A stretch of DNA of 60,357 nt from Gemmatimonadota bacterium (GTDB lineage: Bacteria; Gemmatimonadota; Gemmatimonadetes; Gemmatimonadales; GWC2-71-9). Positions 1 to 60,357 of the stretch are shown piece by piece. Positions within the stretch are counted from its first letter, which is position 1; every line of letters starts with the position of its first letter. The position numbers were made by a program, and so were the translations under genes. The stretch covers positions 1 through 60,357 of the forward strand of contig QHUB01000022.1 in the NCBI GenBank assembly GCA_003221035.1. The letters run 5' to 3'. The notes beneath the pieces were generated by a model. It ran no database searches. It was not told the origin of the DNA and was given only the letters and a program-made list of their open reading frames with translations.

Positions 1-1
1 C

Positions 2-667
2 GGAGCGTACGAGGACGGACCCACTCTCCAGATGGGCTTTGGCACGGAGACCAACTCCGATGCGACGTTGCGGAACAATACCGTCTGGGGCGGGAATGCG
101 GCGGTGTACTTCCGGACCTGGTCCACGGGAACGGTTACGGACAACGTGCTCCGTGGCGGTCCCACGTACAACCGATTGGTGGATAAGGCCTATCAAGGGA
201 CGCCGCTCACCGGGTATACGTGGACCGGAAACCACTACTACGCGACTTCGACCTCGACCGTGTGGTGGTACAACAACGGGTGGCGCGACCTTCCGACGTG
301 GCAGTCCTCGTCCTACACAGGCCTCGCGAACTCCGGTACCGCCGAGAACCTTCCGGGGACTGCAACGACATATTTGCGGACCAACAAGTACGACGGAAGT
401 CGTGCGTTGCTTGTGATCTACAATTGGCAGGGCACCGGGACTGTCTCAGTGAGTCTCTCGAGCTTCATCAGTGCCGGCGCGCAGTATACGATTCGTAACG
501 TATACGACATCTACGGGACGCCTGTGTTACAAGGAACCTATGACGGCAACCCGGTATCGGTCCCCATGACCGGAAAGACGCCTCCGCCCCTTTCCGGTCA
601 TGGATGGTCAGCCACCGGCCCAACGAGTGGCCCGTACTTCAATGCATTTATTGTGACAACGCCTTAG
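2..667 (+). CDS. Right-handed beta-helix surface protein, 3' part only
   Basis: The reading frame is open from the window edge, so the true start lies upstream. About 220 residues are visible. The first part has the short repeated strands and Asn-rich turns of a right-handed parallel beta-helix (LRNNTVW, VTDNVLRGG). The last ~85 residues form a separate domain with an LLVIYNWQ strand and a GTPVLQGTYDG motif. The same C-terminal domain ends the proteins at 50435-52522 and, more divergently, 17340-19163. Such proteins are usually secreted polysaccharide-binding, lyase or epimerase-like proteins; no catalytic site can be assigned here. The stop codon lies one base from the stop of the convergent gene at 669. 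Confidence 0.75.
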   Translation, partial: GAYEDGPTLQMGFGTETNSDATLRNNTVWGGNAAVYFRTWSTGTVTDNVLRGGPTYNRLVDKAYQGTPLTGYTWTGNHYYATSTSTVWWYNNGWRDLPTWQSSSYTGLANSGTAENLPGTATTYLRTNKYDGSRALLVIYNWQGTGTVSVSLSSFISAGAQYTIRNVYDIYGTPVLQGTYDGNPVSVPMTGKTPPPLSGHGWSATGPTSGPYFNAFIVTTP

Positions 668-684
668 CTCAGGACTGGCTAGGC
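661..684. terminator. Weak hairpin across two convergent stop codons
   Basis: GCC-T-TAGC (661-668) can pair with GCTAGGC (678-684) around a 9-base loop. The hairpin covers the stop codons of the two convergent genes. There is one bulged base and no clear T-run on either strand, so this is only a candidate shared terminator. Confidence 0.25.
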
Positions 685-1130
685 TGAACGCAGCGATACA
701 CCTCGAGCAGGCGTGCCGTGCGCGCCTGCTCGTTGGCGTCCGGGGGAATCACGAACAGCGTAGTGCGCGCGCCGAGCGCGCCCAGCCCCCGGCCGATCTC
801 CTCCGACGGCACGACCACGGCATCGGCACGGCGTGCCAGGAACCGCACGCCAAAGCGCAGCCGGCCGACGGACAGCACGACGGGTACGCGCTTGGGCAGC
901 GTCAACAGGACGTCGAGCGCTTCCTGCGCGTGCACGACGTCGTAGCGGCCTGGATGAAGCCGGGGCCGCAGCGTGGTCCACGCGGCCAGGTAGTTGAAGG
1001 GATTGTGCCCGCGATGAGCAAAGACGTCGACGCTGACGCCCGCCGCCTGGAGCAGCTCGGCATTGTGGCGGACCGTTTTGCCGGGGGGCGGCCAATTACT
1101 CGTGATCAGCAGCAGTCGCGGCAAGCTCAC
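669..1130 (-). CDS. Truncated GT-B glycosyltransferase, N-terminal domain only
   Basis: The 153 residues resemble the acceptor-side N-terminal domain of a family 4 glycosyltransferase. They begin LLLITSNWPPPGKTVRHNAEL, continue with VSVDVFAHRG and YDVVHAQEAL, and end this domain with ADAVVVPSEEIGRGL. Family members usually have about 350-400 residues with a second Rossmann domain that binds the nucleotide sugar, which is missing. The last residues (QARTARLLEVYR) look like the closing helix of a complete GT4, so an internal deletion is possible. It is last in the 14-gene run, overlaps the deacetylase by 4 bases and ends one base from the neighbouring beta-helix gene. It is probably inactive alone. 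Confidence 0.6.
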   Translation of the reverse strand: MSLPRLLLITSNWPPPGKTVRHNAELLQAAGVSVDVFAHRGHNPFNYLAAWTTLRPRLHPGRYDVVHAQEALDVLLTLPKRVPVVLSVGRLRFGVRFLARRADAVVVPSEEIGRGLGALGARTTLFVIPPDANEQARTARLLEVYRCVQPSQS

Positions 1131-1945
1131 GAGTGCCGTTCACGGGTACGCAGCCGCACGTACTGCGCGTACAGCGGCGGAAAGAGCGCCCGCGCGATGC
1201 CGCCCAGGCGCCTGATCAGCTGCGCCCGTTGCCAGCCGTGGAACGCGACCAGTTGGCGAATCGTCCCCGCCGACACGCCGGCCTTGAGAATGACTCGTCC
1301 CAGGACCCAGGTGTCGCCGACCCGCGCGGGCCGCACCAGCGGCTCCGAGGTGAACAGGTAGCGGAGGCCGGCATCACCGGCGGACTCGAGCACGAGGCGC
1401 GAGATGTCGCCGCCGGGGACCGAGCCGGCGATACACGGCTCGCCGAGCAGAGCCTCGAGGATGGCGCGACTGACGCGCCATTCGGTCGCCATCAGCTCCC
1501 GCGGCAGGCCGCGGAAGATGTCGGGGTGCGTATGGGAGTGGGTCCCGACCAGGTGTCCGGCGCTGCGCAGCGTGCGAATGTCCGCCGGTTTCAGGAACGT
1601 CCGCTCGCCGATGCGGCTGGTGATGATGAAGAAGTGCGCCCTCCAGTTTCGCTTGGCGAGCTCTTCGGCGACGTACAGCGCGCTCGCGCCGCCGTCATCG
1701 AAGGTGAGCACCAGGTGGCGATGCTTCCCGTTGCCGTTCGTGCTGCTCAGATCGACGTCCGTGACGAGCTCGGGCTTCAGCGGGCCACCCGCGATCGCGT
1801 GGAGATGCGAGGCAAACGCGGCCCGCGTCAGCGTGTAGGGCAGCGCGCCCGGCCGCTGGAAGCCCGACGTGGTCGGATCGTCGGTGACCTCATGGTACAT
1901 GAGCCCCGCGACTTCAGGGGAAGCGGAGACGGTGGATGCGCCCAT
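1127..1945 (-). CDS. Polysaccharide deacetylase (NodB-type, CE4)
   Basis: A 272-residue metal-dependent N-deacetylase of the NodB fold. LTFDDGG carries the catalytic Asp and metal-binding Asp, and HSHTHPD supplies the two metal-binding His. The start is the ATG at 1945 because CTGAAGGAGTC sits just upstream; a longer open frame to 2362 runs antisense-like through the GT2 gene and has no domain support. There is no signal peptide, so it probably acts in the cytoplasm on sugar or lipid-linked precursors. It lies 11 bases after the GT2 gene and overlaps the truncated glycosyltransferase by 4. Confidence 0.85.
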   Translation of the reverse strand: MGASTVSASPEVAGLMYHEVTDDPTTSGFQRPGALPYTLTRAAFASHLHAIAGGPLKPELVTDVDLSSTNGNGKHRHLVLTFDDGGASALYVAEELAKRNWRAHFFIITSRIGERTFLKPADIRTLRSAGHLVGTHSHTHPDIFRGLPRELMATEWRVSRAILEALLGEPCIAGSVPGGDISRLVLESAGDAGLRYLFTSEPLVRPARVGDTWVLGRVILKAGVSAGTIRQLVAFHGWQRAQLIRRLGGIARALFPPLYAQYVRLRTRERHS

Positions 1946-1956
1946 GGACGACTCCT

Positions 1957-3009
1957 TCAGCGGGACAGCGGCACGGCCGCGGGATCGCGCCACCGACTTC
2001 GACCGAACAGTCCGGGGGGCAGGCCTCGCAGGAAGCCACAGCCATAGCTGACGTGGATCACGGGGAGCGCGACGGCGAGCCACAGCGCGGTGCGGAGGCC
2101 GTGCGAGCGCGCGACCGGTACCGCAAACGCGCCGATGCAAAATGCGTAGGCGGCCAGAATGCCCGCCGTGAGGACCGCGAACGGCGGCCACAGCATTGCG
2201 AACAGCGCGCTCGCGATGAGCGACAGGACGAACAGGGCGGGCACGAGCTGGCGGACCGTCATGATGCGACCCACCTTCCGCGCGACGAGCGGCTTGAACG
2301 CCCCGTACTGATAGAACATCCGTGCGGCCTTGCGGAGCGAGCCGCGCGCGTAGTAGTAGCACACGACGTCCGGGATCAGGCGTACCCGGCCACCCCTGGT
2401 GATGATGCGATGGCTGAATTCGTCATCTTGATTGCGCACCAGCTCCTCGTCGAACATCCCCACCCGCTGGAACAGCGACCGGCGGAAGCAGCCGAACGGG
2501 ACCGTGTCGACGTCGCAGGCTTCGCGCGCCCCGACCCGGAACCGCACGTTGCCGACCCCGAACGGATGGGCCATGGCAATGGCGATCGCCTGAGCCACCG
2601 GCGATCCGTCGGCGGGCAGCGTGATGAGACAACCGCCGACATTGTCGGCGCCGTCCGAGAGCAGTGCGTCCACCAGACGCGGGATGTATTCCGGCGGGTA
2701 CACCACGTGTCCATCCATGCGCACGATGACGTCGCCTGTTGCCGCTCTGATGCCGATGTTGAGCGCCATCGGAACGATGCGCTGCGGATTGTCCAGCAGT
2801 CGAATACGCGCGTATTTTTTGGCGTACAGGTCGACCAGCTCGCGCGTGCCGTCATCGCTCATGCCGTCGACCACCAGGATCTCCAGGCGCTCGGCCGGGT
2901 GCGCGGACTCGAGAATCGAGTCGAGACAGGCTGAGATGTGCGCCGCTTCGTTGCGGCACGGCAGGATCACGGTGACGCGCTGCGCGGTGGCAGGGGACGA
3001 TGTCGTCAT
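1957..3009 (-). CDS. Family 2 glycosyltransferase (ExoA-like)
   Basis: A 350-residue membrane-attached GT-A enzyme. The N-terminus has VTVILPCRNEAAHI and the nucleotide-binding VVDGMSDDGT. MDGHVVYPPEYI stands at the DxD position near residue 100, and RNQDDEFSHR carries the catalytic-base region. Three hydrophobic segments follow from about residue 250. This plan matches ExoA-type enzymes that add a sugar to a lipid-linked exopolysaccharide repeat unit at the inner membrane. Donor and acceptor cannot be read from the sequence. It overlaps the CapK-like gene by 4 bases. Confidence 0.85.
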   Translation of the reverse strand: MTTSSPATAQRVTVILPCRNEAAHISACLDSILESAHPAERLEILVVDGMSDDGTRELVDLYAKKYARIRLLDNPQRIVPMALNIGIRAATGDVIVRMDGHVVYPPEYIPRLVDALLSDGADNVGGCLITLPADGSPVAQAIAIAMAHPFGVGNVRFRVGAREACDVDTVPFGCFRRSLFQRVGMFDEELVRNQDDEFSHRIITRGGRVRLIPDVVCYYYARGSLRKAARMFYQYGAFKPLVARKVGRIMTVRQLVPALFVLSLIASALFAMLWPPFAVLTAGILAAYAFCIGAFAVPVARSHGLRTALWLAVALPVIHVSYGCGFLRGLPPGLFGRSRWRDPAAVPLSR

Positions 3010-4421
3010 GAGCGGCTCCGTTCTCGGACCGTGGATGTCGATTCAGTGAGCGCGGCGGCGCGCTCGCTCGCGGGTAACTGGCACACGATCGCCCGGAGCT
3101 TGCCGTTGGACGTGCGGGGAACCTCGACCACGCGGTCCACGATTACGCGCACGTCCCCCATCCGCTCCTGCAACCGGGTGATGATCGTGCGCTCGGTCCC
3201 GGCGGTGAACCCCGGCGCAGGCGTCACGCGGACGCGGAGGACGTCGAGGTGCTCCTGGATGATCTGGGACTGCCGCACGGGCAGACCGTAGAACACGGGA
3301 TTCAGCCAGAACACCGGGCGGCGGTCCGGCGTGAACAGGATGTCGTTCATGCGGCCTTCGACGCGTCCCATGTAAGGAAGCCCGCGGCCGCAAGGACAGG
3401 GACCGATGGCCTGCGCGGGCTGCGCGCGATCGCCGACCCGGTAACGAATCAACGGCATATCGGGATTCAGCAAGCCGGTGGCGACGAGCTCACCATGGTC
3501 ATGCAGCTCGACGTGGCCGAACTCGGGCCACTGATGCAGCCGACCGGCCGAGCATTCGCTCGCGGCCGCGACCGACTCGGCCATCCCGTACGTCTCGCGC
3601 ACGGGGCAACGGAATGCCGCCGCAATGGTGGTCCGCTGCTCGGGCAACAGCGGCTCGGCATTCGTGTACACGGCCGCCATCTGGAGGTCTTCCCGGCCCA
3701 GGCGCACGATTTCCTGCGCGAGCGCGTGCGCCGACGATGGATAGGTCGCGAGATAGACGATCTTGTAGCGCACCAGCGCGTTCAGGTAATGCGGAATGAA
3801 GTCCGGCGACAGATGAAACGACGACAGATAGAGTTGCCGCATGGCGGCATTCCACACCCAGAACGGCGGGCGGCGCTGGCGCACCGGTGTGACCAGCTGG
3901 CCTCCCAGCCGCGCCCAACGCACGTCCGACGGGATCCCGTCCCACCGGCTCGTGCGCGCATCCGCGATCGCGTGGAGCGTCGCGACGGTCGTGCGCGAGC
4001 GCCAGATGTCGATCGGTTTGCCGGTCGTGCCGCTCGTCTGCTCGTGGAACATGCGGCGCGTATCGCAGTCGTCGGCGACGAAGGCGCGCGGATTCGCGCG
4101 GAGCTCGTCCTTCTCGACAATCGGCCAGTGCTCCAGCACCTCCCACGACGCGCGGTCGCCCCGGAGGCGCCGCGCTTCCCAGTGGTCGCGGTAGTAGGGT
4201 ACGCGCGTCGCGGCGCGATGCAGGATGTAGGCGATCCGCTCTTCGCGCCATTTCGTCCATTGCGCCTGGGTCCAGGCGTCGCGCGCGAGCGCCTCTTCGA
4301 TCAGTTGCTCGCTCTCGGCGCCATAGCGCCAGCGCTTCAGATACCAGCCGCGCAGGGTGGCCGCGGCCGAGCGCGCGCGCGCCGGAAGGCGGTGATACAA
4401 CCGCAGGAGTCTCGCGTTCAT
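3006..4421 (-). CDS. CapK/PaaK-like adenylate-forming enzyme
   Basis: A 471-residue member of the phenylacetate-CoA ligase superfamily. SGTTGKPIDIW is the phosphate-binding loop (about residue 135), YGMAESVA the adenine-side motif, RYRVGD the ribose-binding Asp motif and NGKLR carries the C-terminal catalytic Lys. CPCGRGLPYMGRVEGR is typical of PaaK/CapK. Family members activate a carboxylate as an acyl-adenylate. CapK-like versions are common in capsule clusters, where an acyl or amino-acid decoration is the usual proposal. It overlaps both neighbours by 4 bases. Substrate unknown. Confidence 0.8.
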   Translation of the reverse strand: MNARLLRLYHRLPARARSAAATLRGWYLKRWRYGAESEQLIEEALARDAWTQAQWTKWREERIAYILHRAATRVPYYRDHWEARRLRGDRASWEVLEHWPIVEKDELRANPRAFVADDCDTRRMFHEQTSGTTGKPIDIWRSRTTVATLHAIADARTSRWDGIPSDVRWARLGGQLVTPVRQRRPPFWVWNAAMRQLYLSSFHLSPDFIPHYLNALVRYKIVYLATYPSSAHALAQEIVRLGREDLQMAAVYTNAEPLLPEQRTTIAAAFRCPVRETYGMAESVAAASECSAGRLHQWPEFGHVELHDHGELVATGLLNPDMPLIRYRVGDRAQPAQAIGPCPCGRGLPYMGRVEGRMNDILFTPDRRPVFWLNPVFYGLPVRQSQIIQEHLDVLRVRVTPAPGFTAGTERTIITRLQERMGDVRVIVDRVVEVPRTSNGKLRAIVCQLPASERAAALTESTSTVRERSRS

Positions 4422-6715
4422 GCGACGCTCCGGCGTGTTCCGGCGGTGAGCGCTGCGACCAGGGGCATCAACGACAGGCGCACGGCGCTGTGCCAGCGGC
4501 CCGACTCGAGCGTCGCCCGGAGATTCTGGACGTAGAGGCGCGCGGCGGACCAGGTGCGCGGGAAGCGCGCGTCGCGCGCGAGCGCCGGCCCTGTGCGGCT
4601 CAGGCCGGTCATGAAGCGGTTCAGCATCTCGTCCCGCACCAGCGCGCGACCGCTCACCGCTTCATACACACGGTGGAGATATTGCAGGTAGCATCCCACG
4701 GAGGGCACGGTAGCAGTCGAGAGCGCCGTCGCGAACAGGTAATCCCAATCCAGGTCCGGCCCGCGCAGTGCCGCGATGGCGCCGTGCAGATCGGAGAGCC
4801 GGAATTCGGGTCGCGTATACAGCTGATGCAGCGCCAGGATCAGCACATGGTCGGCCGGCGTCGGTGCGAGCGGCGTCGCGGTGCCCATCCGGCGGGTGCG
4901 GGCGCGCTCCACAACCAACCGCGCCAAACGGGCATGCTCACCGAGCCGGCCGAGCCGGCCGTGCCTGATCAGCAGACGATTCCCGTAGGGCAGTGTGTAG
5001 GATCCGACACCCGCGAGCCGGTGGTGGAGCGCGCCGCGACGCCTGACGGCGTGGATGGCGCGCGTGATCTCGCGGTCCACCGCGAACGACGGATCTCCGA
5101 CCAGCAGGTCGATCGTACGCGAGGTATCGGGATAGCTCTCGGCCGTGCGGATGAAGGCATGCGCCACTCCGCGCTCCGTGCAGGCGGTACTGAGCTGATC
5201 TACGAGCTCGACGACTTGCTGGGACCGCCGGCACGCCTGCGCCGTCGCTTCGCCAAACCGCGGCGGGAGATCGGCATCCGGGGTTATGCCTTTCAAGACG
5301 TCCGCGACGCGGACCAGCGCACCGCCACGCTCGGCGGCCTGGCGCAGTTCACTCCAGTCGAGGTGATCGGGATCGAACGTGCTCGACGGCGGATTTACGA
5401 TCAGATCGAGTGCGATCAGATCGTAGAAGCGCCGCGGCGACGTCTCGGCCGCGACCGGCTGCCGGAGGGGCAGCGGACCGCGGCCGGACGGTCGGGACGA
5501 CGCCTGGAGCACCTGCGCCAGGCGCGTGCCGTTGCGCCATAGATCGTAGCGCTCCTCGACGCGCGCGCGGGCCCGCGCGGCCATCGCCATCCGTTCGGCG
5601 GGATCGGCCAGCGTACTCACGATCGCGCGTGCCAGCGCCTGCACATCGCGCGGTGGGACGAGCACACCGCAGCCGTCGCGCAGCGCGTCGGGAATGCCCG
5701 CGACATCGGAGGCGATGACCGGCGTTCCCACCGCCATCGCTTCCCGCACGACATTGGGCAGCCCGTCGCCGAGACCGGTCGAGGGATGCACCAGGACCGT
5801 GGCCTGCGCCATCGCGGTGCGGACTTGGGCGAACGGCAGCCAGCCCCGGAACTGAACCCGATCGCCCAGACCGAGCTGCGCCGCGAGCGCGGCGAGCGGT
5901 TTCTGCTCCGGGCCATCTCCAATGAGCTCGACGACCAGGTCGACACCCTGGCCGACAGCCACATGAGCGGCGCGGAGCAAGTCGTCGTACCCCTTGTCGT
6001 GCGCCAGACGCCCGACCGCAATCACCCGGTTGCTGGGACGGGCCGCGGGGGAGGGATCGCAGGGGAAGGTCGTGAGGTCCAGGCCATGATGGCTGACATG
6101 GATCTTGGGCGTGAGCTGCCCCGCGATGTCACCGAATTCCTGCGCGATGTACTGGACGTTGAACTCGCAGCAGGTGATGATGTTGTCCGCGTACAACAGC
6201 TTCTCCCGCAGGAACACGCGCCGGAAGTACAGGTCGGTCCCCGCGTGCAGCCAGATCGAGAAGGGCACGTGCGGCGTCGCGAGTCGATGAAACGCGTACG
6301 CGCAGGTGCCGGCATAGTTGCCCCAATAGGCCAGCACGTGATCGTATCCCGCATCCGCAAATCGCTCGGCCCACATCCACGCCTTCGGCAGCACATACGC
6401 GGTCTTGGCGAACGGGATGGCGCCGTAGCGCGCAGCGCTGGCCAGGATGGCGATCGCATCGCGCCGCGCGATGCGATCGCGGAGTCCCTTTCCCAGCCCC
6501 GCACGGCTTTCGGCCAGCGTCAGGTGATGAATGCGATCACGGGGCAACTGATCGGGACCGAGCAGGGCGAGCGAATGCTTCCAGAGAGAGGTATCGAGCG
6601 GGGCGACCGAGAAAATGTCGATCTCGACGCCTGCCTCGAGGAGCGCGCGCATGTCCCGCTCGAAGAAAGTCGCGACTTGAGCCGGATAGCGGCTCGTGAA
6701 GACGGCCAGTTTCAC
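4418..6715 (-). CDS. GT4 glycosyltransferase fused to a nucleotidyltransferase-like domain
   Basis: A 765-residue fusion. Residues 1 to about 405 are a complete GT-B family 4 glycosyltransferase: an N-terminal AVFTSRYPAQVATFF, VIAVGRLAHDKGYDDLL, ELIGDGPE, and the donor-binding GLPNVVREAMAVGTPVIAS. After a linker, residues about 480-760 resemble the nucleotidyltransferase-fold proteins found in polysaccharide clusters. RTIDLLV (about 534-540) is at the metal-binding Asp pair, followed by a helical tail (DHVLILALHQLY). The usual Gly-Ser motif before the Asp pair is not evident, so catalysis by this half is uncertain. The NTase-kinase fusion at 12906-14354 has a related domain. Confidence 0.8.
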   Translation of the reverse strand: MKLAVFTSRYPAQVATFFERDMRALLEAGVEIDIFSVAPLDTSLWKHSLALLGPDQLPRDRIHHLTLAESRAGLGKGLRDRIARRDAIAILASAARYGAIPFAKTAYVLPKAWMWAERFADAGYDHVLAYWGNYAGTCAYAFHRLATPHVPFSIWLHAGTDLYFRRVFLREKLLYADNIITCCEFNVQYIAQEFGDIAGQLTPKIHVSHHGLDLTTFPCDPSPAARPSNRVIAVGRLAHDKGYDDLLRAAHVAVGQGVDLVVELIGDGPEQKPLAALAAQLGLGDRVQFRGWLPFAQVRTAMAQATVLVHPSTGLGDGLPNVVREAMAVGTPVIASDVAGIPDALRDGCGVLVPPRDVQALARAIVSTLADPAERMAMAARARARVEERYDLWRNGTRLAQVLQASSRPSGRGPLPLRQPVAAETSPRRFYDLIALDLIVNPPSSTFDPDHLDWSELRQAAERGGALVRVADVLKGITPDADLPPRFGEATAQACRRSQQVVELVDQLSTACTERGVAHAFIRTAESYPDTSRTIDLLVGDPSFAVDREITRAIHAVRRRGALHHRLAGVGSYTLPYGNRLLIRHGRLGRLGEHARLARLVVERARTRRMGTATPLAPTPADHVLILALHQLYTRPEFRLSDLHGAIAALRGPDLDWDYLFATALSTATVPSVGCYLQYLHRVYEAVSGRALVRDEMLNRFMTGLSRTGPALARDARFPRTWSAARLYVQNLRATLESGRWHSAVRLSLMPLVAALTAGTRRSVA

Positions 6716-7953
6716 GGCGTTGCCTCACCAAGGTTCGAACGCCCTCGCGCGGCGTGCGGCGCGGTCGCGCCGGTCGCGAGAGCGATCGAGAGTATGAGCC
6801 AGAGGATTTTTGATGCAATCCAGGTCCCGCTCATGCAGCCCATGAACGTGACGGCCATCATTGCGAGCGGCAGGATGCCGGATCGGCCCCGGCGCGCCCG
6901 CCACGCGCTGCGCCAGCAGAGCAGGTAGCCGATCAGGAACGGGATCGTGCCGAGGATGCCGGTGGACGACATCAGGTCGAGCACGAGATTGTGCGCGTCG
7001 CGGCGGTCCTTTTGCTCCTCTTCGATCCGCACGCCGATCTCGAACTGGTTTTCGATCGGACCCCATCCCAGGATCGGGCGCTCGCTGATCATGCTGAGGG
7101 CGGCGGGATAGATGTGTTCGCGGCCGGCCAGCGACCCCGCTTCGGCCGCGGCGAGCAACCGCGTGCGCAGCATGTCCGAGCTGAGCACGCCGAACGCGAG
7201 CACCGCGAGCACGAAGACCCCGGCCACGGCTCCGCGGAGGCGTGCCTTGAGCGTGTGACCGGAGCCGATCGCCCACACGAGCAGGCCCACGGTCAGACAG
7301 ATCAAGCCGCCGCGTGATCCGGTCTGGATGATCGCGAGCCCGGTCACGGCCGCGATCGGCCACGTGATGATCTTCGGCCGCAGGCTGAGCAGGATCAGGG
7401 CGCCGACCGACATGATGATGGCGCTCAGGTTGGCGTTCTGGCCGAACGCCGTGATCCGGTCGCCGCCGGTCCACACCTGGTGCGCGGTCGCGCCGATGCC
7501 GAGGACCTGCAGCGCCGCGCGCACCGAGACCGCGAAGGCCAGCGTGATCAGGACGCCGCGCAGCACGACGGGATGACGCAGCAGATTCGAGGCGGCCCAT
7601 AAAATCAGCACCAGCTGGATCATCAGCAGCGCGAGCTGCAGGACCAGATCGCCATGCGTGCTTCTGTTGACGAGCGTGCTGAAGCCGAACATCCAGAGGT
7701 ATCCGACGAACCACAGCGCCGCAGCGGGAATCCGACGATAGCTCGCGCTCGGCGCGAACATGGTCGCGAGCAGGAATATGGAGCCCGTGATCGTCGGGAT
7801 CTCGACCGGAAAGATCCGGTTCGGCATCTCGAACGGGATCGACAGGACGAACAGGTAGAACGCCGCCCGCACCATCAGGTTGACTGCCGTGCGCGGCGTG
7901 GTGCCGCTCGCGACGTAAGCGGGGAAAGCCGCGACGCCGGCGTTACTGGCCAT
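6712..7953 (-). CDS. O-antigen ligase / Wzy-type polymerase family membrane protein
   Basis: A 413-residue polytopic membrane protein with about ten hydrophobic segments. It has the O-antigen ligase family signature: QTGSRGGLICL in the middle, then a large periplasmic loop with AGREHIYPAALSMI, ILGWGPIENQFE and DAHNLVLDLMSSTGILG. Members transfer or polymerise undecaprenyl-linked glycans on the periplasmic face of the inner membrane. With a flippase and co-polymerase in the window, a Wzy role is more likely than WaaL, but sequence alone does not settle this. It overlaps the upstream kinase by 11 bases and the GT4 fusion by 4. Confidence 0.85.
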   Translation of the reverse strand: MASNAGVAAFPAYVASGTTPRTAVNLMVRAAFYLFVLSIPFEMPNRIFPVEIPTITGSIFLLATMFAPSASYRRIPAAALWFVGYLWMFGFSTLVNRSTHGDLVLQLALLMIQLVLILWAASNLLRHPVVLRGVLITLAFAVSVRAALQVLGIGATAHQVWTGGDRITAFGQNANLSAIIMSVGALILLSLRPKIITWPIAAVTGLAIIQTGSRGGLICLTVGLLVWAIGSGHTLKARLRGAVAGVFVLAVLAFGVLSSDMLRTRLLAAAEAGSLAGREHIYPAALSMISERPILGWGPIENQFEIGVRIEEEQKDRRDAHNLVLDLMSSTGILGTIPFLIGYLLCWRSAWRARRGRSGILPLAMMAVTFMGCMSGTWIASKILWLILSIALATGATAPHAARGRSNLGEATP

Positions 7954-8701
7954 GGCGGGACCGGGAGAGCGCGGTTCTGAGGCGCGCAGCGGCTTGCGCG
8001 AGCGTGCCGTCGGTGTGGATCTCGGAGACCACTATCCGGCCGGCGGTGCGCAGCTCGTCGATGACGGACTCGAACGCGCTCCGGAACCCTTCGGCGAAGT
8101 GGCGAATTGTGCGATCGCTGCGCTTGCGCATGCGGTGAGTCTTGGAGCGCGTGCGAATGCGCGAGGCCAGGAGAGCGTCACCCGCGTCGACGAGGATCAC
8201 CGAGTCGAGCACGCGCGCCCAGCGCTCCAGCACGCGGCGCCGCCACCGTGTGGGCGGTTCCGCGCCGCGCTTCGCAAAGGCGAGGTCGAGCCAGCTGATC
8301 CCAAACACCGGACCCTCATCGAGCAGGATGATGCGATGTCGCGACTTCATGCGGCGCAGTACACGACGGAGCGCCTCGAGCCGGATCATCTGCGTGATCT
8401 CGCGCCAGCGGAGGCGTCGCTTGCGGAGCGCAGAGCCGACGATCGTCGGAACGAGTGAGACCGCGCCCCGCACGAGCCGCCTTCGCGGCAGACCCCACAG
8501 GCTGAGTCCCACGTGCACCCGGGCGTCGTCGCGATGGATACTCCGCGCGAGAGTCGTCTTGCCCGAGCCTGCCGGACCAACCAGCTCGACGACTACCGAC
8601 CCATCCCTGTGTGATCCACGTCGCTTCCGTGCACGATTAGTGCCGCGGGGCTTGGAGCCCCGCGGCCCTCTACTTCTTTCGGACGAGGTAGGGCGGCTCA
8701 C
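7943..8701 (-). CDS. P-loop small-molecule kinase-like protein (paralogue A)
   Basis: A 252-residue P-loop NTPase. VVVELVGPAGSGKTTLAR is the Walker A motif (residues 42-50). GLSLWGLPR and RIILLDEGPVFGISWL follow, then a lid region rich in Arg. It is a clear paralogue of the kinase at 12235-12909. The GTG start at 8701 overlaps the asnB stop as GTGA, the same arrangement as in the paralogue. The first ~34 residues are extra, very basic and partly encoded by a perfect palindrome (8642-8666). The role is probably phosphorylation of a sugar or precursor for the polysaccharide. Substrate unknown. Confidence 0.7.
   Translation of the reverse strand: MSRPTSSERSRGPRGSKPRGTNRARKRRGSHRDGSVVVELVGPAGSGKTTLARSIHRDDARVHVGLSLWGLPRRRLVRGAVSLVPTIVGSALRKRRLRWREITQMIRLEALRRVLRRMKSRHRIILLDEGPVFGISWLDLAFAKRGAEPPTRWRRRVLERWARVLDSVILVDAGDALLASRIRTRSKTHRMRKRSDRTIRHFAEGFRSAFESVIDELRTAGRIVVSEIHTDGTLAQAAARLRTALSRSRHGQ
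8642..8666. repeat. Perfect 11-bp inverted repeat inside a coding region
   Basis: GCCGCGGGGCT (8642-8652), a 3-base spacer, then its exact reverse complement AGCCCCGCGGC (8656-8666). It falls in the N-terminal extension of kinase paralogue A, which paralogue B lacks. This suggests a small palindromic element inserted in frame or at the gene boundary. No T-run follows on either strand. Confidence 0.7.
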
Positions 8702-10620
8702 CAGCTCAGCTCGTAATCGCGCATCCACAGCTCGAGCGACAAGAGCGTGAACACGCGCTGGTACAAGCCGCTGTGGCTGATCTCGCCGCCCGCCTCGCGT
8801 GACGAGCCGCGAAACCGGGTGACCCAGTCGCGAATCAGGGCACGATTCAGGAACCAGCCGACGCGCGCATCGCTGCCGAGGAGCAGGTCATCGCATGCGC
8901 GCGCGATCGCCCCGCTCCCCAAGAGCTCGGCGGGAATGGCGAAGCCATGCTTGGGATGGCGGGCGACGGTCGGCGGCAGCCATTGCTGCGCAATGTGGCG
9001 CAGCACGAGCTTGCCTTCCCGCCCGTTGGTCTTGAGGCGATGCGGCAGCGTCAGACCGACATCGACGACCTCCTCATCGAGCAGCGGGACGCGCACTTCG
9101 ATGCTCGCCCGCATGCTCATCATGTCGACTTTACGGAGCATGTCGGACGGCAGCCCGATCGCGAACATCTTGCTGGTCATCCGGCGCGACAGCTCTTCGA
9201 TGTCGTGCGTGCCGGCGGGGCGGAAGCCATCGAAATGGCGGTACACGGGCAGGAGCTGTTCGGCGGAGAGCGGGAGCAACAGCTGCTTCTTCTGATCTTC
9301 ACCGAGGTAGTTCGCGAGACCGGCGAGCAGGACGGACGAGTCGGCACGGCCGGCGTCCGCCAGCGAGGTGGCTTTCGCCAGCTGGCGGCCCAGATTCCTG
9401 GTCCACGACTTGAGCGCGACGCCGGCACCACGCATCGCGGTCCGGGCCCACCCCGGCATCCGCATCAGATGCATCAGCCGGTTGGCGCGCCAGAAGCTGT
9501 GATAACCGCCGAACGCCTCGTCGCCTCCGTCGCCGGAGAGCGCGCAGATGATGCCCTGGTCGCGAATGGCGCGCGAGACCCAGTACATCGGAATGAGACT
9601 GGTATCCGCGAACGGCTGATCGAAATGACGGATCAGTCCGAGCACCGTGTCCGACGTCATCGACCAGTCGCGCGGCTCGATGACGTGATGCTGCGTACCG
9701 ACGTGCCGGGCGACGGCCAGCGCGAGCGGCGTCTCGTCGTAGCCCGCGCCCGAAAACTGCACGTTGAAGGTGACGGTCGTTCCCATCGCACGGCGCCGCG
9801 CGGCGACGACGAGCGAGGAGTCGATGCCGCCTGACAACAGTGCCGCCACGGGGACGTCGGCTTCGGACTGCCGTCGCACCGCGCCGATCATCCGCTCGCT
9901 GGTCTGCGCGGCGGTCTCCTCCAGCCGGCGGGTCGGATCGGGGCGTGGCTCGACGGCGTAGTAGGAGCGGGTCCAGTGGCGCCCGGCCTCGGCGACCAGC
10001 ACGGACCCCGGCGGCAGCGCCTGGATCTCGGCAAACCCCGTCGCCGGCTCCGGTACATAGCCGAGTCCCAGGTAGTCGCAGCAGGCTTGCCGATCGAGTG
10101 TGGGCCGGAAACCGGGCAGCGCCGTGATCGCCTTGATCTCGCTCGCGAACACGATCTGTTCGCCGGGCGTGGCGTAGAACAGCGGCTTGACGCCGAACCG
10201 GTCGCGTGCGAGGACCAGCCGGCGGCGCCGCACATCGTAAATGGCGAAGGCAAAGATGCCCCGCAGGTGCTCGACCAGGCGTTCGCCGCGCTCTTCGTAG
10301 AGGTGGACGAGCACTTCGGTGTCGGTGCGCGAGCGGAAGATATGCCCGCGTGCGACGAGCAGCGCGCGCAGCACGTCGTGATTGTAGATCTCGCCGTTGA
10401 AGACGACCCAGATGTCGCCGGTCTCGTTCGCGAGCGGCTGGGCGCCGGCGGGCGACAGGTCGAGCAGCGCCAGCCGGCGGTGCACCAGCTCGCACCGTTC
10501 GTCGGTCCAGTGGCCCGCGCCGTCCGGCCCGCGATGCGCGAGCAGCCGGTCAGCGCGTTCGGCCCAACCTCGTGCCTCGGGGAGGCACTGGGCGTGAAAC
10601 CGTCCGGCAAGCCCGCACAT
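8698..10620 (-). CDS. asnB: Asparagine synthetase (glutamine-hydrolysing)
   Basis: A 640-residue two-domain enzyme. The mature N-terminal Cys2 (MCGLAGRFH) is the glutaminase nucleophile of class II amidotransferases; RLALLDLSPAG and FNGEIYNH are further glutaminase motifs. The synthetase half has LLSGGIDSS (about residue 265), the ATP-pyrophosphatase loop, and SGDGGDEAFGGY. Enzymes of this family amidate aspartate. Those in polysaccharide clusters may instead amidate uronic acids or other carboxylates, which would fit here but is inference. It overlaps the flippase by one base and kinase A by four. Confidence 0.88.
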   Translation of the reverse strand: MCGLAGRFHAQCLPEARGWAERADRLLAHRGPDGAGHWTDERCELVHRRLALLDLSPAGAQPLANETGDIWVVFNGEIYNHDVLRALLVARGHIFRSRTDTEVLVHLYEERGERLVEHLRGIFAFAIYDVRRRRLVLARDRFGVKPLFYATPGEQIVFASEIKAITALPGFRPTLDRQACCDYLGLGYVPEPATGFAEIQALPPGSVLVAEAGRHWTRSYYAVEPRPDPTRRLEETAAQTSERMIGAVRRQSEADVPVAALLSGGIDSSLVVAARRRAMGTTVTFNVQFSGAGYDETPLALAVARHVGTQHHVIEPRDWSMTSDTVLGLIRHFDQPFADTSLIPMYWVSRAIRDQGIICALSGDGGDEAFGGYHSFWRANRLMHLMRMPGWARTAMRGAGVALKSWTRNLGRQLAKATSLADAGRADSSVLLAGLANYLGEDQKKQLLLPLSAEQLLPVYRHFDGFRPAGTHDIEELSRRMTSKMFAIGLPSDMLRKVDMMSMRASIEVRVPLLDEEVVDVGLTLPHRLKTNGREGKLVLRHIAQQWLPPTVARHPKHGFAIPAELLGSGAIARACDDLLLGSDARVGWFLNRALIRDWVTRFRGSSREAGGEISHSGLYQRVFTLLSLELWMRDYELSW

Positions 10621-12245
10621 CAGGCTTCACGCCGCCGCAGCCCGGTGACCATCGCGCGGACGCGACCGACGATGATGCGCCGGTCGGCGGATGTGGGACC
10701 GAGGAAGAGCGTGAACGCGCCGACGAATGCCACCGTCAGCAGCACGCCGCCGAGCCACATGAACCAATGGGGCGCGATCAGCACGCGCCCGGCAATGCTC
10801 GCGGCCGCGAACAACACGACGGTCGTGATCGCCATCCGGATTGCCGCGAGCCGCTCGGCCATGTTCAGCCGCGGCTTCTCGAGGCAGGAACTGACGATCA
10901 GCGGATACGAGATCGACTGAATCGCGCGCCCGATCAGCAGCGCGAGGCAGATACCGGCGATGCCGAGGGCGTGCGTGAGCACTACGCCCAGCGTCAGCGT
11001 CGCGACGACGGTGATGGCGCCGAAGATGACGCGCGCGCGAGGCCGGAGCGACGCGTCGATGATGTACGAGTCGGTCCGGATGAACGCGGTCTGCAACGCG
11101 TTACAGACGATCAGCAGATCCACCCAGGGGCCGGCGTAGTTCTTCGAGCCGACCCACAGATGCAGGAACGAGTGGTTCCAGGCGAGGATCGTCGCTCCGA
11201 CGACGGTCGTGAAGAGCCAGGTGAGCATCCGCAGCTCGTGGCGGATCTTCGCGGCGCTGGCGAACTGCTTCTTGCCCAGCACGCCGCCGAGACCGGGCAT
11301 CGCGGCGCCGGCGGTGAACACGAAGATCCCGGTGCCCGTGCGGGCCGCGTAGCTCGTCAGGACGTACGTCGTCACGGCCGCCGGGGAGATGATCCAACCG
11401 AGCACGAGCACGTCGCTCGCGAGCAGGAGCTTGGCGACGAGATCGCCGACCGCGAGCCAGACGCTCATGCTCAGCAGGCCTTTCACCGCCGCCCTGGTGG
11501 GCTTGGCGACGTGAAACCACGGCAAGTACTTGCGGACCAGCAGCCAGTACACGGCGCCGACGATGAAGTCGCGCGCGATCCACGAGCCGCCGAGGCCCGG
11601 GAGACCGAAGCCGCCTTTCACGGCCCACACGGCCAGCGCGCCGACCACGATGCTGGTGGCAGACTGCAGCCCCATGCGCTTATAGCCGAGATTCATGCCG
11701 CGCAGCGTCGATTCCGGCACGGCCGCGAGCCCGGCAAAGATGAAAGCGACCACGAGCAAGGCGCAGGTGAGGCGCACGGCGGCCCGCTGCGCCTCCGGCG
11801 CGTGCGTCAGGGTCGGCGCGAGCCAGGAGAGGGATCCCCCCACGAGGGCAACCAGCGGCAGCATGAGGACCCAGACGACGAGCGCCGCGCCGATCGCGCG
11901 CCGTTTTTCCATCACGCCGGCCGTCTGGTTTTGAGAGATGACGAGCCGCAGGGCCTCGGTGGGCCGCCCGTCGGTTGCCGCCATGTAGCCGATCAGGCGG
12001 CCGAGCATCTCCCACATGCCGTACAGCGAGCGGCCGAGCGCGCCGACCAGGATCGGCGTGATCACGAGTGAGACGCCGGCCTTCACGGTGTAATCGAGCA
12101 GCGACGCGACCGCGGTCAGTGACGCGCGCCGTGTGAGGTTGGCGGACTTCGCAACCTTCGCCGGCGCCGGATTGGGCGCCGCGGCGGGCGACGGCACGAG
12201 CGGGCCTCCCGGTAAGGGTGCGACGAAACCGGCGTCAGTGGCCAT
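10620..12245 (-). CDS. Polysaccharide flippase (Wzx/MOP family)
   Basis: A 541-residue polytopic membrane protein with about 12-14 hydrophobic segments after a 40-residue cytoplasmic N-terminus rich in Pro and Ala. The first membrane pair (LLDYTVKAGVSLVITPILVGALG) and the repeated pattern of polar-interrupted helices match the multidrug/oligosaccharidyl-lipid/polysaccharide exporter superfamily. The likely job is moving undecaprenyl-linked repeat units across the inner membrane for the Wzy-like protein at 6712. It overlaps the upstream kinase by 11 bases. Confidence 0.8.
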   Translation of the reverse strand: MATDAGFVAPLPGGPLVPSPAAAPNPAPAKVAKSANLTRRASLTAVASLLDYTVKAGVSLVITPILVGALGRSLYGMWEMLGRLIGYMAATDGRPTEALRLVISQNQTAGVMEKRRAIGAALVVWVLMLPLVALVGGSLSWLAPTLTHAPEAQRAAVRLTCALLVVAFIFAGLAAVPESTLRGMNLGYKRMGLQSATSIVVGALAVWAVKGGFGLPGLGGSWIARDFIVGAVYWLLVRKYLPWFHVAKPTRAAVKGLLSMSVWLAVGDLVAKLLLASDVLVLGWIISPAAVTTYVLTSYAARTGTGIFVFTAGAAMPGLGGVLGKKQFASAAKIRHELRMLTWLFTTVVGATILAWNHSFLHLWVGSKNYAGPWVDLLIVCNALQTAFIRTDSYIIDASLRPRARVIFGAITVVATLTLGVVLTHALGIAGICLALLIGRAIQSISYPLIVSSCLEKPRLNMAERLAAIRMAITTVVLFAAASIAGRVLIAPHWFMWLGGVLLTVAFVGAFTLFLGPTSADRRIIVGRVRAMVTGLRRREA

Positions 12246-12909
12246 TGCGACGCTGCTGGAGTTTGGCCATCAGCTGGGCCGTATTGTCGTCGACGGGCCC
12301 GGTGTCGGTCTTCAACGAGTCGACCACGATGTGCCCCACCTGCGCGAGCTCGCCGATCGCGCGCTCGAACGCGCGCCGGAAGCCGGCGGAGAATCCGAAA
12401 ATCTCCTCGTCGGGCAGACCTTTGACCATGTGCGGCTTCTCACGCGTGCGAATGCGATTCGCGAGCGTGATGTCGCAGGCGTCGATGAAGACGACGACGT
12501 CGAGCAGCGTCGCCCACTCGGCGACGACGCGCCGGCGCCAGGAGGCGGGCACGCGATCGCCGTTGCGCGAGAAGAACACCTCGAGCCAGCTCAGCGCGAA
12601 TACCGGGCCTTCATCGAGGATGATCACGCGATGACGCGCGGCCTCGTCCTCGACTTCGTGGCGCAGCGCGCCAAGCCGGATCATCTGCGCCAGCTCGCCG
12701 GCGCGCAGCGGGGTGCGTCTGATGCTGGCGCCAAGAATCGTGGGCAACAGCGCGACCGCGCTGCGAACCAGACGGTGCCGCGGCAGGCCCCAGAGACTCA
12801 GCCCGGAGCGCACGGTGGAATCCGCAGCCGTGACGCCGCGGGCGAGCGTGGTCTTGCCCGCGCCGGCCGGTCCGACCAGCTCGACGACGACAGCGCGTTC
12901 CCGGCTCAC
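12235..12909 (-). CDS. P-loop small-molecule kinase-like protein (paralogue B)
   Basis: A 224-residue P-loop NTPase that aligns end to end with the kinase at 7943-8701. VVVELVGPAGAGKTTLAR holds Walker A at residues 13-21, then GLSLWGLPRHRLVRSAV and VIILDEGPVFALSWLEVFF. The start is the GTG at 12909, because it overlaps the upstream stop as GTGA and gives the same domain start as paralogue A without the basic extension. A longer open frame to 13674 is antisense-like noise. Two copies in one transcription unit suggest two related phosphorylation steps. Substrate unknown. Confidence 0.72.
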   Translation of the reverse strand: MSRERAVVVELVGPAGAGKTTLARGVTAADSTVRSGLSLWGLPRHRLVRSAVALLPTILGASIRRTPLRAGELAQMIRLGALRHEVEDEAARHRVIILDEGPVFALSWLEVFFSRNGDRVPASWRRRVVAEWATLLDVVVFIDACDITLANRIRTREKPHMVKGLPDEEIFGFSAGFRRAFERAIGELAQVGHIVVDSLKTDTGPVDDNTAQLMAKLQQRRNGH

Positions 12910-14354
12910 AGCGAACTCCAGAGCTCCGCTTTGAGCCTCGCGACGACCTCCGGCAGCGGCTGCGCGGCGTCGATGATGCGGGCGCCGGTTCCGCTCCAAT
13001 CGGTTTCCGCGGTGAGACGCGCGCGCTTGCGCACGTACTCCGCCGGCTCCGTCGGCTTGCGGCTGACGGCCGTTTCGGCGTCGAGTTGGAGCAGGAACAC
13101 GACGTCCGGCTCCGCCATCCGTTCGTAGCAGCGGCGCTCCCAGCGCCGCACTTTCGTTGCGACGGGCGAGTCGGCCGCCAGCGCCTGGCCCTGCGCTTCG
13201 CTCGGGCCCGCGAGCGCCCAGCTGACGGGCAGCGGATAGCGCTCGCAGATCGCGATCCCGCCGGCGCTCGCGAACCGGTGTGCGCGGCTGTACACGGCAT
13301 GGCGGTCGCGGGCGGTGCAGGCGTAGCGCAGCAGCTCGAGATGCGCGAGGAATCGCGGCTTTGCGTGAATCGCGCGTGCCAGCTTCAGCAGGCCGCCCAC
13401 GGCGAGCGTCGCCAGGCTGCGCTTGGGCCGGCCCAGATGGACGTGCAGCGTGGCGAGCGAGGGCGCGAGCCATGCGTCGAGCGCGTCCGCACACGTCGAT
13501 TTCCCCGATCCATCGCCGCCGAGCAGCGCGACGACCGATCCACCGCTCGCGAGCCACTGGCCGCGCGGGAACGCTCGACTCCAGAGCCGCTCGACGATGC
13601 CGAACGGGGTCGGACGTGCGCGGTGCGCCGCCAGCGCGCGCGTCAGCGCGCGGTGCGCGCGGAGCCGGCGCCACGGCGTCGAGCCTGGTTGAATGGCGGC
13701 GCGGCAGCGCGTAAACAGCGACCCGCTCACCTCGGGCAGGTGTTTGCGCAGCGCGGCGAATACCACTTCCGGCGCCACGTTGTCCTCGAGGCGGTCGACT
13801 TCGCTCAACGCGCCGTCGAGCCAGCGCGGCGAATCACGGCGCAGCAAGTCGACCGGGCTGTGGCGCAAACTGAGCCGCAGGATCGCGACGATGAGCTCGA
13901 GCTCCGGCGCCGCCGTCTTAAAGACGCCGCTGGACCCTTCGCGCAGAGTGGCGGACTCGAGCAGGGCGCGCTCGAGCGGCAGGCGGTAATGCGCCCGCCA
14001 GGGAAGGCCAATCACCAGGCGCTGGTAGACGTGCAAGTGAATGATCTGGCCGGTGCGCTGGTCGAGGCCGAAGTAGTGCACGATGCCCGCGGCTTCGCGC
14101 CCCGCCGGTGACAGGGCCAGCTTGAAGCCGAGCTCGCTGAGGACGTCGTTGAAATCGGCCCACGAGCTGGCGGCCACGAGCAGATCGATATCGCCCCGTC
14201 CACTCTCCCAGCGCTCGCGCTTGCCATGGCCTTTCCACTGGCAGTAGACGATGCCCCGGCTCGCGAGCGCGGCGCCCAGCCGGCCGACGAGCGGCGCCGG
14301 TGTCGTCGAGCCGGCGCGGGGCGGGGAAGCGGTCGGCAGCAAGCTCAGTGACAT
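12906..14354 (-). CDS. Nucleotidyltransferase-like / thymidylate-kinase-like fusion
   Basis: A 482-residue fusion. The first half has the nucleotidyltransferase fold found in polysaccharide clusters: SRGIVYCQWKGHGKRERW, then RGDIDLLVAA with the metal-binding Asp pair near residue 56, then HLHVYQRLVIG and a helical region. The second half starts with VVALLGGDGSGKST (Walker A, about 275-283) and has ICERYPLPVSW at the DR(Y/H) position of thymidylate kinases and EPDVVFLLQLDAETAVSRK. Nucleotidyl or phosphoryl transfer to a sugar is likely, with an unknown acceptor. It overlaps both neighbours (4 and 10 bases). Its first half is related to the tail of the GT4 fusion at 4418-6715. Confidence 0.75.
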   Translation of the reverse strand: MSLSLLPTASPPRAGSTTPAPLVGRLGAALASRGIVYCQWKGHGKRERWESGRGDIDLLVAASSWADFNDVLSELGFKLALSPAGREAAGIVHYFGLDQRTGQIIHLHVYQRLVIGLPWRAHYRLPLERALLESATLREGSSGVFKTAAPELELIVAILRLSLRHSPVDLLRRDSPRWLDGALSEVDRLEDNVAPEVVFAALRKHLPEVSGSLFTRCRAAIQPGSTPWRRLRAHRALTRALAAHRARPTPFGIVERLWSRAFPRGQWLASGGSVVALLGGDGSGKSTCADALDAWLAPSLATLHVHLGRPKRSLATLAVGGLLKLARAIHAKPRFLAHLELLRYACTARDRHAVYSRAHRFASAGGIAICERYPLPVSWALAGPSEAQGQALAADSPVATKVRRWERRCYERMAEPDVVFLLQLDAETAVSRKPTEPAEYVRKRARLTAETDWSGTGARIIDAAQPLPEVVARLKAELWSSL

Positions 14355-15529
14355 GTCCCGGACCCCGAATCGCTGAAGGTGGCGCCGTCGATCGGCACGA
14401 ACTGCCAGTCGTAGCTGTCGGGCTTGAGGGAGAGCTTGAGCACGCCGAAGGCGGCGGCGCGCACGTCGCTGTGCGGATGGATCGCGACGGTGAAGTTGTC
14501 GACGCTTTCGCCGCCGGTGCCGACATTGAATTCGCGGATGCCATTCGTCGAGTCGACGTCGCCGGCGGGGGTCATCGGCGCGAAGCGCTCGTAGTTGTGC
14601 TGCTGTCCGTTCAAGACGATTTCGACGCCGGCCGCGTACAGCATATCCCAGATCGGCTTATGGCCCGGATTCACCGTCCAGTTGGGGGTGTTCGAGGACT
14701 GGAAGAGCGGGACGTGCCACATGGCGATCGTGCATTTCTGATTCTGGTGCTGATCGAGATCACTCTGCAGCCACGCCATTTGCGCCTGGTCCAGACCGGG
14801 GTTGTTCGGGTCCGTGCCGCCCTTGTCGTTGAGGACGATGACGTGCCAGGTGCCGACGTCGTAGCTGTAGTAGCCCGTTCCGGCGGGAATACGGTCGCCG
14901 AAGTACTGGAACGAGCCCGCGCCATCACTGCTGCCATTGTCGTAATCGTGATTGCCGAGCGTGGGATGCGTCCGCGACAGGAACCGGCCCCAGGACGGGC
15001 CATAGCAGCTCACGTACTCGGAATCGTTCCCGTGCTCGAACACGTTGTCGCCCGTGGTGAAGACCGCCGCGTTGGGAAGCGCGTCGATGATCTGCGCCGT
15101 CTTATCGTCGTTGGTCGTCCCGCAGGTGGCGATGTTGCCCGCGCCGATCAGCACGGCGCCATGCTCGATCGCAATTCCCGCCGTCGTGCTCGCGGTGTCC
15201 TTGGCGCCTTTGTTGTCGGTGACGATGAGCGACACGTTGTAGTTGCCGTCGTTCTGATAGGTGTGCGACATCTTCACGCTGTCGCCGGTCGTTCCGTCGC
15301 CGAAGTTCCACCTGAATGTGAGCACGTCGCCCGCGTCCGGGTCCGACGACTGCGACCCGTCAACACTGATCGTGCCGGTGGCCGAGTTGTACGGGCCGCC
15401 CGCGACGGCGACGGGCGCGTGATCCGGCGGCGGCGGGGAGGGCGGTGCCGGAGACTGAATCTCCGTCGAGGGCTTGCAGGCAAACCCGATCAACACCAGA
15501 GCGAACGGCAGAGCAAAACGCGACTTCAC
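14345..15529 (-). CDS. PKD plus partly degenerate metallophosphoesterase, secreted
   Basis: 394 residues. The N-terminus has a signal peptide ending in FAC, a possible atypical lipobox, then a Pro-rich linker. A PKD domain follows (GGPYNSATG to VTDNKG, about 40-125), then a purple-acid-phosphatase-like domain (about 128-394). Of the metal motifs, GNHDYD and MWHVPLF are kept. The first Asp is Asn (GAGNIATC), the motif-II Tyr is Phe (GDNVF) and the first His of GHxH is Gln (GQQHNYERF). Activity is therefore doubtful. The GTG start at 15529 overlaps the upstream stop as GTGA. It ends in the family signature SGTCH. Confidence 0.78.
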   Translation of the reverse strand: MKSRFALPFALVLIGFACKPSTEIQSPAPPSPPPPDHAPVAVAGGPYNSATGTISVDGSQSSDPDAGDVLTFRWNFGDGTTGDSVKMSHTYQNDGNYNVSLIVTDNKGAKDTASTTAGIAIEHGAVLIGAGNIATCGTTNDDKTAQIIDALPNAAVFTTGDNVFEHGNDSEYVSCYGPSWGRFLSRTHPTLGNHDYDNGSSDGAGSFQYFGDRIPAGTGYYSYDVGTWHVIVLNDKGGTDPNNPGLDQAQMAWLQSDLDQHQNQKCTIAMWHVPLFQSSNTPNWTVNPGHKPIWDMLYAAGVEIVLNGQQHNYERFAPMTPAGDVDSTNGIREFNVGTGGESVDNFTVAIHPHSDVRAAAFGVLKLSLKPDSYDWQFVPIDGATFSDSGSGTCH

Positions 15530-16758
15530 GACGGTCTCCCGTGGCAAGATCCAGACCCTGAATCGGTGAACGTGGCGCCGGAGGACGGCACGAACTTCCA
15601 GTCGTAGCCGCCCGCCCGCAGTGTGAGTTTGAGAATGCCGTGCGTATGCCAATCGCGAACTTCGGCGTTGGAGCCGGCGGGCAGCGTCGCGTCGAGCGTG
15701 TACAGGGTCTCGCCGCCGCCGGTGCCGACGCTGATCTGGCGAATGCCGTGTGCGTCGTCGCGCGTGCCGTCGGGGCGCTGCGGCGCGAAGCGCTGGTACG
15801 CATGGTCGTGACCATTGAGCACGAGATCGGCGCCGTACTCGTAGAGCGCGTTCCAGATCGCCGCTGTGAAGTAGGTGATCGAGTCGCGGGCCTGGACGGT
15901 GGAGAACCGCGGGTGGTGCCACATCGCGAGCACGCAGTCCTGCGAGTGGCTCGCGAGCTCGCTGCGCAGCCACTGCTCCTGCGGTGAGCCGGCTTCGTAG
16001 TTGACCGGCTTATCGGTGCCGGTATTGAGCACGATCACAAACCAGCTGCCGAGGATGTAGCTGTAGTAGCCTGTGGACGGGTCTCCGGCGGCGGCGCCGA
16101 AGTACCCGAAATACCCGGCAGCGGGGCTGGTGCAGCCGGGCAGGGTGGTATTCCAGAGGCCGCAGTTGTAATCGTGATTCCCCGCGACCGGGCGCGTGCG
16201 AGCCTTCTGGCGTCCCCAGGTCGGCGCGTAGCAGCGGTTGTACTCGTCCGGGCTGCCGTTGTCGTAGGCATCGTCACCGAGCGGAACGACAATCCCCTGC
16301 AGCGTGTCGAGCAGCATCGCGGTCGAATCATCCCCGAGGCGCGTGCAGTCGGCGACGTCGCCGGCAACGAGGAGCACGGGGTCCGTGGTGGCGATGGTGG
16401 CGGACGCACTGCCGGCCGCGCCGCGTTGATTGGTGACGGTGACGGTCACACGACGGGACCCTTCGGCCTGGTACTCATGCGTCGCGTGAATGACCGCGAC
16501 GCTGTTCAGGGAGCCATTTGAGCGCGCACCGTCGCCCCAATCGACGTCATAGCTCCACGGCGCGCTGTTGGTCGTGTCCGAGAACGTCGCCGTGAGCGTG
16601 TGGGGCGCCTCGAGGGGCGCTCCGGCGTCGGCTTCTACCGTTACCGGTAGCGCACCCTTGGGCTCGGTGCTGCCGCCGCCGCCGGCGCATTCCACAGTGA
16701 ATGCCGCGGCGAGGATCAACGACAGACCCTGCAGCCGGACGATCGCGCGCCGTATCAT
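15526..16758 (-). CDS. Secreted purple-acid-phosphatase-like metallophosphoesterase
   Basis: 410 residues. A hydrophobic signal sequence (about 1-26) is followed by a Gly-rich linker, a PKD/Ig-like domain (about 38-124) and a phosphoesterase domain (about 128-405). All metal-binding motifs are present: VAGDVADC, PLGDDAYDNG with the metal-binding Tyr, AGNHDYN, MWHHPRFS and NGHDHAYQRF. It is thus one of two fully equipped MPE domains in the window. The expected action is phosphomonoester or diester hydrolysis outside the cytoplasm; the substrate is unknown. It sits between the 79-residue lipoprotein and a degenerate MPE, overlapping each by 4 bases. Confidence 0.82.
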   Translation of the reverse strand: MIRRAIVRLQGLSLILAAAFTVECAGGGGSTEPKGALPVTVEADAGAPLEAPHTLTATFSDTTNSAPWSYDVDWGDGARSNGSLNSVAVIHATHEYQAEGSRRVTVTVTNQRGAAGSASATIATTDPVLLVAGDVADCTRLGDDSTAMLLDTLQGIVVPLGDDAYDNGSPDEYNRCYAPTWGRQKARTRPVAGNHDYNCGLWNTTLPGCTSPAAGYFGYFGAAAGDPSTGYYSYILGSWFVIVLNTGTDKPVNYEAGSPQEQWLRSELASHSQDCVLAMWHHPRFSTVQARDSITYFTAAIWNALYEYGADLVLNGHDHAYQRFAPQRPDGTRDDAHGIRQISVGTGGGETLYTLDATLPAGSNAEVRDWHTHGILKLTLRAGGYDWKFVPSSGATFTDSGSGSCHGRPS

Positions 16759-16994
16759 AGAGCGGCGATCGGACCGGACTGCCAGGGATAGTTTCCACTG
16801 CCTCCGGAATCCTGCGGCGCGGCTTTGCTGTCGCCTTTGGGACTCGGAGCTGAAGGAGTGTGCGGGCCGTCCTGCGGTTGGACCGCTGGCGCGGGAACCG
16901 CGGCTGGAGGCTCCGGCTCGTGCGACCCGCCGCCGCAGCTCATCAGTAATGCGTACAGCGTTATGACCGGCAAGCGAACGGCAAGTCTAATCAT
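16755..16994 (-). CDS. Small Pro-rich lipoprotein at the operon head
   Basis: 79 residues. A short signal peptide ends in a good lipobox, ALLMSC (Cys20), followed by a Gly-Gly-Gly and a low-complexity Pro/Ala/Ser chain to a GNYPWQSG end. No folded domain is recognisable. The ATG start lies at the first position of the 14-gene run and its stop overlaps the next start as ATGA. No strong Shine-Dalgarno is visible; an ACCGC-GTT-GCGGT mini-hairpin (17006-17018) lies just upstream. The mature protein is too short for an enzyme and may be a membrane anchor, spacer or partner for the MPE proteins that follow. Confidence 0.65.
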   Translation of the reverse strand: MIRLAVRLPVITLYALLMSCGGGSHEPEPPAAVPAPAVQPQDGPHTPSAPSPKGDSKAAPQDSGGSGNYPWQSGPIAAL

Positions 16995-17339
16995 CTGTGT
17001 CTGCCACCGCGTTGCGGTTCATATCGGCTCGTTCGTAACTGGATAACTCAAGGGGTAAAACCTGCTGTCCAAGGGCTCATTGCATTAATCGGACCATTTT
17101 CTTGAACCGCGGGGATACGCGGCCGAGCATGAGCAGAGGAAGGGAATTTCCCGCGAAGGATGCAGCAAAATGAATTGAGTAGTCCGAAAAGGCTCTCAAG
17201 TGGGGCTCAGTCGTGCAATCTAGACCTTATTGACTAACCCTCCTGAACTCCGGACCTAGCTATGAAACCACGCTTTGGTCTAGTACGGAGACCTAGTACT
17301 GACTCCGAAAGTCCTAACTCCTCTTCCTAGGACTGAGCG
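16995..17339. promoter_or_regulatory. Divergent intergenic region with CTAG cluster and inverted repeats
   Basis: 345 bases without a gene, between the divergent 14-gene operon and the beta-helix lipoprotein. It is clearly more AT-rich than its surroundings. Five CTAG tetramers occur at 17220, 17256, 17280, 17293 and 17327. CTAGTAC is repeated directly at 17280 and 17293, a 13-base period. A 7-bp inverted repeat (17310-17316 with 17328-17334) covers the ribosome-binding site of the plus-strand gene. Both transcripts must start here, but I could not fix convincing -35/-10 pairs. Confidence 0.6.
17310..17334 (+). promoter_or_regulatory. Inverted repeat enclosing the ribosome-binding site
   Basis: AGTCCTA (17310-17316) and TAGGACT (17328-17334) can form a 7-bp stem with an 11-base loop in the mRNA. 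The right arm contains AGGA (17329-17332), the best Shine-Dalgarno for the ATG at 17340. It could block translation when folded, or be a protein-binding dyad in DNA. Confidence 0.45.
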
Positions 17340-19163
17340 ATGCGTGCGCTAACGTTTCTTGCGTTGGCTCCGGTTGTCGTAGGCTGCAGTGTCGACCAAC
17401 CGCTTGAGAACCACGACATGCGACCTGTAGTCATTAGATCGAGTCCGATGAGCCCAACGAGTTTTGCGCCGGAGCAACTCGTTCGGCTAACGACTGACGC
17501 AGCTGTCCGGGATCAGCCGAAGATTTCGTCGGTCTCCGTAGGAACGGCGCCTGCCGGTGCCACGGGCCGAGTCGTAAAAGTTGGAGTTGTCGATTCGGTG
17601 GGCGACGGCAAAACGTATTTCTTAATCGCGGACCTCCCGTCCCCGCCAATACCGTTCGGAGGATGGATATCAGAAGATTATTTGGAGGCTGCGGGCCCCC
17701 CGCCAAGCCACCCGGGTTGTTGTTACGCGGCACCGCCGCCACTCGGTACGGCTGCAGGAGATGGCACGTACTCCTCTCCATGGCTGTTACAACACGCACT
17801 GGATGCCGGCGTAGTGCCCCCAACCAATGATTTGTGGCTTCGGGAGGGAATCTACGACCAGATGTATACTGCTTGGCTTAGTGGAAGCCCAGCGGATAGG
17901 ATCGTCATCCGACCGGTCCCCTACGAACGTGTGATTTTCCGAACCGCTCTCACAGGTGGTGACCCCAGTCAACTGAGGGTAGAAGGCCATGACCTCGAGT
18001 TCTGGGACCTTGAGTTTGAAAACACGAACCCAGACCGTACAGTGGCAAGGCCTCATGCGATCTACAACAAGAACTCACATAACCGCTACGTACGGCTGAT
18101 TATTCATGATGTGGGAATAGGGATCTACAATGAACCCACGGCACAGGACGTCGATATCAGCGGCTGTGTCGTTTACAATTATGGTTTCCAGAATGGGGCG
18201 ACTGATAACGGACACGAGCATGCATTCTATATCAAAAGCAACGTTGGTGGCGTTCGTCTCCACGACAACATCGCTTACAACGGATATGGGTACGGCATCC
18301 ACGCGTATTCAGATGTCCTCGGTGAGCATGTGAATGGCGTGACTCTCGAAGGCAATGTCATCTTTAACTCAAGCATGCTGTCAGTCAATCAAGCTTACAG
18401 TTCGAACATATTGATCGGTGCCGAGGCGGCAGGCGTCAATCTGCAGAACGACACGGTATGGGACAACATGACCTATTGGCCGCTGACAATGACAAGTTCG
18501 GTCCCCAACATACGGATTGGATATAGCACATACCCGGGGTCGAACGTCTACGTGAGGGGTAACCTTGTTGCAGGCGGCAACCCAGCGTTCCAGATGCGGG
18601 ACTGGGATGTTGCTACTGTAAAGGGTAATCAGTTCTATACTCACTCAACCGGCACAGTTGTGAACTTTTTGGACCAGTCCAGGGACAATTATGACTGGTC
18701 TTCGAATATCCATTATCGTGCCTCCAGTGACTTAGCTTGGTACTACAACGGCTTGACGAACTTCGCCACCTGGCAGGGAAGAGTGACGCCACTAGCAGCA
18801 ACAGACAATGCTCCTTCTGCAAGTCCGCCTTCGAACTGGGTGGTACAAAGGATTCTGTCTATCGGTGAGGTCCCGGAGGGTGACTATAACTGGCCCTATG
18901 AAGCCAATCTGGTCGTTTACAATTGGCAAAATGCAGCTAGCGTGACCGTCAATCCCGATCCAGTGTTCGAGCCCGGTGAGGGGTGTGACCCTTACGAGGT
19001 CTGGAACGCCCAGTCAATGACTTGGCCGGTCCTTACTGGATGCTGGCGGGGCGGTATGCTCACCCTTCAGCTGGTCGCCGTCACGCCTCCGCAGGCCGTT
19101 GGTGGGCCCGCCTCGCCAACGACGGGGACCCAGTTCCACGTGTTCCTGCTAAGGAATCGCTAG
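17340..19163 (+). CDS. SH3-like plus right-handed beta-helix surface lipoprotein
   Basis: 607 residues. The lipobox is VVVGC (Cys16). Residues about 47-117 look like a bacterial SH3 domain (VRDQPK, GATGRVVKVG, GGWISEDYLE). A right-handed beta-helix follows (about 150-480) with Asn/Gly-rich turns (LHDNIAYNGYGYGIH, LEGNVIFN). The end has the LVVYNWQ domain shared with the proteins at 2-667 and 50435-52522. It is probably anchored in a membrane and binds polysaccharide. Base composition is much lower in GC than the neighbours and includes rare codons such as ATA and AGA, so transfer is likely. AGGA at 17329 supports the start. Confidence 0.78.
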   Translation: MRALTFLALAPVVVGCSVDQPLENHDMRPVVIRSSPMSPTSFAPEQLVRLTTDAAVRDQPKISSVSVGTAPAGATGRVVKVGVVDSVGDGKTYFLIADLPSPPIPFGGWISEDYLEAAGPPPSHPGCCYAAPPPLGTAAGDGTYSSPWLLQHALDAGVVPPTNDLWLREGIYDQMYTAWLSGSPADRIVIRPVPYERVIFRTALTGGDPSQLRVEGHDLEFWDLEFENTNPDRTVARPHAIYNKNSHNRYVRLIIHDVGIGIYNEPTAQDVDISGCVVYNYGFQNGATDNGHEHAFYIKSNVGGVRLHDNIAYNGYGYGIHAYSDVLGEHVNGVTLEGNVIFNSSMLSVNQAYSSNILIGAEAAGVNLQNDTVWDNMTYWPLTMTSSVPNIRIGYSTYPGSNVYVRGNLVAGGNPAFQMRDWDVATVKGNQFYTHSTGTVVNFLDQSRDNYDWSSNIHYRASSDLAWYYNGLTNFATWQGRVTPLAATDNAPSASPPSNWVVQRILSIGEVPEGDYNWPYEANLVVYNWQNAASVTVNPDPVFEPGEGCDPYEVWNAQSMTWPVLTGCWRGGMLTLQLVAVTPPQAVGGPASPTTGTQFHVFLLRNR

Positions 19164-19210
19164 ATTGATCGTGAGGCTCGCAAGATCAGAGTCTCACTAC
19201 GCGCCCTGCT

Positions 19211-19234
19211 GGGTCCTTCGACTACGACGGACCC
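19211..19234 (+). terminator. Hairpin after the beta-helix gene
   Basis: GGGTCC (19211-19216) pairs with GGACCC (19229-19234). A nested TCG/CGA extends the stem across one mismatch around an ACTA loop. CCTTAAA follows but there is no T-run. A plausible factor-assisted terminator about 50 bases after the stop at 19163. Confidence 0.35.
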
Positions 19235-19300
19235 CTTAAACGCGAAGCTTGATCATCGGTTTTCTGGGGCATCTGCCTGATGCGTGGACAGCTGACTGCA

Positions 19301-19333
19301 GTCGGAGGCTCTGAACTGTCCAGAGCCTCCGAC
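19301..19333. terminator. Perfect 13-bp hairpin between convergent genes
   Basis: GTCGGAGGCTCTG (19301-19313) and its exact complement CAGAGCCTCCGAC (19321-19333) flank a 7-base loop. It lies between the ends of the convergent genes at 19163 and 19342, so it probably acts on both transcripts as terminator or 3' stability element. No T-run is present. Confidence 0.6.
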
Positions 19334-19341
19334 CTCAGCAC

Positions 19342-20661
19342 TCAGTGACAGGGAACAGGTGCCGAAGACTTATCGGTAAAGCCGCCTGCCAGCGTGGGGA
19401 TGAACTCCCACTCGTAGCTGTTGTCGTTCAACCTGAACTTGATAACCCCGTTGCTGTTGCCTGGTGTGGTGTTGTTGCCTTCTTGTACTTCAACGGGGGA
19501 CATCGGGGCCGTTGTATTAGGGTCGTCGGCGGGGGTTATGGCTCTATAGAGACTCTGCCCGCCCGTACCAACGATGAATTGCCGGAACCCATCAGCAGCC
19601 GGGACGCCGTTGTTGTTGGTCTGCGGGAAGCGTGCGTAGAGATGGTCATACGCGCTGACGAGCAGATCCGCGTGCGCTGCATACAGCAGGCTCGCGGCCT
19701 GCTTGAGGTTGAACTGAAGGCCGAGTTCGCCTGTACTCGTGGTGTAAATCCGCCGGTTCCACGAGACCGCCATGATGCACTTCGTGGCGGGGACGGTCGA
19801 TAGGTCGCTGGCGAGCCACGCGTTCATCGGCCCGTTCGGATCCTGGAGTTGTGCGGTGGTCTGCTCCCAGTCACCGGTGTTCAGGAAGATGATGTGCCAG
19901 TTACCGCGATCGATGCTGTACCAGCCCTTTCCGTCGGGGCCTTTTGTGCGGTTGCCGAGGTAGGCATAGACGCCAGTCGGTCCGCGGCCGCCCAGGTAGT
20001 CACCGTTGCCAACCGCGAAGTAGGTACGGTCCTTAAAGTCTCCCCACTTCGGGGCGTAGCAGTCGGCGTACGTGGTGTTCGGCATCGAATCCGTCAGGTT
20101 ATTCCCGGCGGTAAAGGCGACGGCGCTGGTGTCAGCTGCCAGGATGCCTTTGATGATGTTCCCGGTTGCCATTGAAGCGGTGGTCGCGCAGTTGGTGATT
20201 TCGCCGGCGCCGACCATGGTGAAGCTGCTGCCGCTCCCAGTGCCACCCGAGCCGGTCGTCGCCGTCGCCGTGGGACTCCACGCCGACGTGTCGCTGCCCC
20301 GCACTGCCTGGATCCGGTACATGTAGGCGGTGTGCAATGCGAGCGCCGAGTCGGTATAGGCGCGCGCGGTACGCGCGAGATTCGTTCCGACCTGGGCGAA
20401 GTTCGTGCAGCCGGCCCCCTGGCAGCGGGCGAGCTTGAAGCCCGTCACCGTCGTGTCGCTATAGGCCCACGTCAGGCTGATCTTGTTGGAATCCACGGCC
20501 GCTGCAGTCGGCGCGGCAGGCGCTGCCAACGGCGGGGGCGGGGGCGGGGGCGGCGGCGGGGCCGGTGCGTTGCTGTCTTTGCACGCGCCAAACGCGCCGA
20601 TCACGCCGCCGGCGGTGGCCACCAAAGCAGCGCGGATCATGAAGCGGGGTGTGACCTTCAT
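19342..20661 (-). CDS. FN3 plus catalytically degenerate metallophosphoesterase, secreted
   Basis: 439 residues. A signal sequence ends at GAFGAC (possible lipid Cys27), then a run of ten prolines, a fibronectin-III-like domain (about 46-138) and an MPE-family domain (about 145-439). The fold markers are kept: DCYAPKWG, GWYSIDRGNWHIIFLN, final PCH. The catalytic motifs are lost: GAGEITNC for GD, AGNNLTDS for GDN, VGNGDY for GNHD, SWNRRIY for WHHP and SAYDHLYARF for GHDH. It is almost certainly not a phosphatase and may bind the polymer or another MPE. AAGGAGAG precedes the ATG at a normal distance. Confidence 0.8.
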   Translation of the reverse strand: MKVTPRFMIRAALVATAGGVIGAFGACKDSNAPAPPPPPPPPPPLAAPAAPTAAAVDSNKISLTWAYSDTTVTGFKLARCQGAGCTNFAQVGTNLARTARAYTDSALALHTAYMYRIQAVRGSDTSAWSPTATATTGSGGTGSGSSFTMVGAGEITNCATTASMATGNIIKGILAADTSAVAFTAGNNLTDSMPNTTYADCYAPKWGDFKDRTYFAVGNGDYLGGRGPTGVYAYLGNRTKGPDGKGWYSIDRGNWHIIFLNTGDWEQTTAQLQDPNGPMNAWLASDLSTVPATKCIMAVSWNRRIYTTSTGELGLQFNLKQAASLLYAAHADLLVSAYDHLYARFPQTNNNGVPAADGFRQFIVGTGGQSLYRAITPADDPNTTAPMSPVEVQEGNNTTPGNSNGVIKFRLNDNSYEWEFIPTLAGGFTDKSSAPVPCH

Positions 20662-20707
20662 ACATCTCTCCTTGAATAGGACGTGATTGTGACGGGGAAC
20701 GACGAGG

Positions 20708-20791
20708 TCATGCGTTCCCGCACGAAATGACCGCGAGGACGGCCCCCAGAATCACGAGGGCGCGGAGCAGCAACATCATGGCAGGTCTCAT
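20708..20791 (-). CDS. 27-residue micro-lipoprotein or leader peptide
   Basis: A very short gene whose start codon lies 3 bases after the stop of the FemAB/ATP-grasp gene. AAGGAG is 6 bases upstream of the ATG. The peptide begins MRPAMMLLLRALVILG, continues through a hydrophobic stretch to a lipobox AVISC, and ends after only GNA. It is therefore almost all signal peptide, with a lipidated Cys and three residues. It sits directly before an MPE gene, as the 79-residue lipoprotein does in the other operon. It could be a true lipopeptide, a translational coupler or a remnant of a longer lipoprotein. Confidence 0.55.
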   Translation of the reverse strand: MRPAMMLLLRALVILGAVLAVISCGNA

Positions 20792-20794
20792 ACC

Positions 20795-23065
20795 TCACTC
20801 CTTGACGCTCCGAAGCGTCAGCGGCGGTTCTTTCGTGCGACGAACTGTGCGTGCCAGCGTCTCGATCCCGCGCCGGACCGTCGCGCCGATCAACGGGAGT
20901 GGATCATCCCAGGCGAGGCCACTCTTCGCCTCGCATCGGATGAGCCACGGGATCCACTCGGCAAAGGACATGCCTGCCGCCCGCGCGGCGGATTGGTCTT
21001 TCCACGGCTTGCACCACCGCACGCCGGCGCGCGCCGGCCTCAGGATGGGGCGCGGGGCACCGATCAAGTCGCCATAAACGAGTGCGGGCAGGTTCACGCC
21101 TGCGACGGCGCCGAGGTGGTGCCAGAGATTGAAACGGGGATTCGCTTCGAGCAGCCGGAGGCGGCCGTCCGGAGCGCGTTTGAAATCGAACTTCACGACG
21201 CCGGCAAATTTCAGCCGCTTGACGAGCTGACGGCCCAGCGCGAGCACATCGCTCGCGTCGCTCGTCTCGAGTGCGGTGCTGTCGCCGTACGCGAGCGGCC
21301 AGGTGCGAATCTTCCGGCCCGCGAACTCGCCGACGATGGCGCCCCGCTCGTCCACATAGGCGTGATAGCTCTCGATGCAGCGCTCGGGCCCCGGCACGAG
21401 CTCTTGCGCGAGAATCGGGAGATTCGCGGCCATGATCCGGGGCCACAGCGCGCGCAGCTCGTCGAGACTGTCAAGCGACGTCGCCTTGCCCGGACCGGCC
21501 AGCGGCTCCCAGCGCGACGGAATGCGGACCAGCGGCTTGAGCGCGATCGGAAACGGAATGTCGAAATCGTCGCCGGGCGCCGGATCGCCGGGCGCGATGA
21601 CGCGCGCTTTCGGCACGGGCAGATCGAGCCGTCCCGCCAACGCCTGAAAGCGCGACTTGTCCACCAGCTGCTCGACCAATTCGGCGTCGGGCACGACGAA
21701 CCGAAAGCCTTCACGCAGCCGGTCGCGATGGCGCGACACGAGCAGCAGCGTGCGGTCCTCCTGGTAGAACAGCGCGGGCGGCTCGGGCTGCGCCTGCCCA
21801 AAACGCACGAGCGCGTCGACCAGCTCTTCGGGGCGCTCCCACGCGTTGTGCCAGGGGAAGACGGCGCGGGTATGGCGCGAATAGCGCACCGGTGCGCCGG
21901 GTGGCGCCAGCACGGTGGACGGAATGCGGGCCCGTCCGAGTGCGCGGACGAGATCGACGTCGCCGAGCACGCACGCCGGTGGGCGCACGGGATGTGACGC
22001 CCGGCCGCCTCGGCCAATGAATCCGGTGACCTGGCGCGCGCCCAGCGCGGCACGGCCGCGCAGCGTCTGCTGCCAGCCGTACACGCGCTTCGCCACCTTC
22101 CGCGCCGTCATGAGCCACGGATAGCGGCCCCGCAGCCAGCGCACCTTCGACTCGTCCGGAATCGCGCCGAACTTGGTCTTGAATTCGCCCCGGCCCATGA
22201 AGTCGAACGTCTCGCAGCCGAGTTGAATCGCGCGCTGCATGACCGTCCACGTCATGAGCTCTGTCGGGCGGTACCAGCGGTAGTGCTGGCGATGCGCCCA
22301 CATCCACAAGAGCAGCTCGGTGCCTTCGACAAAGAAGATCCCCGTCGCGATGTTGACGCGGCCGCCGGGCAGATAGACCGAGATGGCGATCAGGTTGCCG
22401 CTCGCCTTGAGCTGCCGGAAGAATTCGAGCACCCGGTGCTTGCCGAACGGCACCGCGAAGCCGCCGCGGCGATAGACCTCTTTCAGCTGCCGATAGTGCT
22501 CGTCGACGAAGCTCTCATCGGTTTCGAAGCGCGTGACGAGGCCCAGGCGCTGCGCCCGCTTCACATTGCGGCGCGCGCTCTGCTTGAGCTGTTTGAACGT
22601 GCCGGCTTCGTCGTGCGGGAACAGCGGCGCGCGGTAGGTGAAGACGCGCTCGTCCTCGAATCCCGCCGCTCGCATGGCGTCGGCATCGAGGCCCAGATGC
22701 AGCAGCTCGACGTGAGCGACGTCGTGCTCGCGCTCGAGGTAGGGGACGATCGCGGCCGCGAACGCGGCGGTGTCGAACCGCGCCGGATCGAACGCCGGGC
22801 CGAGACTCACCGTCTGGCAGCCCTCGAGCGGCGAGCCGAACAGCGTCCACTTGCCGAGCTTTCGCAGGAGGCCGGGAAAAGCCCCCACGAGTCCGGTGTC
22901 GTCTTCGAGCAGCAGGTAGAGCGGCCGGCCGCAATTACAGGCGGCGAGCGCATCGATCCATGCCCGCAGGTGGGGCGTGCGATGATTCGGAAAGCGACGC
23001 ACGATCTCGTCCCATCGCGCGAGCTCGTCCGAGCTCGCCTCACGTACGCGCAGAGCAGTCGTCAT
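20795..23065 (-). CDS. FemAB-like acyltransferase fused to an ATP-grasp ligase
   Basis: 756 residues. Residues 1 to about 345 are a FemAB/GNAT-type acyltransferase (ELARWDEIVRRFPNHRTPH, SARRNVKRAQRLGLV, then the C-terminal GRGEFKTKFGAIPDESKVRW). The stand-alone protein at 59251-60339 is its paralogue. Residues about 360-700 are an ATP-grasp domain: VDKSRFQALAGRLDLPVP, PFPIALKPLVR with an ATP-binding Lys, ILAQELVPG, and the metal-binding LLEANPRFN. The natural reading is that the ligase activates or joins an amino-acid-like acid and the FemAB half transfers an acyl or aminoacyl group, decorating the polysaccharide amino sugar. It overlaps the phosphoglycosyltransferase gene by 4 bases. Confidence 0.78.
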   Translation of the reverse strand: MTTALRVREASSDELARWDEIVRRFPNHRTPHLRAWIDALAACNCGRPLYLLLEDDTGLVGAFPGLLRKLGKWTLFGSPLEGCQTVSLGPAFDPARFDTAAFAAAIVPYLEREHDVAHVELLHLGLDADAMRAAGFEDERVFTYRAPLFPHDEAGTFKQLKQSARRNVKRAQRLGLVTRFETDESFVDEHYRQLKEVYRRGGFAVPFGKHRVLEFFRQLKASGNLIAISVYLPGGRVNIATGIFFVEGTELLLWMWAHRQHYRWYRPTELMTWTVMQRAIQLGCETFDFMGRGEFKTKFGAIPDESKVRWLRGRYPWLMTARKVAKRVYGWQQTLRGRAALGARQVTGFIGRGGRASHPVRPPACVLGDVDLVRALGRARIPSTVLAPPGAPVRYSRHTRAVFPWHNAWERPEELVDALVRFGQAQPEPPALFYQEDRTLLLVSRHRDRLREGFRFVVPDAELVEQLVDKSRFQALAGRLDLPVPKARVIAPGDPAPGDDFDIPFPIALKPLVRIPSRWEPLAGPGKATSLDSLDELRALWPRIMAANLPILAQELVPGPERCIESYHAYVDERGAIVGEFAGRKIRTWPLAYGDSTALETSDASDVLALGRQLVKRLKFAGVVKFDFKRAPDGRLRLLEANPRFNLWHHLGAVAGVNLPALVYGDLIGAPRPILRPARAGVRWCKPWKDQSAARAAGMSFAEWIPWLIRCEAKSGLAWDDPLPLIGATVRRGIETLARTVRRTKEPPLTLRSVKE

Positions 23066-23724
23066 TGCCGATCCTCAGCAAGCAACCGCCGTGCCGCAGT
23101 CATCTCGGGTGGAGGCTGGAACTTGCGGCGGCCCGCCGCGACCGCGCCGATCGTCCAGAGCGTGCGGCCGATGATCGCGAGATCTTTGCGCAGTGTCGCG
23201 CGGCGCATGTACACGCGGTCGAGCGCGAGCTTCGTCTTGAGCAGCTTATCGACGTAGTGGTTTTCGGGATCGTCACCGGTCAGCATCTTGTCGCCGGACT
23301 GGTACTGGTAGATGCTGCCGGGGCTCGCGAGCCCGGGACGCATGCCGAGCGTCTCGAGATCGCCCGGGGAGTAATGCGCGCGGACGATCGCGGGGTCCTC
23401 CGGTCGGGGCCCGACGATCGCCATGTCGCCGCGCAACACGTTGAACAGCTGCGGCAGCTCGTCGATCTTCGAGCGGCGCAGAATCTTGCCGATGCCGGAG
23501 ACGCGGTCGTCGTGCAGCCCGGTAATGCGCGACCCTCTCCCCGCTCTCATGGTTCTCAGCTTGTACATGGTGAATTCGCGCCCGAGAAAGCCGACGCGCC
23601 GCGCGCCGTAGAAGATCGGACCGGGATCGGTCAGCTTGATGCCGACGGCGGCGAGCGCGATGAGCGGAGCCGTCACGATCAACGCGACGGCCGCGCACGA
23701 GATGTCAAACAGGCGTTTCACCAT
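23062..23724 (-). CDS. Initiating phosphoglycosyltransferase (PglC/WcaJ C-domain type)
   Basis: A 220-residue small monotopic enzyme. One re-entrant hydrophobic helix (FDISCAAVALIVTAPLIALA) is followed by the bacterial sugar transferase core: GPIFYGARRVG, FTMYKLRTM, SKIDELPQLFNVLRGDMAIVGPRPE and RPGLASPGS. It transfers a sugar phosphate from a UDP-sugar to undecaprenyl phosphate and so starts each repeat unit. The short form lacks the WcaJ/WbaP membrane part and resembles PglC, which uses a diamino-trideoxy sugar. This fits the upstream dehydratase and aminotransferase. Its start overlaps the PIG-L gene by 20 bases. Confidence 0.88.
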   Translation of the reverse strand: MVKRLFDISCAAVALIVTAPLIALAAVGIKLTDPGPIFYGARRVGFLGREFTMYKLRTMRAGRGSRITGLHDDRVSGIGKILRRSKIDELPQLFNVLRGDMAIVGPRPEDPAIVRAHYSPGDLETLGMRPGLASPGSIYQYQSGDKMLTGDDPENHYVDKLLKTKLALDRVYMRRATLRKDLAIIGRTLWTIGAVAAGRRKFQPPPEMTAARRLLAEDRQ

Positions 23725-24382
23725 GCTGCAGAGTTCGGCGGACGGTCATGAAGACTTCCGCGGCCTCGAGGCACTGCTGATTGCCCCAGGCGAGCGCCCG
23801 GTGGCGCAGCGCGTCGAGCGAGCGCGGATGCGGATAGGGACGGACTTCGCTCGTGTAGCAGGCCATTGCGGCGAGCTTGATGTCGAGCGTCGCGGAGATA
23901 TCCACCCACGTATCGGCGGTGAACGTGCGCGGATAGGCCCACTCGGTGCTGCTGGCGGTGTCGAAGGCGTAGACCGCGCGCACCCAGCCCGCGGTTGGAC
24001 GCGTAGCGACGAGCGCGGCCTGAAACAGCACCTGGTGATCGCGGTTGATGTCGCCGCCCCACTGGCAATACACGATCCGCGGCTGGAGCTCTTTCACGAG
24101 GGCCTCGAGCGGCGAGATGACCTCGGTCAGCGGCAGCGTATCGAGCCGCTGATCGGCGAAGCCCAGCGGCCGCACGTCACAGACGCCGAGGGCCGCAGCA
24201 GCGCGGCGGATATGCTCCGTCTGGCCGACGCCCTGCAGGCCATAGCGCAGCGATTCGCCCTCGCAGACGATCACCGACGTGACTTCGTCGCCGGCCTTGG
24301 CGTGCAGCGCGACCGTGCCGCCGCAGCCCAGCAGCTCGTCGTCGGGATGGGCGGCAATGACCAGGACTCGGCGGCTAGCCAT
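23705..24382 (-). CDS. PIG-L family N-deacetylase
   Basis: A 225-residue Zn-dependent deacetylase. RVLVIAAHPDDELLGCGG carries the metal-binding and catalytic His-Pro-Asp-Asp motif at the N-terminus, and INRDHQVLFQAAL supplies the third His. The ATG at 24382 is chosen because it places this motif near residue 13, as usual in the family, and overlaps the previous gene by 8 bases. Members remove N-acetyl groups from GlcNAc-type sugars. Here it probably acts on the amino sugar made by the neighbouring genes, or on the lipid-linked form. Confidence 0.85.
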   Translation of the reverse strand: MASRRVLVIAAHPDDELLGCGGTVALHAKAGDEVTSVIVCEGESLRYGLQGVGQTEHIRRAAAALGVCDVRPLGFADQRLDTLPLTEVISPLEALVKELQPRIVYCQWGGDINRDHQVLFQAALVATRPTAGWVRAVYAFDTASSTEWAYPRTFTADTWVDISATLDIKLAAMACYTSEVRPYPHPRSLDALRHRALAWGNQQCLEAAEVFMTVRRTLQHGETPV

Positions 24383-25373
24383 CGCGCGCCCCTGCCGCCA
24401 CCGCCGCGGCTGCCGCAGCTCCAAATCGTTTGCCACGCCATGCCTGCTCGCTCAGTCGCTGACCGTGCACTACCGTCCCGGCCTCGTCTTCGAGCTCGAG
24501 CAGAATGACGGCGCCGCTGCCACAGGCGACCAGTTGGCCGCATGCCGACGGCGATGGGCTGATCACCGGCCCAAGCACCTCGCCGGGTTGAGTGCCGGGA
24601 ATCGGCCCGAGATCGGGAGGCAGCGCGGCGTCCCAGACGCACCATCTGGTGCCATCGATGGTGCTGAAGGCACCCGGATAGGGGCGGGTGAGCGCGCGGA
24701 CGAAGTCGTAGACCGCATGCGCCGGAGCATCCCACGCGATCTCGCCGTCGGCGGGGCGCCGCCGCGGCAGCACCGACTCGGTCCCGCGCTCCTGCGGCCG
24801 GCCCGGGCGCTGTCCCGCGAGCAGCCGGGGCAGGAGCTCCAGCAGCATCTCGCGGTTGGTTTGCGCGACTCGCGCGTACAGCGTCGCGCACGTGTCGTAT
24901 GGTGTGATCGGAAAACGGCGCTGCGCGATGATGTCGCCCTCGTCCACGCCTTCCGAGAGCCACATAAGCGTATTGCCGCTCTCACGCTCGCCGCGCATGA
25001 TCGTCCAGTTCACGGGCGCGCTCCCGCGGTTGTGGGGGAGATACGACGCGTGAGCGCCCACCAGCCCGATCCGGGCGAGGCGCATCACCGGGGGGCGGAC
25101 GATCTGGTGCCACCCGATGACGAAGATGACGTCGGGCGCAATCTGCTGAAGAATCTCGAACGCCTCGGGCTCATTGATGCCGGTGATCAGGTGCAACGGC
25201 ACGGCGTACTCGGCGCACAGCGGCGCGAAATCGACCGCGCCGGAGCGCTTGGCGCGGAGCTCGGGCGTCAGCGTGAGGACGGCGCGGATCGGCGCGCCCG
25301 CGCCGAGCAGCGCGTGCAACGCCGGTAATCCCTCGGCGTGAAACCCAACCCAGACGCAGCGGAGCGATGTCAC
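24375..25373 (-). CDS. Formyltransferase-like enzyme with an altered active site
   Basis: 332 residues. The first ~190 match the formyl-transferase fold: PDVIFVIGWHQIV, then GAHASYLPHNRGSAPVNW and EGVDEGDIIAQ, which hold the catalytic His108 and the Asp. In Fmt and ArnA the residue two before this His is a catalytic Asn; here it is Gly106. The rest is a small C-terminal domain ending in an Ala-rich tail. The likely job is N-formylation or a related one-carbon or acyl transfer to the 4-amino sugar. The GTG start at 25373 overlaps the aminotransferase stop as GTGA. Confidence 0.75.
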   Translation of the reverse strand: MTSLRCVWVGFHAEGLPALHALLGAGAPIRAVLTLTPELRAKRSGAVDFAPLCAEYAVPLHLITGINEPEAFEILQQIAPDVIFVIGWHQIVRPPVMRLARIGLVGAHASYLPHNRGSAPVNWTIMRGERESGNTLMWLSEGVDEGDIIAQRRFPITPYDTCATLYARVAQTNREMLLELLPRLLAGQRPGRPQERGTESVLPRRRPADGEIAWDAPAHAVYDFVRALTRPYPGAFSTIDGTRWCVWDAALPPDLGPIPGTQPGEVLGPVISPSPSACGQLVACGSGAVILLELEDEAGTVVHGQRLSEQAWRGKRFGAAAAAAVAAGARDG

Positions 25374-26551
25374 CGGCGGTGGGTCTGCACCACGTCCAGC
25401 ACCGCGTCGATGACGTCGCTGACGTCTTGATCGGTGAGGCCGGGATGCAACGGAAGACTCAGCAGCCGCTCGAAATTCGAGTACGCGACGGGGAAATCCG
25501 CGCGCGCGTAGCCGTACTTGTCGCGGTAGTAGGGGTGCACGTGGACCGGGATAAAGTGGACCGAGGTGCCGATGTTGCGTTTGGACAGCTCGTCGACGAA
25601 CTGGTCGCGACCGATGCGCAACGCGTGAGGCCGCAGGCGCAGCACGTAGAGATGCCAGGCGTGATCGACATGGGCGCGCTGGACCGGCGGCTCGAGCGCC
25701 TCGTCGACCTCGAAGGCGGCCGTGTAGGCCGCCGCGATCTCCTGCCGGCGTGTGTGGAAGCGCTCCAGCTTGCGGAGCTGGCACAGCCCGATGGCGGACG
25801 CGATGTCGGTGAGGTTGTACTTGAAGCCGGGCGCGACGATGTCGTAGCGCCAGCTGCCGCCCTTTTCGTAGCGCTTCCAGGCGTCGCGGCTCATGCCGTG
25901 CAGCGCCATGACCCGGGCGCGATCCAGAAACTCGGGATCGCCCGTCAGCATCCCGCCTTCGGCGGTGGTCAGGTTTTTGGTGGCGTAGAAGCTGAACGCG
26001 ACGGGATTCGCATCGGCGCCGATCGGCCGGCCGCGAAACCGCGCCGGCAGCGCGTGGGCGGCGTCCTCGATCATCGTCACCTGATTCGCCCGTGCGAGCG
26101 CGTCGAGCGTGTCACGCTCGACGGGATGGCCCGCGTAGTGGACCGGCATGATCGCACGCGTCCGGGGCGTCATGGCGGCCGCCACGCGTTCGGGATCGAT
26201 GTTGAGGGTGTCGGGCTCGACATCCACGAGCACCGGCCGCGCGCCGACGTGCTCGATGACGTTGACCGTGGCCGCGAAGGTCAGCGGCGTCGTAATCACT
26301 TCGTCGCCCGGGCCGATCTCGAGGCAGGCGAGTGCGACGTGCATCGCCGCGGTGCACGAGTTCAGCGCGAGCGCGCCCGGTGACCCCAGGGCCGCCGCGA
26401 ATTCCTCCTCGAAGCGCTTGGTCTTGGGTCCCGTCGTGATCCAGGGCGAGCGCAGCGTGTCGACGACCTCGCGGATCTCGTCTTCCCCGATCAGCGGCGG
26501 CGAGTAGGGCAGGAAGTCGCGCCGTGCGGATCGTGCAACCGTGTCCGTCAT
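25370..26551 (-). CDS. DegT/DnrJ/EryC1 sugar aminotransferase
   Basis: A 393-residue PLP enzyme of the nucleotide-sugar aminotransferase family. ALNSCTAAMHVAL binds the cofactor phosphate, MIEDAAHALP holds the Asp-His region, and FYATKNLTTAEGGML carries the PLP-binding Lys. FIPVHVHPYYRDKYGY near the end is typical of the family. It would convert the 4-keto sugar made by the dehydratase to a 4-amino sugar, as PglE, PseC and ArnB do. It overlaps both neighbours by 4 bases. Confidence 0.9.
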   Translation of the reverse strand: MTDTVARSARRDFLPYSPPLIGEDEIREVVDTLRSPWITTGPKTKRFEEEFAAALGSPGALALNSCTAAMHVALACLEIGPGDEVITTPLTFAATVNVIEHVGARPVLVDVEPDTLNIDPERVAAAMTPRTRAIMPVHYAGHPVERDTLDALARANQVTMIEDAAHALPARFRGRPIGADANPVAFSFYATKNLTTAEGGMLTGDPEFLDRARVMALHGMSRDAWKRYEKGGSWRYDIVAPGFKYNLTDIASAIGLCQLRKLERFHTRRQEIAAAYTAAFEVDEALEPPVQRAHVDHAWHLYVLRLRPHALRIGRDQFVDELSKRNIGTSVHFIPVHVHPYYRDKYGYARADFPVAYSNFERLLSLPLHPGLTDQDVSDVIDAVLDVVQTHRR

Positions 26552-28713
26552 GAGGCGCTGCCTCCACCGGCCACGGCGCCGCCGGATGGGGGAATCGTCG
26601 AATCGGGACTCAGCAGCGGATCTGGAAGGACCGGCACACCGTTGGCAGGTGCGACGACGGGCGCCTCCTGATCCGTGACGGCGGGTGGGCGCCGGGAGAC
26701 CCGTCGCCGCGTCGCACCGTTGCCGTTCGTATGGGGACGAGAGTAGCCGTTGCCGTTGCTGCGGCGTTGTGTCGCAGCGCCGACCAGCTCGAGCCGTTCC
26801 GGCTGGTACTCCGTCACGATCGTCGAGAGCGCGCGCATCATGGCGTGCTCGTCGCCTTCGCCCGTGACCGCGATCAGGGTGCGGAGCTGGCGCGCCAGGA
26901 GCGCGCCGCCGTTGCCGTTGCCGGTGACGACGCGAATCTTCTCGATCGAGGTCTTTGCCAGCGTTTCGTTGGGCGCGACGAGCTCCTCTTCGAGTTTTTC
27001 GCCGGGCCGCAGGCCGGTGAACACGATCTGCACGTCGTGGTACGGCACCAGCCCGGAGAGTCGGATCAGCTGCTCGGCGAGCTCGAGGATGCGGACCTGC
27101 GTGCCCATCTCGAGCACGGCGATCCGGCCCGCGGCCTCGGGCAGCGACGCCGCTTCGAGGACGAGCTGGGACGCTTCCGGAATCGTCATCAGGAACCGCT
27201 TCATCTCCGGATGCGTGACCGTGACCGGCCCGCCCACGGCGATCTGTTTCTTGAACAGCGGCACCACGCTCCCGTCCGAGCCGAGCACGTTGCCGAACCG
27301 CACGACGCGGAAATCGGTCTGGGCGGCGCGCAGCGAGGGCAGCTCAAGCACGATGTGCTCGGCGACCCGCTTGGTGGCGCCGAGGATGCTCATCGGATTG
27401 ACGGCTTTGTCGGTCGAGATGAGGACGAACTTTCCGGTGCCGACACGCGCGGCGGACTGCGCGAGCCGCAGCGTGCCGACCACGTTGTTCCAGACGCCCT
27501 CGATCATGTTGGCCTCGAGCATCGGCACGTGCTTGTAGGCCGCGGCGTGGAAGACGCAGTCGGGGCGATAAGCTTCGAACAGCCGGTCGAGGCGGGCGGC
27601 GTTCGTCACGCTCGCCAGCACCGGCACGACGTCGATGGCGGGATGGGATTCCGAGATCTCGTGAGCGATGAAGAACAGCGGGCTCTCCGCGCGGTCGAGC
27701 AGCAGCAGGCGCCGGGGATTGAAGCGCGCAATCTGCCGGACCAGCTCGGAACCGATGGAGCCGCCCGCGCCGGTGACGAGGATGACCTTCCCGGCGAGCT
27801 CGGGCGCTACATCCTTGAGATCGAGCTGCACCGGCGGCCGGCCCAGCAGGTCTTCGACCTGGACGTCGCGGACCTGGTTGATCTGCGGCTCGTCGGGGGA
27901 CAGCAGGTCGACCTGCGGCGGCAGAATCTTGACCGCGACACCGGTCTCGGCGGCCCGTGCGACGAGCCCGCGCAGCTGCTCGGGGCTCGCGGACGGAATG
28001 GCGATCACGATCTGCTGGGCGTGGTGCATCGCGACAAACCGCCGCAGCTCGTCCGACCCGCCGAGGACCGAGACGCCATGGAGCGTCCGGCCGTGCTTGG
28101 CGACATCGTCATCGACCATGCCGACGACGTTGAGGGGATGCCGCGGGTCGTGCTGGAGCTGCCGCAGCAGCCGTTCGCCGGCGACTCCTGCGCCCACGAT
28201 GATCGCGGGCCGGCCGCGCCGCCGCTGGCGGCGCCGGAACGGCTCTTCCTTGATCCAGCGGAGCAGGCCGCGCTGATCGCGGCTCGGGCGCCGGAACGGC
28301 TCTTCCTTAATCCACCGCGCGACGAACCGAATGCCGCCCGCCACGACGATGGTGATCAGCCAGTCGAGTGCCGGGACCGACCGCGGCACGGTGCCGAAGC
28401 GTCCCGCGAAAACCAGGAGGGTGACGAAGGCCACTGAGCCCAGCGTCGTCGCGGCGACGAGCTGGCGCAGATCACGGACCCCGACGAGATGCCAGTAGCC
28501 GCGAAACAGGCCGAAGCGGTTGAAGAGGAGCAGGCGCAGCGCCAGCAGGTAGGGCAGCGTCCCGGCGTAGTTGCGAAGCTGATCGGGCGGAATACGGAAG
28601 TCGAAGCGCAGCGCGAACGCGGCGAAATAGGCGAACGACACCAGCGCCAGGTGTCCGGCAATCGAGAGGGCGCGCCGCTGCTGGCGCAGACGCGAAAAGA
28701 CGTCTTTCAACAT
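26548..28713 (-). CDS. Membrane UDP-HexNAc 4,6-dehydratase (WbpM/PglF/CapD-like)
   Basis: 721 residues. Four membrane helices (about 15-130) precede a first Rossmann-like domain (AIIVGAGVAGERLLRQL) and the SDR dehydratase domain: VILVTGAGGSIGSELVRQI binds NAD, and HAAAYKHVPMLEANM, ISTDKAVNPMSILGATKRVAE and RFGNVLGSDGSVVPLF are hallmark motifs. It makes UDP-4-keto-6-deoxy-HexNAc at the inner membrane, first step of the amino-sugar route. The linker after the membrane part has a 57-bp in-frame tandem duplication (RWIKEEPFRR twice). A low-complexity C-tail rich in Asn, Gly and Pro is extra. It heads the minus-strand operon. Confidence 0.9.
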   Translation of the reverse strand: MLKDVFSRLRQQRRALSIAGHLALVSFAYFAAFALRFDFRIPPDQLRNYAGTLPYLLALRLLLFNRFGLFRGYWHLVGVRDLRQLVAATTLGSVAFVTLLVFAGRFGTVPRSVPALDWLITIVVAGGIRFVARWIKEEPFRRPSRDQRGLLRWIKEEPFRRRQRRRGRPAIIVGAGVAGERLLRQLQHDPRHPLNVVGMVDDDVAKHGRTLHGVSVLGGSDELRRFVAMHHAQQIVIAIPSASPEQLRGLVARAAETGVAVKILPPQVDLLSPDEPQINQVRDVQVEDLLGRPPVQLDLKDVAPELAGKVILVTGAGGSIGSELVRQIARFNPRRLLLLDRAESPLFFIAHEISESHPAIDVVPVLASVTNAARLDRLFEAYRPDCVFHAAAYKHVPMLEANMIEGVWNNVVGTLRLAQSAARVGTGKFVLISTDKAVNPMSILGATKRVAEHIVLELPSLRAAQTDFRVVRFGNVLGSDGSVVPLFKKQIAVGGPVTVTHPEMKRFLMTIPEASQLVLEAASLPEAAGRIAVLEMGTQVRILELAEQLIRLSGLVPYHDVQIVFTGLRPGEKLEEELVAPNETLAKTSIEKIRVVTGNGNGGALLARQLRTLIAVTGEGDEHAMMRALSTIVTEYQPERLELVGAATQRRSNGNGYSRPHTNGNGATRRRVSRRPPAVTDQEAPVVAPANGVPVLPDPLLSPDSTIPPSGGAVAGGGSAS
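28231..28317 (-). repeat. 57-bp in-frame tandem duplication in the dehydratase gene
   Basis: The 30 bases at 28231-28260 recur at 28288-28317 with two differences, a period of 57 bases or 19 codons. The first 21 bases are identical. Both copies encode RWIKEEPFRR in the linker between the membrane helices and the first Rossmann domain. Confidence 0.8.
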
Positions 28714-28951
28714 GGAAATGAGGACTCCGCGTTAGGCTGTGCGGTCCTGCATTGCACCTTCTGTGCTCGGGGCTGGTGTGCTTGTGTGGAAGGCGCCGCG
28801 CCTCAGGACGAAGCGCGCGACCCGTCGCTCTTGCTACGCAACAGGGCGCAACGCGGTGAGCCCTGCGGGGTTAGTGGGTTAGATGCGCGACGGTGAGCGG
28901 CACCGAGCTTGCGTGGCGCACCCTTGCATGGAGCCCAAGGAGCCACACGAG
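28714..28951. promoter_or_regulatory. Divergent promoter region of two polysaccharide operons
   Basis: 238 bases separate the dehydratase operon (minus) from the Wzc-Wza operon (plus), so both promoters should be here. One clear hairpin is visible: CAGGGC (28842-28847) with GCCCTG (28860-28865). I found no known riboswitch pattern and no convincing -35/-10 pair. Confidence 0.4.
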
Positions 28952-31345
28952 ATGTCCGGATCAAATGGAGAAGGCACGCGCATTCCCGTGCTGCGTTCCG
29001 AATCGAGCCTCGATACGATTCGGATGAAGAGTCTCACGACGCCCAGCGCCCCTCCGCCGCCGCCCGCGGAGCATAGCGATTGGCAGCGCTACTTCAACTC
29101 CGTCATGCGGCACAAATGGTTCGTGATCGTCGTGACGTTGGTGGGGACTGCCCTCGGGATCGTCGCCACGCGGTTTCTCGACCCGCGCTACACTGCGAAA
29201 GCGATCCTGTGGGTCGACGTCGCGGTCGGTCGCGATCGTGGCGTCCAGTCGGACCAGCTGCTCGATTCGCGAGGCTGGGAGGAGCTGGTCGTGTCGAACG
29301 CCGTGCTCGACACCGTTGTCAAGGAACGGCGGTTGTTCATCCATCCTGAGACGCCACAGGATTCCGCAGCGCTCACCACTTTCGACATCACCGACCGGGT
29401 CGCCCCGGGCGACTATCGGGTGGTCGTCGACAAGGCGGGTCGCGCATTCCGGCTGGAGCTCGAGGACGGCACCGTCGTGCAACGGGGTCGGGTGGGGCAG
29501 CCGGTCGGCGAGAGCGTAGGCTTCGATTGGACGCCCACCGCGGCCATGCTGAAGCCGGGCACGACCGTCAAGTTCGGCGTCAGCGCCATCACGGACGCGT
29601 CCGCATCCCTCGCGAAGAGCATCAAGACCCGACTCGATCCCGACGGCAACTTTCTGCGCCTGCAGCTCAAGAGCACGAGCGCCGCGGGCGCGGCGGCGAC
29701 GCTGAACGCGATCAGTGCGCGCATCGTGGCTGTCGAGAGCGAAATGAAGCGCCGGAAGTTCGAGGAGTTGGCCGGTGTGATGGACGAGCAGCACCAGCAC
29801 GCGAAAGAGGCGCTCGACCAGGCCGATGAAGCGCTGCGAAACTTCCGCGTGCGCACCGCCGACCGGCCGCTCGTCACACAGGCCCCGGGCGGTGGGTTGA
29901 CCGTCGAGGGCAGCGGCGTGGTTACGCAGCTCCGCACCGACATGGACCAGCAGCGCCGAGACCGGCAACAGATCCTGTCGTTGGCCACTCGCGCGCAAAG
30001 CAGCTCGGTCCCGGTCCAACTCTGGAACAGCATTCCGTCGGTCCAGAACGACCCCGTGATGAAAGGCGCGCTCGACGAGCTCGGCCTGAAGCAGGCGCAG
30101 CTGCGTCAGCTGCGGCTGCAGTACACCGATTCCGCCGCCCCCGTGCGCCAATTGCAGTCCGATCTCACGACGCTCGAGCATCAGCAGATTCCGTCGCTGG
30201 CGCGCATTCTCGCGGGAACGCTCGGCGAGGTCGTGGCGACCACGAAACCGCGCGCCGACACGGCGATCGGTCAATTGCGCGCGGCGCCCAGTATCGCGCT
30301 CGAAGGCTCGCGCCTGGAGCGCGAGCAGCGGTTGGCCGAAGAGCAATTCAACAACGTCGATGGCGAATATCAGAAGGCGAAGCTCGGCTTGATCAGCGCG
30401 CTCCCAGATGTGCGCGTGCTCGACCCGGCTCAGGAGCCTCGCCGTCCCGCCGCCGACTTCGGCCCGCTGCTCATCCTGCTGGCCGCGATGGCGAGCTTCG
30501 GGCTCGCGGTCATGGGCGTCACGCTCCGCGACAAGATGGACCCGAAGGTCCGCTATCCCGAGCAGATCACGGGACGGATGCAGCTCCCGATTCTCGGCGC
30601 CGTTCCGCACGTCAGCTGGCGCCTGGGCGCCAACGGCGACGGTCCGGCCCAGGTGATCGAGGCGCTGCGCGGCCTGCGGCTGCGGGTGTTGCATGCCCAC
30701 GCCGGCGAGGGCCCGCTGACACTGACGATCACGAGCCCCGGCATCGGCGACGGCAAGTCGTTCGTCTCGCTGAACCTCGCGCTCTCATTCGCGGACGCCG
30801 GGTATCGCACGCTGCTCGTGGACGGCGACACGCGGCGCGGCGTGCAGCATAAGGCGCTCAAGACGCCGTCTACGCCCGGACTGACCGACGTCGTCGCGGG
30901 GCGGGTGGCGCTCGACGCCGCGCTCCGGCTGACGTCCTATCCTGGGCTCACGTTCCTGAGCTCGGGCACCCGGATGCAGCGCGCTCCGGAGCGGCTGTTG
31001 TCGCAGAACATGCGCGACTTGATGTCGAAGCTCCGTTCCATGTTCGACGTCGTCATCGTGGACAGTCCACCGCTCGGCGCCGGCGCCGATCCGCTGGTCC
31101 TCGGCACGTTGACCGAGAACCTGCTGCTCGTCCTGCGCACCGGTCAGTCGGACATCAACCTCGCGTCCACCAAACTCGAAGTCCTGAACGCGTTGCCGGT
31201 CCGCGTCATCGGCGCCGTCCTCAACGACGTACGCTCGAGCGGCGTCTATCGCTACTACATGTACTCCTCGGCGGAATACGAGCTGGTCGACGATGAAGGC
31301 CAGACCAGGGAAGCGCTGCCGAGCATTTTGGGAGGTCGGACATGA
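28952..31345 (+). CDS. Wzc-like polysaccharide co-polymerase / BY-kinase
   Basis: 797 residues from the ATG at 28952, which has AAGGAG upstream; earlier in-frame starts give a shapeless N-terminus. A Wzz-type domain begins with TM1 (WFVIVVTLVGTALGIVATRF, about 55-75) and has long periplasmic coiled coils, with TM2 near 505. The cytoplasmic BY-kinase has Walker A SPGIGDGKS (about 594), Walker A' LLVDGDTRRG, Walker B VVIVDSPP and a Tyr-rich patch (YRYYMYSSAEYEL) near the end for autophosphorylation. It controls chain length and couples to the export pore. Its stop overlaps the Wza-like gene by 4 bases. Confidence 0.9.
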   Translation: MSGSNGEGTRIPVLRSESSLDTIRMKSLTTPSAPPPPPAEHSDWQRYFNSVMRHKWFVIVVTLVGTALGIVATRFLDPRYTAKAILWVDVAVGRDRGVQSDQLLDSRGWEELVVSNAVLDTVVKERRLFIHPETPQDSAALTTFDITDRVAPGDYRVVVDKAGRAFRLELEDGTVVQRGRVGQPVGESVGFDWTPTAAMLKPGTTVKFGVSAITDASASLAKSIKTRLDPDGNFLRLQLKSTSAAGAAATLNAISARIVAVESEMKRRKFEELAGVMDEQHQHAKEALDQADEALRNFRVRTADRPLVTQAPGGGLTVEGSGVVTQLRTDMDQQRRDRQQILSLATRAQSSSVPVQLWNSIPSVQNDPVMKGALDELGLKQAQLRQLRLQYTDSAAPVRQLQSDLTTLEHQQIPSLARILAGTLGEVVATTKPRADTAIGQLRAAPSIALEGSRLEREQRLAEEQFNNVDGEYQKAKLGLISALPDVRVLDPAQEPRRPAADFGPLLILLAAMASFGLAVMGVTLRDKMDPKVRYPEQITGRMQLPILGAVPHVSWRLGANGDGPAQVIEALRGLRLRVLHAHAGEGPLTLTITSPGIGDGKSFVSLNLALSFADAGYRTLLVDGDTRRGVQHKALKTPSTPGLTDVVAGRVALDAALRLTSYPGLTFLSSGTRMQRAPERLLSQNMRDLMSKLRSMFDVVIVDSPPLGAGADPLVLGTLTENLLLVLRTGQSDINLASTKLEVLNALPVRVIGAVLNDVRSSGVYRYYMYSSAEYELVDDEGQTREALPSILGGRT

Positions 31346-32082
31346 GAAGCAGGATTTGGGATCTGGGCGTTGGGATCCTGGGGGCGCTGCTGCTGTGTGC
31401 GCCTGCCCTCGCCGCTCAGGATGGCAATGGGGATAAGAACGTCGTGAATCGACCGCTGGCAACACGCGAGGAGCTCGAAGCAGCAAAGGAGCGGGCGGGC
31501 GCCACCCAGCTCGCGGCTCGCATCCAGACTCGACTCACGGATGGAGACTTTCACCGCGGTGATCGCATCGCGTTGATGGTGCAGGCTGAATCGACGCTGA
31601 CCGACACCTTCGTGGTGGGCAGCCGGGCGGAGTTGATTCTCCCGCCCCCAACAACGGGCTCGCTGTCGCTCAAAGGGGTGCTGCGCTCGGAGCTCGAATC
31701 CAAGCTGACCGAGTACATCGCCAGGTTTCGAAACAATCCGATCGTGCGTGCGCAGCCCTTGCTGCGCCTCTCGGTTCAGGGTGAAGTCGCAAAAGCGGGG
31801 ATTTATGCCGTACCCGCGGACGCCCAGATCGCGGATGCGTTGATGGCGGCCGGGGGTACCACACAGTTCGCGAAGGCCAATCAGGTGTCCATCGAGCGGA
31901 ACGGGAAGTCGTTCTGGAGAGGCTCGGCATTCGACACCGATCTCGATGCGCTCGGCCTGCAGGACGGCGATCAGATCGTGGTGGGGTCGAACCGGCCCGG
32001 TGGCTCCGACAACTTGCGGGTGGCAGCACTGATCGTGAGTATCGCCGGTGGCCTCTACGGACTCAGCAGGGCTATTCATTAA
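31342..32082 (+). CDS. Wza-like polysaccharide export protein
   Basis: 246 residues. A Sec signal peptide (cleavage near LAAQD) precedes a Poly_export domain (DFHRGDRIALMVQ to NPIVRAQPLLRLSV) and one SLBB domain (GEVAKAGIYAVPADAQIADALMAAGG). The end has a hydrophobic helix (VAALIVSIAGGLYGLS). It is shorter than Wza (about 380), has only one SLBB domain and shows no lipobox Cys, so it may be a periplasmic or inner-membrane-attached export adaptor rather than the full outer-membrane pore. It overlaps the Wzc-like gene, as such pairs usually do. Confidence 0.82.
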   Translation: MRSRIWDLGVGILGALLLCAPALAAQDGNGDKNVVNRPLATREELEAAKERAGATQLAARIQTRLTDGDFHRGDRIALMVQAESTLTDTFVVGSRAELILPPPTTGSLSLKGVLRSELESKLTEYIARFRNNPIVRAQPLLRLSVQGEVAKAGIYAVPADAQIADALMAAGGTTQFAKANQVSIERNGKSFWRGSAFDTDLDALGLQDGDQIVVGSNRPGGSDNLRVAALIVSIAGGLYGLSRAIH

Positions 32083-33934
32083 AGAAGGAATCCAGCGGCG
32101 GCTCCCCATCGGCGCCGAAGTCACGGCTCAGGGAGTCCACGTTCGGGTGTGGGCTCCCAAGCGCCGCCGCGTCGAAGTCGAAGTGAATTCCGGCTATAGC
32201 GAGCTCGAACAGGAAGACGCGGGATACTTCTCCGGTCTCGTGTCCGAGCTCGCGTCCGGCGGTCGCTATCGATTTCGCCTCGATGGGGACAAGAGCTTTC
32301 CGGACCCCGCCTCGCGCTATCAGCCCGACGGGCCGCACGGGGCATCGCAGGTCATCGATCCCTCACAATTCCGCTGGAGCGATGCGGCGTGGAACGGCAT
32401 CGAGCCCGCGCGTCAGGTGATCTCCGAGCTGCACATCGGCACGTTCACTCCGCAGGGGACCTACGCAGCGGCCGCCGAGCGCCTGGGTGCGCTGAGAGAC
32501 GTCGGCGTCACCGTCGTGGAGATTATGCCGCTCGCTGATTTCACCGGCGGGTTCGGCTGGGGATACGACGGAGTGGACTGGTTTGCGCCCTATCACCCCT
32601 ATGGCTCGTGCGACGACCTCCGCGCCCTCGTCAACCGAGCGCACGAGATCGGACTCGGTGTGATTCTCGACGTGGTGTACAACCACTTCGGTCCGGAAGG
32701 GAACTACGTCCGCGAGTTTTCCGATGGGTACTTCAGCAGCCGGCACCACACCGACTGGGGCGACGCGATCAACTATGACGGCGAGGGATCGGCAGGGGTA
32801 CGCGAGCTGGTGCTGAGCAATGTGCGGCACTGGATCGAGGAGTATCACTTCGATGGGCTGCGGCTTGATGCCACCCATGCGATTTATGACGATTCACCGC
32901 GCCATATCCTGCAGGACATCGGGACCACCGCTCGCACTGCGGCGGGGAAGCGGTCTGTGATCGTCGCGGCCGAAAGTGAGCCTCAGGATGCGCGCCTCGT
33001 GCGCCCGCCGGCGCGGCAAGGGTATGGCCTGGACTACATCTGGTGTGACGACTTTCATCATCTGGCGCTCGTCGCGGCGACGGGAACGCGCGGAGCCTAC
33101 TACACCGACTACGCCGGATCGCCGCAGGAATTTGTGTCGGCGGTGAAGCGCGGGCCGTTGTATCAAGGCCAGTTCTATTCCTGGCAGAAGCAGCGTCGCG
33201 GTGCGCCGGCCTGGGACGTCCCGCGGTGGCGCATGGTGTTCTGCCTGGAGAATCACGACCAGCTGGCGAACTCTCGCGATGGACGGCGCCTGCATCAGCT
33301 CACGAGTCCCGGCCGCTATCGCGCGCTCACGGCACTCCTGCTGCTCGCGCCACAAACGCCGCTCCTCTTTCAGGGAGAGGAGTTCGGAGCGTCAGCGCCG
33401 TTCCTCTACTTTGCCGATCACGACGGCGAGCTCCGCGGCCTGGTGCGGAAGGGGCGGCTCGAGTCTCTGAGGCAATTTGTCTCGATGGCCAGCGACGATC
33501 TCAGCGACGTCGCCGATCCGGCTGATCGCGGCACGTTCGAGCGCTCCCGGCTCGATTGGGCGGAGCGCGAGCGCAACACGACGCATCTGGCGTTGCATCG
33601 AGACCTGATTGCCCTGCGCCGGGACGATCCAGTGCTATCGGCGACGAATCGTGAAATCGACGGAGCAGTCATTGGACCTCGAGGCTTCATCCTCCGCTTC
33701 TTTGGGGAGGATGGTAGCGACCGCCTGCTCGTCGTGAATTTGGGGCACGACTTGCCGCTCGAAATCGCGCCGGAGCCGCTCCTTGCGCCCCCGGGAGGCG
33801 GTTGGACACGGCGGTGGCACAGCGAGGACCCTCGTTACGGCGGCCGCGGCGCGGGACCGATCGAATCGGAGGTTGGCACGTGGCGGATTCCAGCGGAGTC
33901 AGCGACGTTGCTCGCGGCGGCCACCGGCGCGTAA
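32048..33934 (+). CDS. treZ: Malto-oligosyltrehalose trehalohydrolase
   Basis: A 628-residue GH13 enzyme that releases trehalose from maltooligosyl-trehalose. An N-terminal CBM48-like domain leads into FPDPASRYQPDGPHGASQVID, a stretch characteristic of TreZ. The barrel has VILDVVYNHFGPEG, GLRLDATHAIYD with the nucleophile Asp, VAAESE with the acid Glu, and LENHDQLANS. The GTG start at 32048 overlaps the export gene by 35 bases and has only a weak ribosome-binding site, so a slightly later start is possible. Its usual partner treY is not in the window. Confidence 0.85.
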   Translation: MASTDSAGLFIKEGIQRRLPIGAEVTAQGVHVRVWAPKRRRVEVEVNSGYSELEQEDAGYFSGLVSELASGGRYRFRLDGDKSFPDPASRYQPDGPHGASQVIDPSQFRWSDAAWNGIEPARQVISELHIGTFTPQGTYAAAAERLGALRDVGVTVVEIMPLADFTGGFGWGYDGVDWFAPYHPYGSCDDLRALVNRAHEIGLGVILDVVYNHFGPEGNYVREFSDGYFSSRHHTDWGDAINYDGEGSAGVRELVLSNVRHWIEEYHFDGLRLDATHAIYDDSPRHILQDIGTTARTAAGKRSVIVAAESEPQDARLVRPPARQGYGLDYIWCDDFHHLALVAATGTRGAYYTDYAGSPQEFVSAVKRGPLYQGQFYSWQKQRRGAPAWDVPRWRMVFCLENHDQLANSRDGRRLHQLTSPGRYRALTALLLLAPQTPLLFQGEEFGASAPFLYFADHDGELRGLVRKGRLESLRQFVSMASDDLSDVADPADRGTFERSRLDWAERERNTTHLALHRDLIALRRDDPVLSATNREIDGAVIGPRGFILRFFGEDGSDRLLVVNLGHDLPLEIAPEPLLAPPGGGWTRRWHSEDPRYGGRGAGPIESEVGTWRIPAESATLLAAATGA

Positions 33935-35979
33935 GCTACCCGCGGTTGTCGGCCCAAGAGTCGCCCGTCTATCGCCTCACGGCCGCCGAACGCCGTGACC
34001 TGCACGCGCTCGTCGAGCACGAATGGCTGGTCACGAATGGTATGGGTGGCTACAGCTCCTCAACTGTTGCCGGCATCATCACGCGCCGCTACCACGGGCT
34101 GTTGGTCGCGGCGTTGCCCAACCCACTCGGCCGCATGGTCATGCTGAACGCGCTGTTGGAATCGGCGGAAGATTCGAGTGGGAAGCGCGCGTTATTGTCG
34201 CTGGAGCCCGGCGCCGCGAGTGGCGCCCCCGCCGCGACCCTGACCGAGTTTCGCCTGGACGCCGGAGTCCCCCTCTGGCGCTACGCGGTAGCGCGCGCGT
34301 CCATCGAGAAACGGGTCTTCATGCCCCACCGTCAAAACACCGTCGTGGTGCTCTACCGGGTCGCCGGCGACGAAGCCGTTACGCTCCACCTGACGCCGGC
34401 CGTGCATTTTCGTGGCTATGAGGCATCCGTTTCCGAGGCGCTGCACGAGCATTACGCGTTTGGGGTGGAGAGCTACGGACTGAAGCTCTCCGCGGCGCAC
34501 GTGCCCCCGCTCCATCTCGCGATCGAAGGCACCTATCAGTTCATCGAAAGCCCGCGCCGGATCGAACAGATCGGCTACCCGGTTGAAGAGGCGCGCGGCT
34601 ACGCATTCCATGGCTCGCTCTGGTCACCGGGCACGTTCGCGTTACGGGTCGAGCCCGGGCACGGAGTCGCCCTCATCGGATCGACTGAGGACCCGGCCGT
34701 AATGCAGACGATGACGGCCCCGGAGGCCCTCGGTGCCGAGTTGGAACGCAAACAGCGCCTGCTCGAGGCCGTTCCCGCCGCCCGCAAGGAACCCGCCGTC
34801 GCCCAGCTGCTCATCGCCGCGGATCAGTTCCTCATCCGGCCTGTCGGGCGTGTGCGCGATACGGTTCGCGCCACTGCCGTCGGGGACGAGATCCGCACCG
34901 TGATCGCCGGTTATCACTGGTTCACGGATTGGGGCCGGGACACGATGATCAGTCTCGAGGGGCTGACGCTCGCCACCGGGCGGCAGCGCGAAGCTGGCTT
35001 TATTTTGCGCACCTTCGCTCAATACGTGCGCGACGGCCTCATCCCGAACCTGTTCCCGGATGGCAGCGACCAGGGTCTTTATCACACGGCGGACGCGACG
35101 CTGTGGTTCTTCCATGCCCTGGAGCGATTTGCCGTGTCAACGGGGTCCTGGTCGCTGATCGAGCAGCTGTTGCCGGTGCTCCGCGATATAGTAGAAGCAC
35201 ACATGGCCGGGACGCGCTTCGGCATCGGCGTGGACACCGCCGATGGTCTGCTGCACCAGGGGGCGGAGGGTTACCAGCTCACCTGGATGGATGCCAAGGT
35301 CGATGGCTGGGTCGTAACCCCGCGCCGTGGCAAGGCCGTCGAGATCAATGCGCTGTGGTACAACACACTCTCGCTCCTCTCGCGTTGGGAACACGACCTC
35401 GGCGAGGAGACACGCGCCCGCAAGTACGCCGACGCCGCCCGGCGCGTACGCGAGTCGTTCAACCAGAGGTTCTGGTATAAAGAGGGCGGATACCTCTACG
35501 ACGTCATTGACGGACCCGACGGAAAGGGAAACGATCCCGCTTGCCGCCCGAATCAGGTGCTCGCGATCTCATTGCCGCATCCTGTTCTCGATGAGGAGCG
35601 ATGGGAGCCCGTGCTCCGGGTGGTGCAGGAACGGTTGCTCACGCCGGTTGGGCTGAGGTCACTGGCTCCCGGTCATCCGGACTTCAAAGCCCGCTACTTC
35701 GGCGACCTCCGCACGCGCGATGCCGCCTACCATCAGGGAACAGTGTGGGCCTGGCTCATCGGGCCCTGGATCGATGCATGGCTCAAGGTGCATCCAGATG
35801 ATAAGGAAGGCGCGCGACGGTTCCTGGATGGATTGATTGCGCATTTGCCGGAGTTTGGGGTGGGATCGATTGCGGAAATCTTCGATGCTGAGCCTCCCTA
35901 CACGCCTCGGGGATGCATTGCGCAGGCGTGGAGCGTTGCCGAAACTCTGCGGTGTTTGCTGAAGACGAGTGGTTTTTAG
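33880..35979 (+). CDS. Amylo-alpha-1,6-glucosidase (glycogen-debranching enzyme)
   Basis: 699 residues. The N-terminal domain has the family start WLVTNGMGGYSSSTVAGIITRRYHGLL. The (alpha/alpha)6 barrel carries GYHWFTDWGRDTMISLEGL, a catalytic-loop motif, then NLFPDGSD, TADATLWFFHAL, WMDAKVDGWVVTPRRGKAVEI and FGVGSIAEIFDAEPPYTPRGC. It trims branch points of glycogen-like glucan. The GTG at 33880 is chosen because GGAGG lies 7 bases upstream; it overlaps treZ by 55 bases. With treZ it points to glucan-to-trehalose turnover at the end of the export operon. Confidence 0.87.
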   Translation: MADSSGVSDVARGGHRRVSYPRLSAQESPVYRLTAAERRDLHALVEHEWLVTNGMGGYSSSTVAGIITRRYHGLLVAALPNPLGRMVMLNALLESAEDSSGKRALLSLEPGAASGAPAATLTEFRLDAGVPLWRYAVARASIEKRVFMPHRQNTVVVLYRVAGDEAVTLHLTPAVHFRGYEASVSEALHEHYAFGVESYGLKLSAAHVPPLHLAIEGTYQFIESPRRIEQIGYPVEEARGYAFHGSLWSPGTFALRVEPGHGVALIGSTEDPAVMQTMTAPEALGAELERKQRLLEAVPAARKEPAVAQLLIAADQFLIRPVGRVRDTVRATAVGDEIRTVIAGYHWFTDWGRDTMISLEGLTLATGRQREAGFILRTFAQYVRDGLIPNLFPDGSDQGLYHTADATLWFFHALERFAVSTGSWSLIEQLLPVLRDIVEAHMAGTRFGIGVDTADGLLHQGAEGYQLTWMDAKVDGWVVTPRRGKAVEINALWYNTLSLLSRWEHDLGEETRARKYADAARRVRESFNQRFWYKEGGYLYDVIDGPDGKGNDPACRPNQVLAISLPHPVLDEERWEPVLRVVQERLLTPVGLRSLAPGHPDFKARYFGDLRTRDAAYHQGTVWAWLIGPWIDAWLKVHPDDKEGARRFLDGLIAHLPEFGVGSIAEIFDAEPPYTPRGCIAQAWSVAETLRCLLKTSGF

Positions 35980-36036
35980 TACCGAGACGCAGGTTTTTGG
36001 TTATTGTGATTCCGTGAGCACCTGTACTTTCCGCCC

Positions 36037-36429
36037 ATGTCGAGCGGGGTTCACAGTGATCCGGAAGAGTGGTCCGATCCGCGCCATCAGCGCGGTCTTG
36101 CCGGTGAAGAACAGGCCATCCGTTTTTTGCAGTCCCGTGGCTGGGACATCCTCGCCCACCGGTTCCGTGTCGGCCGCATCGAGATCGACCTCATCGCCAG
36201 GCGTGGCGCTCTCGTCGCCTTCATCGAAGTGAAGACGCGGCGCGGCCTTGCGTTCGGCAGTCCGTTCGAGGCCGTGACCGGAGGCAAGCGGCGCGAAATC
36301 GTCAAAGTTGCCCGGGCGTGGATGGACCGATTTGGGCAACACGGGGACGTATACCGTTTCGACTGTATCGGCATTGTTGACAATAAGTTGGAGCACTTGG
36401 AGGACGCCTTCCGTCCTGGATGGCGGTGA
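36037..36429 (+). CDS. yraN: YraN/UPF0102 family nuclease-fold protein
   Basis: 130 residues with the family pattern: [38 protein letters not shown] (split here only by reading order), then [13 protein letters not shown] and a C-terminal IRRI-like tail region. The E-D-ExK arrangement matches restriction-endonuclease-like folds related to Holliday-junction resolvases, though the cellular role of YraN is unsettled. Length is normal. There is no clear ribosome-binding site; TACTTT stands at -12 to -7 from the ATG, so a leaderless transcript is possible. recA follows after 67 bases. Confidence 0.88.
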
Positions 36430-36443
36430 GAGCGGTTTCGGTA

Positions 36444-36449
36444 TATATT
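36444..36449 (+). promoter_or_regulatory. Candidate -10 element for recA
   Basis: TATATT followed by CG, about 48 bases before the recA start. The same TATATTCG octamer stands before alaS (38986-38993). No good -35 is visible. A 6-bp hairpin, CGCCGG (36458-36463) with CCGGCG (36470-36475), would lie at the start of the recA leader. Confidence 0.4.
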
Positions 36450-36496
36450 CGGGCCTACGCCGGCAGAGCCCGGCGCTCATAGGAGGCTCGCCACCC

Positions 36497-37594
36497 ATGT
36501 CGAGGTCACTTATGGCCGAACAGCAACCAGTCAAGCTCACCGATGATCGCCGCAAGGCACTGAACCTCGCTATCACCCAGATCGAGAAAACGTGCGGGAA
36601 GGGGTCCATCATGCGGATGGGCGCCGACTCGCCGCAGGTGCGCGTGGCGGGGATCTCGACCGGCGCCATCAACCTCGATGCGGCAATCGGGATCGGCGGA
36701 ATCCCGCGGGGCCGGGTAACCGAGATCTTCGGCCCGGAGTCGAGCGGCAAGACGACGCTGGCGCTGCACGTCGTGGCGCACGCGCAGAAGGTCGGTGGCG
36801 CCGCCGCGTACATCGACGCCGAGCACGCGCTCGACGTCGAATACGCGAAGAAGCTGGGTGTGGACATCGAGAATCTGCTGGTCTCACAACCCGACACGGG
36901 CGAGCAAGGTCTCGAGATCTGCGAGATTCTGGTACGCTCGGGCGCGGTGGACGTCGTGGTGGTCGATTCGGTGGCGGCGCTCGTGCCCAAGGCCGAAATC
37001 GAAGGCGAGATGGGCGATTCGTTGCCCGGACTGCAGGCCCGACTCATGAGCCAGGCGCTGCGCAAGCTTGCCGGTGCGATCAATCGCTCGCGCACCGCGG
37101 TCGTCTTCATCAATCAGCTGCGCGAGAAGATCGGGGTGATGTTCGGCAACCCCGAGACGACGAGCGGTGGCCGGGCGCTGAAATTCTACGCGTCGGTACG
37201 GCTGGACATGCGGCGCATCGCACCGGTCAAGGATCGCGAAGTCGTGATCGGCAACCACGTCCGTGTGAAGGTGGTGAAGAACAAGGTGGCGCCGCCGTTC
37301 CGCCAGGCGGAGTTCGACATCATGTTCGACGAAGGGATCAGCCACGAGTCGCTGCTGGTGGACATCGCGGCGGAGGCAGGCATCATCGAAAAGTCGGGCG
37401 CCTGGTACTCGTACGGCAAAGAGCGGATCGGGCAGGGGCGTGAGAACGCCAAACTGTACCTCAAAGATCACGCCGACATGTCAGCCGAAGTTGAGGCACG
37501 CGTGAAGCAGCACCTTGGCATTACGGCGGCAGGCGGACCAGAAGGGGAAGTTGCGGCGGGTGGCGACGAGGAGACCGCCACGAGCGAAGAATGA
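36497..37594 (+). CDS. recA: Recombinase RecA
   Basis: 365 residues. [27 protein letters not shown] is the conserved start region, seen here in two parts around [17 protein letters not shown] is Walker A, followed by [31 protein letters not shown] and [20 protein letters not shown] (L2 region). It forms the strand-exchange filament and drives LexA cleavage. The ATG at 36497 is chosen for AGGAGG upstream; a second ATG at 36512 with GAGG is possible. It overlaps recX by 4 bases. Confidence 0.97.
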
Positions 37595-38220
37595 TCCTCA
37601 CCGGACTCGCCCCCGATCCACGCCGGCCGGACTATAGGCTGGTCGAAGTGGATCGGGGGCGTTTTGCCTCTCTGCCGGCCGCCGATCTTGCCGGACTGGA
37701 TCTCGTCCTGGGAGCGGAGATCGCTCCGCTCGTCTTCGAGCGACTCCAGGAGCTCGCCGATCTCGAGGCTGCCCATCGCGCGGCGGTGCGCGCAGTCGCG
37801 CGCCGGGCGCATGCGCGCTTCGACCTGCGGCGTCGCCTGCTTCAAAAGCAACATCCGCCCGCGGCGGTCGACGCCGCACTGGCCCGGCTCAGCGACGTCG
37901 GGCTCCTGGACGACGTACGCTTCGCAAAGGATTACGCCCTTGCCAAGGCGCCCCGCGGTCGCGGTCCATCTCGGCTGGTGCGGGACTTGCAAGCACAAGG
38001 CGTAGACCGTCGCATCGCCGAAGACGCGGTGCGCTCGTCGCTCGCGGCCGAGGGTGTTGATCTCACGCACACCGTTCGGACGCTCGTCGAGAAGCGGGCC
38101 CGCTCGCTTGCAGGGCTGCCCGCACCGGTGCGAAAACGCCGGCTGGTCGCATTTCTGGCGAGGCGTGGGTTCGGAGGCGCGGAAGTCCGGGAGCTGGTCG
38201 AGCAACTCGGCGGCCGCTAA
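37591..38220 (+). CDS. recX: RecA modulator RecX
   Basis: 209 residues. RecX three-helix repeats are visible: [31 protein letters not shown] (pieces [11 protein letters not shown] and [16 protein letters not shown]), [24 protein letters not shown] and a final [12 protein letters not shown]. RecX binds and limits RecA filaments. The ATG overlaps the recA stop as ATGA, giving translational coupling. The first ~70 residues are an extra N-terminal region, common in some phyla. Confidence 0.88.
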
Positions 38221-38229
38221 ACAGGGCAA

Positions 38230-38949
38230 ATGCAGGTTCCAGAGCAGGGCGACGTACTCGCGGCGGAAGCCGCGCGCGTGGCGCAGGCCTATGCAAAGCG
38301 CAACCGCGCCTATGCGTTTGTATCCCACGGATACGAGTTTGAGCAGCAGGATCGCGAGCGAAAAGCACTGGTCCTGCTGCGACGGCACAAGTGTATGCCG
38401 CTGACCGATAAGACGATCCTCGAAGTCGGTTGCGGGTCGGGGGCGTGGATTCAGCAATTCATCCGCTGGGGTGCCCGGCCTGAGAACATGACGGGAATCG
38501 ACCTGCGGCCGGAGCCACTCACCAAAGCACGGCAGACCCTACCCGCCTCCGTACGGCTTCAGCTCGGCAACGCCGCCGCCCTGCCATTCGCCGGCGGGTT
38601 GTTCGATATCGTGTTGCAATCGACGGTGTTCACGTCCGTCTTGGATCCGGGCATCCGCCAGCGGATTGCGTCCGAGATGCTCCGGGTGCTCAAACCCGGC
38701 GGCCTGATCCTGTGGTACGATTTCCTCGTCAACAACCCCAGGAACCCCGATGTCCGGGGCGTACGCAAACGCGAAATCTTTTCCTTGTTTAACGGCTGCC
38801 GGTTCGACTTGCAGCGCATGACACTCGTCCCGCCAGTACTGCGGTGGGTGGCGCCGCGCTCCTGGTTCGTGACCTACGTGCTGAGCCACGTGCCGCCGTT
38901 CTGCACGCATTACATGGGTGTGATCACCAAGCTCATCACTCGCACCTAA
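38230..38949 (+). CDS. SAM-dependent methyltransferase (class I)
   Basis: 239 residues with a Rossmann methyltransferase core: ILEVGCGSGAWIQQF (motif I, about residue 60), GIDLRPEPL (motif II), LQLGNAAALPFAGGLFDIV and MLRVLKPGGLILWYDF (motifs III-IV). No domain beyond the core identifies the substrate. The C-terminal part is rich in aromatic residues and may face the membrane. It starts 10 bases after recX, so it is probably co-transcribed with recA-recX. Confidence 0.82.
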   Translation: MQVPEQGDVLAAEAARVAQAYAKRNRAYAFVSHGYEFEQQDRERKALVLLRRHKCMPLTDKTILEVGCGSGAWIQQFIRWGARPENMTGIDLRPEPLTKARQTLPASVRLQLGNAAALPFAGGLFDIVLQSTVFTSVLDPGIRQRIASEMLRVLKPGGLILWYDFLVNNPRNPDVRGVRKREIFSLFNGCRFDLQRMTLVPPVLRWVAPRSWFVTYVLSHVPPFCTHYMGVITKLITRT

Positions 38950-38985
38950 ACTCCGGCCAGTCTGTAAGTTGCCCGCCATGCGGTC

Positions 38986-38991
38986 TATATT
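38986..38991 (+). promoter_or_regulatory. Candidate -10 element placing alaS on a leaderless mRNA
   Basis: TATATT lies at -12 to -7 from the alaS ATG (38998), with no Shine-Dalgarno between. Transcription would then start at or next to the start codon. The same TATATTCG octamer precedes recA. Confidence 0.4.
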
Positions 38992-38997
38992 CGTCGC

Positions 38998-41622
38998 ATG
39001 CGCTCCGCCGATATCCGCCGCAAGTTCATCGACTACTTCCAGGCTCCGCCGCGCTCGCATCGCGAAGTGGCGAGCGGATCCCTGGTGCCGGCCGACGATC
39101 CCACGCTGCTCTTCACGAATGCCGGAATGGTGCAGTTCAAGCGGGTGTTTCAGGGTCTGGAACGGCGCGACTACAATCGGGCCGTCACCTGCCAGAAGTG
39201 CGTCCGGGCCGGGGGAAAGCACAACGACCTGGAACAGGTCGGCCACACCGCGCGGCACCACACCTTCTTCGAAATGCTCGGCAACTTTTCCTTTGGCGAT
39301 TACTTCAAGAAGGAAGCGATCGAATACGCCTGGGAATGGGTGACGAGCAGCCAATGGCTCGGCATCGATCCGGACCGCCTCTACGTGACGGTGCACCACT
39401 CCGACGATGAAGCCCGCAAGCTCTGGCGCCAGATCACTGGGATTCCCGACAGCCGGATCTTCGGTCTGGGGGACAAGGACAATTTCTGGCAGATGGCCGA
39501 TACCGGGCCGGCCGGCCCGAATACCGAACTGAACGTCGACCTGCGTCCCAAACACGAGCGCGGCCGAGGCGAGCTCACTACCGAAGAGTTCGTGCGCCTG
39601 AACGAAGAGGGGAAGCAGCTCGAGATCTGGAACCTCGTCTTCATGCAGTACGACTTGCAACCCGACGGATCGCGGAAGAACCTGCCGAAGCCGTCGGTCG
39701 ATACAGGCGCCGGGCTCGAGCGCATCGCCTCGGTGATGCAGAACGTCCCGTCCAACTTCGACACCGATCTGTTTCAGCCGATCATCGCGCAGGTGGCGGA
39801 GATCGTCGGCCGACCATATGACCGCGGTCCGTCCGGCGCGCCATACCGTGTGCTCGCCGACCACGCGCGCGCCGTCGCGTTTCTCCTGGCCGACGGCGTC
39901 TACCCCTCGAACGAGGGGCGCGGCTATGTCCTGCGGCGCATCCTCCGCCGCGCGGTGCGTCACGCCTGGCTGCTCGGCCGCCGCGACCCGACCCTCGGGC
40001 CTCTGACACGCGCGGTCACCGGCGCGATGGGCGACGTCTATCCCGAGCTCGGCGCGAAGGAGTCGCACATCGAGCGCGTTACGCGTGCGGAAGAGGAGCG
40101 GTTCCTCGAAACCATCGAGGGCGGGCTCACGCGCCTCGACGAGCTCAGGAGCGCGAAGGCCATCGCCGGCGAAGACGCGTTCAAGCTGTACGACACCTAC
40201 GGCTTCCCGCTCGACCTCACGCAGATGATTGCGGCCGAGCGCGGGCAGTCGGTGGACGTCGACGGGTTCGAGCGCGCGCTCGGGCAACAGCGGCGGCAAT
40301 CGAGGGCGGCGAGAAAGGCGGCGGCGGAGGGCGGCGAGGGGCGGCGCAGGGGCGGCGGGGGCGGCGGCGACTGGGTGGAAGTCAAGAAGAAGGGTACGCA
40401 GAAATGGATCGGCTATGAGGCGACGAAAGCCGAGACCGAGCCGCTCGCGTTTCGCCAGACCGGTGATCAGCTCGAGATCATCCTCGAGGAAAACCCCTTT
40501 TATGCCGAATCCGGCGGTCAAGTCAGCGATACCGGCGTCGTGCAGGGCGACGGGTGGGAGCTGACGGTCGAAGGGGTCGAGAAGATCGACGGCAAGAACG
40601 CGGTCGTGGGAACGTTCGGCGAAACATTCGAGCCGACCGCCGCCCGGGCGCAGGTCAACGAAGCGCGGCGTCGCAACATCGAGCGCAATCACACCGCGAC
40701 GCATCTCGTGCATGCCGCGCTCCGCAAAATCCTCGGCACCCATGTCCATCAGGCGGGATCGGTGGTTGCCCCCGAACGCTTGCGGTTCGACTTCAGCCAT
40801 CACGGTCCAATCAAGGGTGAACAACTCGCGGCGATCGAAGCCGAAGTGAATGCGCACGTGTGGGAGAATCTGCCGATCGAGACACGGCAGATGGCCTACA
40901 AGGATGCCGTCGCCGCCGGCGCGATGGCGTTGTTCGGCGAGAAATACGGCGATGTCGTCCGTGTCGTCGACGTGCGAGGCGTCTCGCTCGAGCTGTGCGG
41001 TGGCACGCATGTGGGCGCGACCGGGCAGATCGCGGTCTTTCGCTTCACCCACGAGACCGGGGCGGCGGCCGGCGTGCGCCGCATCGAAGCGCTTACTGGG
41101 CCCGCGGCGTACCGCTACGCGCTCGACCTCCAGACTCGGTTGTCCGAGGCGGCCGGGCTCCTCAAGACCCAACCGGAGCATCTCGCAAAGCGAATCGAGA
41201 CGATGCTCGAGGAAAACAAGAAGCTCGAGCGCCGAGTCGCGGAGCTATTAAAGGAAGGGGCGGGGAGCGGGGAGCACGGAGCTGTTGAACGAATCGGCGA
41301 TGTCGAGCTGCATGTCAGCGAATCCCGACTCGAAGACCGCGGTCAAATCGCCGCCCTCATGGACGGCTTCCGGGCCAAGCATAAGGGCGCTATTTCCGTG
41401 CTGTTCACCACCGGCGATCGGGCGGGCATCCACGTCGCCGTGACGGACGACCTGGTAACGAAGGGCGTCAAGGCAGGCGACATCGCGAACGCGATCGCGG
41501 CCACGACGGGCGGCAAGGGTGGCGGACGCCCGCATTTCGCCTCCGCGGGCGTGGGCGACGTCAGCAAACTCGGCGAGGCGCGGGCGCGCACCGCGGCGAT
41601 CGTGCGCGAATTCGCTCGTTGA
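38998..41622 (+). CDS. alaS: Alanyl-tRNA synthetase
   Basis: An 874-residue class II synthetase that charges tRNA-Ala. The catalytic core has RHHTFFEMLGNFSFGDYFKKEA and VDTGAGLERIASV. The editing domain has NHTATHLVHAALRKILG with zinc ligands and LCGGTHVGATGQI. The C-Ala region ends in GGKGGGRPHFASAG. Length is normal for the family. Two oddities: a Gly/Arg-rich insertion (about residues 436-462, GGEGRRRGGGGGG) before the editing domain, and a GGGAGCN heptad tract near residue 753 in the linker. Confidence 0.96.
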   Translation: MRSADIRRKFIDYFQAPPRSHREVASGSLVPADDPTLLFTNAGMVQFKRVFQGLERRDYNRAVTCQKCVRAGGKHNDLEQVGHTARHHTFFEMLGNFSFGDYFKKEAIEYAWEWVTSSQWLGIDPDRLYVTVHHSDDEARKLWRQITGIPDSRIFGLGDKDNFWQMADTGPAGPNTELNVDLRPKHERGRGELTTEEFVRLNEEGKQLEIWNLVFMQYDLQPDGSRKNLPKPSVDTGAGLERIASVMQNVPSNFDTDLFQPIIAQVAEIVGRPYDRGPSGAPYRVLADHARAVAFLLADGVYPSNEGRGYVLRRILRRAVRHAWLLGRRDPTLGPLTRAVTGAMGDVYPELGAKESHIERVTRAEEERFLETIEGGLTRLDELRSAKAIAGEDAFKLYDTYGFPLDLTQMIAAERGQSVDVDGFERALGQQRRQSRAARKAAAEGGEGRRRGGGGGGDWVEVKKKGTQKWIGYEATKAETEPLAFRQTGDQLEIILEENPFYAESGGQVSDTGVVQGDGWELTVEGVEKIDGKNAVVGTFGETFEPTAARAQVNEARRRNIERNHTATHLVHAALRKILGTHVHQAGSVVAPERLRFDFSHHGPIKGEQLAAIEAEVNAHVWENLPIETRQMAYKDAVAAGAMALFGEKYGDVVRVVDVRGVSLELCGGTHVGATGQIAVFRFTHETGAAAGVRRIEALTGPAAYRYALDLQTRLSEAAGLLKTQPEHLAKRIETMLEENKKLERRVAELLKEGAGSGEHGAVERIGDVELHVSESRLEDRGQIAALMDGFRAKHKGAISVLFTTGDRAGIHVAVTDDLVTKGVKAGDIANAIAATTGGKGGGRPHFASAGVGDVSKLGEARARTAAIVREFAR
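41256..41283 (+). repeat. Heptanucleotide tract GGGAGCN in alaS
   Basis: Four consecutive 7-base units, AGGGGCG, GGGAGCG, GGGAGCA and CGGAGCT, the inner two perfect. They encode the peptide GAGSGEHGAV in the linker before the C-terminal domain. A purer copy of the same tract occurs in the cca gene (44641-44668). Confidence 0.7.
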
Positions 41623-41885
41623 CCCGCGCGGAAGTGCTGAGCTGGCTTGACGCGCGCCGTCCCGCGCCGCCCGCAGCCTTGCGCGAGCGGCTGCGCGATG
41701 CGGTGCACGATACGCCCCTAGATCTGGCCGCCCACCTCGCCCAGCTTGGACATGAGCTGCTCGCGAGCGTCGCGGCGCGCCCGTCCGGAGGTCGCGAGCT
41801 CGCGATGGATCTGTTGGCCGCGGACGCGTTTGCGACATACGCCTTCGAAGCCCAGGCGGAGGAAGGATCGATACATGAGACTTGA
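41619..41885 (+). CDS. Small hypothetical protein between alaS and GGGP synthase
   Basis: 88 residues, mostly predicted helix, Ala- and Leu-rich (LRERLRDAVHDTPLDLAAHLAQLGHELL). No domain recognised. The TTG start overlaps the alaS stop as TTGA, and its end overlaps the next gene by 11 bases. The tight coupling and normal codon use argue that it is real. A role cannot be assigned. Confidence 0.6.
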   Translation: MTRAEVLSWLDARRPAPPAALRERLRDAVHDTPLDLAAHLAQLGHELLASVAARPSGGRELAMDLLAADAFATYAFEAQAEEGSIHET

Positions 41886-42612
41886 AGGTCAGGGTTTGCT
41901 CGTGCTCGTGGATCCCGTCCGCACCAGTGGCGCCGAAGCGGCGCGCATCGGCAAGGCCGCGAAGGCCGCCGGCGTGCGCGGACTCCTGATCGGCTCATCC
42001 TTCGATGGCGCGGCGCAGACACACGACGTGGCGCGCGCGCTGCGGGAAAATGCGCCCGGCATTCCGGTCGCCCTGTTTCCCGGCTCGGCGATGCAGCTCA
42101 CCGACCAGGTGGATCTTGTCTTGTTTCTGTCGCTCGTCTCCGGCCGCAACGCCCAGTACCTGATCGAGGAGCACGTCCGGGCCGTCCCCTATCTCCAGCA
42201 GCATCCCGTCCCGACGCTGTCGACGGCGTACATCCTCATCGACGGAGGGCGCGTGACCAGCGTGGAGTCGGTCAGCCAGACGCGCCCGTTGCCGGCGGAC
42301 AAACCCGAGCTGGCCGCCGCGCACGCCACGGCCGCGACGTTGATCGGCATGCAGGCGATCTATCTCGATGCGGGCAGCGGCGCGGACCGTCCCGTCTCCG
42401 TCGATGTGATTCGCGCGTGCCGTGTCGCCGTGGCCCAGCGACCGCTGTTCGTGGGAGGCGGCATCCGCACACCGGCACAGGCGCGGGCGGCGCGGAAGGC
42501 CGGGGCGGATTTCGTCGTCATCGGGACCGTCGTCGAAGAGGGCCCGCAGGGCGAGCTGGGGAAACGCGGCGGCCTGGGCGGGCTGGAGGCGTTTGTCGAG
42601 GCCGCCCGTTGA
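41875..42612 (+). CDS. Geranylgeranylglyceryl phosphate synthase family (PcrB/GGGPS)
   Basis: A 245-residue TIM-barrel prenyltransferase. Visible family motifs are LVDPVRTSG, LLIGSSFDGAAQ, PVALFPGSAMQL, LFLSLVSGRNAQYLIEEH, TAYILIDGGRVTSVESVSQT, YLDAGSGA and LFVGGGIRTPAQA. The family joins a polyprenyl diphosphate to sn-glycerol-1-phosphate, the first ether-lipid step. It is archaeal in essence but also present in some bacteria (PcrB, which uses a heptaprenyl chain, and group II enzymes). Chain length cannot be read here. The ATG at 41875 has GGAAGG upstream. Confidence 0.87.
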   Translation: MRLEGQGLLVLVDPVRTSGAEAARIGKAAKAAGVRGLLIGSSFDGAAQTHDVARALRENAPGIPVALFPGSAMQLTDQVDLVLFLSLVSGRNAQYLIEEHVRAVPYLQQHPVPTLSTAYILIDGGRVTSVESVSQTRPLPADKPELAAAHATAATLIGMQAIYLDAGSGADRPVSVDVIRACRVAVAQRPLFVGGGIRTPAQARAARKAGADFVVIGTVVEEGPQGELGKRGGLGGLEAFVEAAR

Positions 42613-43196
42613 CCGGACCGGGGGCAGACGCCGCGAGAATCCGCGACGGTCTGAACGACCTGGCGGCACTCGCCGGCCGGGTCGCCGCAGAGCAGGCGGA
42701 GCAAATCGTGGCGATCGCCGATCGCTACGAGCGGACCCTTCGCAGCGGCGGCACGCTGTTCTTCGCCGGCAACGGCGGCAGCGCCGCCGATGCCCAGCAT
42801 ATCGCCACGGAATACGTCGTTCGCTATCAGAGCAATCGCCCCGCCATGCGCGCGGTGGCGCTCACGACGGATACGTCCCTCCTCACCGCCTGTGCCAACG
42901 ACATGGGATTCGACGAAGTGTTCGCGCGGCAAGTCGAAGCCCTCGCCGAGCCTGGTGACACCGTCGTGCTGCATTCGACATCGGGCGAGAGTCCGAACGT
43001 CATCCGGGCCGCGCAGGCGGCGAAGGCCCGCGGCGTCGGCGTCGTCGCGTTCCTGGGCAAAGGCGGCGGCCAAGTCAAGGATCTCGCCGACGCGACGCTG
43101 ATCATTCCGGCGACCGACGCCGCCCGCATTCAAGAGCTGCATCTGGCCATCGAGCACGTCATTTGCGATCTCGTCGAGAACCGGTTGAAAGGATGA
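42609..43196 (+). CDS. gmhA: SIS-domain phosphoheptose isomerase (GmhA/DiaA family)
   Basis: A 195-residue single SIS-domain protein. LFFAGNGGSAADAQHIATEYVVR is the phosphosugar-binding loop, LHSTSGESPNVIRA the second Ser-rich loop, and ARIQELHLAIEHVICDLVE the C-terminal helix with His. GmhA makes D-glycero-D-manno-heptose 7-phosphate from sedoheptulose 7-phosphate; DiaA is a close relative that binds DnaA. The location among housekeeping genes leaves both open. The TTG start overlaps the previous stop as TTGA. Confidence 0.8.
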   Translation: MTGPGADAARIRDGLNDLAALAGRVAAEQAEQIVAIADRYERTLRSGGTLFFAGNGGSAADAQHIATEYVVRYQSNRPAMRAVALTTDTSLLTACANDMGFDEVFARQVEALAEPGDTVVLHSTSGESPNVIRAAQAAKARGVGVVAFLGKGGGQVKDLADATLIIPATDAARIQELHLAIEHVICDLVENRLKG

Positions 43197-43212
43197 TCGT
43201 GCGCCGTGCGTC

Positions 43213-43956
43213 GTGCGTGGTGTTGCCGTGATAGACCTCACGGGGAAACGCGCGTTCGTGACCGGCGGCGGACGCGGCATCGGGCGCGCGACGGCGCTGC
43301 TGCTGTCGCGCGCGGGTGCCAAGGTTGCGGTCGGCTATCGCAGCCGGAAACCTCCAGTCGAGGCGCATATCACGGCTGCGGTGCGCGGCGACCTGGGCAC
43401 CACGGCGGGCGCGAACAGGGCTGTCGGAGAGGCACTGCGCGCCCTTGGCGGCGACCTCGACATCCTCGTGATCAATCACGGGGTCTGGCCTTCCGATGAC
43501 GTGCCGGTTGCGAAGATGACCGACGAGCAGTGGGAATCCACGCGCCGCGCGAACCTGGATGCCGTCATCTACGTGTGTCGGGCGGCGATCCCGCACATCA
43601 CCGAAGGCGGCACCATCGTGCTCGTGGGCTCGACCGCCGGGCAGCGCGGGGAAGCCTTCCACACCGACTATGCCGCGACGAAGGGTGCCGTGATTGCGAT
43701 GACCAAGTCGCTGGCCGTCGAGCTCGCACCCAGGATCACGGTGAACTGCGTGGCGCCAGGCTGGGTCGATACGGAGATGTCGGCAAAGCCGTACGCCGGC
43801 GGCGGCCGCGAGCGGATCGAGCAGACGATCCCGCTCCGGCGCGTCGCCAGTGCCGACGACGTGGCCGGGCCGATTCTGTTTTTGTGCTCGTCCCTGGCGC
43901 GGCACATCACGGGCGAGGTCCTGAACGTGAACGGAGGCTCGGTCCTCTGTGGCTGA
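43213..43956 (+). CDS. Short-chain dehydrogenase/reductase (FabG-like)
   Basis: 247 residues. TGGGRGIGRATALLLSRAGA binds NAD(P), NHG is at the usual NAG position, and GSTAG with YAATKGAV gives the catalytic Ser, Tyr and Lys. The C-terminus ITGEVLNVNGGSVLCG is typical. Substrate unknown. The start is uncertain: GTG at 43213 or GTG at 43228; the latter gives the common short start VIDLTGKRAFVTGG. It lies 16 bases after the isomerase and overlaps the next gene by 8. Confidence 0.83.
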   Translation: MRGVAVIDLTGKRAFVTGGGRGIGRATALLLSRAGAKVAVGYRSRKPPVEAHITAAVRGDLGTTAGANRAVGEALRALGGDLDILVINHGVWPSDDVPVAKMTDEQWESTRRANLDAVIYVCRAAIPHITEGGTIVLVGSTAGQRGEAFHTDYAATKGAVIAMTKSLAVELAPRITVNCVAPGWVDTEMSAKPYAGGGRERIEQTIPLRRVASADDVAGPILFLCSSLARHITGEVLNVNGGSVLCG

Positions 43957-45103
43957 GCTTCAGATTCCGGCAGACGTTCTCAAAATCGCGAAGCGGCTGG
44001 AGGATGCGGGATTTGAAACGTGGTGCGTCGGCGGCGCGGTACGAGACAACCTGCTCGGCCTCCCGAATCACGATTTCGATCTTACGACCGCTGCTCCACC
44101 GCCTGAAGTCCAGAAGCTCTTCAAGCGGACGATTCCGGTCGGCATCGAGCACGGGACGGTCGCTGTCCTCGACGCGAACGGACAGCCGCATGAAGTCACC
44201 ACCTTTCGCAAGGACATTCAGACCGACGGCCGGCATGCGGTGGTGGAATTCGGCGTGTCGATCATGGACGATTTGGCGCGACGCGATTTCACGATCAACG
44301 CGATCGCCTATCATCCGCTCCGCCATGAATGGCGCGACCCGTTTCAGGGGGAGCAGGATCTCGCCAAGAAGCTGATTCGCTCGGTCGGCGACCCCAACTG
44401 GCGTTTTCAGGAAGATTATCTGCGGATCCTGCGCGCGCTGCGGTTCAGCGCGCGCTTCGAGTTTCGGATCCATCCCCGCACTTTGGAAGCCGCGAAAGCC
44501 AACATTCAGGGGCTCGCGCAGCTGTCGGCCGAGCGTGTGCGCGACGAGTGGTTCAAAGGGATTCTTACGGCCAAGAAGCTTTCCAAGTTCGTGGCGCTGT
44601 GGGTGGACAGCGGCGCCAAGCGGATTTGGCTGCCGGAATTGGGAGCCGGGAGCGGGGAGCCGGGAGCAGTGGACAAACTGCCTCGCGATCCGGTGCTCAT
44701 CACGGCGTATCTCGCCAAGGATCCGGCATCGCTCCTGATTCGATTGAAGTGCTCGAGCAAAGACATCGAGCGGGGACGCGCGATTGGAAAGTGGCGGGAC
44801 CACTACCCGGATGTAAAAGATCCGGTGGCAATCAGACGATGGCTGTCGGCGGTTGGCGAGTACGCGGACGATTTGCTTACGCTGCCCCGGCCTTCCGGCT
44901 CCCAACTCCAGGATTCGGTCGCCAAGATTCGCGCCAAGAACCCGCCGCTCGGCCTCAAGGACCTCGCGGTGCGCGGCGACGATCTGATCGCGGCCGGCGT
45001 CCGTGCCGGGCCGGACGTGGGGGAGACGCTGGCGCGGTTGCTCGAGGAAGTGCTGGAGGATCCCGCCCGCAACACGAAGGATTACCTCCTCTCGCGTGTC
45101 TAA
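43949..45103 (+). CDS. cca: CCA-adding enzyme / poly(A) polymerase family
   Basis: A 384-residue class II tRNA nucleotidyltransferase. CVGGAVRDNLLG and HDFDLTTAA hold the Gly-rich loop and the two catalytic Asp; EVTTFRKD, RRDFTINAIAY and EDYLRILRALRFSARFEF follow. It matures or repairs tRNA 3' ends. A GGGAGCN heptad tract (44641-44668) adds GAGSGEPGAV in the C-terminal helical part. The GTG start overlaps the SDR gene by 8 bases. Confidence 0.9.
   Translation: MAELQIPADVLKIAKRLEDAGFETWCVGGAVRDNLLGLPNHDFDLTTAAPPPEVQKLFKRTIPVGIEHGTVAVLDANGQPHEVTTFRKDIQTDGRHAVVEFGVSIMDDLARRDFTINAIAYHPLRHEWRDPFQGEQDLAKKLIRSVGDPNWRFQEDYLRILRALRFSARFEFRIHPRTLEAAKANIQGLAQLSAERVRDEWFKGILTAKKLSKFVALWVDSGAKRIWLPELGAGSGEPGAVDKLPRDPVLITAYLAKDPASLLIRLKCSSKDIERGRAIGKWRDHYPDVKDPVAIRRWLSAVGEYADDLLTLPRPSGSQLQDSVAKIRAKNPPLGLKDLAVRGDDLIAAGVRAGPDVGETLARLLEEVLEDPARNTKDYLLSRV
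44641..44668 (+). repeat. Four perfect GGGAGCN heptads in cca
   Basis: GGGAGCC, GGGAGCG, GGGAGCC and GGGAGCA run without interruption. They encode GAGSGEPGAV, nearly the same peptide as the tract in alaS at 41256-41283. Being 28 bases, a one-unit slip would shift the frame. Confidence 0.8.
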
Positions 45104-45815
45104 GGCCCTGCTGTACGCGCTCGTCGCGGCGGCCGGGAACGTTCTCGGTGCGCTCGCGGTCACCCGGCGCGCGGTGCGCGAGCTGCGCGTCATCGAGTTG
45201 CTGGTCGCGTTCGGAGCGGGCTTCATGCTGTCGGTCGCGATCGTCGAGCTGTTGCCGGCGGCGTTCGCGCGCAGCGGCACGGCGGCGGCGCCGCTCGTGC
45301 TACTCGGCTATCTCGCCGTGCACTTCACGCAGCACACCGTTACCCCACACTTCCACTTTGGCGAAGAGACCCATCCGGTGAGCTCGATCGCGGGGACCTC
45401 GGCGCTGGTTGGGCTGCTGCTGCACACCTTTTTCGATGGCGTGGCGATCGCCAGCGCATTTCTGGTGCGGCCCGACCTCGGCCTCATGGTCTTTGTCGCG
45501 ATCTTTTTGCACAAGCTGCCCGAGGGCGTCACAATTTCGAGCTTGATGATGGCGGGCGGTCGCACGCGGGGGCGCGCCGTCGGGGCGGCGGCGTTGCTCG
45601 GCGTCGCGACACTGCTCGGGGTCGTGCTCACCGAGGAGATGGGGTTTCTCGTCCAACACGGCTTGGCGATCTCTGCCGGCGTCACGATCTACGTCGCCGC
45701 ATCCAACCTGGTTCCCGAGTTTCAGGGCAAGAAAGGATGGAAACTGCCGGCAGCGTTTTTCGCCGGCGCGGCGGTGTTTTTCGTGACAAAAGTCATCATC
45801 GATAGCGCGTCGTGA
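45096..45815 (+). CDS. ZIP family metal permease
   Basis: A 239-residue membrane protein with about eight hydrophobic segments. The metal-path motifs are LLHTFFDGVAIASAF (TM4) and IFLHKLPEGVTISSLM (TM5), plus a His-rich loop (HFTQHTVTPHFHFGEETH). ZIP proteins import zinc, iron or related divalent ions. The GTG at 45096 overlaps cca by 8 bases. It ends 18 bases from the convergent MPE gene. Confidence 0.85.
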   Translation: MSKALLYALVAAAGNVLGALAVTRRAVRELRVIELLVAFGAGFMLSVAIVELLPAAFARSGTAAAPLVLLGYLAVHFTQHTVTPHFHFGEETHPVSSIAGTSALVGLLLHTFFDGVAIASAFLVRPDLGLMVFVAIFLHKLPEGVTISSLMMAGGRTRGRAVGAAALLGVATLLGVVLTEEMGFLVQHGLAISAGVTIYVAASNLVPEFQGKKGWKLPAAFFAGAAVFFVTKVIIDSAS

Positions 45816-45833
45816 GCCTTGTCGCTCCTGAAA

Positions 45834-48800
45834 TCAGTGGCAGTTACCCGACCCGTGGTCGGTGAAGGTGGAGCCTGACGCCGGGATGAAGTCCCAGATA
45901 TAGCTGTCCGGGCCCAGCGTCAGCTTCAAGACACCATACGCGTCGGAGATCGCTTCCGTATTCGGCGCGATGGAGGTCGGCATGCTGGTCGCATAGCCAC
46001 CGGTCCCGGGATTGAACGAGCGAATACCGCGCGCCGGGTCCAGATTGGCGCCCGCGTCTTGTGGCGCAAAGCGCTCGTAGTCGTACTGCTGGCCATTCAG
46101 GACGATCTCTGCATTTGCGTTATACAGATCAATCCAGAATGGCAGGACGCCCGACGCGCTGTGCCATGTCGGATCGTCGGACGAGAAGAAGAGTGGGTAA
46201 TGGAACATGGCGATCGTGCACGGCTTCGTATTCGCCGCGAGATCCGCCTTCAACCACTGCTCTTCGACCGAGCCGGCGCCATTGGCGACCGACGCGGTGT
46301 TGTTGAGCACGATCACGTGCCAATAGGGACCGAGGTCGAAGCTGTAGTAGTACTTCGCCGAGTCGCCCACGGTTGGCTTGAAGTACGTATAGAAGGCGTT
46401 TGCTCCGGCCACGTCGTATTCATGGTTTCCCACGACCGCGCGCGTCCGTGCCTTATGACGTCCCCACGTCGGGGTGTAGCAGTTGGCGTAATTCGCCGCG
46501 CTGCCGCTCGGGTTGACGTTGTCGCCGAGCGCGAACACAGTGCCGGGAAGGCCGTCCAGGATCTGCGCCGTCGCTTCGTCCTCATCCGTGCCGCATGACG
46601 CGATGTTGCTGGCTCCCGAAAAAATCTGCACCGTCGCCGGGTCGAGCACCTTGACGACGAAGTCGTCCGAGCCCACGCCCCCGTCTTTGTCCGTGACCGT
46701 GACTCGCGCGGTGTATCGCCCTGGTGCGGGATACATGTGGCTCGCGCTGATCGGATTCGCCTGGGTATTCGTGCTACCGCCATCGGTCACGCCGTCGCCC
46801 CAGGCGATGGTGTAGGACCACGGATTATCGGTCGTTCCCGGATCGGCAAACGTCGCGAGCAGGTTGAGCGCGGTGCCGCCGACCACTGACTGGTCGGGTC
46901 CGGCGTTCACTGTCGGTGGGACGTTGCTGACGTTCACGTTGGTCGACGCCGGAGTGCTGCTCACACCCTTGGCATCCCGCACCGTCAACGTGACCACGTA
47001 CGATCCGTCGGACGGATAGGTGTGCGTTACCGTCGGCGTGGTGGCAGTCGTTCCGTCGCCCAGGTCCCATGCGTACGTGATGGGCGTGTTGTTGTCTGGA
47101 TCGCGCGACTGGCTGCCATCGAGGACGACGGTGCCCTCGGAGTTATAGGGGCCACCGGGGTTCGCCACCGGCGCCTGGTTCGGCAACGGCGACCCCGAAT
47201 GGCACGACGCGCTTCCTGCGTCGGTAAAGGTCCCGCCCGCCACCGGGATGAACTGCCAGTCGTAGCTCGTGGGCCACAGCGTCAGCTTGATGACTCCGTA
47301 GTTGACGTTGCTCCGGATCTGGCTGTTCGCGATCGGGGGGATATCGAAGCTGTACAGCGAGTTGCCGCCGGTGCCGACGACGAACTCTCTGATGCCGTTG
47401 GTATTGTCGAGAGCCCCGGTCGGAGTCTGCGGCGCAAAGCGCTCGTAATCGTGGTCGTGACCGTTGAGCACCACTTCGGCGCCGAAGTCGTACAACGCCT
47501 GCCAGATCGGTTGCGTCTCGATCGTGCTGCCGTTCCCGCCTGAGCTGAACCGCGGGTGGTGCCAGTAGGCCAGCGTACAGGTCGCCGGGTGCGCCGCCAG
47601 ATCGGCGCGCAGCCATCGCTCCTGCGTCGAGCCCGCGCTCATGTCGAGGCTCGAATTGATGACCACGATGTGCCACGTGCCCAGGGTGTAGCTGTAGTAG
47701 CCGATCCCCGAGTCACCTGCGGCCGCGCCCCAATACGCGTAGTAGCCGGGCGCGCCCGCGGACTGCCCGTGGTTGTATTCGTGGTTGCCGGTCGCCGGGC
47801 GCGTGCGCGCCTTGTGCCGGCCCCACGACGGATCGAAGCAGTTCATATAATCTGCGAGTGACCCGTCTGGGTAGGCGCCGTCACCGAACGTGGCGACCTG
47901 GCCGACGATGCCGTCCAGCACACGCGCCGTCCCTTCCTGGCTCACGCGCGAGCAGTCCGCGATATCACCCGCACCGGCGAGTACCGCCGGACCCGACGAG
48001 GACTGCACCGTCACGGCCGACGTGCCAACGATGCCTTCACTCGTCGCGCTGATCGTAGCCGTGCCTGCGGCTAGTCCCGCGACGAAACCGCTGCCGTTCA
48101 CGGCCGCTATCGACGGCGCACTGCTCCCCCAGGTCACGGTCCGCCCGGTCAGCGCGTTGCCGTTGGCGTCCTTCGGTGTGGCGGTGAGCTGAACCGTTCC
48201 GTTCGCCGGGATTGTGGCCGAACTCGGCGTCACGTTCACAGCGGCGACCGGCGCCTGCGTAACCGAAACAATCGCGCTGCCGCTCTTGCCCTCGCTCGTG
48301 GCCGTGATCGTCGCGGATCCCGCTGCGACTCCGCGCACCAGTCCGCTGCCGTCGACGGTTGCGATGCCTGGCGCGGCACTTTGCCACGTAATCGTGCGGC
48401 CGGACAATGGATTCCCGCTCGCGTCCTTCAGGGTGGCGGTGAGCTGCACGGTTCCGCCGACCGGGATGCTCGGTGCAGTGGGTGTGACTGAGACCGAGGC
48501 CACCGGAATGACCGTCGCGCTGACCGTGATGGCTGACGTGCCGCTCTTGCCGTCGCTCGTTGCGGTGATGGTGACCGGGCCACCCACGGCCGTGCCGGTC
48601 ACGAGACCGTTCGCGTCCACGGTGGCGATGCTCGCGTCAGCTGTCGTCCACGTCACGGCGCGGCCCGTGAGCGCATTGCCGTTAGCGTCCTTCGGGGTTG
48701 CGGTGAGCTGCACAGTGGTATTCACCGCGATCGTTGCCGTCGCCGGCGTCACGTCGACGGAGGCCACGGGAACGAGGTTCACCGTGATCGCCGCTGTGCC

Positions 48801-50225
48801 GCTCTTGCCTTCGCTTGTGGCAGTCACCGTGACCGGGCCGCCGGCGGCTTTGCCGGTGACGAGGCCGTTCGTGTCCACTGTCGCCAGGGTCGTGTCACTC
48901 GTGGTCCACGTGACGACGCGCCCGGTGAGGGGATTGCCGTTCGCGTCTTTCGGACTGGCGGTGAGCTGAATGGTGGCGCCGACTTGAATCGTGGCCGTTG
49001 CCGGGCTGACATCAACCGTCGCAACAGGGATGGCGTTCACGGTTACCGCGGAGCTCCCGCTCTTCCCCTCGCTCGTCGCGGTCATGGTGACCGGACCGCC
49101 CGCGGCGTTGCCCGTGACGAGTCCGTTCGCATCTACCGTTGCGATGGTCGCGTTGCTCGTCGTCCATGTCACGGTTCGTCCGGTGAGCGGATTGCCGGCT
49201 GCGTCTTTCGGCGTTGCGGTGAGCTGGAGCGTTGTGCCCGTGGAAATACTGGCTGTGGTGGGGCTCACGTCGACCGAAGCGACGGCGATTCTGGTGTGGC
49301 ACGCGGTGGACCCGGTATCGGTGAATGTCGCACCAGGGACGTGGACGAACTCCCACGCGTAGCTCGCCGTGTCGAGTACGAACTTCAGCACGCCGTAGGT
49401 CGTGCCGTTCCGCACCTGGCTGTTCGGGCGCGCAACCCCCGGATTCTGCAGATTCAGGCCGCCGGTGCCGACGATGAACTCGCGGATGCCGAGCGGATCG
49501 GCGACAGCGGTCGGCGATTGCGAGGCGAACCGTTCGTAGACGGTCGCGTTCGCGTTCACGACGACGTCGGCGTTGTACGCGTAAAGCGCGTCCCACAGCG
49601 GCTTGACGGCCGCCAGGTTATTGGTGCCGGTTGAGCTAAACCGGGGGCGATGCCAGTAGGCGAGCGTGCACTTCTTCGTGTTCGCCGCCAGCTCGGCGCG
49701 CAGCCACAGCTCCTGAGGAGATCCAGCGGTCATGGTGATTTGGTCGTTCAGCACCATGATGTGCCACGCGCCAAGGTCGTAGCTGTAGTAGTACTTCCCG
49801 ACGTCTCCACCCGCGGCGCCGAAGTACTGATTGAAGCCCGCCGCGTTCGCCGTCTTGTAGTCGTTATTTCCCACCGCGGGCCGTGTGCGCGCCTTGTTTC
49901 GCCCCCAGGATGGCCCGTAGCAGTTGTTGAAGTTTGTGAGCGTCGCGTTCCCGTTGGTGTTGTCGCCGGCCGTAAACACCGTCGCGCCCGGGTAGTTGTC
50001 GAGCAGCAGCCCGGTTGCCTCGTCGTTGGTGCGGTCACACCGCGCGATGTCGCCGGCGCCAATGAGCAGTGCCGGAGCTCCAGGCGTGATGTCCGCAGCG
50101 ATGGGAGGACGGGGGGCTGCCGGCGAGGACGTAAACGTAGGCCCAGCGTTGTCGCTGCACGTCGTGAGGAGCAGCAGGGCAAGAGCCCGAGCAGCGTAAG
50201 CGACGCGGTGAGATCGCGATCCCAT
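45834..50225 (-). CDS. Giant secreted protein: three metallophosphoesterase, five BIG2 and two PKD domains
   Basis: 1463 residues. A signal peptide ends in LLLTTC (possible lipid Cys23). Order: MPE1 (52-310), five bacterial Ig-like BIG2 repeats (313-741), MPE2 (747-1009), PKD1 (1017-1100), PKD2 (1102-1195), MPE3 (1199-1463). MPE2 keeps all motifs (GAGDIADC, GDGAYPDG, GNHEY, WHHPRF, NGHDHDYERF). MPE1 has lost the GNH His (GNNDY) and GHxH (NANATVYERF). MPE3 has lost the first Asp (GASNIASC) and GHxH (NGQQYDYERF). All three end in a T(F)TDxGSxxCH signature. The likely state is an elongated cell-surface protein with one active phosphatase and two binding relatives. Confidence 0.85.
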   Translation of the reverse strand: MGSRSHRVAYAARALALLLLTTCSDNAGPTFTSSPAAPRPPIAADITPGAPALLIGAGDIARCDRTNDEATGLLLDNYPGATVFTAGDNTNGNATLTNFNNCYGPSWGRNKARTRPAVGNNDYKTANAAGFNQYFGAAGGDVGKYYYSYDLGAWHIMVLNDQITMTAGSPQELWLRAELAANTKKCTLAYWHRPRFSSTGTNNLAAVKPLWDALYAYNADVVVNANATVYERFASQSPTAVADPLGIREFIVGTGGLNLQNPGVARPNSQVRNGTTYGVLKFVLDTASYAWEFVHVPGATFTDTGSTACHTRIAVASVDVSPTTASISTGTTLQLTATPKDAAGNPLTGRTVTWTTSNATIATVDANGLVTGNAAGGPVTMTATSEGKSGSSAVTVNAIPVATVDVSPATATIQVGATIQLTASPKDANGNPLTGRVVTWTTSDTTLATVDTNGLVTGKAAGGPVTVTATSEGKSGTAAITVNLVPVASVDVTPATATIAVNTTVQLTATPKDANGNALTGRAVTWTTADASIATVDANGLVTGTAVGGPVTITATSDGKSGTSAITVSATVIPVASVSVTPTAPSIPVGGTVQLTATLKDASGNPLSGRTITWQSAAPGIATVDGSGLVRGVAAGSATITATSEGKSGSAIVSVTQAPVAAVNVTPSSATIPANGTVQLTATPKDANGNALTGRTVTWGSSAPSIAAVNGSGFVAGLAAGTATISATSEGIVGTSAVTVQSSSGPAVLAGAGDIADCSRVSQEGTARVLDGIVGQVATFGDGAYPDGSLADYMNCFDPSWGRHKARTRPATGNHEYNHGQSAGAPGYYAYWGAAAGDSGIGYYSYTLGTWHIVVINSSLDMSAGSTQERWLRADLAAHPATCTLAYWHHPRFSSGGNGSTIETQPIWQALYDFGAEVVLNGHDHDYERFAPQTPTGALDNTNGIREFVVGTGGNSLYSFDIPPIANSQIRSNVNYGVIKLTLWPTSYDWQFIPVAGGTFTDAGSASCHSGSPLPNQAPVANPGGPYNSEGTVVLDGSQSRDPDNNTPITYAWDLGDGTTATTPTVTHTYPSDGSYVVTLTVRDAKGVSSTPASTNVNVSNVPPTVNAGPDQSVVGGTALNLLATFADPGTTDNPWSYTIAWGDGVTDGGSTNTQANPISASHMYPAPGRYTARVTVTDKDGGVGSDDFVVKVLDPATVQIFSGASNIASCGTDEDEATAQILDGLPGTVFALGDNVNPSGSAANYANCYTPTWGRHKARTRAVVGNHEYDVAGANAFYTYFKPTVGDSAKYYYSFDLGPYWHVIVLNNTASVANGAGSVEEQWLKADLAANTKPCTIAMFHYPLFFSSDDPTWHSASGVLPFWIDLYNANAEIVLNGQQYDYERFAPQDAGANLDPARGIRSFNPGTGGYATSMPTSIAPNTEAISDAYGVLKLTLGPDSYIWDFIPASGSTFTDHGSGNCH
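48003..49289 (-). repeat. Five tandem BIG2 Ig-domain repeats
   Basis: Five units of about 255 bases encode 85-87-residue Ig-like domains with the pattern VxSVxVxPxxAxI, LTATPKDANGNxLTGR, VTW, IATVDxxGLV and TATSEGKSG. DNA similarity between units is high, so unit number may vary between strains by recombination. Confidence 0.85.
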
Positions 50226-50434
50226 TTTCCATCCACGGTGGTGGGGCGGTACGGCTTAGGTGAGGCTAGGGCCCGTCAGCAGCGTGCAGGGGCAAGGCCA
50301 GTGCCGCTGACGCTCCCGGTGTAGCGTGTTGGCACTCCGTCACTTGCGATAGATAGGGGGCGTCCTCGGCGAGATATCTGTTTCGGACGACGGTCAAGAC
50401 TGGCAGGTCTTTGACACACGTCGGTTGCGGGGAT
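50226..50434. promoter_or_regulatory. Gap between two minus-strand surface-protein genes
   Basis: 209 bases that should hold the terminator of the beta-helix gene and the promoter of the giant MPE gene. A hairpin with one bulge, GTCAAGAC (50393-50400) with GTC-T-TTGAC (50407-50415), lies just after the beta-helix gene on the minus strand. GGATGGAAA precedes the MPE start. No riboswitch pattern is seen here. Confidence 0.35.
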
Positions 50435-52522
50435 TTACTGCCGCGTACTCGTGATGACGAATACTCCGAAGTCCGGTCCAGTCTGCGGGGGCGGGGTGGG
50501 CGAACCCCCGATAGGCGCGACGGGAGTCACGCCCGCCATCGGCACATCCACAGGGCCGCCCGTGTAGGTGCCGCTCAACACCGGCGCTCCAAAGAAGTCC
50601 TGCACGTTGCGGACCTCGTAGCGATCTCCCATCCGCACGATTCCGCTCAGATCTACCGGCACGGTGCCCTGGCGAGTCCAGTTATAAATGATCAGGTTCG
50701 CCCGCCCGGGCTCGTAACGGTTGGGTCGCAAGAACACCTTCGGCTCAGCCGGGTCGTTGGTCACGACGCGGTCGGTCGCGCCCACTCCGCTCACCCGCTG
50801 CCAGTCGGCGAAACCATAGTCGGTGTTGATGTAGCCCCACGCGTCCGCACTCGGGTCGCGGTAGTAGCGGTTGTTGGCCAGCTGGAACCCCGAGACCGTG
50901 GAGTCCCGCAGCCAGATCATGTCGCTGATCGAGCCGAACAGTGAGTTGTCCGTCAGCGTGAGCGACTGCCACCAGCCCACATCGAGCAACAGCATGCCTC
51001 CCACGGCGTAGTTGTTCCGTACCGTGAGATCCTGGTTGAGCGTCGTGCCGAACCCGATCAGCAGGTTGTGTACGCCGACGTTAGGCGAGAAGTACGTCAT
51101 GTTGTCGACGAGCGTGCCGTTCTGGACCGGCTTGCTGCCGCCGAACAGGATGTTCGCGCTCGGAGAGTTCACCGGGTCGGCATCCACCGCGCCGTTGTTG
51201 AACGAGACATTGCCCTCGGCGTGAATGTTGGTGAGGCCGTCAGGCCCCGCGATCGTGAAGATGTGGATGCCGTAGCCGAACTGGTTGAAGAGGATGTTGT
51301 CGCGCAGGGACACGGGGCCGGTCGTGCTCTTCGCATAGATACCGTGTCCGTTGCCGAACACCGGCTCCTGCCAACCGTTGTTGTAGGCGAGACAACCGTA
51401 GATCTCGATGTCCACCGGTTCGGAGAAGGTATAGAACCCGATCCCGCCGTCATGCACGGTCAGGTTGATGAGTTTTACATGGGACGCGTTGACGACGATC
51501 ATGTTCGGACGTGTGTCCGTGGACCGATTCGGGTCCGAGTCCATGACCTCGAAGCCCCAGAGGGTCGAGTAGTTTCCGGCCACGGTGAGAAAATCACCGC
51601 GACCGGTGGAGGAAGTCGCTCCCCTCGCGTCGAGGACGGCCCGCTCTCCCGGATACTGCCGCACCACGACGGGCGCGGACGACGTGCCGGCGAGCGTACT
51701 GGTGATCGGACTGGCGCTCGTGTAGGTGCCACCGCGCAGCCAGACCGTGTCGCCGGGCTGGACGCTCCCGTTCCCCCCGTGCAGCGCCGTTTGGAGGTCC
51801 CACGGCCGGCCTGAGCCGTCTCCGGTGCTCGAACCCGCGGGCGCCGCGAACCATCCCAGGACGGCGACGGCGGCGGGGCCGGCGGTCCCGCCATAGGTCG
51901 CCACGACGGTGGTTCGCCCAGGGCGGATCGCCGTGACGCGCGCTGTCTGTGGACCGGTACTCACCACACTGGCAGCGCGAGGGCTGAGGGCGCCCCACAC
52001 TACCTGTCCCGTCACCGGAGTGCCGTTGGCGTCGAGAATCGTGGCTGTCAGGGTGAGGGTGTCGCCGATCAACAGCGAGTCGGCCGCCGGCGTGACGATC
52101 ACGGCAAAGCTTCCCAATGTCACCTCGATCGGCACGTCGCCCGTGAGCGGCGTCAGCACGATCGCGATCGTCGGATTCGCACCGGGTTGCAGGCTGACCG
52201 TGACGGACCCGCTGTGCGTTTCGACGCCACCTGCATCATAGGCGCGGATGGCGATGGACCGATTCGACCCGGCCGGGAGGTCGATCGTGCCTGACGCGAC
52301 GCCGGCCGCAATGGGGATATTGAAAATCAATGTCGTGGCAATATCCGGCGCGGTGACTTCCGCAACCAGGGTTGCGACCGCCGAAGCGGACACGTCGGCT
52401 CTGAGCAGGAGCCGGGCCTCGAAAGGCCGAGGCCCACCGTCCGTGGGTTCGCGCGAGCAGGACGCGAGCCCGAGCGTGGAAATCAGGACGAGTCCCCGCC
52501 AGAGTGGTCTGGTGCGGAGCAC
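50435..52522 (-). CDS. Ig-like plus right-handed beta-helix surface lipoprotein
   Basis: 695 residues. Signal peptide with lipobox GLASC. Residues about 35-135 are a domain shared almost unchanged with the neighbour at 52533-53183 (RADVSASAVATLVAEVTAPDI), then a BIG2-like domain (about 135-220), then a beta-helix (about 240-560) with DGGIGFYTF, LRDNILFNQFGYGIHIF and NGTLVDNMTYF turns, and finally the LIIYNW domain found also at 2-667 and 17340-19163. It probably binds or modifies polysaccharide outside the cell. The GTG at 52522 gives the best signal peptide and lies 10 bases after the neighbour's stop; a TTG at 52588 is the longer alternative. Confidence 0.78.
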   Translation of the reverse strand: MLRTRPLWRGLVLISTLGLASCSREPTDGGPRPFEARLLLRADVSASAVATLVAEVTAPDIATTLIFNIPIAAGVASGTIDLPAGSNRSIAIRAYDAGGVETHSGSVTVSLQPGANPTIAIVLTPLTGDVPIEVTLGSFAVIVTPAADSLLIGDTLTLTATILDANGTPVTGQVVWGALSPRAASVVSTGPQTARVTAIRPGRTTVVATYGGTAGPAAVAVLGWFAAPAGSSTGDGSGRPWDLQTALHGGNGSVQPGDTVWLRGGTYTSASPITSTLAGTSSAPVVVRQYPGERAVLDARGATSSTGRGDFLTVAGNYSTLWGFEVMDSDPNRSTDTRPNMIVVNASHVKLINLTVHDGGIGFYTFSEPVDIEIYGCLAYNNGWQEPVFGNGHGIYAKSTTGPVSLRDNILFNQFGYGIHIFTIAGPDGLTNIHAEGNVSFNNGAVDADPVNSPSANILFGGSKPVQNGTLVDNMTYFSPNVGVHNLLIGFGTTLNQDLTVRNNYAVGGMLLLDVGWWQSLTLTDNSLFGSISDMIWLRDSTVSGFQLANNRYYRDPSADAWGYINTDYGFADWQRVSGVGATDRVVTNDPAEPKVFLRPNRYEPGRANLIIYNWTRQGTVPVDLSGIVRMGDRYEVRNVQDFFGAPVLSGTYTGGPVDVPMAGVTPVAPIGGSPTPPPQTGPDFGVFVITSTRQ

Positions 52523-52532
52523 GCGCTCGTGA

Positions 52533-53183
52533 TTACGGTGTGATGCCGACAGTCGCGGTCCCAGTCGCCCCGTGGTATGTCGCGGCAATCTTCGTAGAGC
52601 CTACGCCCACACCAGTCGCGAGTCCGGTGGCATCCACGGTGGCGATGCTCGGGTCGAGCGTGGCCCACGCGATGGTGCCCGTCGTCGGATTCCCATTCCA
52701 GTCGGTGATCGTCGCTGCGAACTGCACAGTTCCGCCCTTCGCCACGGTGGGCGAAGCGGGCGTCACGGTGATGGTGAAGCTTCCCAGCGTCACTACGATC
52801 GGCTGGTCACCCGTGAGCGGCGTCAAGGTAATAGCGACCGCCGTGTTCGCTCCGGCCTGAATCGTGAACGTCGCGGAGCCGCTGTGTGTCAGCGTCCCAC
52901 CGGCGTCGTAGGCTCGCAGAGTCACGGTCCGATCCGAGCCCGCGGGGATGGTGATCGTGCCGGCCGCGACCCCGCCCGAGATGGGGATATTGAAAATCAG
53001 CGGGGTTGGAATATCCGGGGCGGTGATTTCGGCGACCAAGGTCGCGACCGCCGAAGCGGAGACATCGGCGCGAACGGTCAGCCTCCCTTGCCCCCGACCC
53101 GGATCGACCGAGCCAGTGCAGGCCACAAGGAGCGAGACCGCTACGAGCCCGAAGTTTCGGAATCTCAACGGGGTCCAAATCAT
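52533..53183 (-). CDS. Ig-like lipoprotein, paralogue of the neighbour's N-terminus
   Basis: 216 residues. Lipobox SLLVAC (Cys22). The first domain (RADVSASAVATLVAEITAPD to LTPLTGDQPIVVTLGSF) is nearly identical to that of the protein at 50435-52522, also at DNA level. A BIG2-like domain follows (GTVQFAATITDWNGNPTTG, IATVDATGLATG). It has no beta-helix, so it is either a stand-alone partner or a copy that lost its helix. The ATG at 53183 has AGGAGG upstream; the open frame to 53300 adds no signal peptide. Confidence 0.75.
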   Translation of the reverse strand: MIWTPLRFRNFGLVAVSLLVACTGSVDPGRGQGRLTVRADVSASAVATLVAEITAPDIPTPLIFNIPISGGVAAGTITIPAGSDRTVTLRAYDAGGTLTHSGSATFTIQAGANTAVAITLTPLTGDQPIVVTLGSFTITVTPASPTVAKGGTVQFAATITDWNGNPTTGTIAWATLDPSIATVDATGLATGVGVGSTKIAATYHGATGTATVGITP

Positions 53184-53442
53184 GGAGAAAGCGCCTCCTG
53201 GCGCGACAAAGGTGAGATCGACAATCTCACGTTCTGTGCCCGCGAGGCCGTGCACGCCCCAAGCGCGCCTGACCGCCTGCCTGACAGCCATTCGACACAC
53301 ATTCGAGTCAGGTTGGTTTCAATTCATGAGGGGCCTAACTCACCATGTGGCTCCACAGGTACAGCTAACCAGCGGTGCCGTGCGATAAGTCACTTCCCCC
53401 CTAAAAGGATGTTTGCATACTAGCCTGCCGTTGATTGGCAGG
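53184..53442. promoter_or_regulatory. Divergent region upstream of the tandem riboswitch
   Basis: About 260 bases between the minus-strand lipoprotein and the first riboswitch aptamer, with no gene seen. Promoters for both directions should lie here. TTGCATACT (53413-53421) is a weak -10-like site for the riboswitch transcript. A hairpin, CCTGCC (53424-53429) with GGCAGG (53437-53442), directly precedes the aptamer. Confidence 0.4.
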
Positions 53443-53535
53443 CAGCACCGCTGCTCAGAGCAAAACCGCCGAAAGGCGGTGACGCAGAGCTAAGGGGACT
53501 TCGGCGACAAGGGTCGCCATGTCAGCCCGGCCGCC
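53443..53535 (+). promoter_or_regulatory. c-di-GMP-I (GEMM) riboswitch, first aptamer
   Basis: Matches the GEMM-I pattern: CAGAGCAAAACC, then a P2 stem ACCGCC/GGCGGT closed by a GAAA tetraloop (53465-53480), then GACGCAGAGCTAAGGGG, a P3 stem GGCGAC/GTCGCC (53503-53518), and the 3' strand ATGTCAGCCCGGCCGCC. The usual GGC/GCC pair is AGC/GCT here, a compensated change. Its last bases GGCCGCC are also the left arm of the terminator at 53529, so ligand binding should alter transcription read-through. Confidence 0.85.
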
Positions 53536-53579
53536 AGCGACTCGAGACGTCTTCGAGTTACTTGGCGGCCTTTCTATTT
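53529..53579 (+). terminator. Intrinsic terminator overlapping the first aptamer
   Basis: GGCCGCCA (53529-53536) pairs with TGGCGGCC (53563-53570). A second stem, CTCGA/TCGAG (53541-53557), stacks inside. TTTCTATTT follows at once. The left arm is the 3' strand of aptamer 1, the classic layout of a transcriptional riboswitch. Confidence 0.85.
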
Positions 53580-53606
53580 ACGGCAGGATCGCATCCCCCC
53601 AGGGGA

Positions 53607-53695
53607 GCGCGACAAAGGCAAACCCGGCGAAAGCCGGGGACGCAAAGCTACGAGGCTACCGCACGCCGTTCGCGTGCCATGCCAGTCGGGCCGCC
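53607..53695 (+). promoter_or_regulatory. c-di-GMP-I (GEMM) riboswitch, second aptamer
   Basis: A near-consensus GEMM-I aptamer: GCGCGACAAAGGCAAA, P2 stem CCCGGC-GAAA-GCCGGG (53623-53638), GGACGCAAAGCTACG, P3 stem GCACGC/GCGTGC (53661-53677), and CATGCCAGTCGGGCCGCC. It ends 24 bases before the ATG at 53720. A small CCTC/GAGG hairpin (53699-53711) covers part of the Shine-Dalgarno GAGGGG, so this copy probably controls translation. Confidence 0.9.
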
Positions 53696-53719
53696 GAACC
53701 TCTTCATGAGGGGTGTTTC

Positions 53720-55930
53720 ATGCGTTCTCGTACGACGTTGCCCTGCATACTGACGCTGCTCGCGGCGGTCGCGGCCTGCGACCTGCGAGCGCGGTCGGGC
53801 ATTGGCGCGGACGACACCGTGACACAGCTGGTTGTCTCTCCCGACAGCACGATGCTCGATCCTTCGCAAAGCTACCAGTTTCGCGTCTATGGCCGCACCG
53901 AAGTCGGCGACAGTGTGCCGGTGTCGGTCCGCTGGGCCGCTTCGGCGGGCATCATCACATCCGCCGGCTTGTACACGGCCGACACATCGGCGGCCGACGT
54001 GGTCGTGACAGCGACTCTTATCAACTCCACGGTCAGCGGGTCATCGAGGGTAAAGAAGCGCCGTGTGATCGCGATCTTCATCAGCCCCAAGAGCGTCACG
54101 GTGCCCGCGGGCGGTAGCCAGCAATTCGCCGTCTACGGCCGTCGCAACAGCGGTGACAGTGTGAATGTCTCCGTCACTTATGCGGCGACGGGCGGTACGG
54201 TCTCGGGAAGTGGCGCATATACGGCCGGGCAGAGCGCAGGGAGATACCGCGTCATTGCCGACCAGAGGGGAGGATCGCTGGCGGACACCTCCGCCGTTAC
54301 CATTACCACGATGCCACCACCGCCTCCGCCTCCGCCTCCTGTGCCGGTCGTCTCAGTGACCGTGAGCCCGGCATCGACCGGCCTCGTCGTCGGCCAGACC
54401 GCGCAGCTGTCGGTCACGACCAAAGACTCCGCCGGCAACGTGCTGATCGGGCGGACGATCACGTGGGGGAGCAGCAGCACGTCCGTTGCGACCGTGAGCG
54501 CTAGCGGCCTGGTCGCGGCAAAGGCGGCGGGTTCGGCAACGGTGACCGCGACGAGCGAAGGGAAGAGCGGGACGGCGGCGGTCACGGTGACCGTTGCCCC
54601 GGTAGCCTCGGTGACCGTGACTCCCGCCCCGGCGAGCGTGACCGCGGGGCAGACCGTGCAGCTGACGGCGACGCCGAAGGACGCCGGCGGCAACGCGCTG
54701 CCCGGGCGGGTCGTGACGTGGGCAACGAGTAACGCCGCGGTGGTCACCGTATCGACCGGCGGGCTCGTCAGCGGGCTCGTGGTGGGCACGGCGACGATCA
54801 CCGCGACGAGCGAGGGGCAGAGCGGCAGCTCCGCCGTCACGGTTACGGTGCCCGCAGCGGGCTGCGCTGCCGCGTGCCGCTACGTGGCAGTGACCGGCAA
54901 CGACGCGAACGCGGGGACGAAGACCGCGCCCTGGCGTACGATTCAGCATGCCGCCGACGTCATGAATCCCGGCGACACCGTCATCGTGAATGATGGCGTC
55001 TACACCGGCGGTGCCAACGTTGTGACCATCACGCGCAGCGGCACCGCGACCGCGTGGTTCGTGTTCCGTGCCGCCAATCGCTGGGGCGCGATCATCGACG
55101 GGCAAAACAACAGCTCGACCACCGGGTTCGAGATCAACGGGAACTACATCCGCGTGGAGGGCTTCGAGGTGCGCAACACCAGCCGCTACGCAATGGAGAC
55201 CTACGGCGGCCGGGAAGATATCGCCGGGAACCACGACGTCACCCTGGTCCAGAATCATCTTCACGACGTCGGGCACATCTGCACCGGCTCCACCGGCGGC
55301 ATCGTCGGCGTGTCCGCCTACTCGGACAACCTGGTCATCGAGCGAAACGTGATCCACGATATCGGCCGGCTCGGGCCGGGCGAGCAGGGCTGCGTCGAGC
55401 CGAACGCCAACTGGCAGAATCACGATCACGGCATCTACAACGGCGTGGGTAACAACGTCGTGATTCGCAACAACGTCTTCTACAACTTCACCCATGGCTG
55501 GGCGATCCAGCGCTACAATGGCGCGGGCTCCGTCACCACCGGGCTGACGATCGTGAACAATACGTTCGGCTTCCCGAACCCGTGGCGCGACGCCCAGATC
55601 ATCATCGCGACCCCGACCAACAACGTGGTGATCGCGAATAATTTGTTCTACCAACCCACGACGGCCGGGGTGTGGTTCGACGGATCCAACGGCGGAACGC
55701 TGGTGGGCAACGTGTCCACGAATTCGATCCAGACCGGCGGCTCAGGCCTGACGATGAGCGGCAACATGACGAACACCGATCCGCTCTTCATGAACGCGAC
55801 GGGGTTCGACTTCCACTTGACCGCCGGCAGTCCGGCGCGCGGGTTGGGGGCGGCGGCATGGTGCCCGTCCGTCGACTTCGACGGCGTGGCGCGGTCGGGG
55901 GCCTGCAGCGCGGGAGCGTACCAGAACTAA
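53720..55930 (+). CDS. Riboswitch-controlled Ig-domain and beta-helix surface lipoprotein
   Basis: 736 residues. Lipobox AVAAC (Cys20). Two Ig-like domains (about 35-205) are followed by a run of nine prolines, two BIG2 domains (about 215-375) and a right-handed beta-helix (about 380-736) that begins RYVAVTGNDANAGTKTAPW. The helix is closely related to the next protein (56037-57218). The ATG at 53720 has GAGGGG 6 bases upstream; the frame is open back to 53519 but that part is the riboswitch. Expression should follow c-di-GMP. The likely place is the cell surface, with polymer binding or cleavage as the role. Confidence 0.85.
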   Translation: MRSRTTLPCILTLLAAVAACDLRARSGIGADDTVTQLVVSPDSTMLDPSQSYQFRVYGRTEVGDSVPVSVRWAASAGIITSAGLYTADTSAADVVVTATLINSTVSGSSRVKKRRVIAIFISPKSVTVPAGGSQQFAVYGRRNSGDSVNVSVTYAATGGTVSGSGAYTAGQSAGRYRVIADQRGGSLADTSAVTITTMPPPPPPPPPVPVVSVTVSPASTGLVVGQTAQLSVTTKDSAGNVLIGRTITWGSSSTSVATVSASGLVAAKAAGSATVTATSEGKSGTAAVTVTVAPVASVTVTPAPASVTAGQTVQLTATPKDAGGNALPGRVVTWATSNAAVVTVSTGGLVSGLVVGTATITATSEGQSGSSAVTVTVPAAGCAAACRYVAVTGNDANAGTKTAPWRTIQHAADVMNPGDTVIVNDGVYTGGANVVTITRSGTATAWFVFRAANRWGAIIDGQNNSSTTGFEINGNYIRVEGFEVRNTSRYAMETYGGREDIAGNHDVTLVQNHLHDVGHICTGSTGGIVGVSAYSDNLVIERNVIHDIGRLGPGEQGCVEPNANWQNHDHGIYNGVGNNVVIRNNVFYNFTHGWAIQRYNGAGSVTTGLTIVNNTFGFPNPWRDAQIIIATPTNNVVIANNLFYQPTTAGVWFDGSNGGTLVGNVSTNSIQTGGSGLTMSGNMTNTDPLFMNATGFDFHLTAGSPARGLGAAAWCPSVDFDGVARSGACSAGAYQN

Positions 55931-55947
55931 CGGATTGCACGACTCCG

Positions 55948-55982
55948 CCATCCCGGTCAGGCGCCATGCCCGGCCGGGATGG
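55948..55982 (+). terminator. Hairpin after the riboswitch-controlled gene
   Basis: CCATCCCGG (55948-55956) and CCGGGATGG (55974-55982) form a 9-bp stem with a 17-base loop, just after the stop at 55930. No long T-run follows (TGGCGTCTTCG), so termination may be partial and the next gene may be co-transcribed. Confidence 0.45.
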
Positions 55983-56004
55983 TGGCGTCTTCGTCCCATT
56001 GACA

Positions 56005-56020
56005 GTTCGCTGTTGCGAAC
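56005..56020 (+). promoter_or_regulatory. TTGACA with adjacent perfect dyad
   Basis: TTGACA (55999-56004) is followed directly by GTTCGC-TGTT-GCGAAC, a perfect 6-bp dyad (56005-56020). This could be a -35 box with an operator in the spacer. The matching -10 is poor, so it is tentative. Confidence 0.35.
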
Positions 56021-56036
56021 GTCACTTCTCGCCCCC

Positions 56037-57218
56037 ATGCGGTCCACCAGGTTCTTCACGGCGCTCCTCGTGAGCACCCCGCTCGTGACTTGTGGATGTG
56101 AGGTGAGCGCCGGTGGCTTCGGGCCGCCGCTGCTCCCGACGCCGCCACCGGCGGGGTGCGGGAATACCGGATCCGGCGTGTGCTATCACGTGGCCACCAC
56201 CGGGAACGACTCGGACCCGGGGACCGCCGCCCAACCGTTCCGCACCATCCAGCATGCAGCTGACATCGTGAACCCCGGTGACGGGGTGCTGGTCGAGAAT
56301 GGCACGTACACCGGCGGCTCAACCGTCGTCTACATCAACCGCAGCGGGACCGCCGCGAACCGGATCGTGTTCCGTGCCCAGAACCGCTGGCAGGCGGTCA
56401 TCGACGGCCAGAACAACAGCTCGACCATCGGCATCGCGATTCCGGGCGGGTTCGTCTGGGTCGAGGGGTTCGAGGTCCGGAACACGGGCCGCTACGGGAT
56501 CGACACGGATGTCGGGCACGACCAGGTGGTCATCGGCAACAACGTGCACGACATCGGCCGCGCCTGCACCAGCGGCACCGGCGGGATCGTCGGCATCGAT
56601 GCCTATGCGTCGGGTCTGGTGATCGCGGGCAACTGGATCCACGACGTGGGGCGTTTCTCGCCGGGTGAGAACGGGTGTGTCCAACCCAACAACAACTGGC
56701 AGAATCACGACCACGGGATCTATAACGGCATCGGGACGAGCGTGATGATCGTGAACAACGTGTTCTACAACCTCACGCATGGTTGGGCGATCCAGCGCTA
56801 CGACGGCGGCGGGGCGGTGGTGGAGGGTTTATTCATCCTGAACAACACCTTCATCGGCGCCAACCCGAACCGCGACGGGCAAATCATCATCGCGACTCCG
56901 ACCTCGAACCTGGTGATCGCGAACAACATTTTCTACCAGCCCGCGAACGCGGGAGTGCTTTTCGAGAACGCCGGAAGTGGCGGAACGCTCGCCGGCAACG
57001 TCGCGACGGGGGAGCTCCAGACGGGCGGCTCGGGCCTCGTGCTAAGCGGCAATCTTTCGAATACCGATCCGCTGTTTGTGAACGCGGGAGGCTTCGACTT
57101 CCATCTCACCGCCTCGAGTGTCGCGCGGAACGCAGGCATCGCGCGGTGGTGCCCGCCCACGGACTACGACGGCGTGGCGCGATCTGCGTCCGGGTGCAGT
57201 GCCGGCGCGTTCCACTGA
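56037..57218 (+). CDS. Right-handed beta-helix surface protein
   Basis: 393 residues. The signal sequence has two possible lipid Cys (LVTCGC). After a Pro-rich spacer comes one beta-helix domain (about 50-393), starting CYHVATTGNDSDPGTAAQP, with FRTIQHAADIVNPGDGVLVENG, IDGQNNSSTIG, QNHDHGIYNGIGTSV and NNIFYQPANAGVLF. It is a tandem paralogue of the helix at 53720-55930 but lacks the Ig domains and the riboswitch. The ATG has no clear Shine-Dalgarno. Related proteins bind or cleave pectin- or alginate-like polymers; no catalytic residues can be assigned safely. Confidence 0.8.
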   Translation: MRSTRFFTALLVSTPLVTCGCEVSAGGFGPPLLPTPPPAGCGNTGSGVCYHVATTGNDSDPGTAAQPFRTIQHAADIVNPGDGVLVENGTYTGGSTVVYINRSGTAANRIVFRAQNRWQAVIDGQNNSSTIGIAIPGGFVWVEGFEVRNTGRYGIDTDVGHDQVVIGNNVHDIGRACTSGTGGIVGIDAYASGLVIAGNWIHDVGRFSPGENGCVQPNNNWQNHDHGIYNGIGTSVMIVNNVFYNLTHGWAIQRYDGGGAVVEGLFILNNTFIGANPNRDGQIIIATPTSNLVIANNIFYQPANAGVLFENAGSGGTLAGNVATGELQTGGSGLVLSGNLSNTDPLFVNAGGFDFHLTASSVARNAGIARWCPPTDYDGVARSASGCSAGAFH

Positions 57219-57228
57219 GGCGGAGTCC

Positions 57229-59220
57229 TCACCGCAGGTCGAACGCGCGCATCCACATCTCCAGGGCGAGGATGCGGAACAGACCGAGGTAGGCCTCCTC
57301 CGAAGCTCCTGTGGCCTCGGGCGAGGCATACCAGCGGCGCAACGCCGCGACGTCCACGAACCGCTCGCAGCGCATTGAATCCCCGATCAACGCCGTCACC
57401 TGCGGCCGGAGGTCGTGTGCCAGCCAGCGGCGATCGGGCGCCGCGAAGCCGAGCTTGCTGGTGCGCTCCCGAACGGCGTCGGGGAGCACGCCCCGCATCA
57501 CTTCGCGGATCGCGAATTTGCTCCAGCCGTTGTGCACCTTCAGGTGGTCGGGCAGCGAAATCCCGTAATCGACGAGCTCGTGATCGAGGAGCGGCACACG
57601 CGCTTCGAGCGAGAACGCCATGGACGAGCGATCTTCCATGCGCAGCAGCAACGGCAGCGTATCCGTCATGATGTCGTCCACCTGGATGCGCTGCATCACG
57701 CTCATCTCTGTGTGGCCTGACCCGCCGGCTCTGGCGTACCGCCACCACCGCGTTGCGGGCGTGCTCTCGCCGCCCAGCGCGCGGTCCCAGTCCGTTCGAA
57801 GCACGCCCTCGAGCAGCGAATCAACGCCGAGCAGGCGACGCAGGCGCGTCGGCAGGTAGCGATACCCGCGGCGCAGGTTGAGCACGTAATTGAGGTCGCC
57901 CTGACCCATCATCGCTCCGGCCTCGAGCGCGAAGCGGACCAGGCGTCCGGAGCGCAGCAACGAGGCGAGAGAGGCATAGCGAAACTTCGCGTAGCCGCCG
58001 AAGACTTCGTCGCCCCCCTGACCATCCAACAAGACTTTGACGCCGGCGTCGCGCGCGGCCCGCATGACGGACCACTGCGCGTAGTAGCTGATTGAGGCGA
58101 ACGGCATGTCCTGGTGCCAGGCCATCAGCGGGAACGTTTCCCAGAAGTCCTCCGCCGAGGGGAACACGAGGTGGGATTCGGCGCCGGCCGAGCGCGCCAC
58201 AGCGTCGGCGTACGTCCGCTCGTCGAGCTCCGGGTACTTCCAGCACGATGTGAAAGTGAGAAAGCGGTCCCCGAGCGCCGTGGCCTGATCGGGCTGCTCG
58301 CGCCAGAGTTTGCCGATCAGCGAGACAACCGTCGAGGAGTCGATCCCGCCGCTGAGGCAACTGCCCGCGCGAACGTCGCTCATGAGGTGGGATTGCATGG
58401 TGCTCGTCAGAAGCGTCCGCAGCCCGTCGAGCCGTACGCTGTCGCGGATGCCGTTGGCATGCTCCGGCAGGAGCTGCCAGTACTGCCGGACGTCGACCCG
58501 GCCGGTCGAGGCGTGCACCGTGAGGCAGTACCCTGGGGGCAGCGCTTTCACCTCTCGGAGCAGCGTCCGTTCGCCGTAGTCGCAGTTCGCATGGATGAGG
58601 AAGCCGACCACGGCGTCGTCGTCGGTGGCAGTGTCGAGGCCGGGGCACACGAGCAGGGACTTCATCTCCGACGCGAACGCGAACGTCCCTGCCGGCGTCG
58701 CGTAGTAGAACGGCTTGATGCCCAGGCGATCGCGCGCGGCAAACAGGCAGCGGCGGGCGCCGTCCCAGATGGCGAAGGCATACATCCCCTGGAGCCGCTC
58801 GAGGCAGTCCTCGCCCCATTCCCGGTACGCCTGCAGCAGCACCTCGGTGTCGGTGCGCGTCCCGAACGTGTAGCCGCGTCCCTCCAGCTCGGTGCGCAGC
58901 TCGCGGTGATTGTAGATCTCGCCGTTGAACACGATCCAGCATTTCCCGTCGCCGGTCGGCATTGGCTGGAGACCGCGGTCGGAGAGATCGAGGATCGCGA
59001 GGCGGCGGTGGCCGAGCGCCAGGCGGACCGGGGCGCGGCCGCCTTCCCACTGCCGGGTATGCTGCACCAACTTGTGTGTGAACCCGCCCTCGCCCTCCCA
59101 GCCGAGCAGGAAGCCTTCGCCGTCCGGCCCGCGGTGGGCCTGCCGGTCAGTCATGCGCTGCAGGACTGCGGGGTCGATCGGAGCCCCCTGCAGACTCACG
59201 AGGCCGGTTATCCCACACAT
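57229..59220 (-). CDS. asnB: Asparagine synthetase (glutamine-hydrolysing), second copy
   Basis: 663 residues. MCGITGLVSLQG gives the glutaminase Cys2, with RLAILDLSDRG and FNGEIYNHREL. The synthetase half has CLSGGIDSSTVV (about residue 290) and DGQGGDEVFGGYAKF. It is a different subtype from the enzyme at 8698-10620, not a recent copy. Such genes often sit with FemAB-like and glycosyltransferase genes in exopolysaccharide loci, and here the FemAB-like gene lies 30 bases upstream. GGAAGGG precedes the start. It ends 10 bases from the convergent beta-helix gene. Confidence 0.87.
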   Translation of the reverse strand: MCGITGLVSLQGAPIDPAVLQRMTDRQAHRGPDGEGFLLGWEGEGGFTHKLVQHTRQWEGGRAPVRLALGHRRLAILDLSDRGLQPMPTGDGKCWIVFNGEIYNHRELRTELEGRGYTFGTRTDTEVLLQAYREWGEDCLERLQGMYAFAIWDGARRCLFAARDRLGIKPFYYATPAGTFAFASEMKSLLVCPGLDTATDDDAVVGFLIHANCDYGERTLLREVKALPPGYCLTVHASTGRVDVRQYWQLLPEHANGIRDSVRLDGLRTLLTSTMQSHLMSDVRAGSCLSGGIDSSTVVSLIGKLWREQPDQATALGDRFLTFTSCWKYPELDERTYADAVARSAGAESHLVFPSAEDFWETFPLMAWHQDMPFASISYYAQWSVMRAARDAGVKVLLDGQGGDEVFGGYAKFRYASLASLLRSGRLVRFALEAGAMMGQGDLNYVLNLRRGYRYLPTRLRRLLGVDSLLEGVLRTDWDRALGGESTPATRWWRYARAGGSGHTEMSVMQRIQVDDIMTDTLPLLLRMEDRSSMAFSLEARVPLLDHELVDYGISLPDHLKVHNGWSKFAIREVMRGVLPDAVRERTSKLGFAAPDRRWLAHDLRPQVTALIGDSMRCERFVDVAALRRWYASPEATGASEEAYLGLFRILALEMWMRAFDLR

Positions 59221-59250
59221 GCTAGTTTGCCCTTCCGTTGCGTTGGGTGA

Positions 59251-60339
59251 TCATGCCGGGCTGTCCGCGCGCTCGGCTTCGTCGGCGAGGCGGCCCCAGC
59301 GGAACATGCGAATGCGCGCGATGCGCCCGCGCACGGATTGCTGCCAGCGGTAGCCGCGCTCCGCGAAGTCGCGCGCGCGAGCGAGCCAGCGGTAGCGGCT
59401 GCGGACCCAGCGGTATTTCGTGACGTCGAGCTCGGCCCCGAACTTGGCCTTGAAGTCCCCGAGCCCCATGAAGTCGAAGGTCTCGCAACCCGCGGCCATC
59501 GCTCGTGTCATCACTGTCCACGTAAGCAGCTCGGTCGGACGGAACCAGCGATGCGCCGTTCGGTGGGCCCATGACCACAGCAGCAGCTCGCGGCCGTCGA
59601 CTGTGAACAATCCCGTGGCGATGTTCACGTTCTCCGGCGTATAGATGGAAACCGCCAGCAGTTTGCCGGCCGCGCGCATGTGGCGGAAGAATTCGCGCGC
59701 GCGCGTCGAACCAAACGACACCGTGTTCCCCCCGCGCACGAACACTTCCTCGAGCTGCGCGTAGTGCTCGGCTGCGAAGGCCTCGTCGTCCTCGAACCGA
59801 GCCACGAGGCCGAGCTTCGCGGCGCGACGAATGTTGCGCCGCGCGCTCTCTTTGAGCGTCTTCATCATCCGCGCTTCGTCACCGGGGTAGAGTCGGGCGC
59901 GGTAAGTGGGCACCGCTTCACCGCGAAACCCGAGGACGTGCATCGCCGCGGCGTCGAGATCGCCGCTCAGCAGTTCGACATGATGAACGCGATGGCGGCG
60001 CTCGAGGTACGGCACCAGGACGCCGATCAGGTCGGCGCTCGACACCCGCGCGGGATCGAAGACCGGTCCCATGGCGGGGGTCTGCCAGCCGGGCAAGGGC
60101 GAGCCGTACAGCCGGAGCAGGCCGAGCCGAACGAGCAAGCCGGGAATTGCCGCGACGATTTCCCCGGCCTGCTCGAACACCAGATAAAGCGGCGTGCCGC
60201 AGCCGCACGCTTCCAGCCACTCGATCCACGCTCGCTTGTGGACGATGCGGCAGTTGGGGAAGCGAGCGACCAGCTGGTCCCATTCGCCCCGCTCGGCCGG
60301 CGTCGCCGCGCGGACGGTCACCATGTCGGCTTGCGGCAT
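59251..60339 (-). CDS. FemAB-like acyltransferase
   Basis: 362 residues with two GNAT-like halves. RFPNCRIVHKRAWIEWLEACG opens the protein; SARRNIRRAAKLGLVARFEDDEAF and FIT-like WSWAHRTAHRWFRPTELLTW follow, then DFMGLGDFKAKFGAE. It aligns with the first half of the FemAB/ATP-grasp fusion at 20795-23065 and lacks the ligase. Members of this group transfer acyl or aminoacyl groups, often in exopolysaccharide or exosortase systems. The ATG at 60339 has GAGG 4 bases upstream; ATG at 60324 is the alternative. Confidence 0.78.
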   Translation of the reverse strand: MPQADMVTVRAATPAERGEWDQLVARFPNCRIVHKRAWIEWLEACGCGTPLYLVFEQAGEIVAAIPGLLVRLGLLRLYGSPLPGWQTPAMGPVFDPARVSSADLIGVLVPYLERRHRVHHVELLSGDLDAAAMHVLGFRGEAVPTYRARLYPGDEARMMKTLKESARRNIRRAAKLGLVARFEDDEAFAAEHYAQLEEVFVRGGNTVSFGSTRAREFFRHMRAAGKLLAVSIYTPENVNIATGLFTVDGRELLLWSWAHRTAHRWFRPTELLTWTVMTRAMAAGCETFDFMGLGDFKAKFGAELDVTKYRWVRSRYRWLARARDFAERGYRWQQSVRGRIARIRMFRWGRLADEAERADSPA

Positions 60340-60357
60340 GACGCCTCGACCACGTTA

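Follow-up and report, generated by a model that had tools for sequence, protein, structure and literature searches.

Tandem GEMM-I aptamers with different selectivity bases, a candidate cGAMP and c-di-GMP gate upstream of a surface lipoprotein gene in Gemmatimonadota

Two riboswitch aptamers of the same fold precede the gene of a surface protein in a soil bacterium of the phylum Gemmatimonadota, which raises the question of whether this leader reads one second messenger twice or two different messengers. When the whole window (the entire stretch of DNA analysed, 60,357 nucleotides) was searched with cmscan against Rfam at the gathering thresholds, exactly two matches were returned, both in the leader at 53449–53699 of the forward strand. 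The first aptamer (53449–53538) matched the c-di-GMP-I model RF01051 with 56.7 bits (cut-off 35). The second (53608–53699), separated from the first by a spacer of 69 nt, had its best E-value with the c-di-GMP-I-GGC model RF03167 (67.7 bits; cut-off 59) but a higher bit score with the ordinary RF01051 model (75.6 bits; cut-off 35). Because the genome (3.36 Mb, 98.7% complete) contains only five GEMM-I matches, a pair lying 69 nt apart is not a product of chance. The search confirmed that two complete GEMM-I aptamers precede the surface-protein gene, at the distance of approximately 70 bases that had been proposed in the initial annotation.

The two aptamers differ at the base that decides ligand selectivity. 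Positions in both aptamers are given in the numbering of the Vc2 structure. The match between this numbering and the positions of the cGAMP aptamer was checked against PMC6274999. At the selectivity position (G20 in Vc2), the first aptamer has an A (53459) and the second has a G (53617), whereas both keep A47 and C92 (53486 and, for the equivalent of C92, 53534 in the first; 53644 and 53694 in the second). The first aptamer also has G at position 48 (53487), and its P1 helix is formed by CGCUG (53449–53453) and CAGCG (53535–53539). It therefore lacks the G at position 20 that characterizes the c-di-GMP subtype and has, as far as the sequence goes, the bases of the GEMM-Ib (cGAMP) type, namely A20 with A47 and C92 retained. 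The second aptamer has the G20, A47, and C92 of the c-di-GMP subtype. That it might be a true GGC variant was ruled out by the A at position 47, where it reads GACGCA and the RF03167 consensus reads GACGCG, G47 being what we take, from our own reading of the model consensus, to be the hallmark of RF03167. Because this hallmark is absent, the label "c-di-GMP-I-GGC" is misleading here, and on its pocket bases and its higher score with the ordinary model we treat the second aptamer as a canonical c-di-GMP-I aptamer. The importance of position 20 is evident from earlier work, in which an A20G change turned a Geobacter metallireducens cGAMP riboswitch into a c-di-GMP riboswitch (PMC6456294), and a Desulfobacca homologue bearing A gained affinity for c-AMP-GMP (PMC9481103). 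An A at the Vc2-G20 position is the signature of 3′,3′-cGAMP (GEMM-Ib) riboswitches, and the first aptamer carries this signature, suggesting cGAMP as its ligand.

In terms of expression platforms, that of the first aptamer is clear. An intrinsic terminator (53529–53579, forward strand) was identified by folding, with a long, G+C-rich stem at 53529–53570 (GGCCGCCAGCGACTCGAG...CTTGGCGGCC; approximately −27 kcal/mol), followed by a T-rich tail at 53571–53579 (TTTCTATTT). A simple terminator scan did not list this structure, which falls outside the limits that the scan sets for stem and loop. The 5′ arm of the terminator (GGCCGCCAGCG...) is the 3′ strand of the first aptamer, including the C92 equivalent (53534) and the 3′ strand of P1, so the aptamer and the terminator are mutually exclusive, and the shared strand that had been noted at the outset is borne out by both the folding and the overlap. 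The predicted minimum of the full-length leader was the terminator form (−77.2 kcal/mol, vs −71.0 kcal/mol with the aptamer enforced), so that the first aptamer would have to be stabilised by a ligand. The same strand sharing, together with a T-rich tail, was found with a strict script test in 51 of 101 A20 aptamers, and in many of the remainder the complementary arm is present but the tail is weaker. In the pilM cGAMP riboswitch of Geobacter, the terminator and the aptamer likewise compete for the C that pairs with the ligand, and the switch is ON (PMC9262584).

Downstream of the second aptamer, no terminator was found; instead, ACCUC, GAGGGG, and an ATG follow. The anti-Shine–Dalgarno (anti-SD) strand ACCUC (53698–53702) faces the SD sequence GAGGGG (53708–53713), and this segment (53698–53713, forward strand) is presumed to be a translational platform. 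The SD, which lies approximately 9 nt beyond the end of the aptamer and upstream of the ATG at 53720, was mostly paired in the predicted ensemble, with a mean accessibility of 0.03, in agreement with the initial description of a partly hidden SD just after the aptamer. ACCUC is conserved in 10 of the 11 mixed tandems described below, and a paralogous leader with only a G20 aptamer, located elsewhere in the same genome before a partly homologous gene, also has the arrangement ACCUC...GGAGGGG. A C-rich/G-rich segment immediately before the second aptamer (TCCCCCCAGGGGAG; 53594–53607, forward strand) can pair either locally or with the anti-SD/SD region, judging from folding and from the alignment of the tandems, and folding showed that a second, upstream C-rich strand can also cover the SD. 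In the predicted folds, the SD was largely helical with or without the second aptamer enforced, and no clear ligand-dependent change was seen, which leaves translational control by the second aptamer plausible but weakly supported. Folding gave no direction for this control, the SD being covered by ACCUC or by the C-rich strand whichever state was assumed.

The controlled gene (53720–55930, forward strand) encodes a probable lipoprotein of 736 amino acids, in which Pfam identified two Big_2 stretches and a beta-helix region, and the N-terminus of which resembles, by eye, a lipoprotein signal (..AVAAC). The next gene on the same strand (56031–57218) encodes a second beta-helix protein (Pfam Beta_helix/DUF1565) and may possibly be co-transcribed with it. 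The divergent neighbours on the reverse strand (45834–50225, 50435–52588, and 52533–53300) encode surface-type proteins with Big_2, beta-helix, or metallophosphoesterase matches, and the region around the leader is an island of genes for surface-type proteins. Polysaccharide-type loci occur in the window at 57229–60339, 4418–10620, and 25370–28713 (reverse strand), with asparagine-synthase-like, FemAB/GNAT, glycosyltransferase, Wzy_C, and Polysacc_synt_2 genes, and Glycos_transf_1 and DegT are among the other polysaccharide-type Pfam matches in the window. The Pfam results thus agree with the original picture of an Ig/beta-helix surface lipoprotein accompanied by polysaccharide-type genes, the latter being located elsewhere in the window. 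On another contig of the same genome (C9, 7526–7601, reverse strand), a compact GEMM-I aptamer that carries G20 and A47 (RF03167, 67.2 bits) lies ahead of what resembles, by eye, a glycerate kinase gene (MSPVVLVAPAAFKGTLG...), a target that is unusual for such aptamers.

The order of an A20 aptamer followed by a G20 aptamer is not confined to this leader. Tandems of the Gemmatimonadota type, with core starts 155–185 nt apart, were found at ten further loci, three of them in one genome (G035) and one each in G156, G110, G282, G232, L248, L251, and L218, the last of which is labelled Armatimonadetes, yet has a leader of the Gemmatimonadota type. All eleven tandems precede genes of Ig-like surface lipoprotein-like proteins, those downstream of the other tandems being homologous to the 736-amino-acid protein, and the second aptamer is conserved at all eleven loci. 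In the regions around the A20 matches, no tandem had the G-then-A order, and three arrays consisted of A20 aptamers only. In genome G002, A20 aptamers occur upstream of one lipoprotein gene in arrays of two and of three (L097 and L099), with a spacing of approximately 157–159 nt. A scan of the whole collection, which covered the A-then-G order only, also detected such tandems in Anaerolineales/Chloroflexi, Acetobacterium, Monoglobus, Faecalibacterium, and others, and the A20 aptamers of these tandems in other phyla keep A48. These GEMM-I tandems (L211–L252; Chloroflexi, Firmicutes, and others) occur in phyla without a recognised Hypr enzyme.

When the A20 core was searched as a pattern, 56 of the 395 genomes of the phylum matched, whereas the reversed control pattern gave one match; approximately 100 A20 matches were retrieved for closer analysis. 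Since the retrieval relied on this pattern, neither A20 nor the fixed core bases count as independent evidence, whereas P1, position 73, and C92 lie outside the pattern. The A20 aptamers of the phylum have the combination G19-A20-A47-G48 in 103 of 108 cases, whereas the G20 aptamers have A48 in 38 of 39, and these are the independent counts for position 48, the alignment of 101 A20 aptamers having taken in G48 cores only. Among the 101 aligned aptamers, A47 was kept in 100 and C92 in all, and P1 showed compensatory changes, the outer pair being C-G in 73 and U-A in 11, and the next pair G-C in 94, A-U in five, and C-G in one. The counterpart of Vc2 position 48 in the crystallised cGAMP aptamer is A42, with which P3 begins; the range of P3 ends at U73 (PMC6274999). 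The partner of G48 at the base of P3 was C in 101 of 101 aligned A20 aptamers, and G48 therefore looks like the result of an A-U to G-C swap, with the pocket itself unchanged; a role for G48 as a new ligand contact is disfavoured for the same reason. Judged by these alignments, the A20 aptamers in Gemmatimonadota are a distinct conserved subclass, not scattered mutants. Taken as a whole, the A20 aptamers are mostly followed by genes of Ig-like lipoproteins; most of the single ones precede genes of probable secreted lipoproteins, and a few precede other genes, such as PilZ-like sequences identified by eye.

A source of cGAMP may be present in the same genome. Its GGDEF proteins include one MASE1-GGDEF protein with the motifs GHLSGS and ARFGGDEF, in which Ser replaces Asp at the base-recognition position (GHLSGS aligning with the GD of canonical enzymes) and the signature motif is GGDEF, with Asp, rather than GGEEF. 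The cross-dimer position is not Arg but His, and it is Tyr in GacA and in most of the Gemmatimonadota relatives. These relatives (NYR..GHLVGS..GGDEF) are the same as GacA of Geobacter metallireducens (PDB 6d9m) at three Hypr signature positions, and GacA grouped with Ser- and Asn-type sequences in a short-domain tree (support 0.84). The enzyme found here has the Ser at the base-recognition position and the GGDEF in common with GacA, but differs in its MASE1 membrane sensor and in the His at the cross-dimer position. It carries the signature of a Hypr cGAMP cyclase, and its product is probably cGAMP, although the His in place of Tyr counts against this. Another family of GGDEF proteins has Asn at the selectivity position (GHEAGN..GGDEF) and is represented by a member on contig C69 of this genome and by L283–L293; it groups with the Ser-type Hypr clade in the tree and does not track the A20 aptamers.

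The Hypr motif, searched as a DNA pattern, was found in 33 of the 395 genomes, including all eight of the genus of the window. Within the family of the window, it was present in 23 of 28 genomes with A20 aptamers vs four of 53 without (Fisher's exact test, p = 1.3e-11, a value inflated by shared ancestry), and when counted by genus, in seven of 11 vs three of 23 (p = 0.005). One match to the A20 pattern, in genome G106, was excluded for want of complementarity in its stem. Outside the family, GGDEF proteins with GHxxG[S/T] were absent from all 27 A20-bearing genomes under both strict and loose DNA patterns, the only matches to the loose pattern being unlike GGDEF coding sequences, and outside the lineage, the motif was absent from 27 of 28 mixed-tandem genomes, the exception being deltaproteobacterial (L215). 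A20 is thus found where no Hypr enzyme can be recognised, and it is not in itself proof of cGAMP: in A20 genomes outside the family, either cGAMP is the product of a different enzyme or such aptamers are able to respond to c-di-GMP. GGDEF proteins of the GHxxGN type are not supported as the alternative cyclase of these genomes, from which that motif is absent; within the family, it occurs in members both with and without A20 aptamers.

Taken together, we consider it fairly probable that the leader is a mixed-ligand tandem riboswitch, in which cGAMP prevents termination and c-di-GMP sets translation. The first aptamer would sense 3′,3′-cGAMP made by the MASE1-GGDEF Hypr-type cyclase of the cell; with cGAMP bound, P1 and C92 would be held in the aptamer, the overlapping terminator would be blocked, and transcription would continue (ON). 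The second aptamer would sense c-di-GMP, rearrange the helices around the SD, and so set the translation of the same mRNA. The output of lipoprotein would then depend on both messengers, as an AND gate if the second aptamer is an ON switch, or as "cGAMP AND NOT c-di-GMP" if it is an OFF switch. The wider proposition, that this gate of termination followed by translation belongs to an unrecognised Hypr-cGAMP regulon of Ig-like lipoproteins in Gemmatimonadota, is one toward which we lean only slightly.

The initial annotation had proposed that a single ligand controls both transcription and translation and thereby gives a sharper response. Two levels of control are in keeping with the clear terminator of the first aptamer and the plausible ribosome-binding-site (RBS)-type platform of the second, whereas a single ligand is not supported, given A20 (53459) in one aptamer and G20 (53617) in the other. 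Because this difference is conserved at ten further loci and a Hypr-type GGDEF protein is encoded in the genome, a two-signal device is likelier than a steeper one-signal switch. A tandem in which both aptamers bind c-di-GMP, the first more weakly because of its A20, so that transcription and translation respond in stages or more sharply, is still conceivable, if rather unlikely. Position 20 has been described as a selectivity factor and not a hard filter (PMC9262584), some A20-type aptamers, such as that of Desulfobacca, still bind c-di-GMP (PMC9481103), the riboswitch of the omcST operon was reported to be sensitive to both ligands (PMC6456294), and same-ligand c-di-GMP-I doublets are the commonest tandem, with 347 doublets (PMC9481103). 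The mixed A20/G20 tandems of Chloroflexi and Firmicutes genomes without the Hypr motif point in the same direction, but in Gemmatimonadota the A20 aptamers form a separate conserved subclass and track the Hypr-type cyclase within the family, both of which speak against a single ligand.

It is improbable that the first aptamer senses some other ligand, such as c-di-AMP or a different mixed dinucleotide, through a variant A20/G48 pocket. Its G19-A20-G48 combination does differ from the A20/A48 aptamers of other phyla, and A20 is widespread where the Hypr motif is missing; however, the C that faces G48 in P3 in all cases is expected of a structural swap rather than of a new contact, A47 and C92 are conserved, and a Hypr-type enzyme is present in the same genome. 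That the first aptamer is the sole working switch and the second a duplicated relic is very improbable. The predicted folds, in which the SD stays mostly paired whether or not the aptamer is constrained, might suggest it, but the second aptamer outscores the first (75.6 vs 56.7 bits), is conserved at all eleven loci, and has a single G20 counterpart at another site in the genome, where the same ACCUC...GGAGGGG leader precedes a gene of partial homology.

Among known systems, the GEMM-Ib riboswitches of Geobacter (e.g., pgcA and pilM) resemble the first aptamer in their GEMM-I fold, the A at the selectivity position, the competition between terminator and aptamer for the C92-equivalent strand, the surface or extracellular targets, and the Hypr GGDEF protein in the genome. 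The leader described here differs from them in its phylum, in the G48-C pair at the base of P3, in the presence of a second, G20 aptamer, and in its targets, which are Ig-like lipoproteins rather than cytochromes or pili. Tandem c-di-GMP-I riboswitches, of which 347 doublets and 12 triplets (PMC9481103) and a triple tandem (PMC4759541) have been described, also have complete GEMM-I aptamers side by side in one leader, but here the selectivity bases differ, and the platforms appear to differ as well (terminator vs RBS). The AdoCbl/c-AMP-GMP gate of Desulfobacca acetoxidans (PMC9481103) is similar in pairing aptamers that independently recognise different ligands, one aptamer being of the cGAMP type. 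Bi-mechanism tandems, such as SAM-II/SAM-V and its relatives (PMC9481103), likewise place two levels of control in one leader, although they sense one ligand, whereas we infer two here. The 2022 review of tandem riboswitches does not include the c-di-GMP/cGAMP pair in its table of two-input gates (PMC9481103); an earlier mention in Geobacter is possible, and priority is not certain. Our literature search returned no papers linking Gemmatimonadetes with c-di-GMP riboswitches or with Hypr GGDEF proteins.

An Rfam label, whether c-di-GMP-I or c-di-GMP-I-GGC, does not by itself capture the base on which the choice of ligand depends, and the A-then-G tandems of phyla without Hypr enzymes raise the testable question of which ligand A20 serves there. 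Most descriptions of cGAMP riboswitches and Hypr signalling come from Geobacter and related bacteria. Should the ligands prove to be those proposed, a whole family in another phylum would control its surface lipoproteins by cGAMP, and some of its genes would integrate cGAMP and c-di-GMP on one mRNA. Because the two messengers serve different attached lifestyles in Geobacter (PMC6456294), an RNA responsive to both would illustrate how signals that are almost identical can be kept apart or brought together within a cell.
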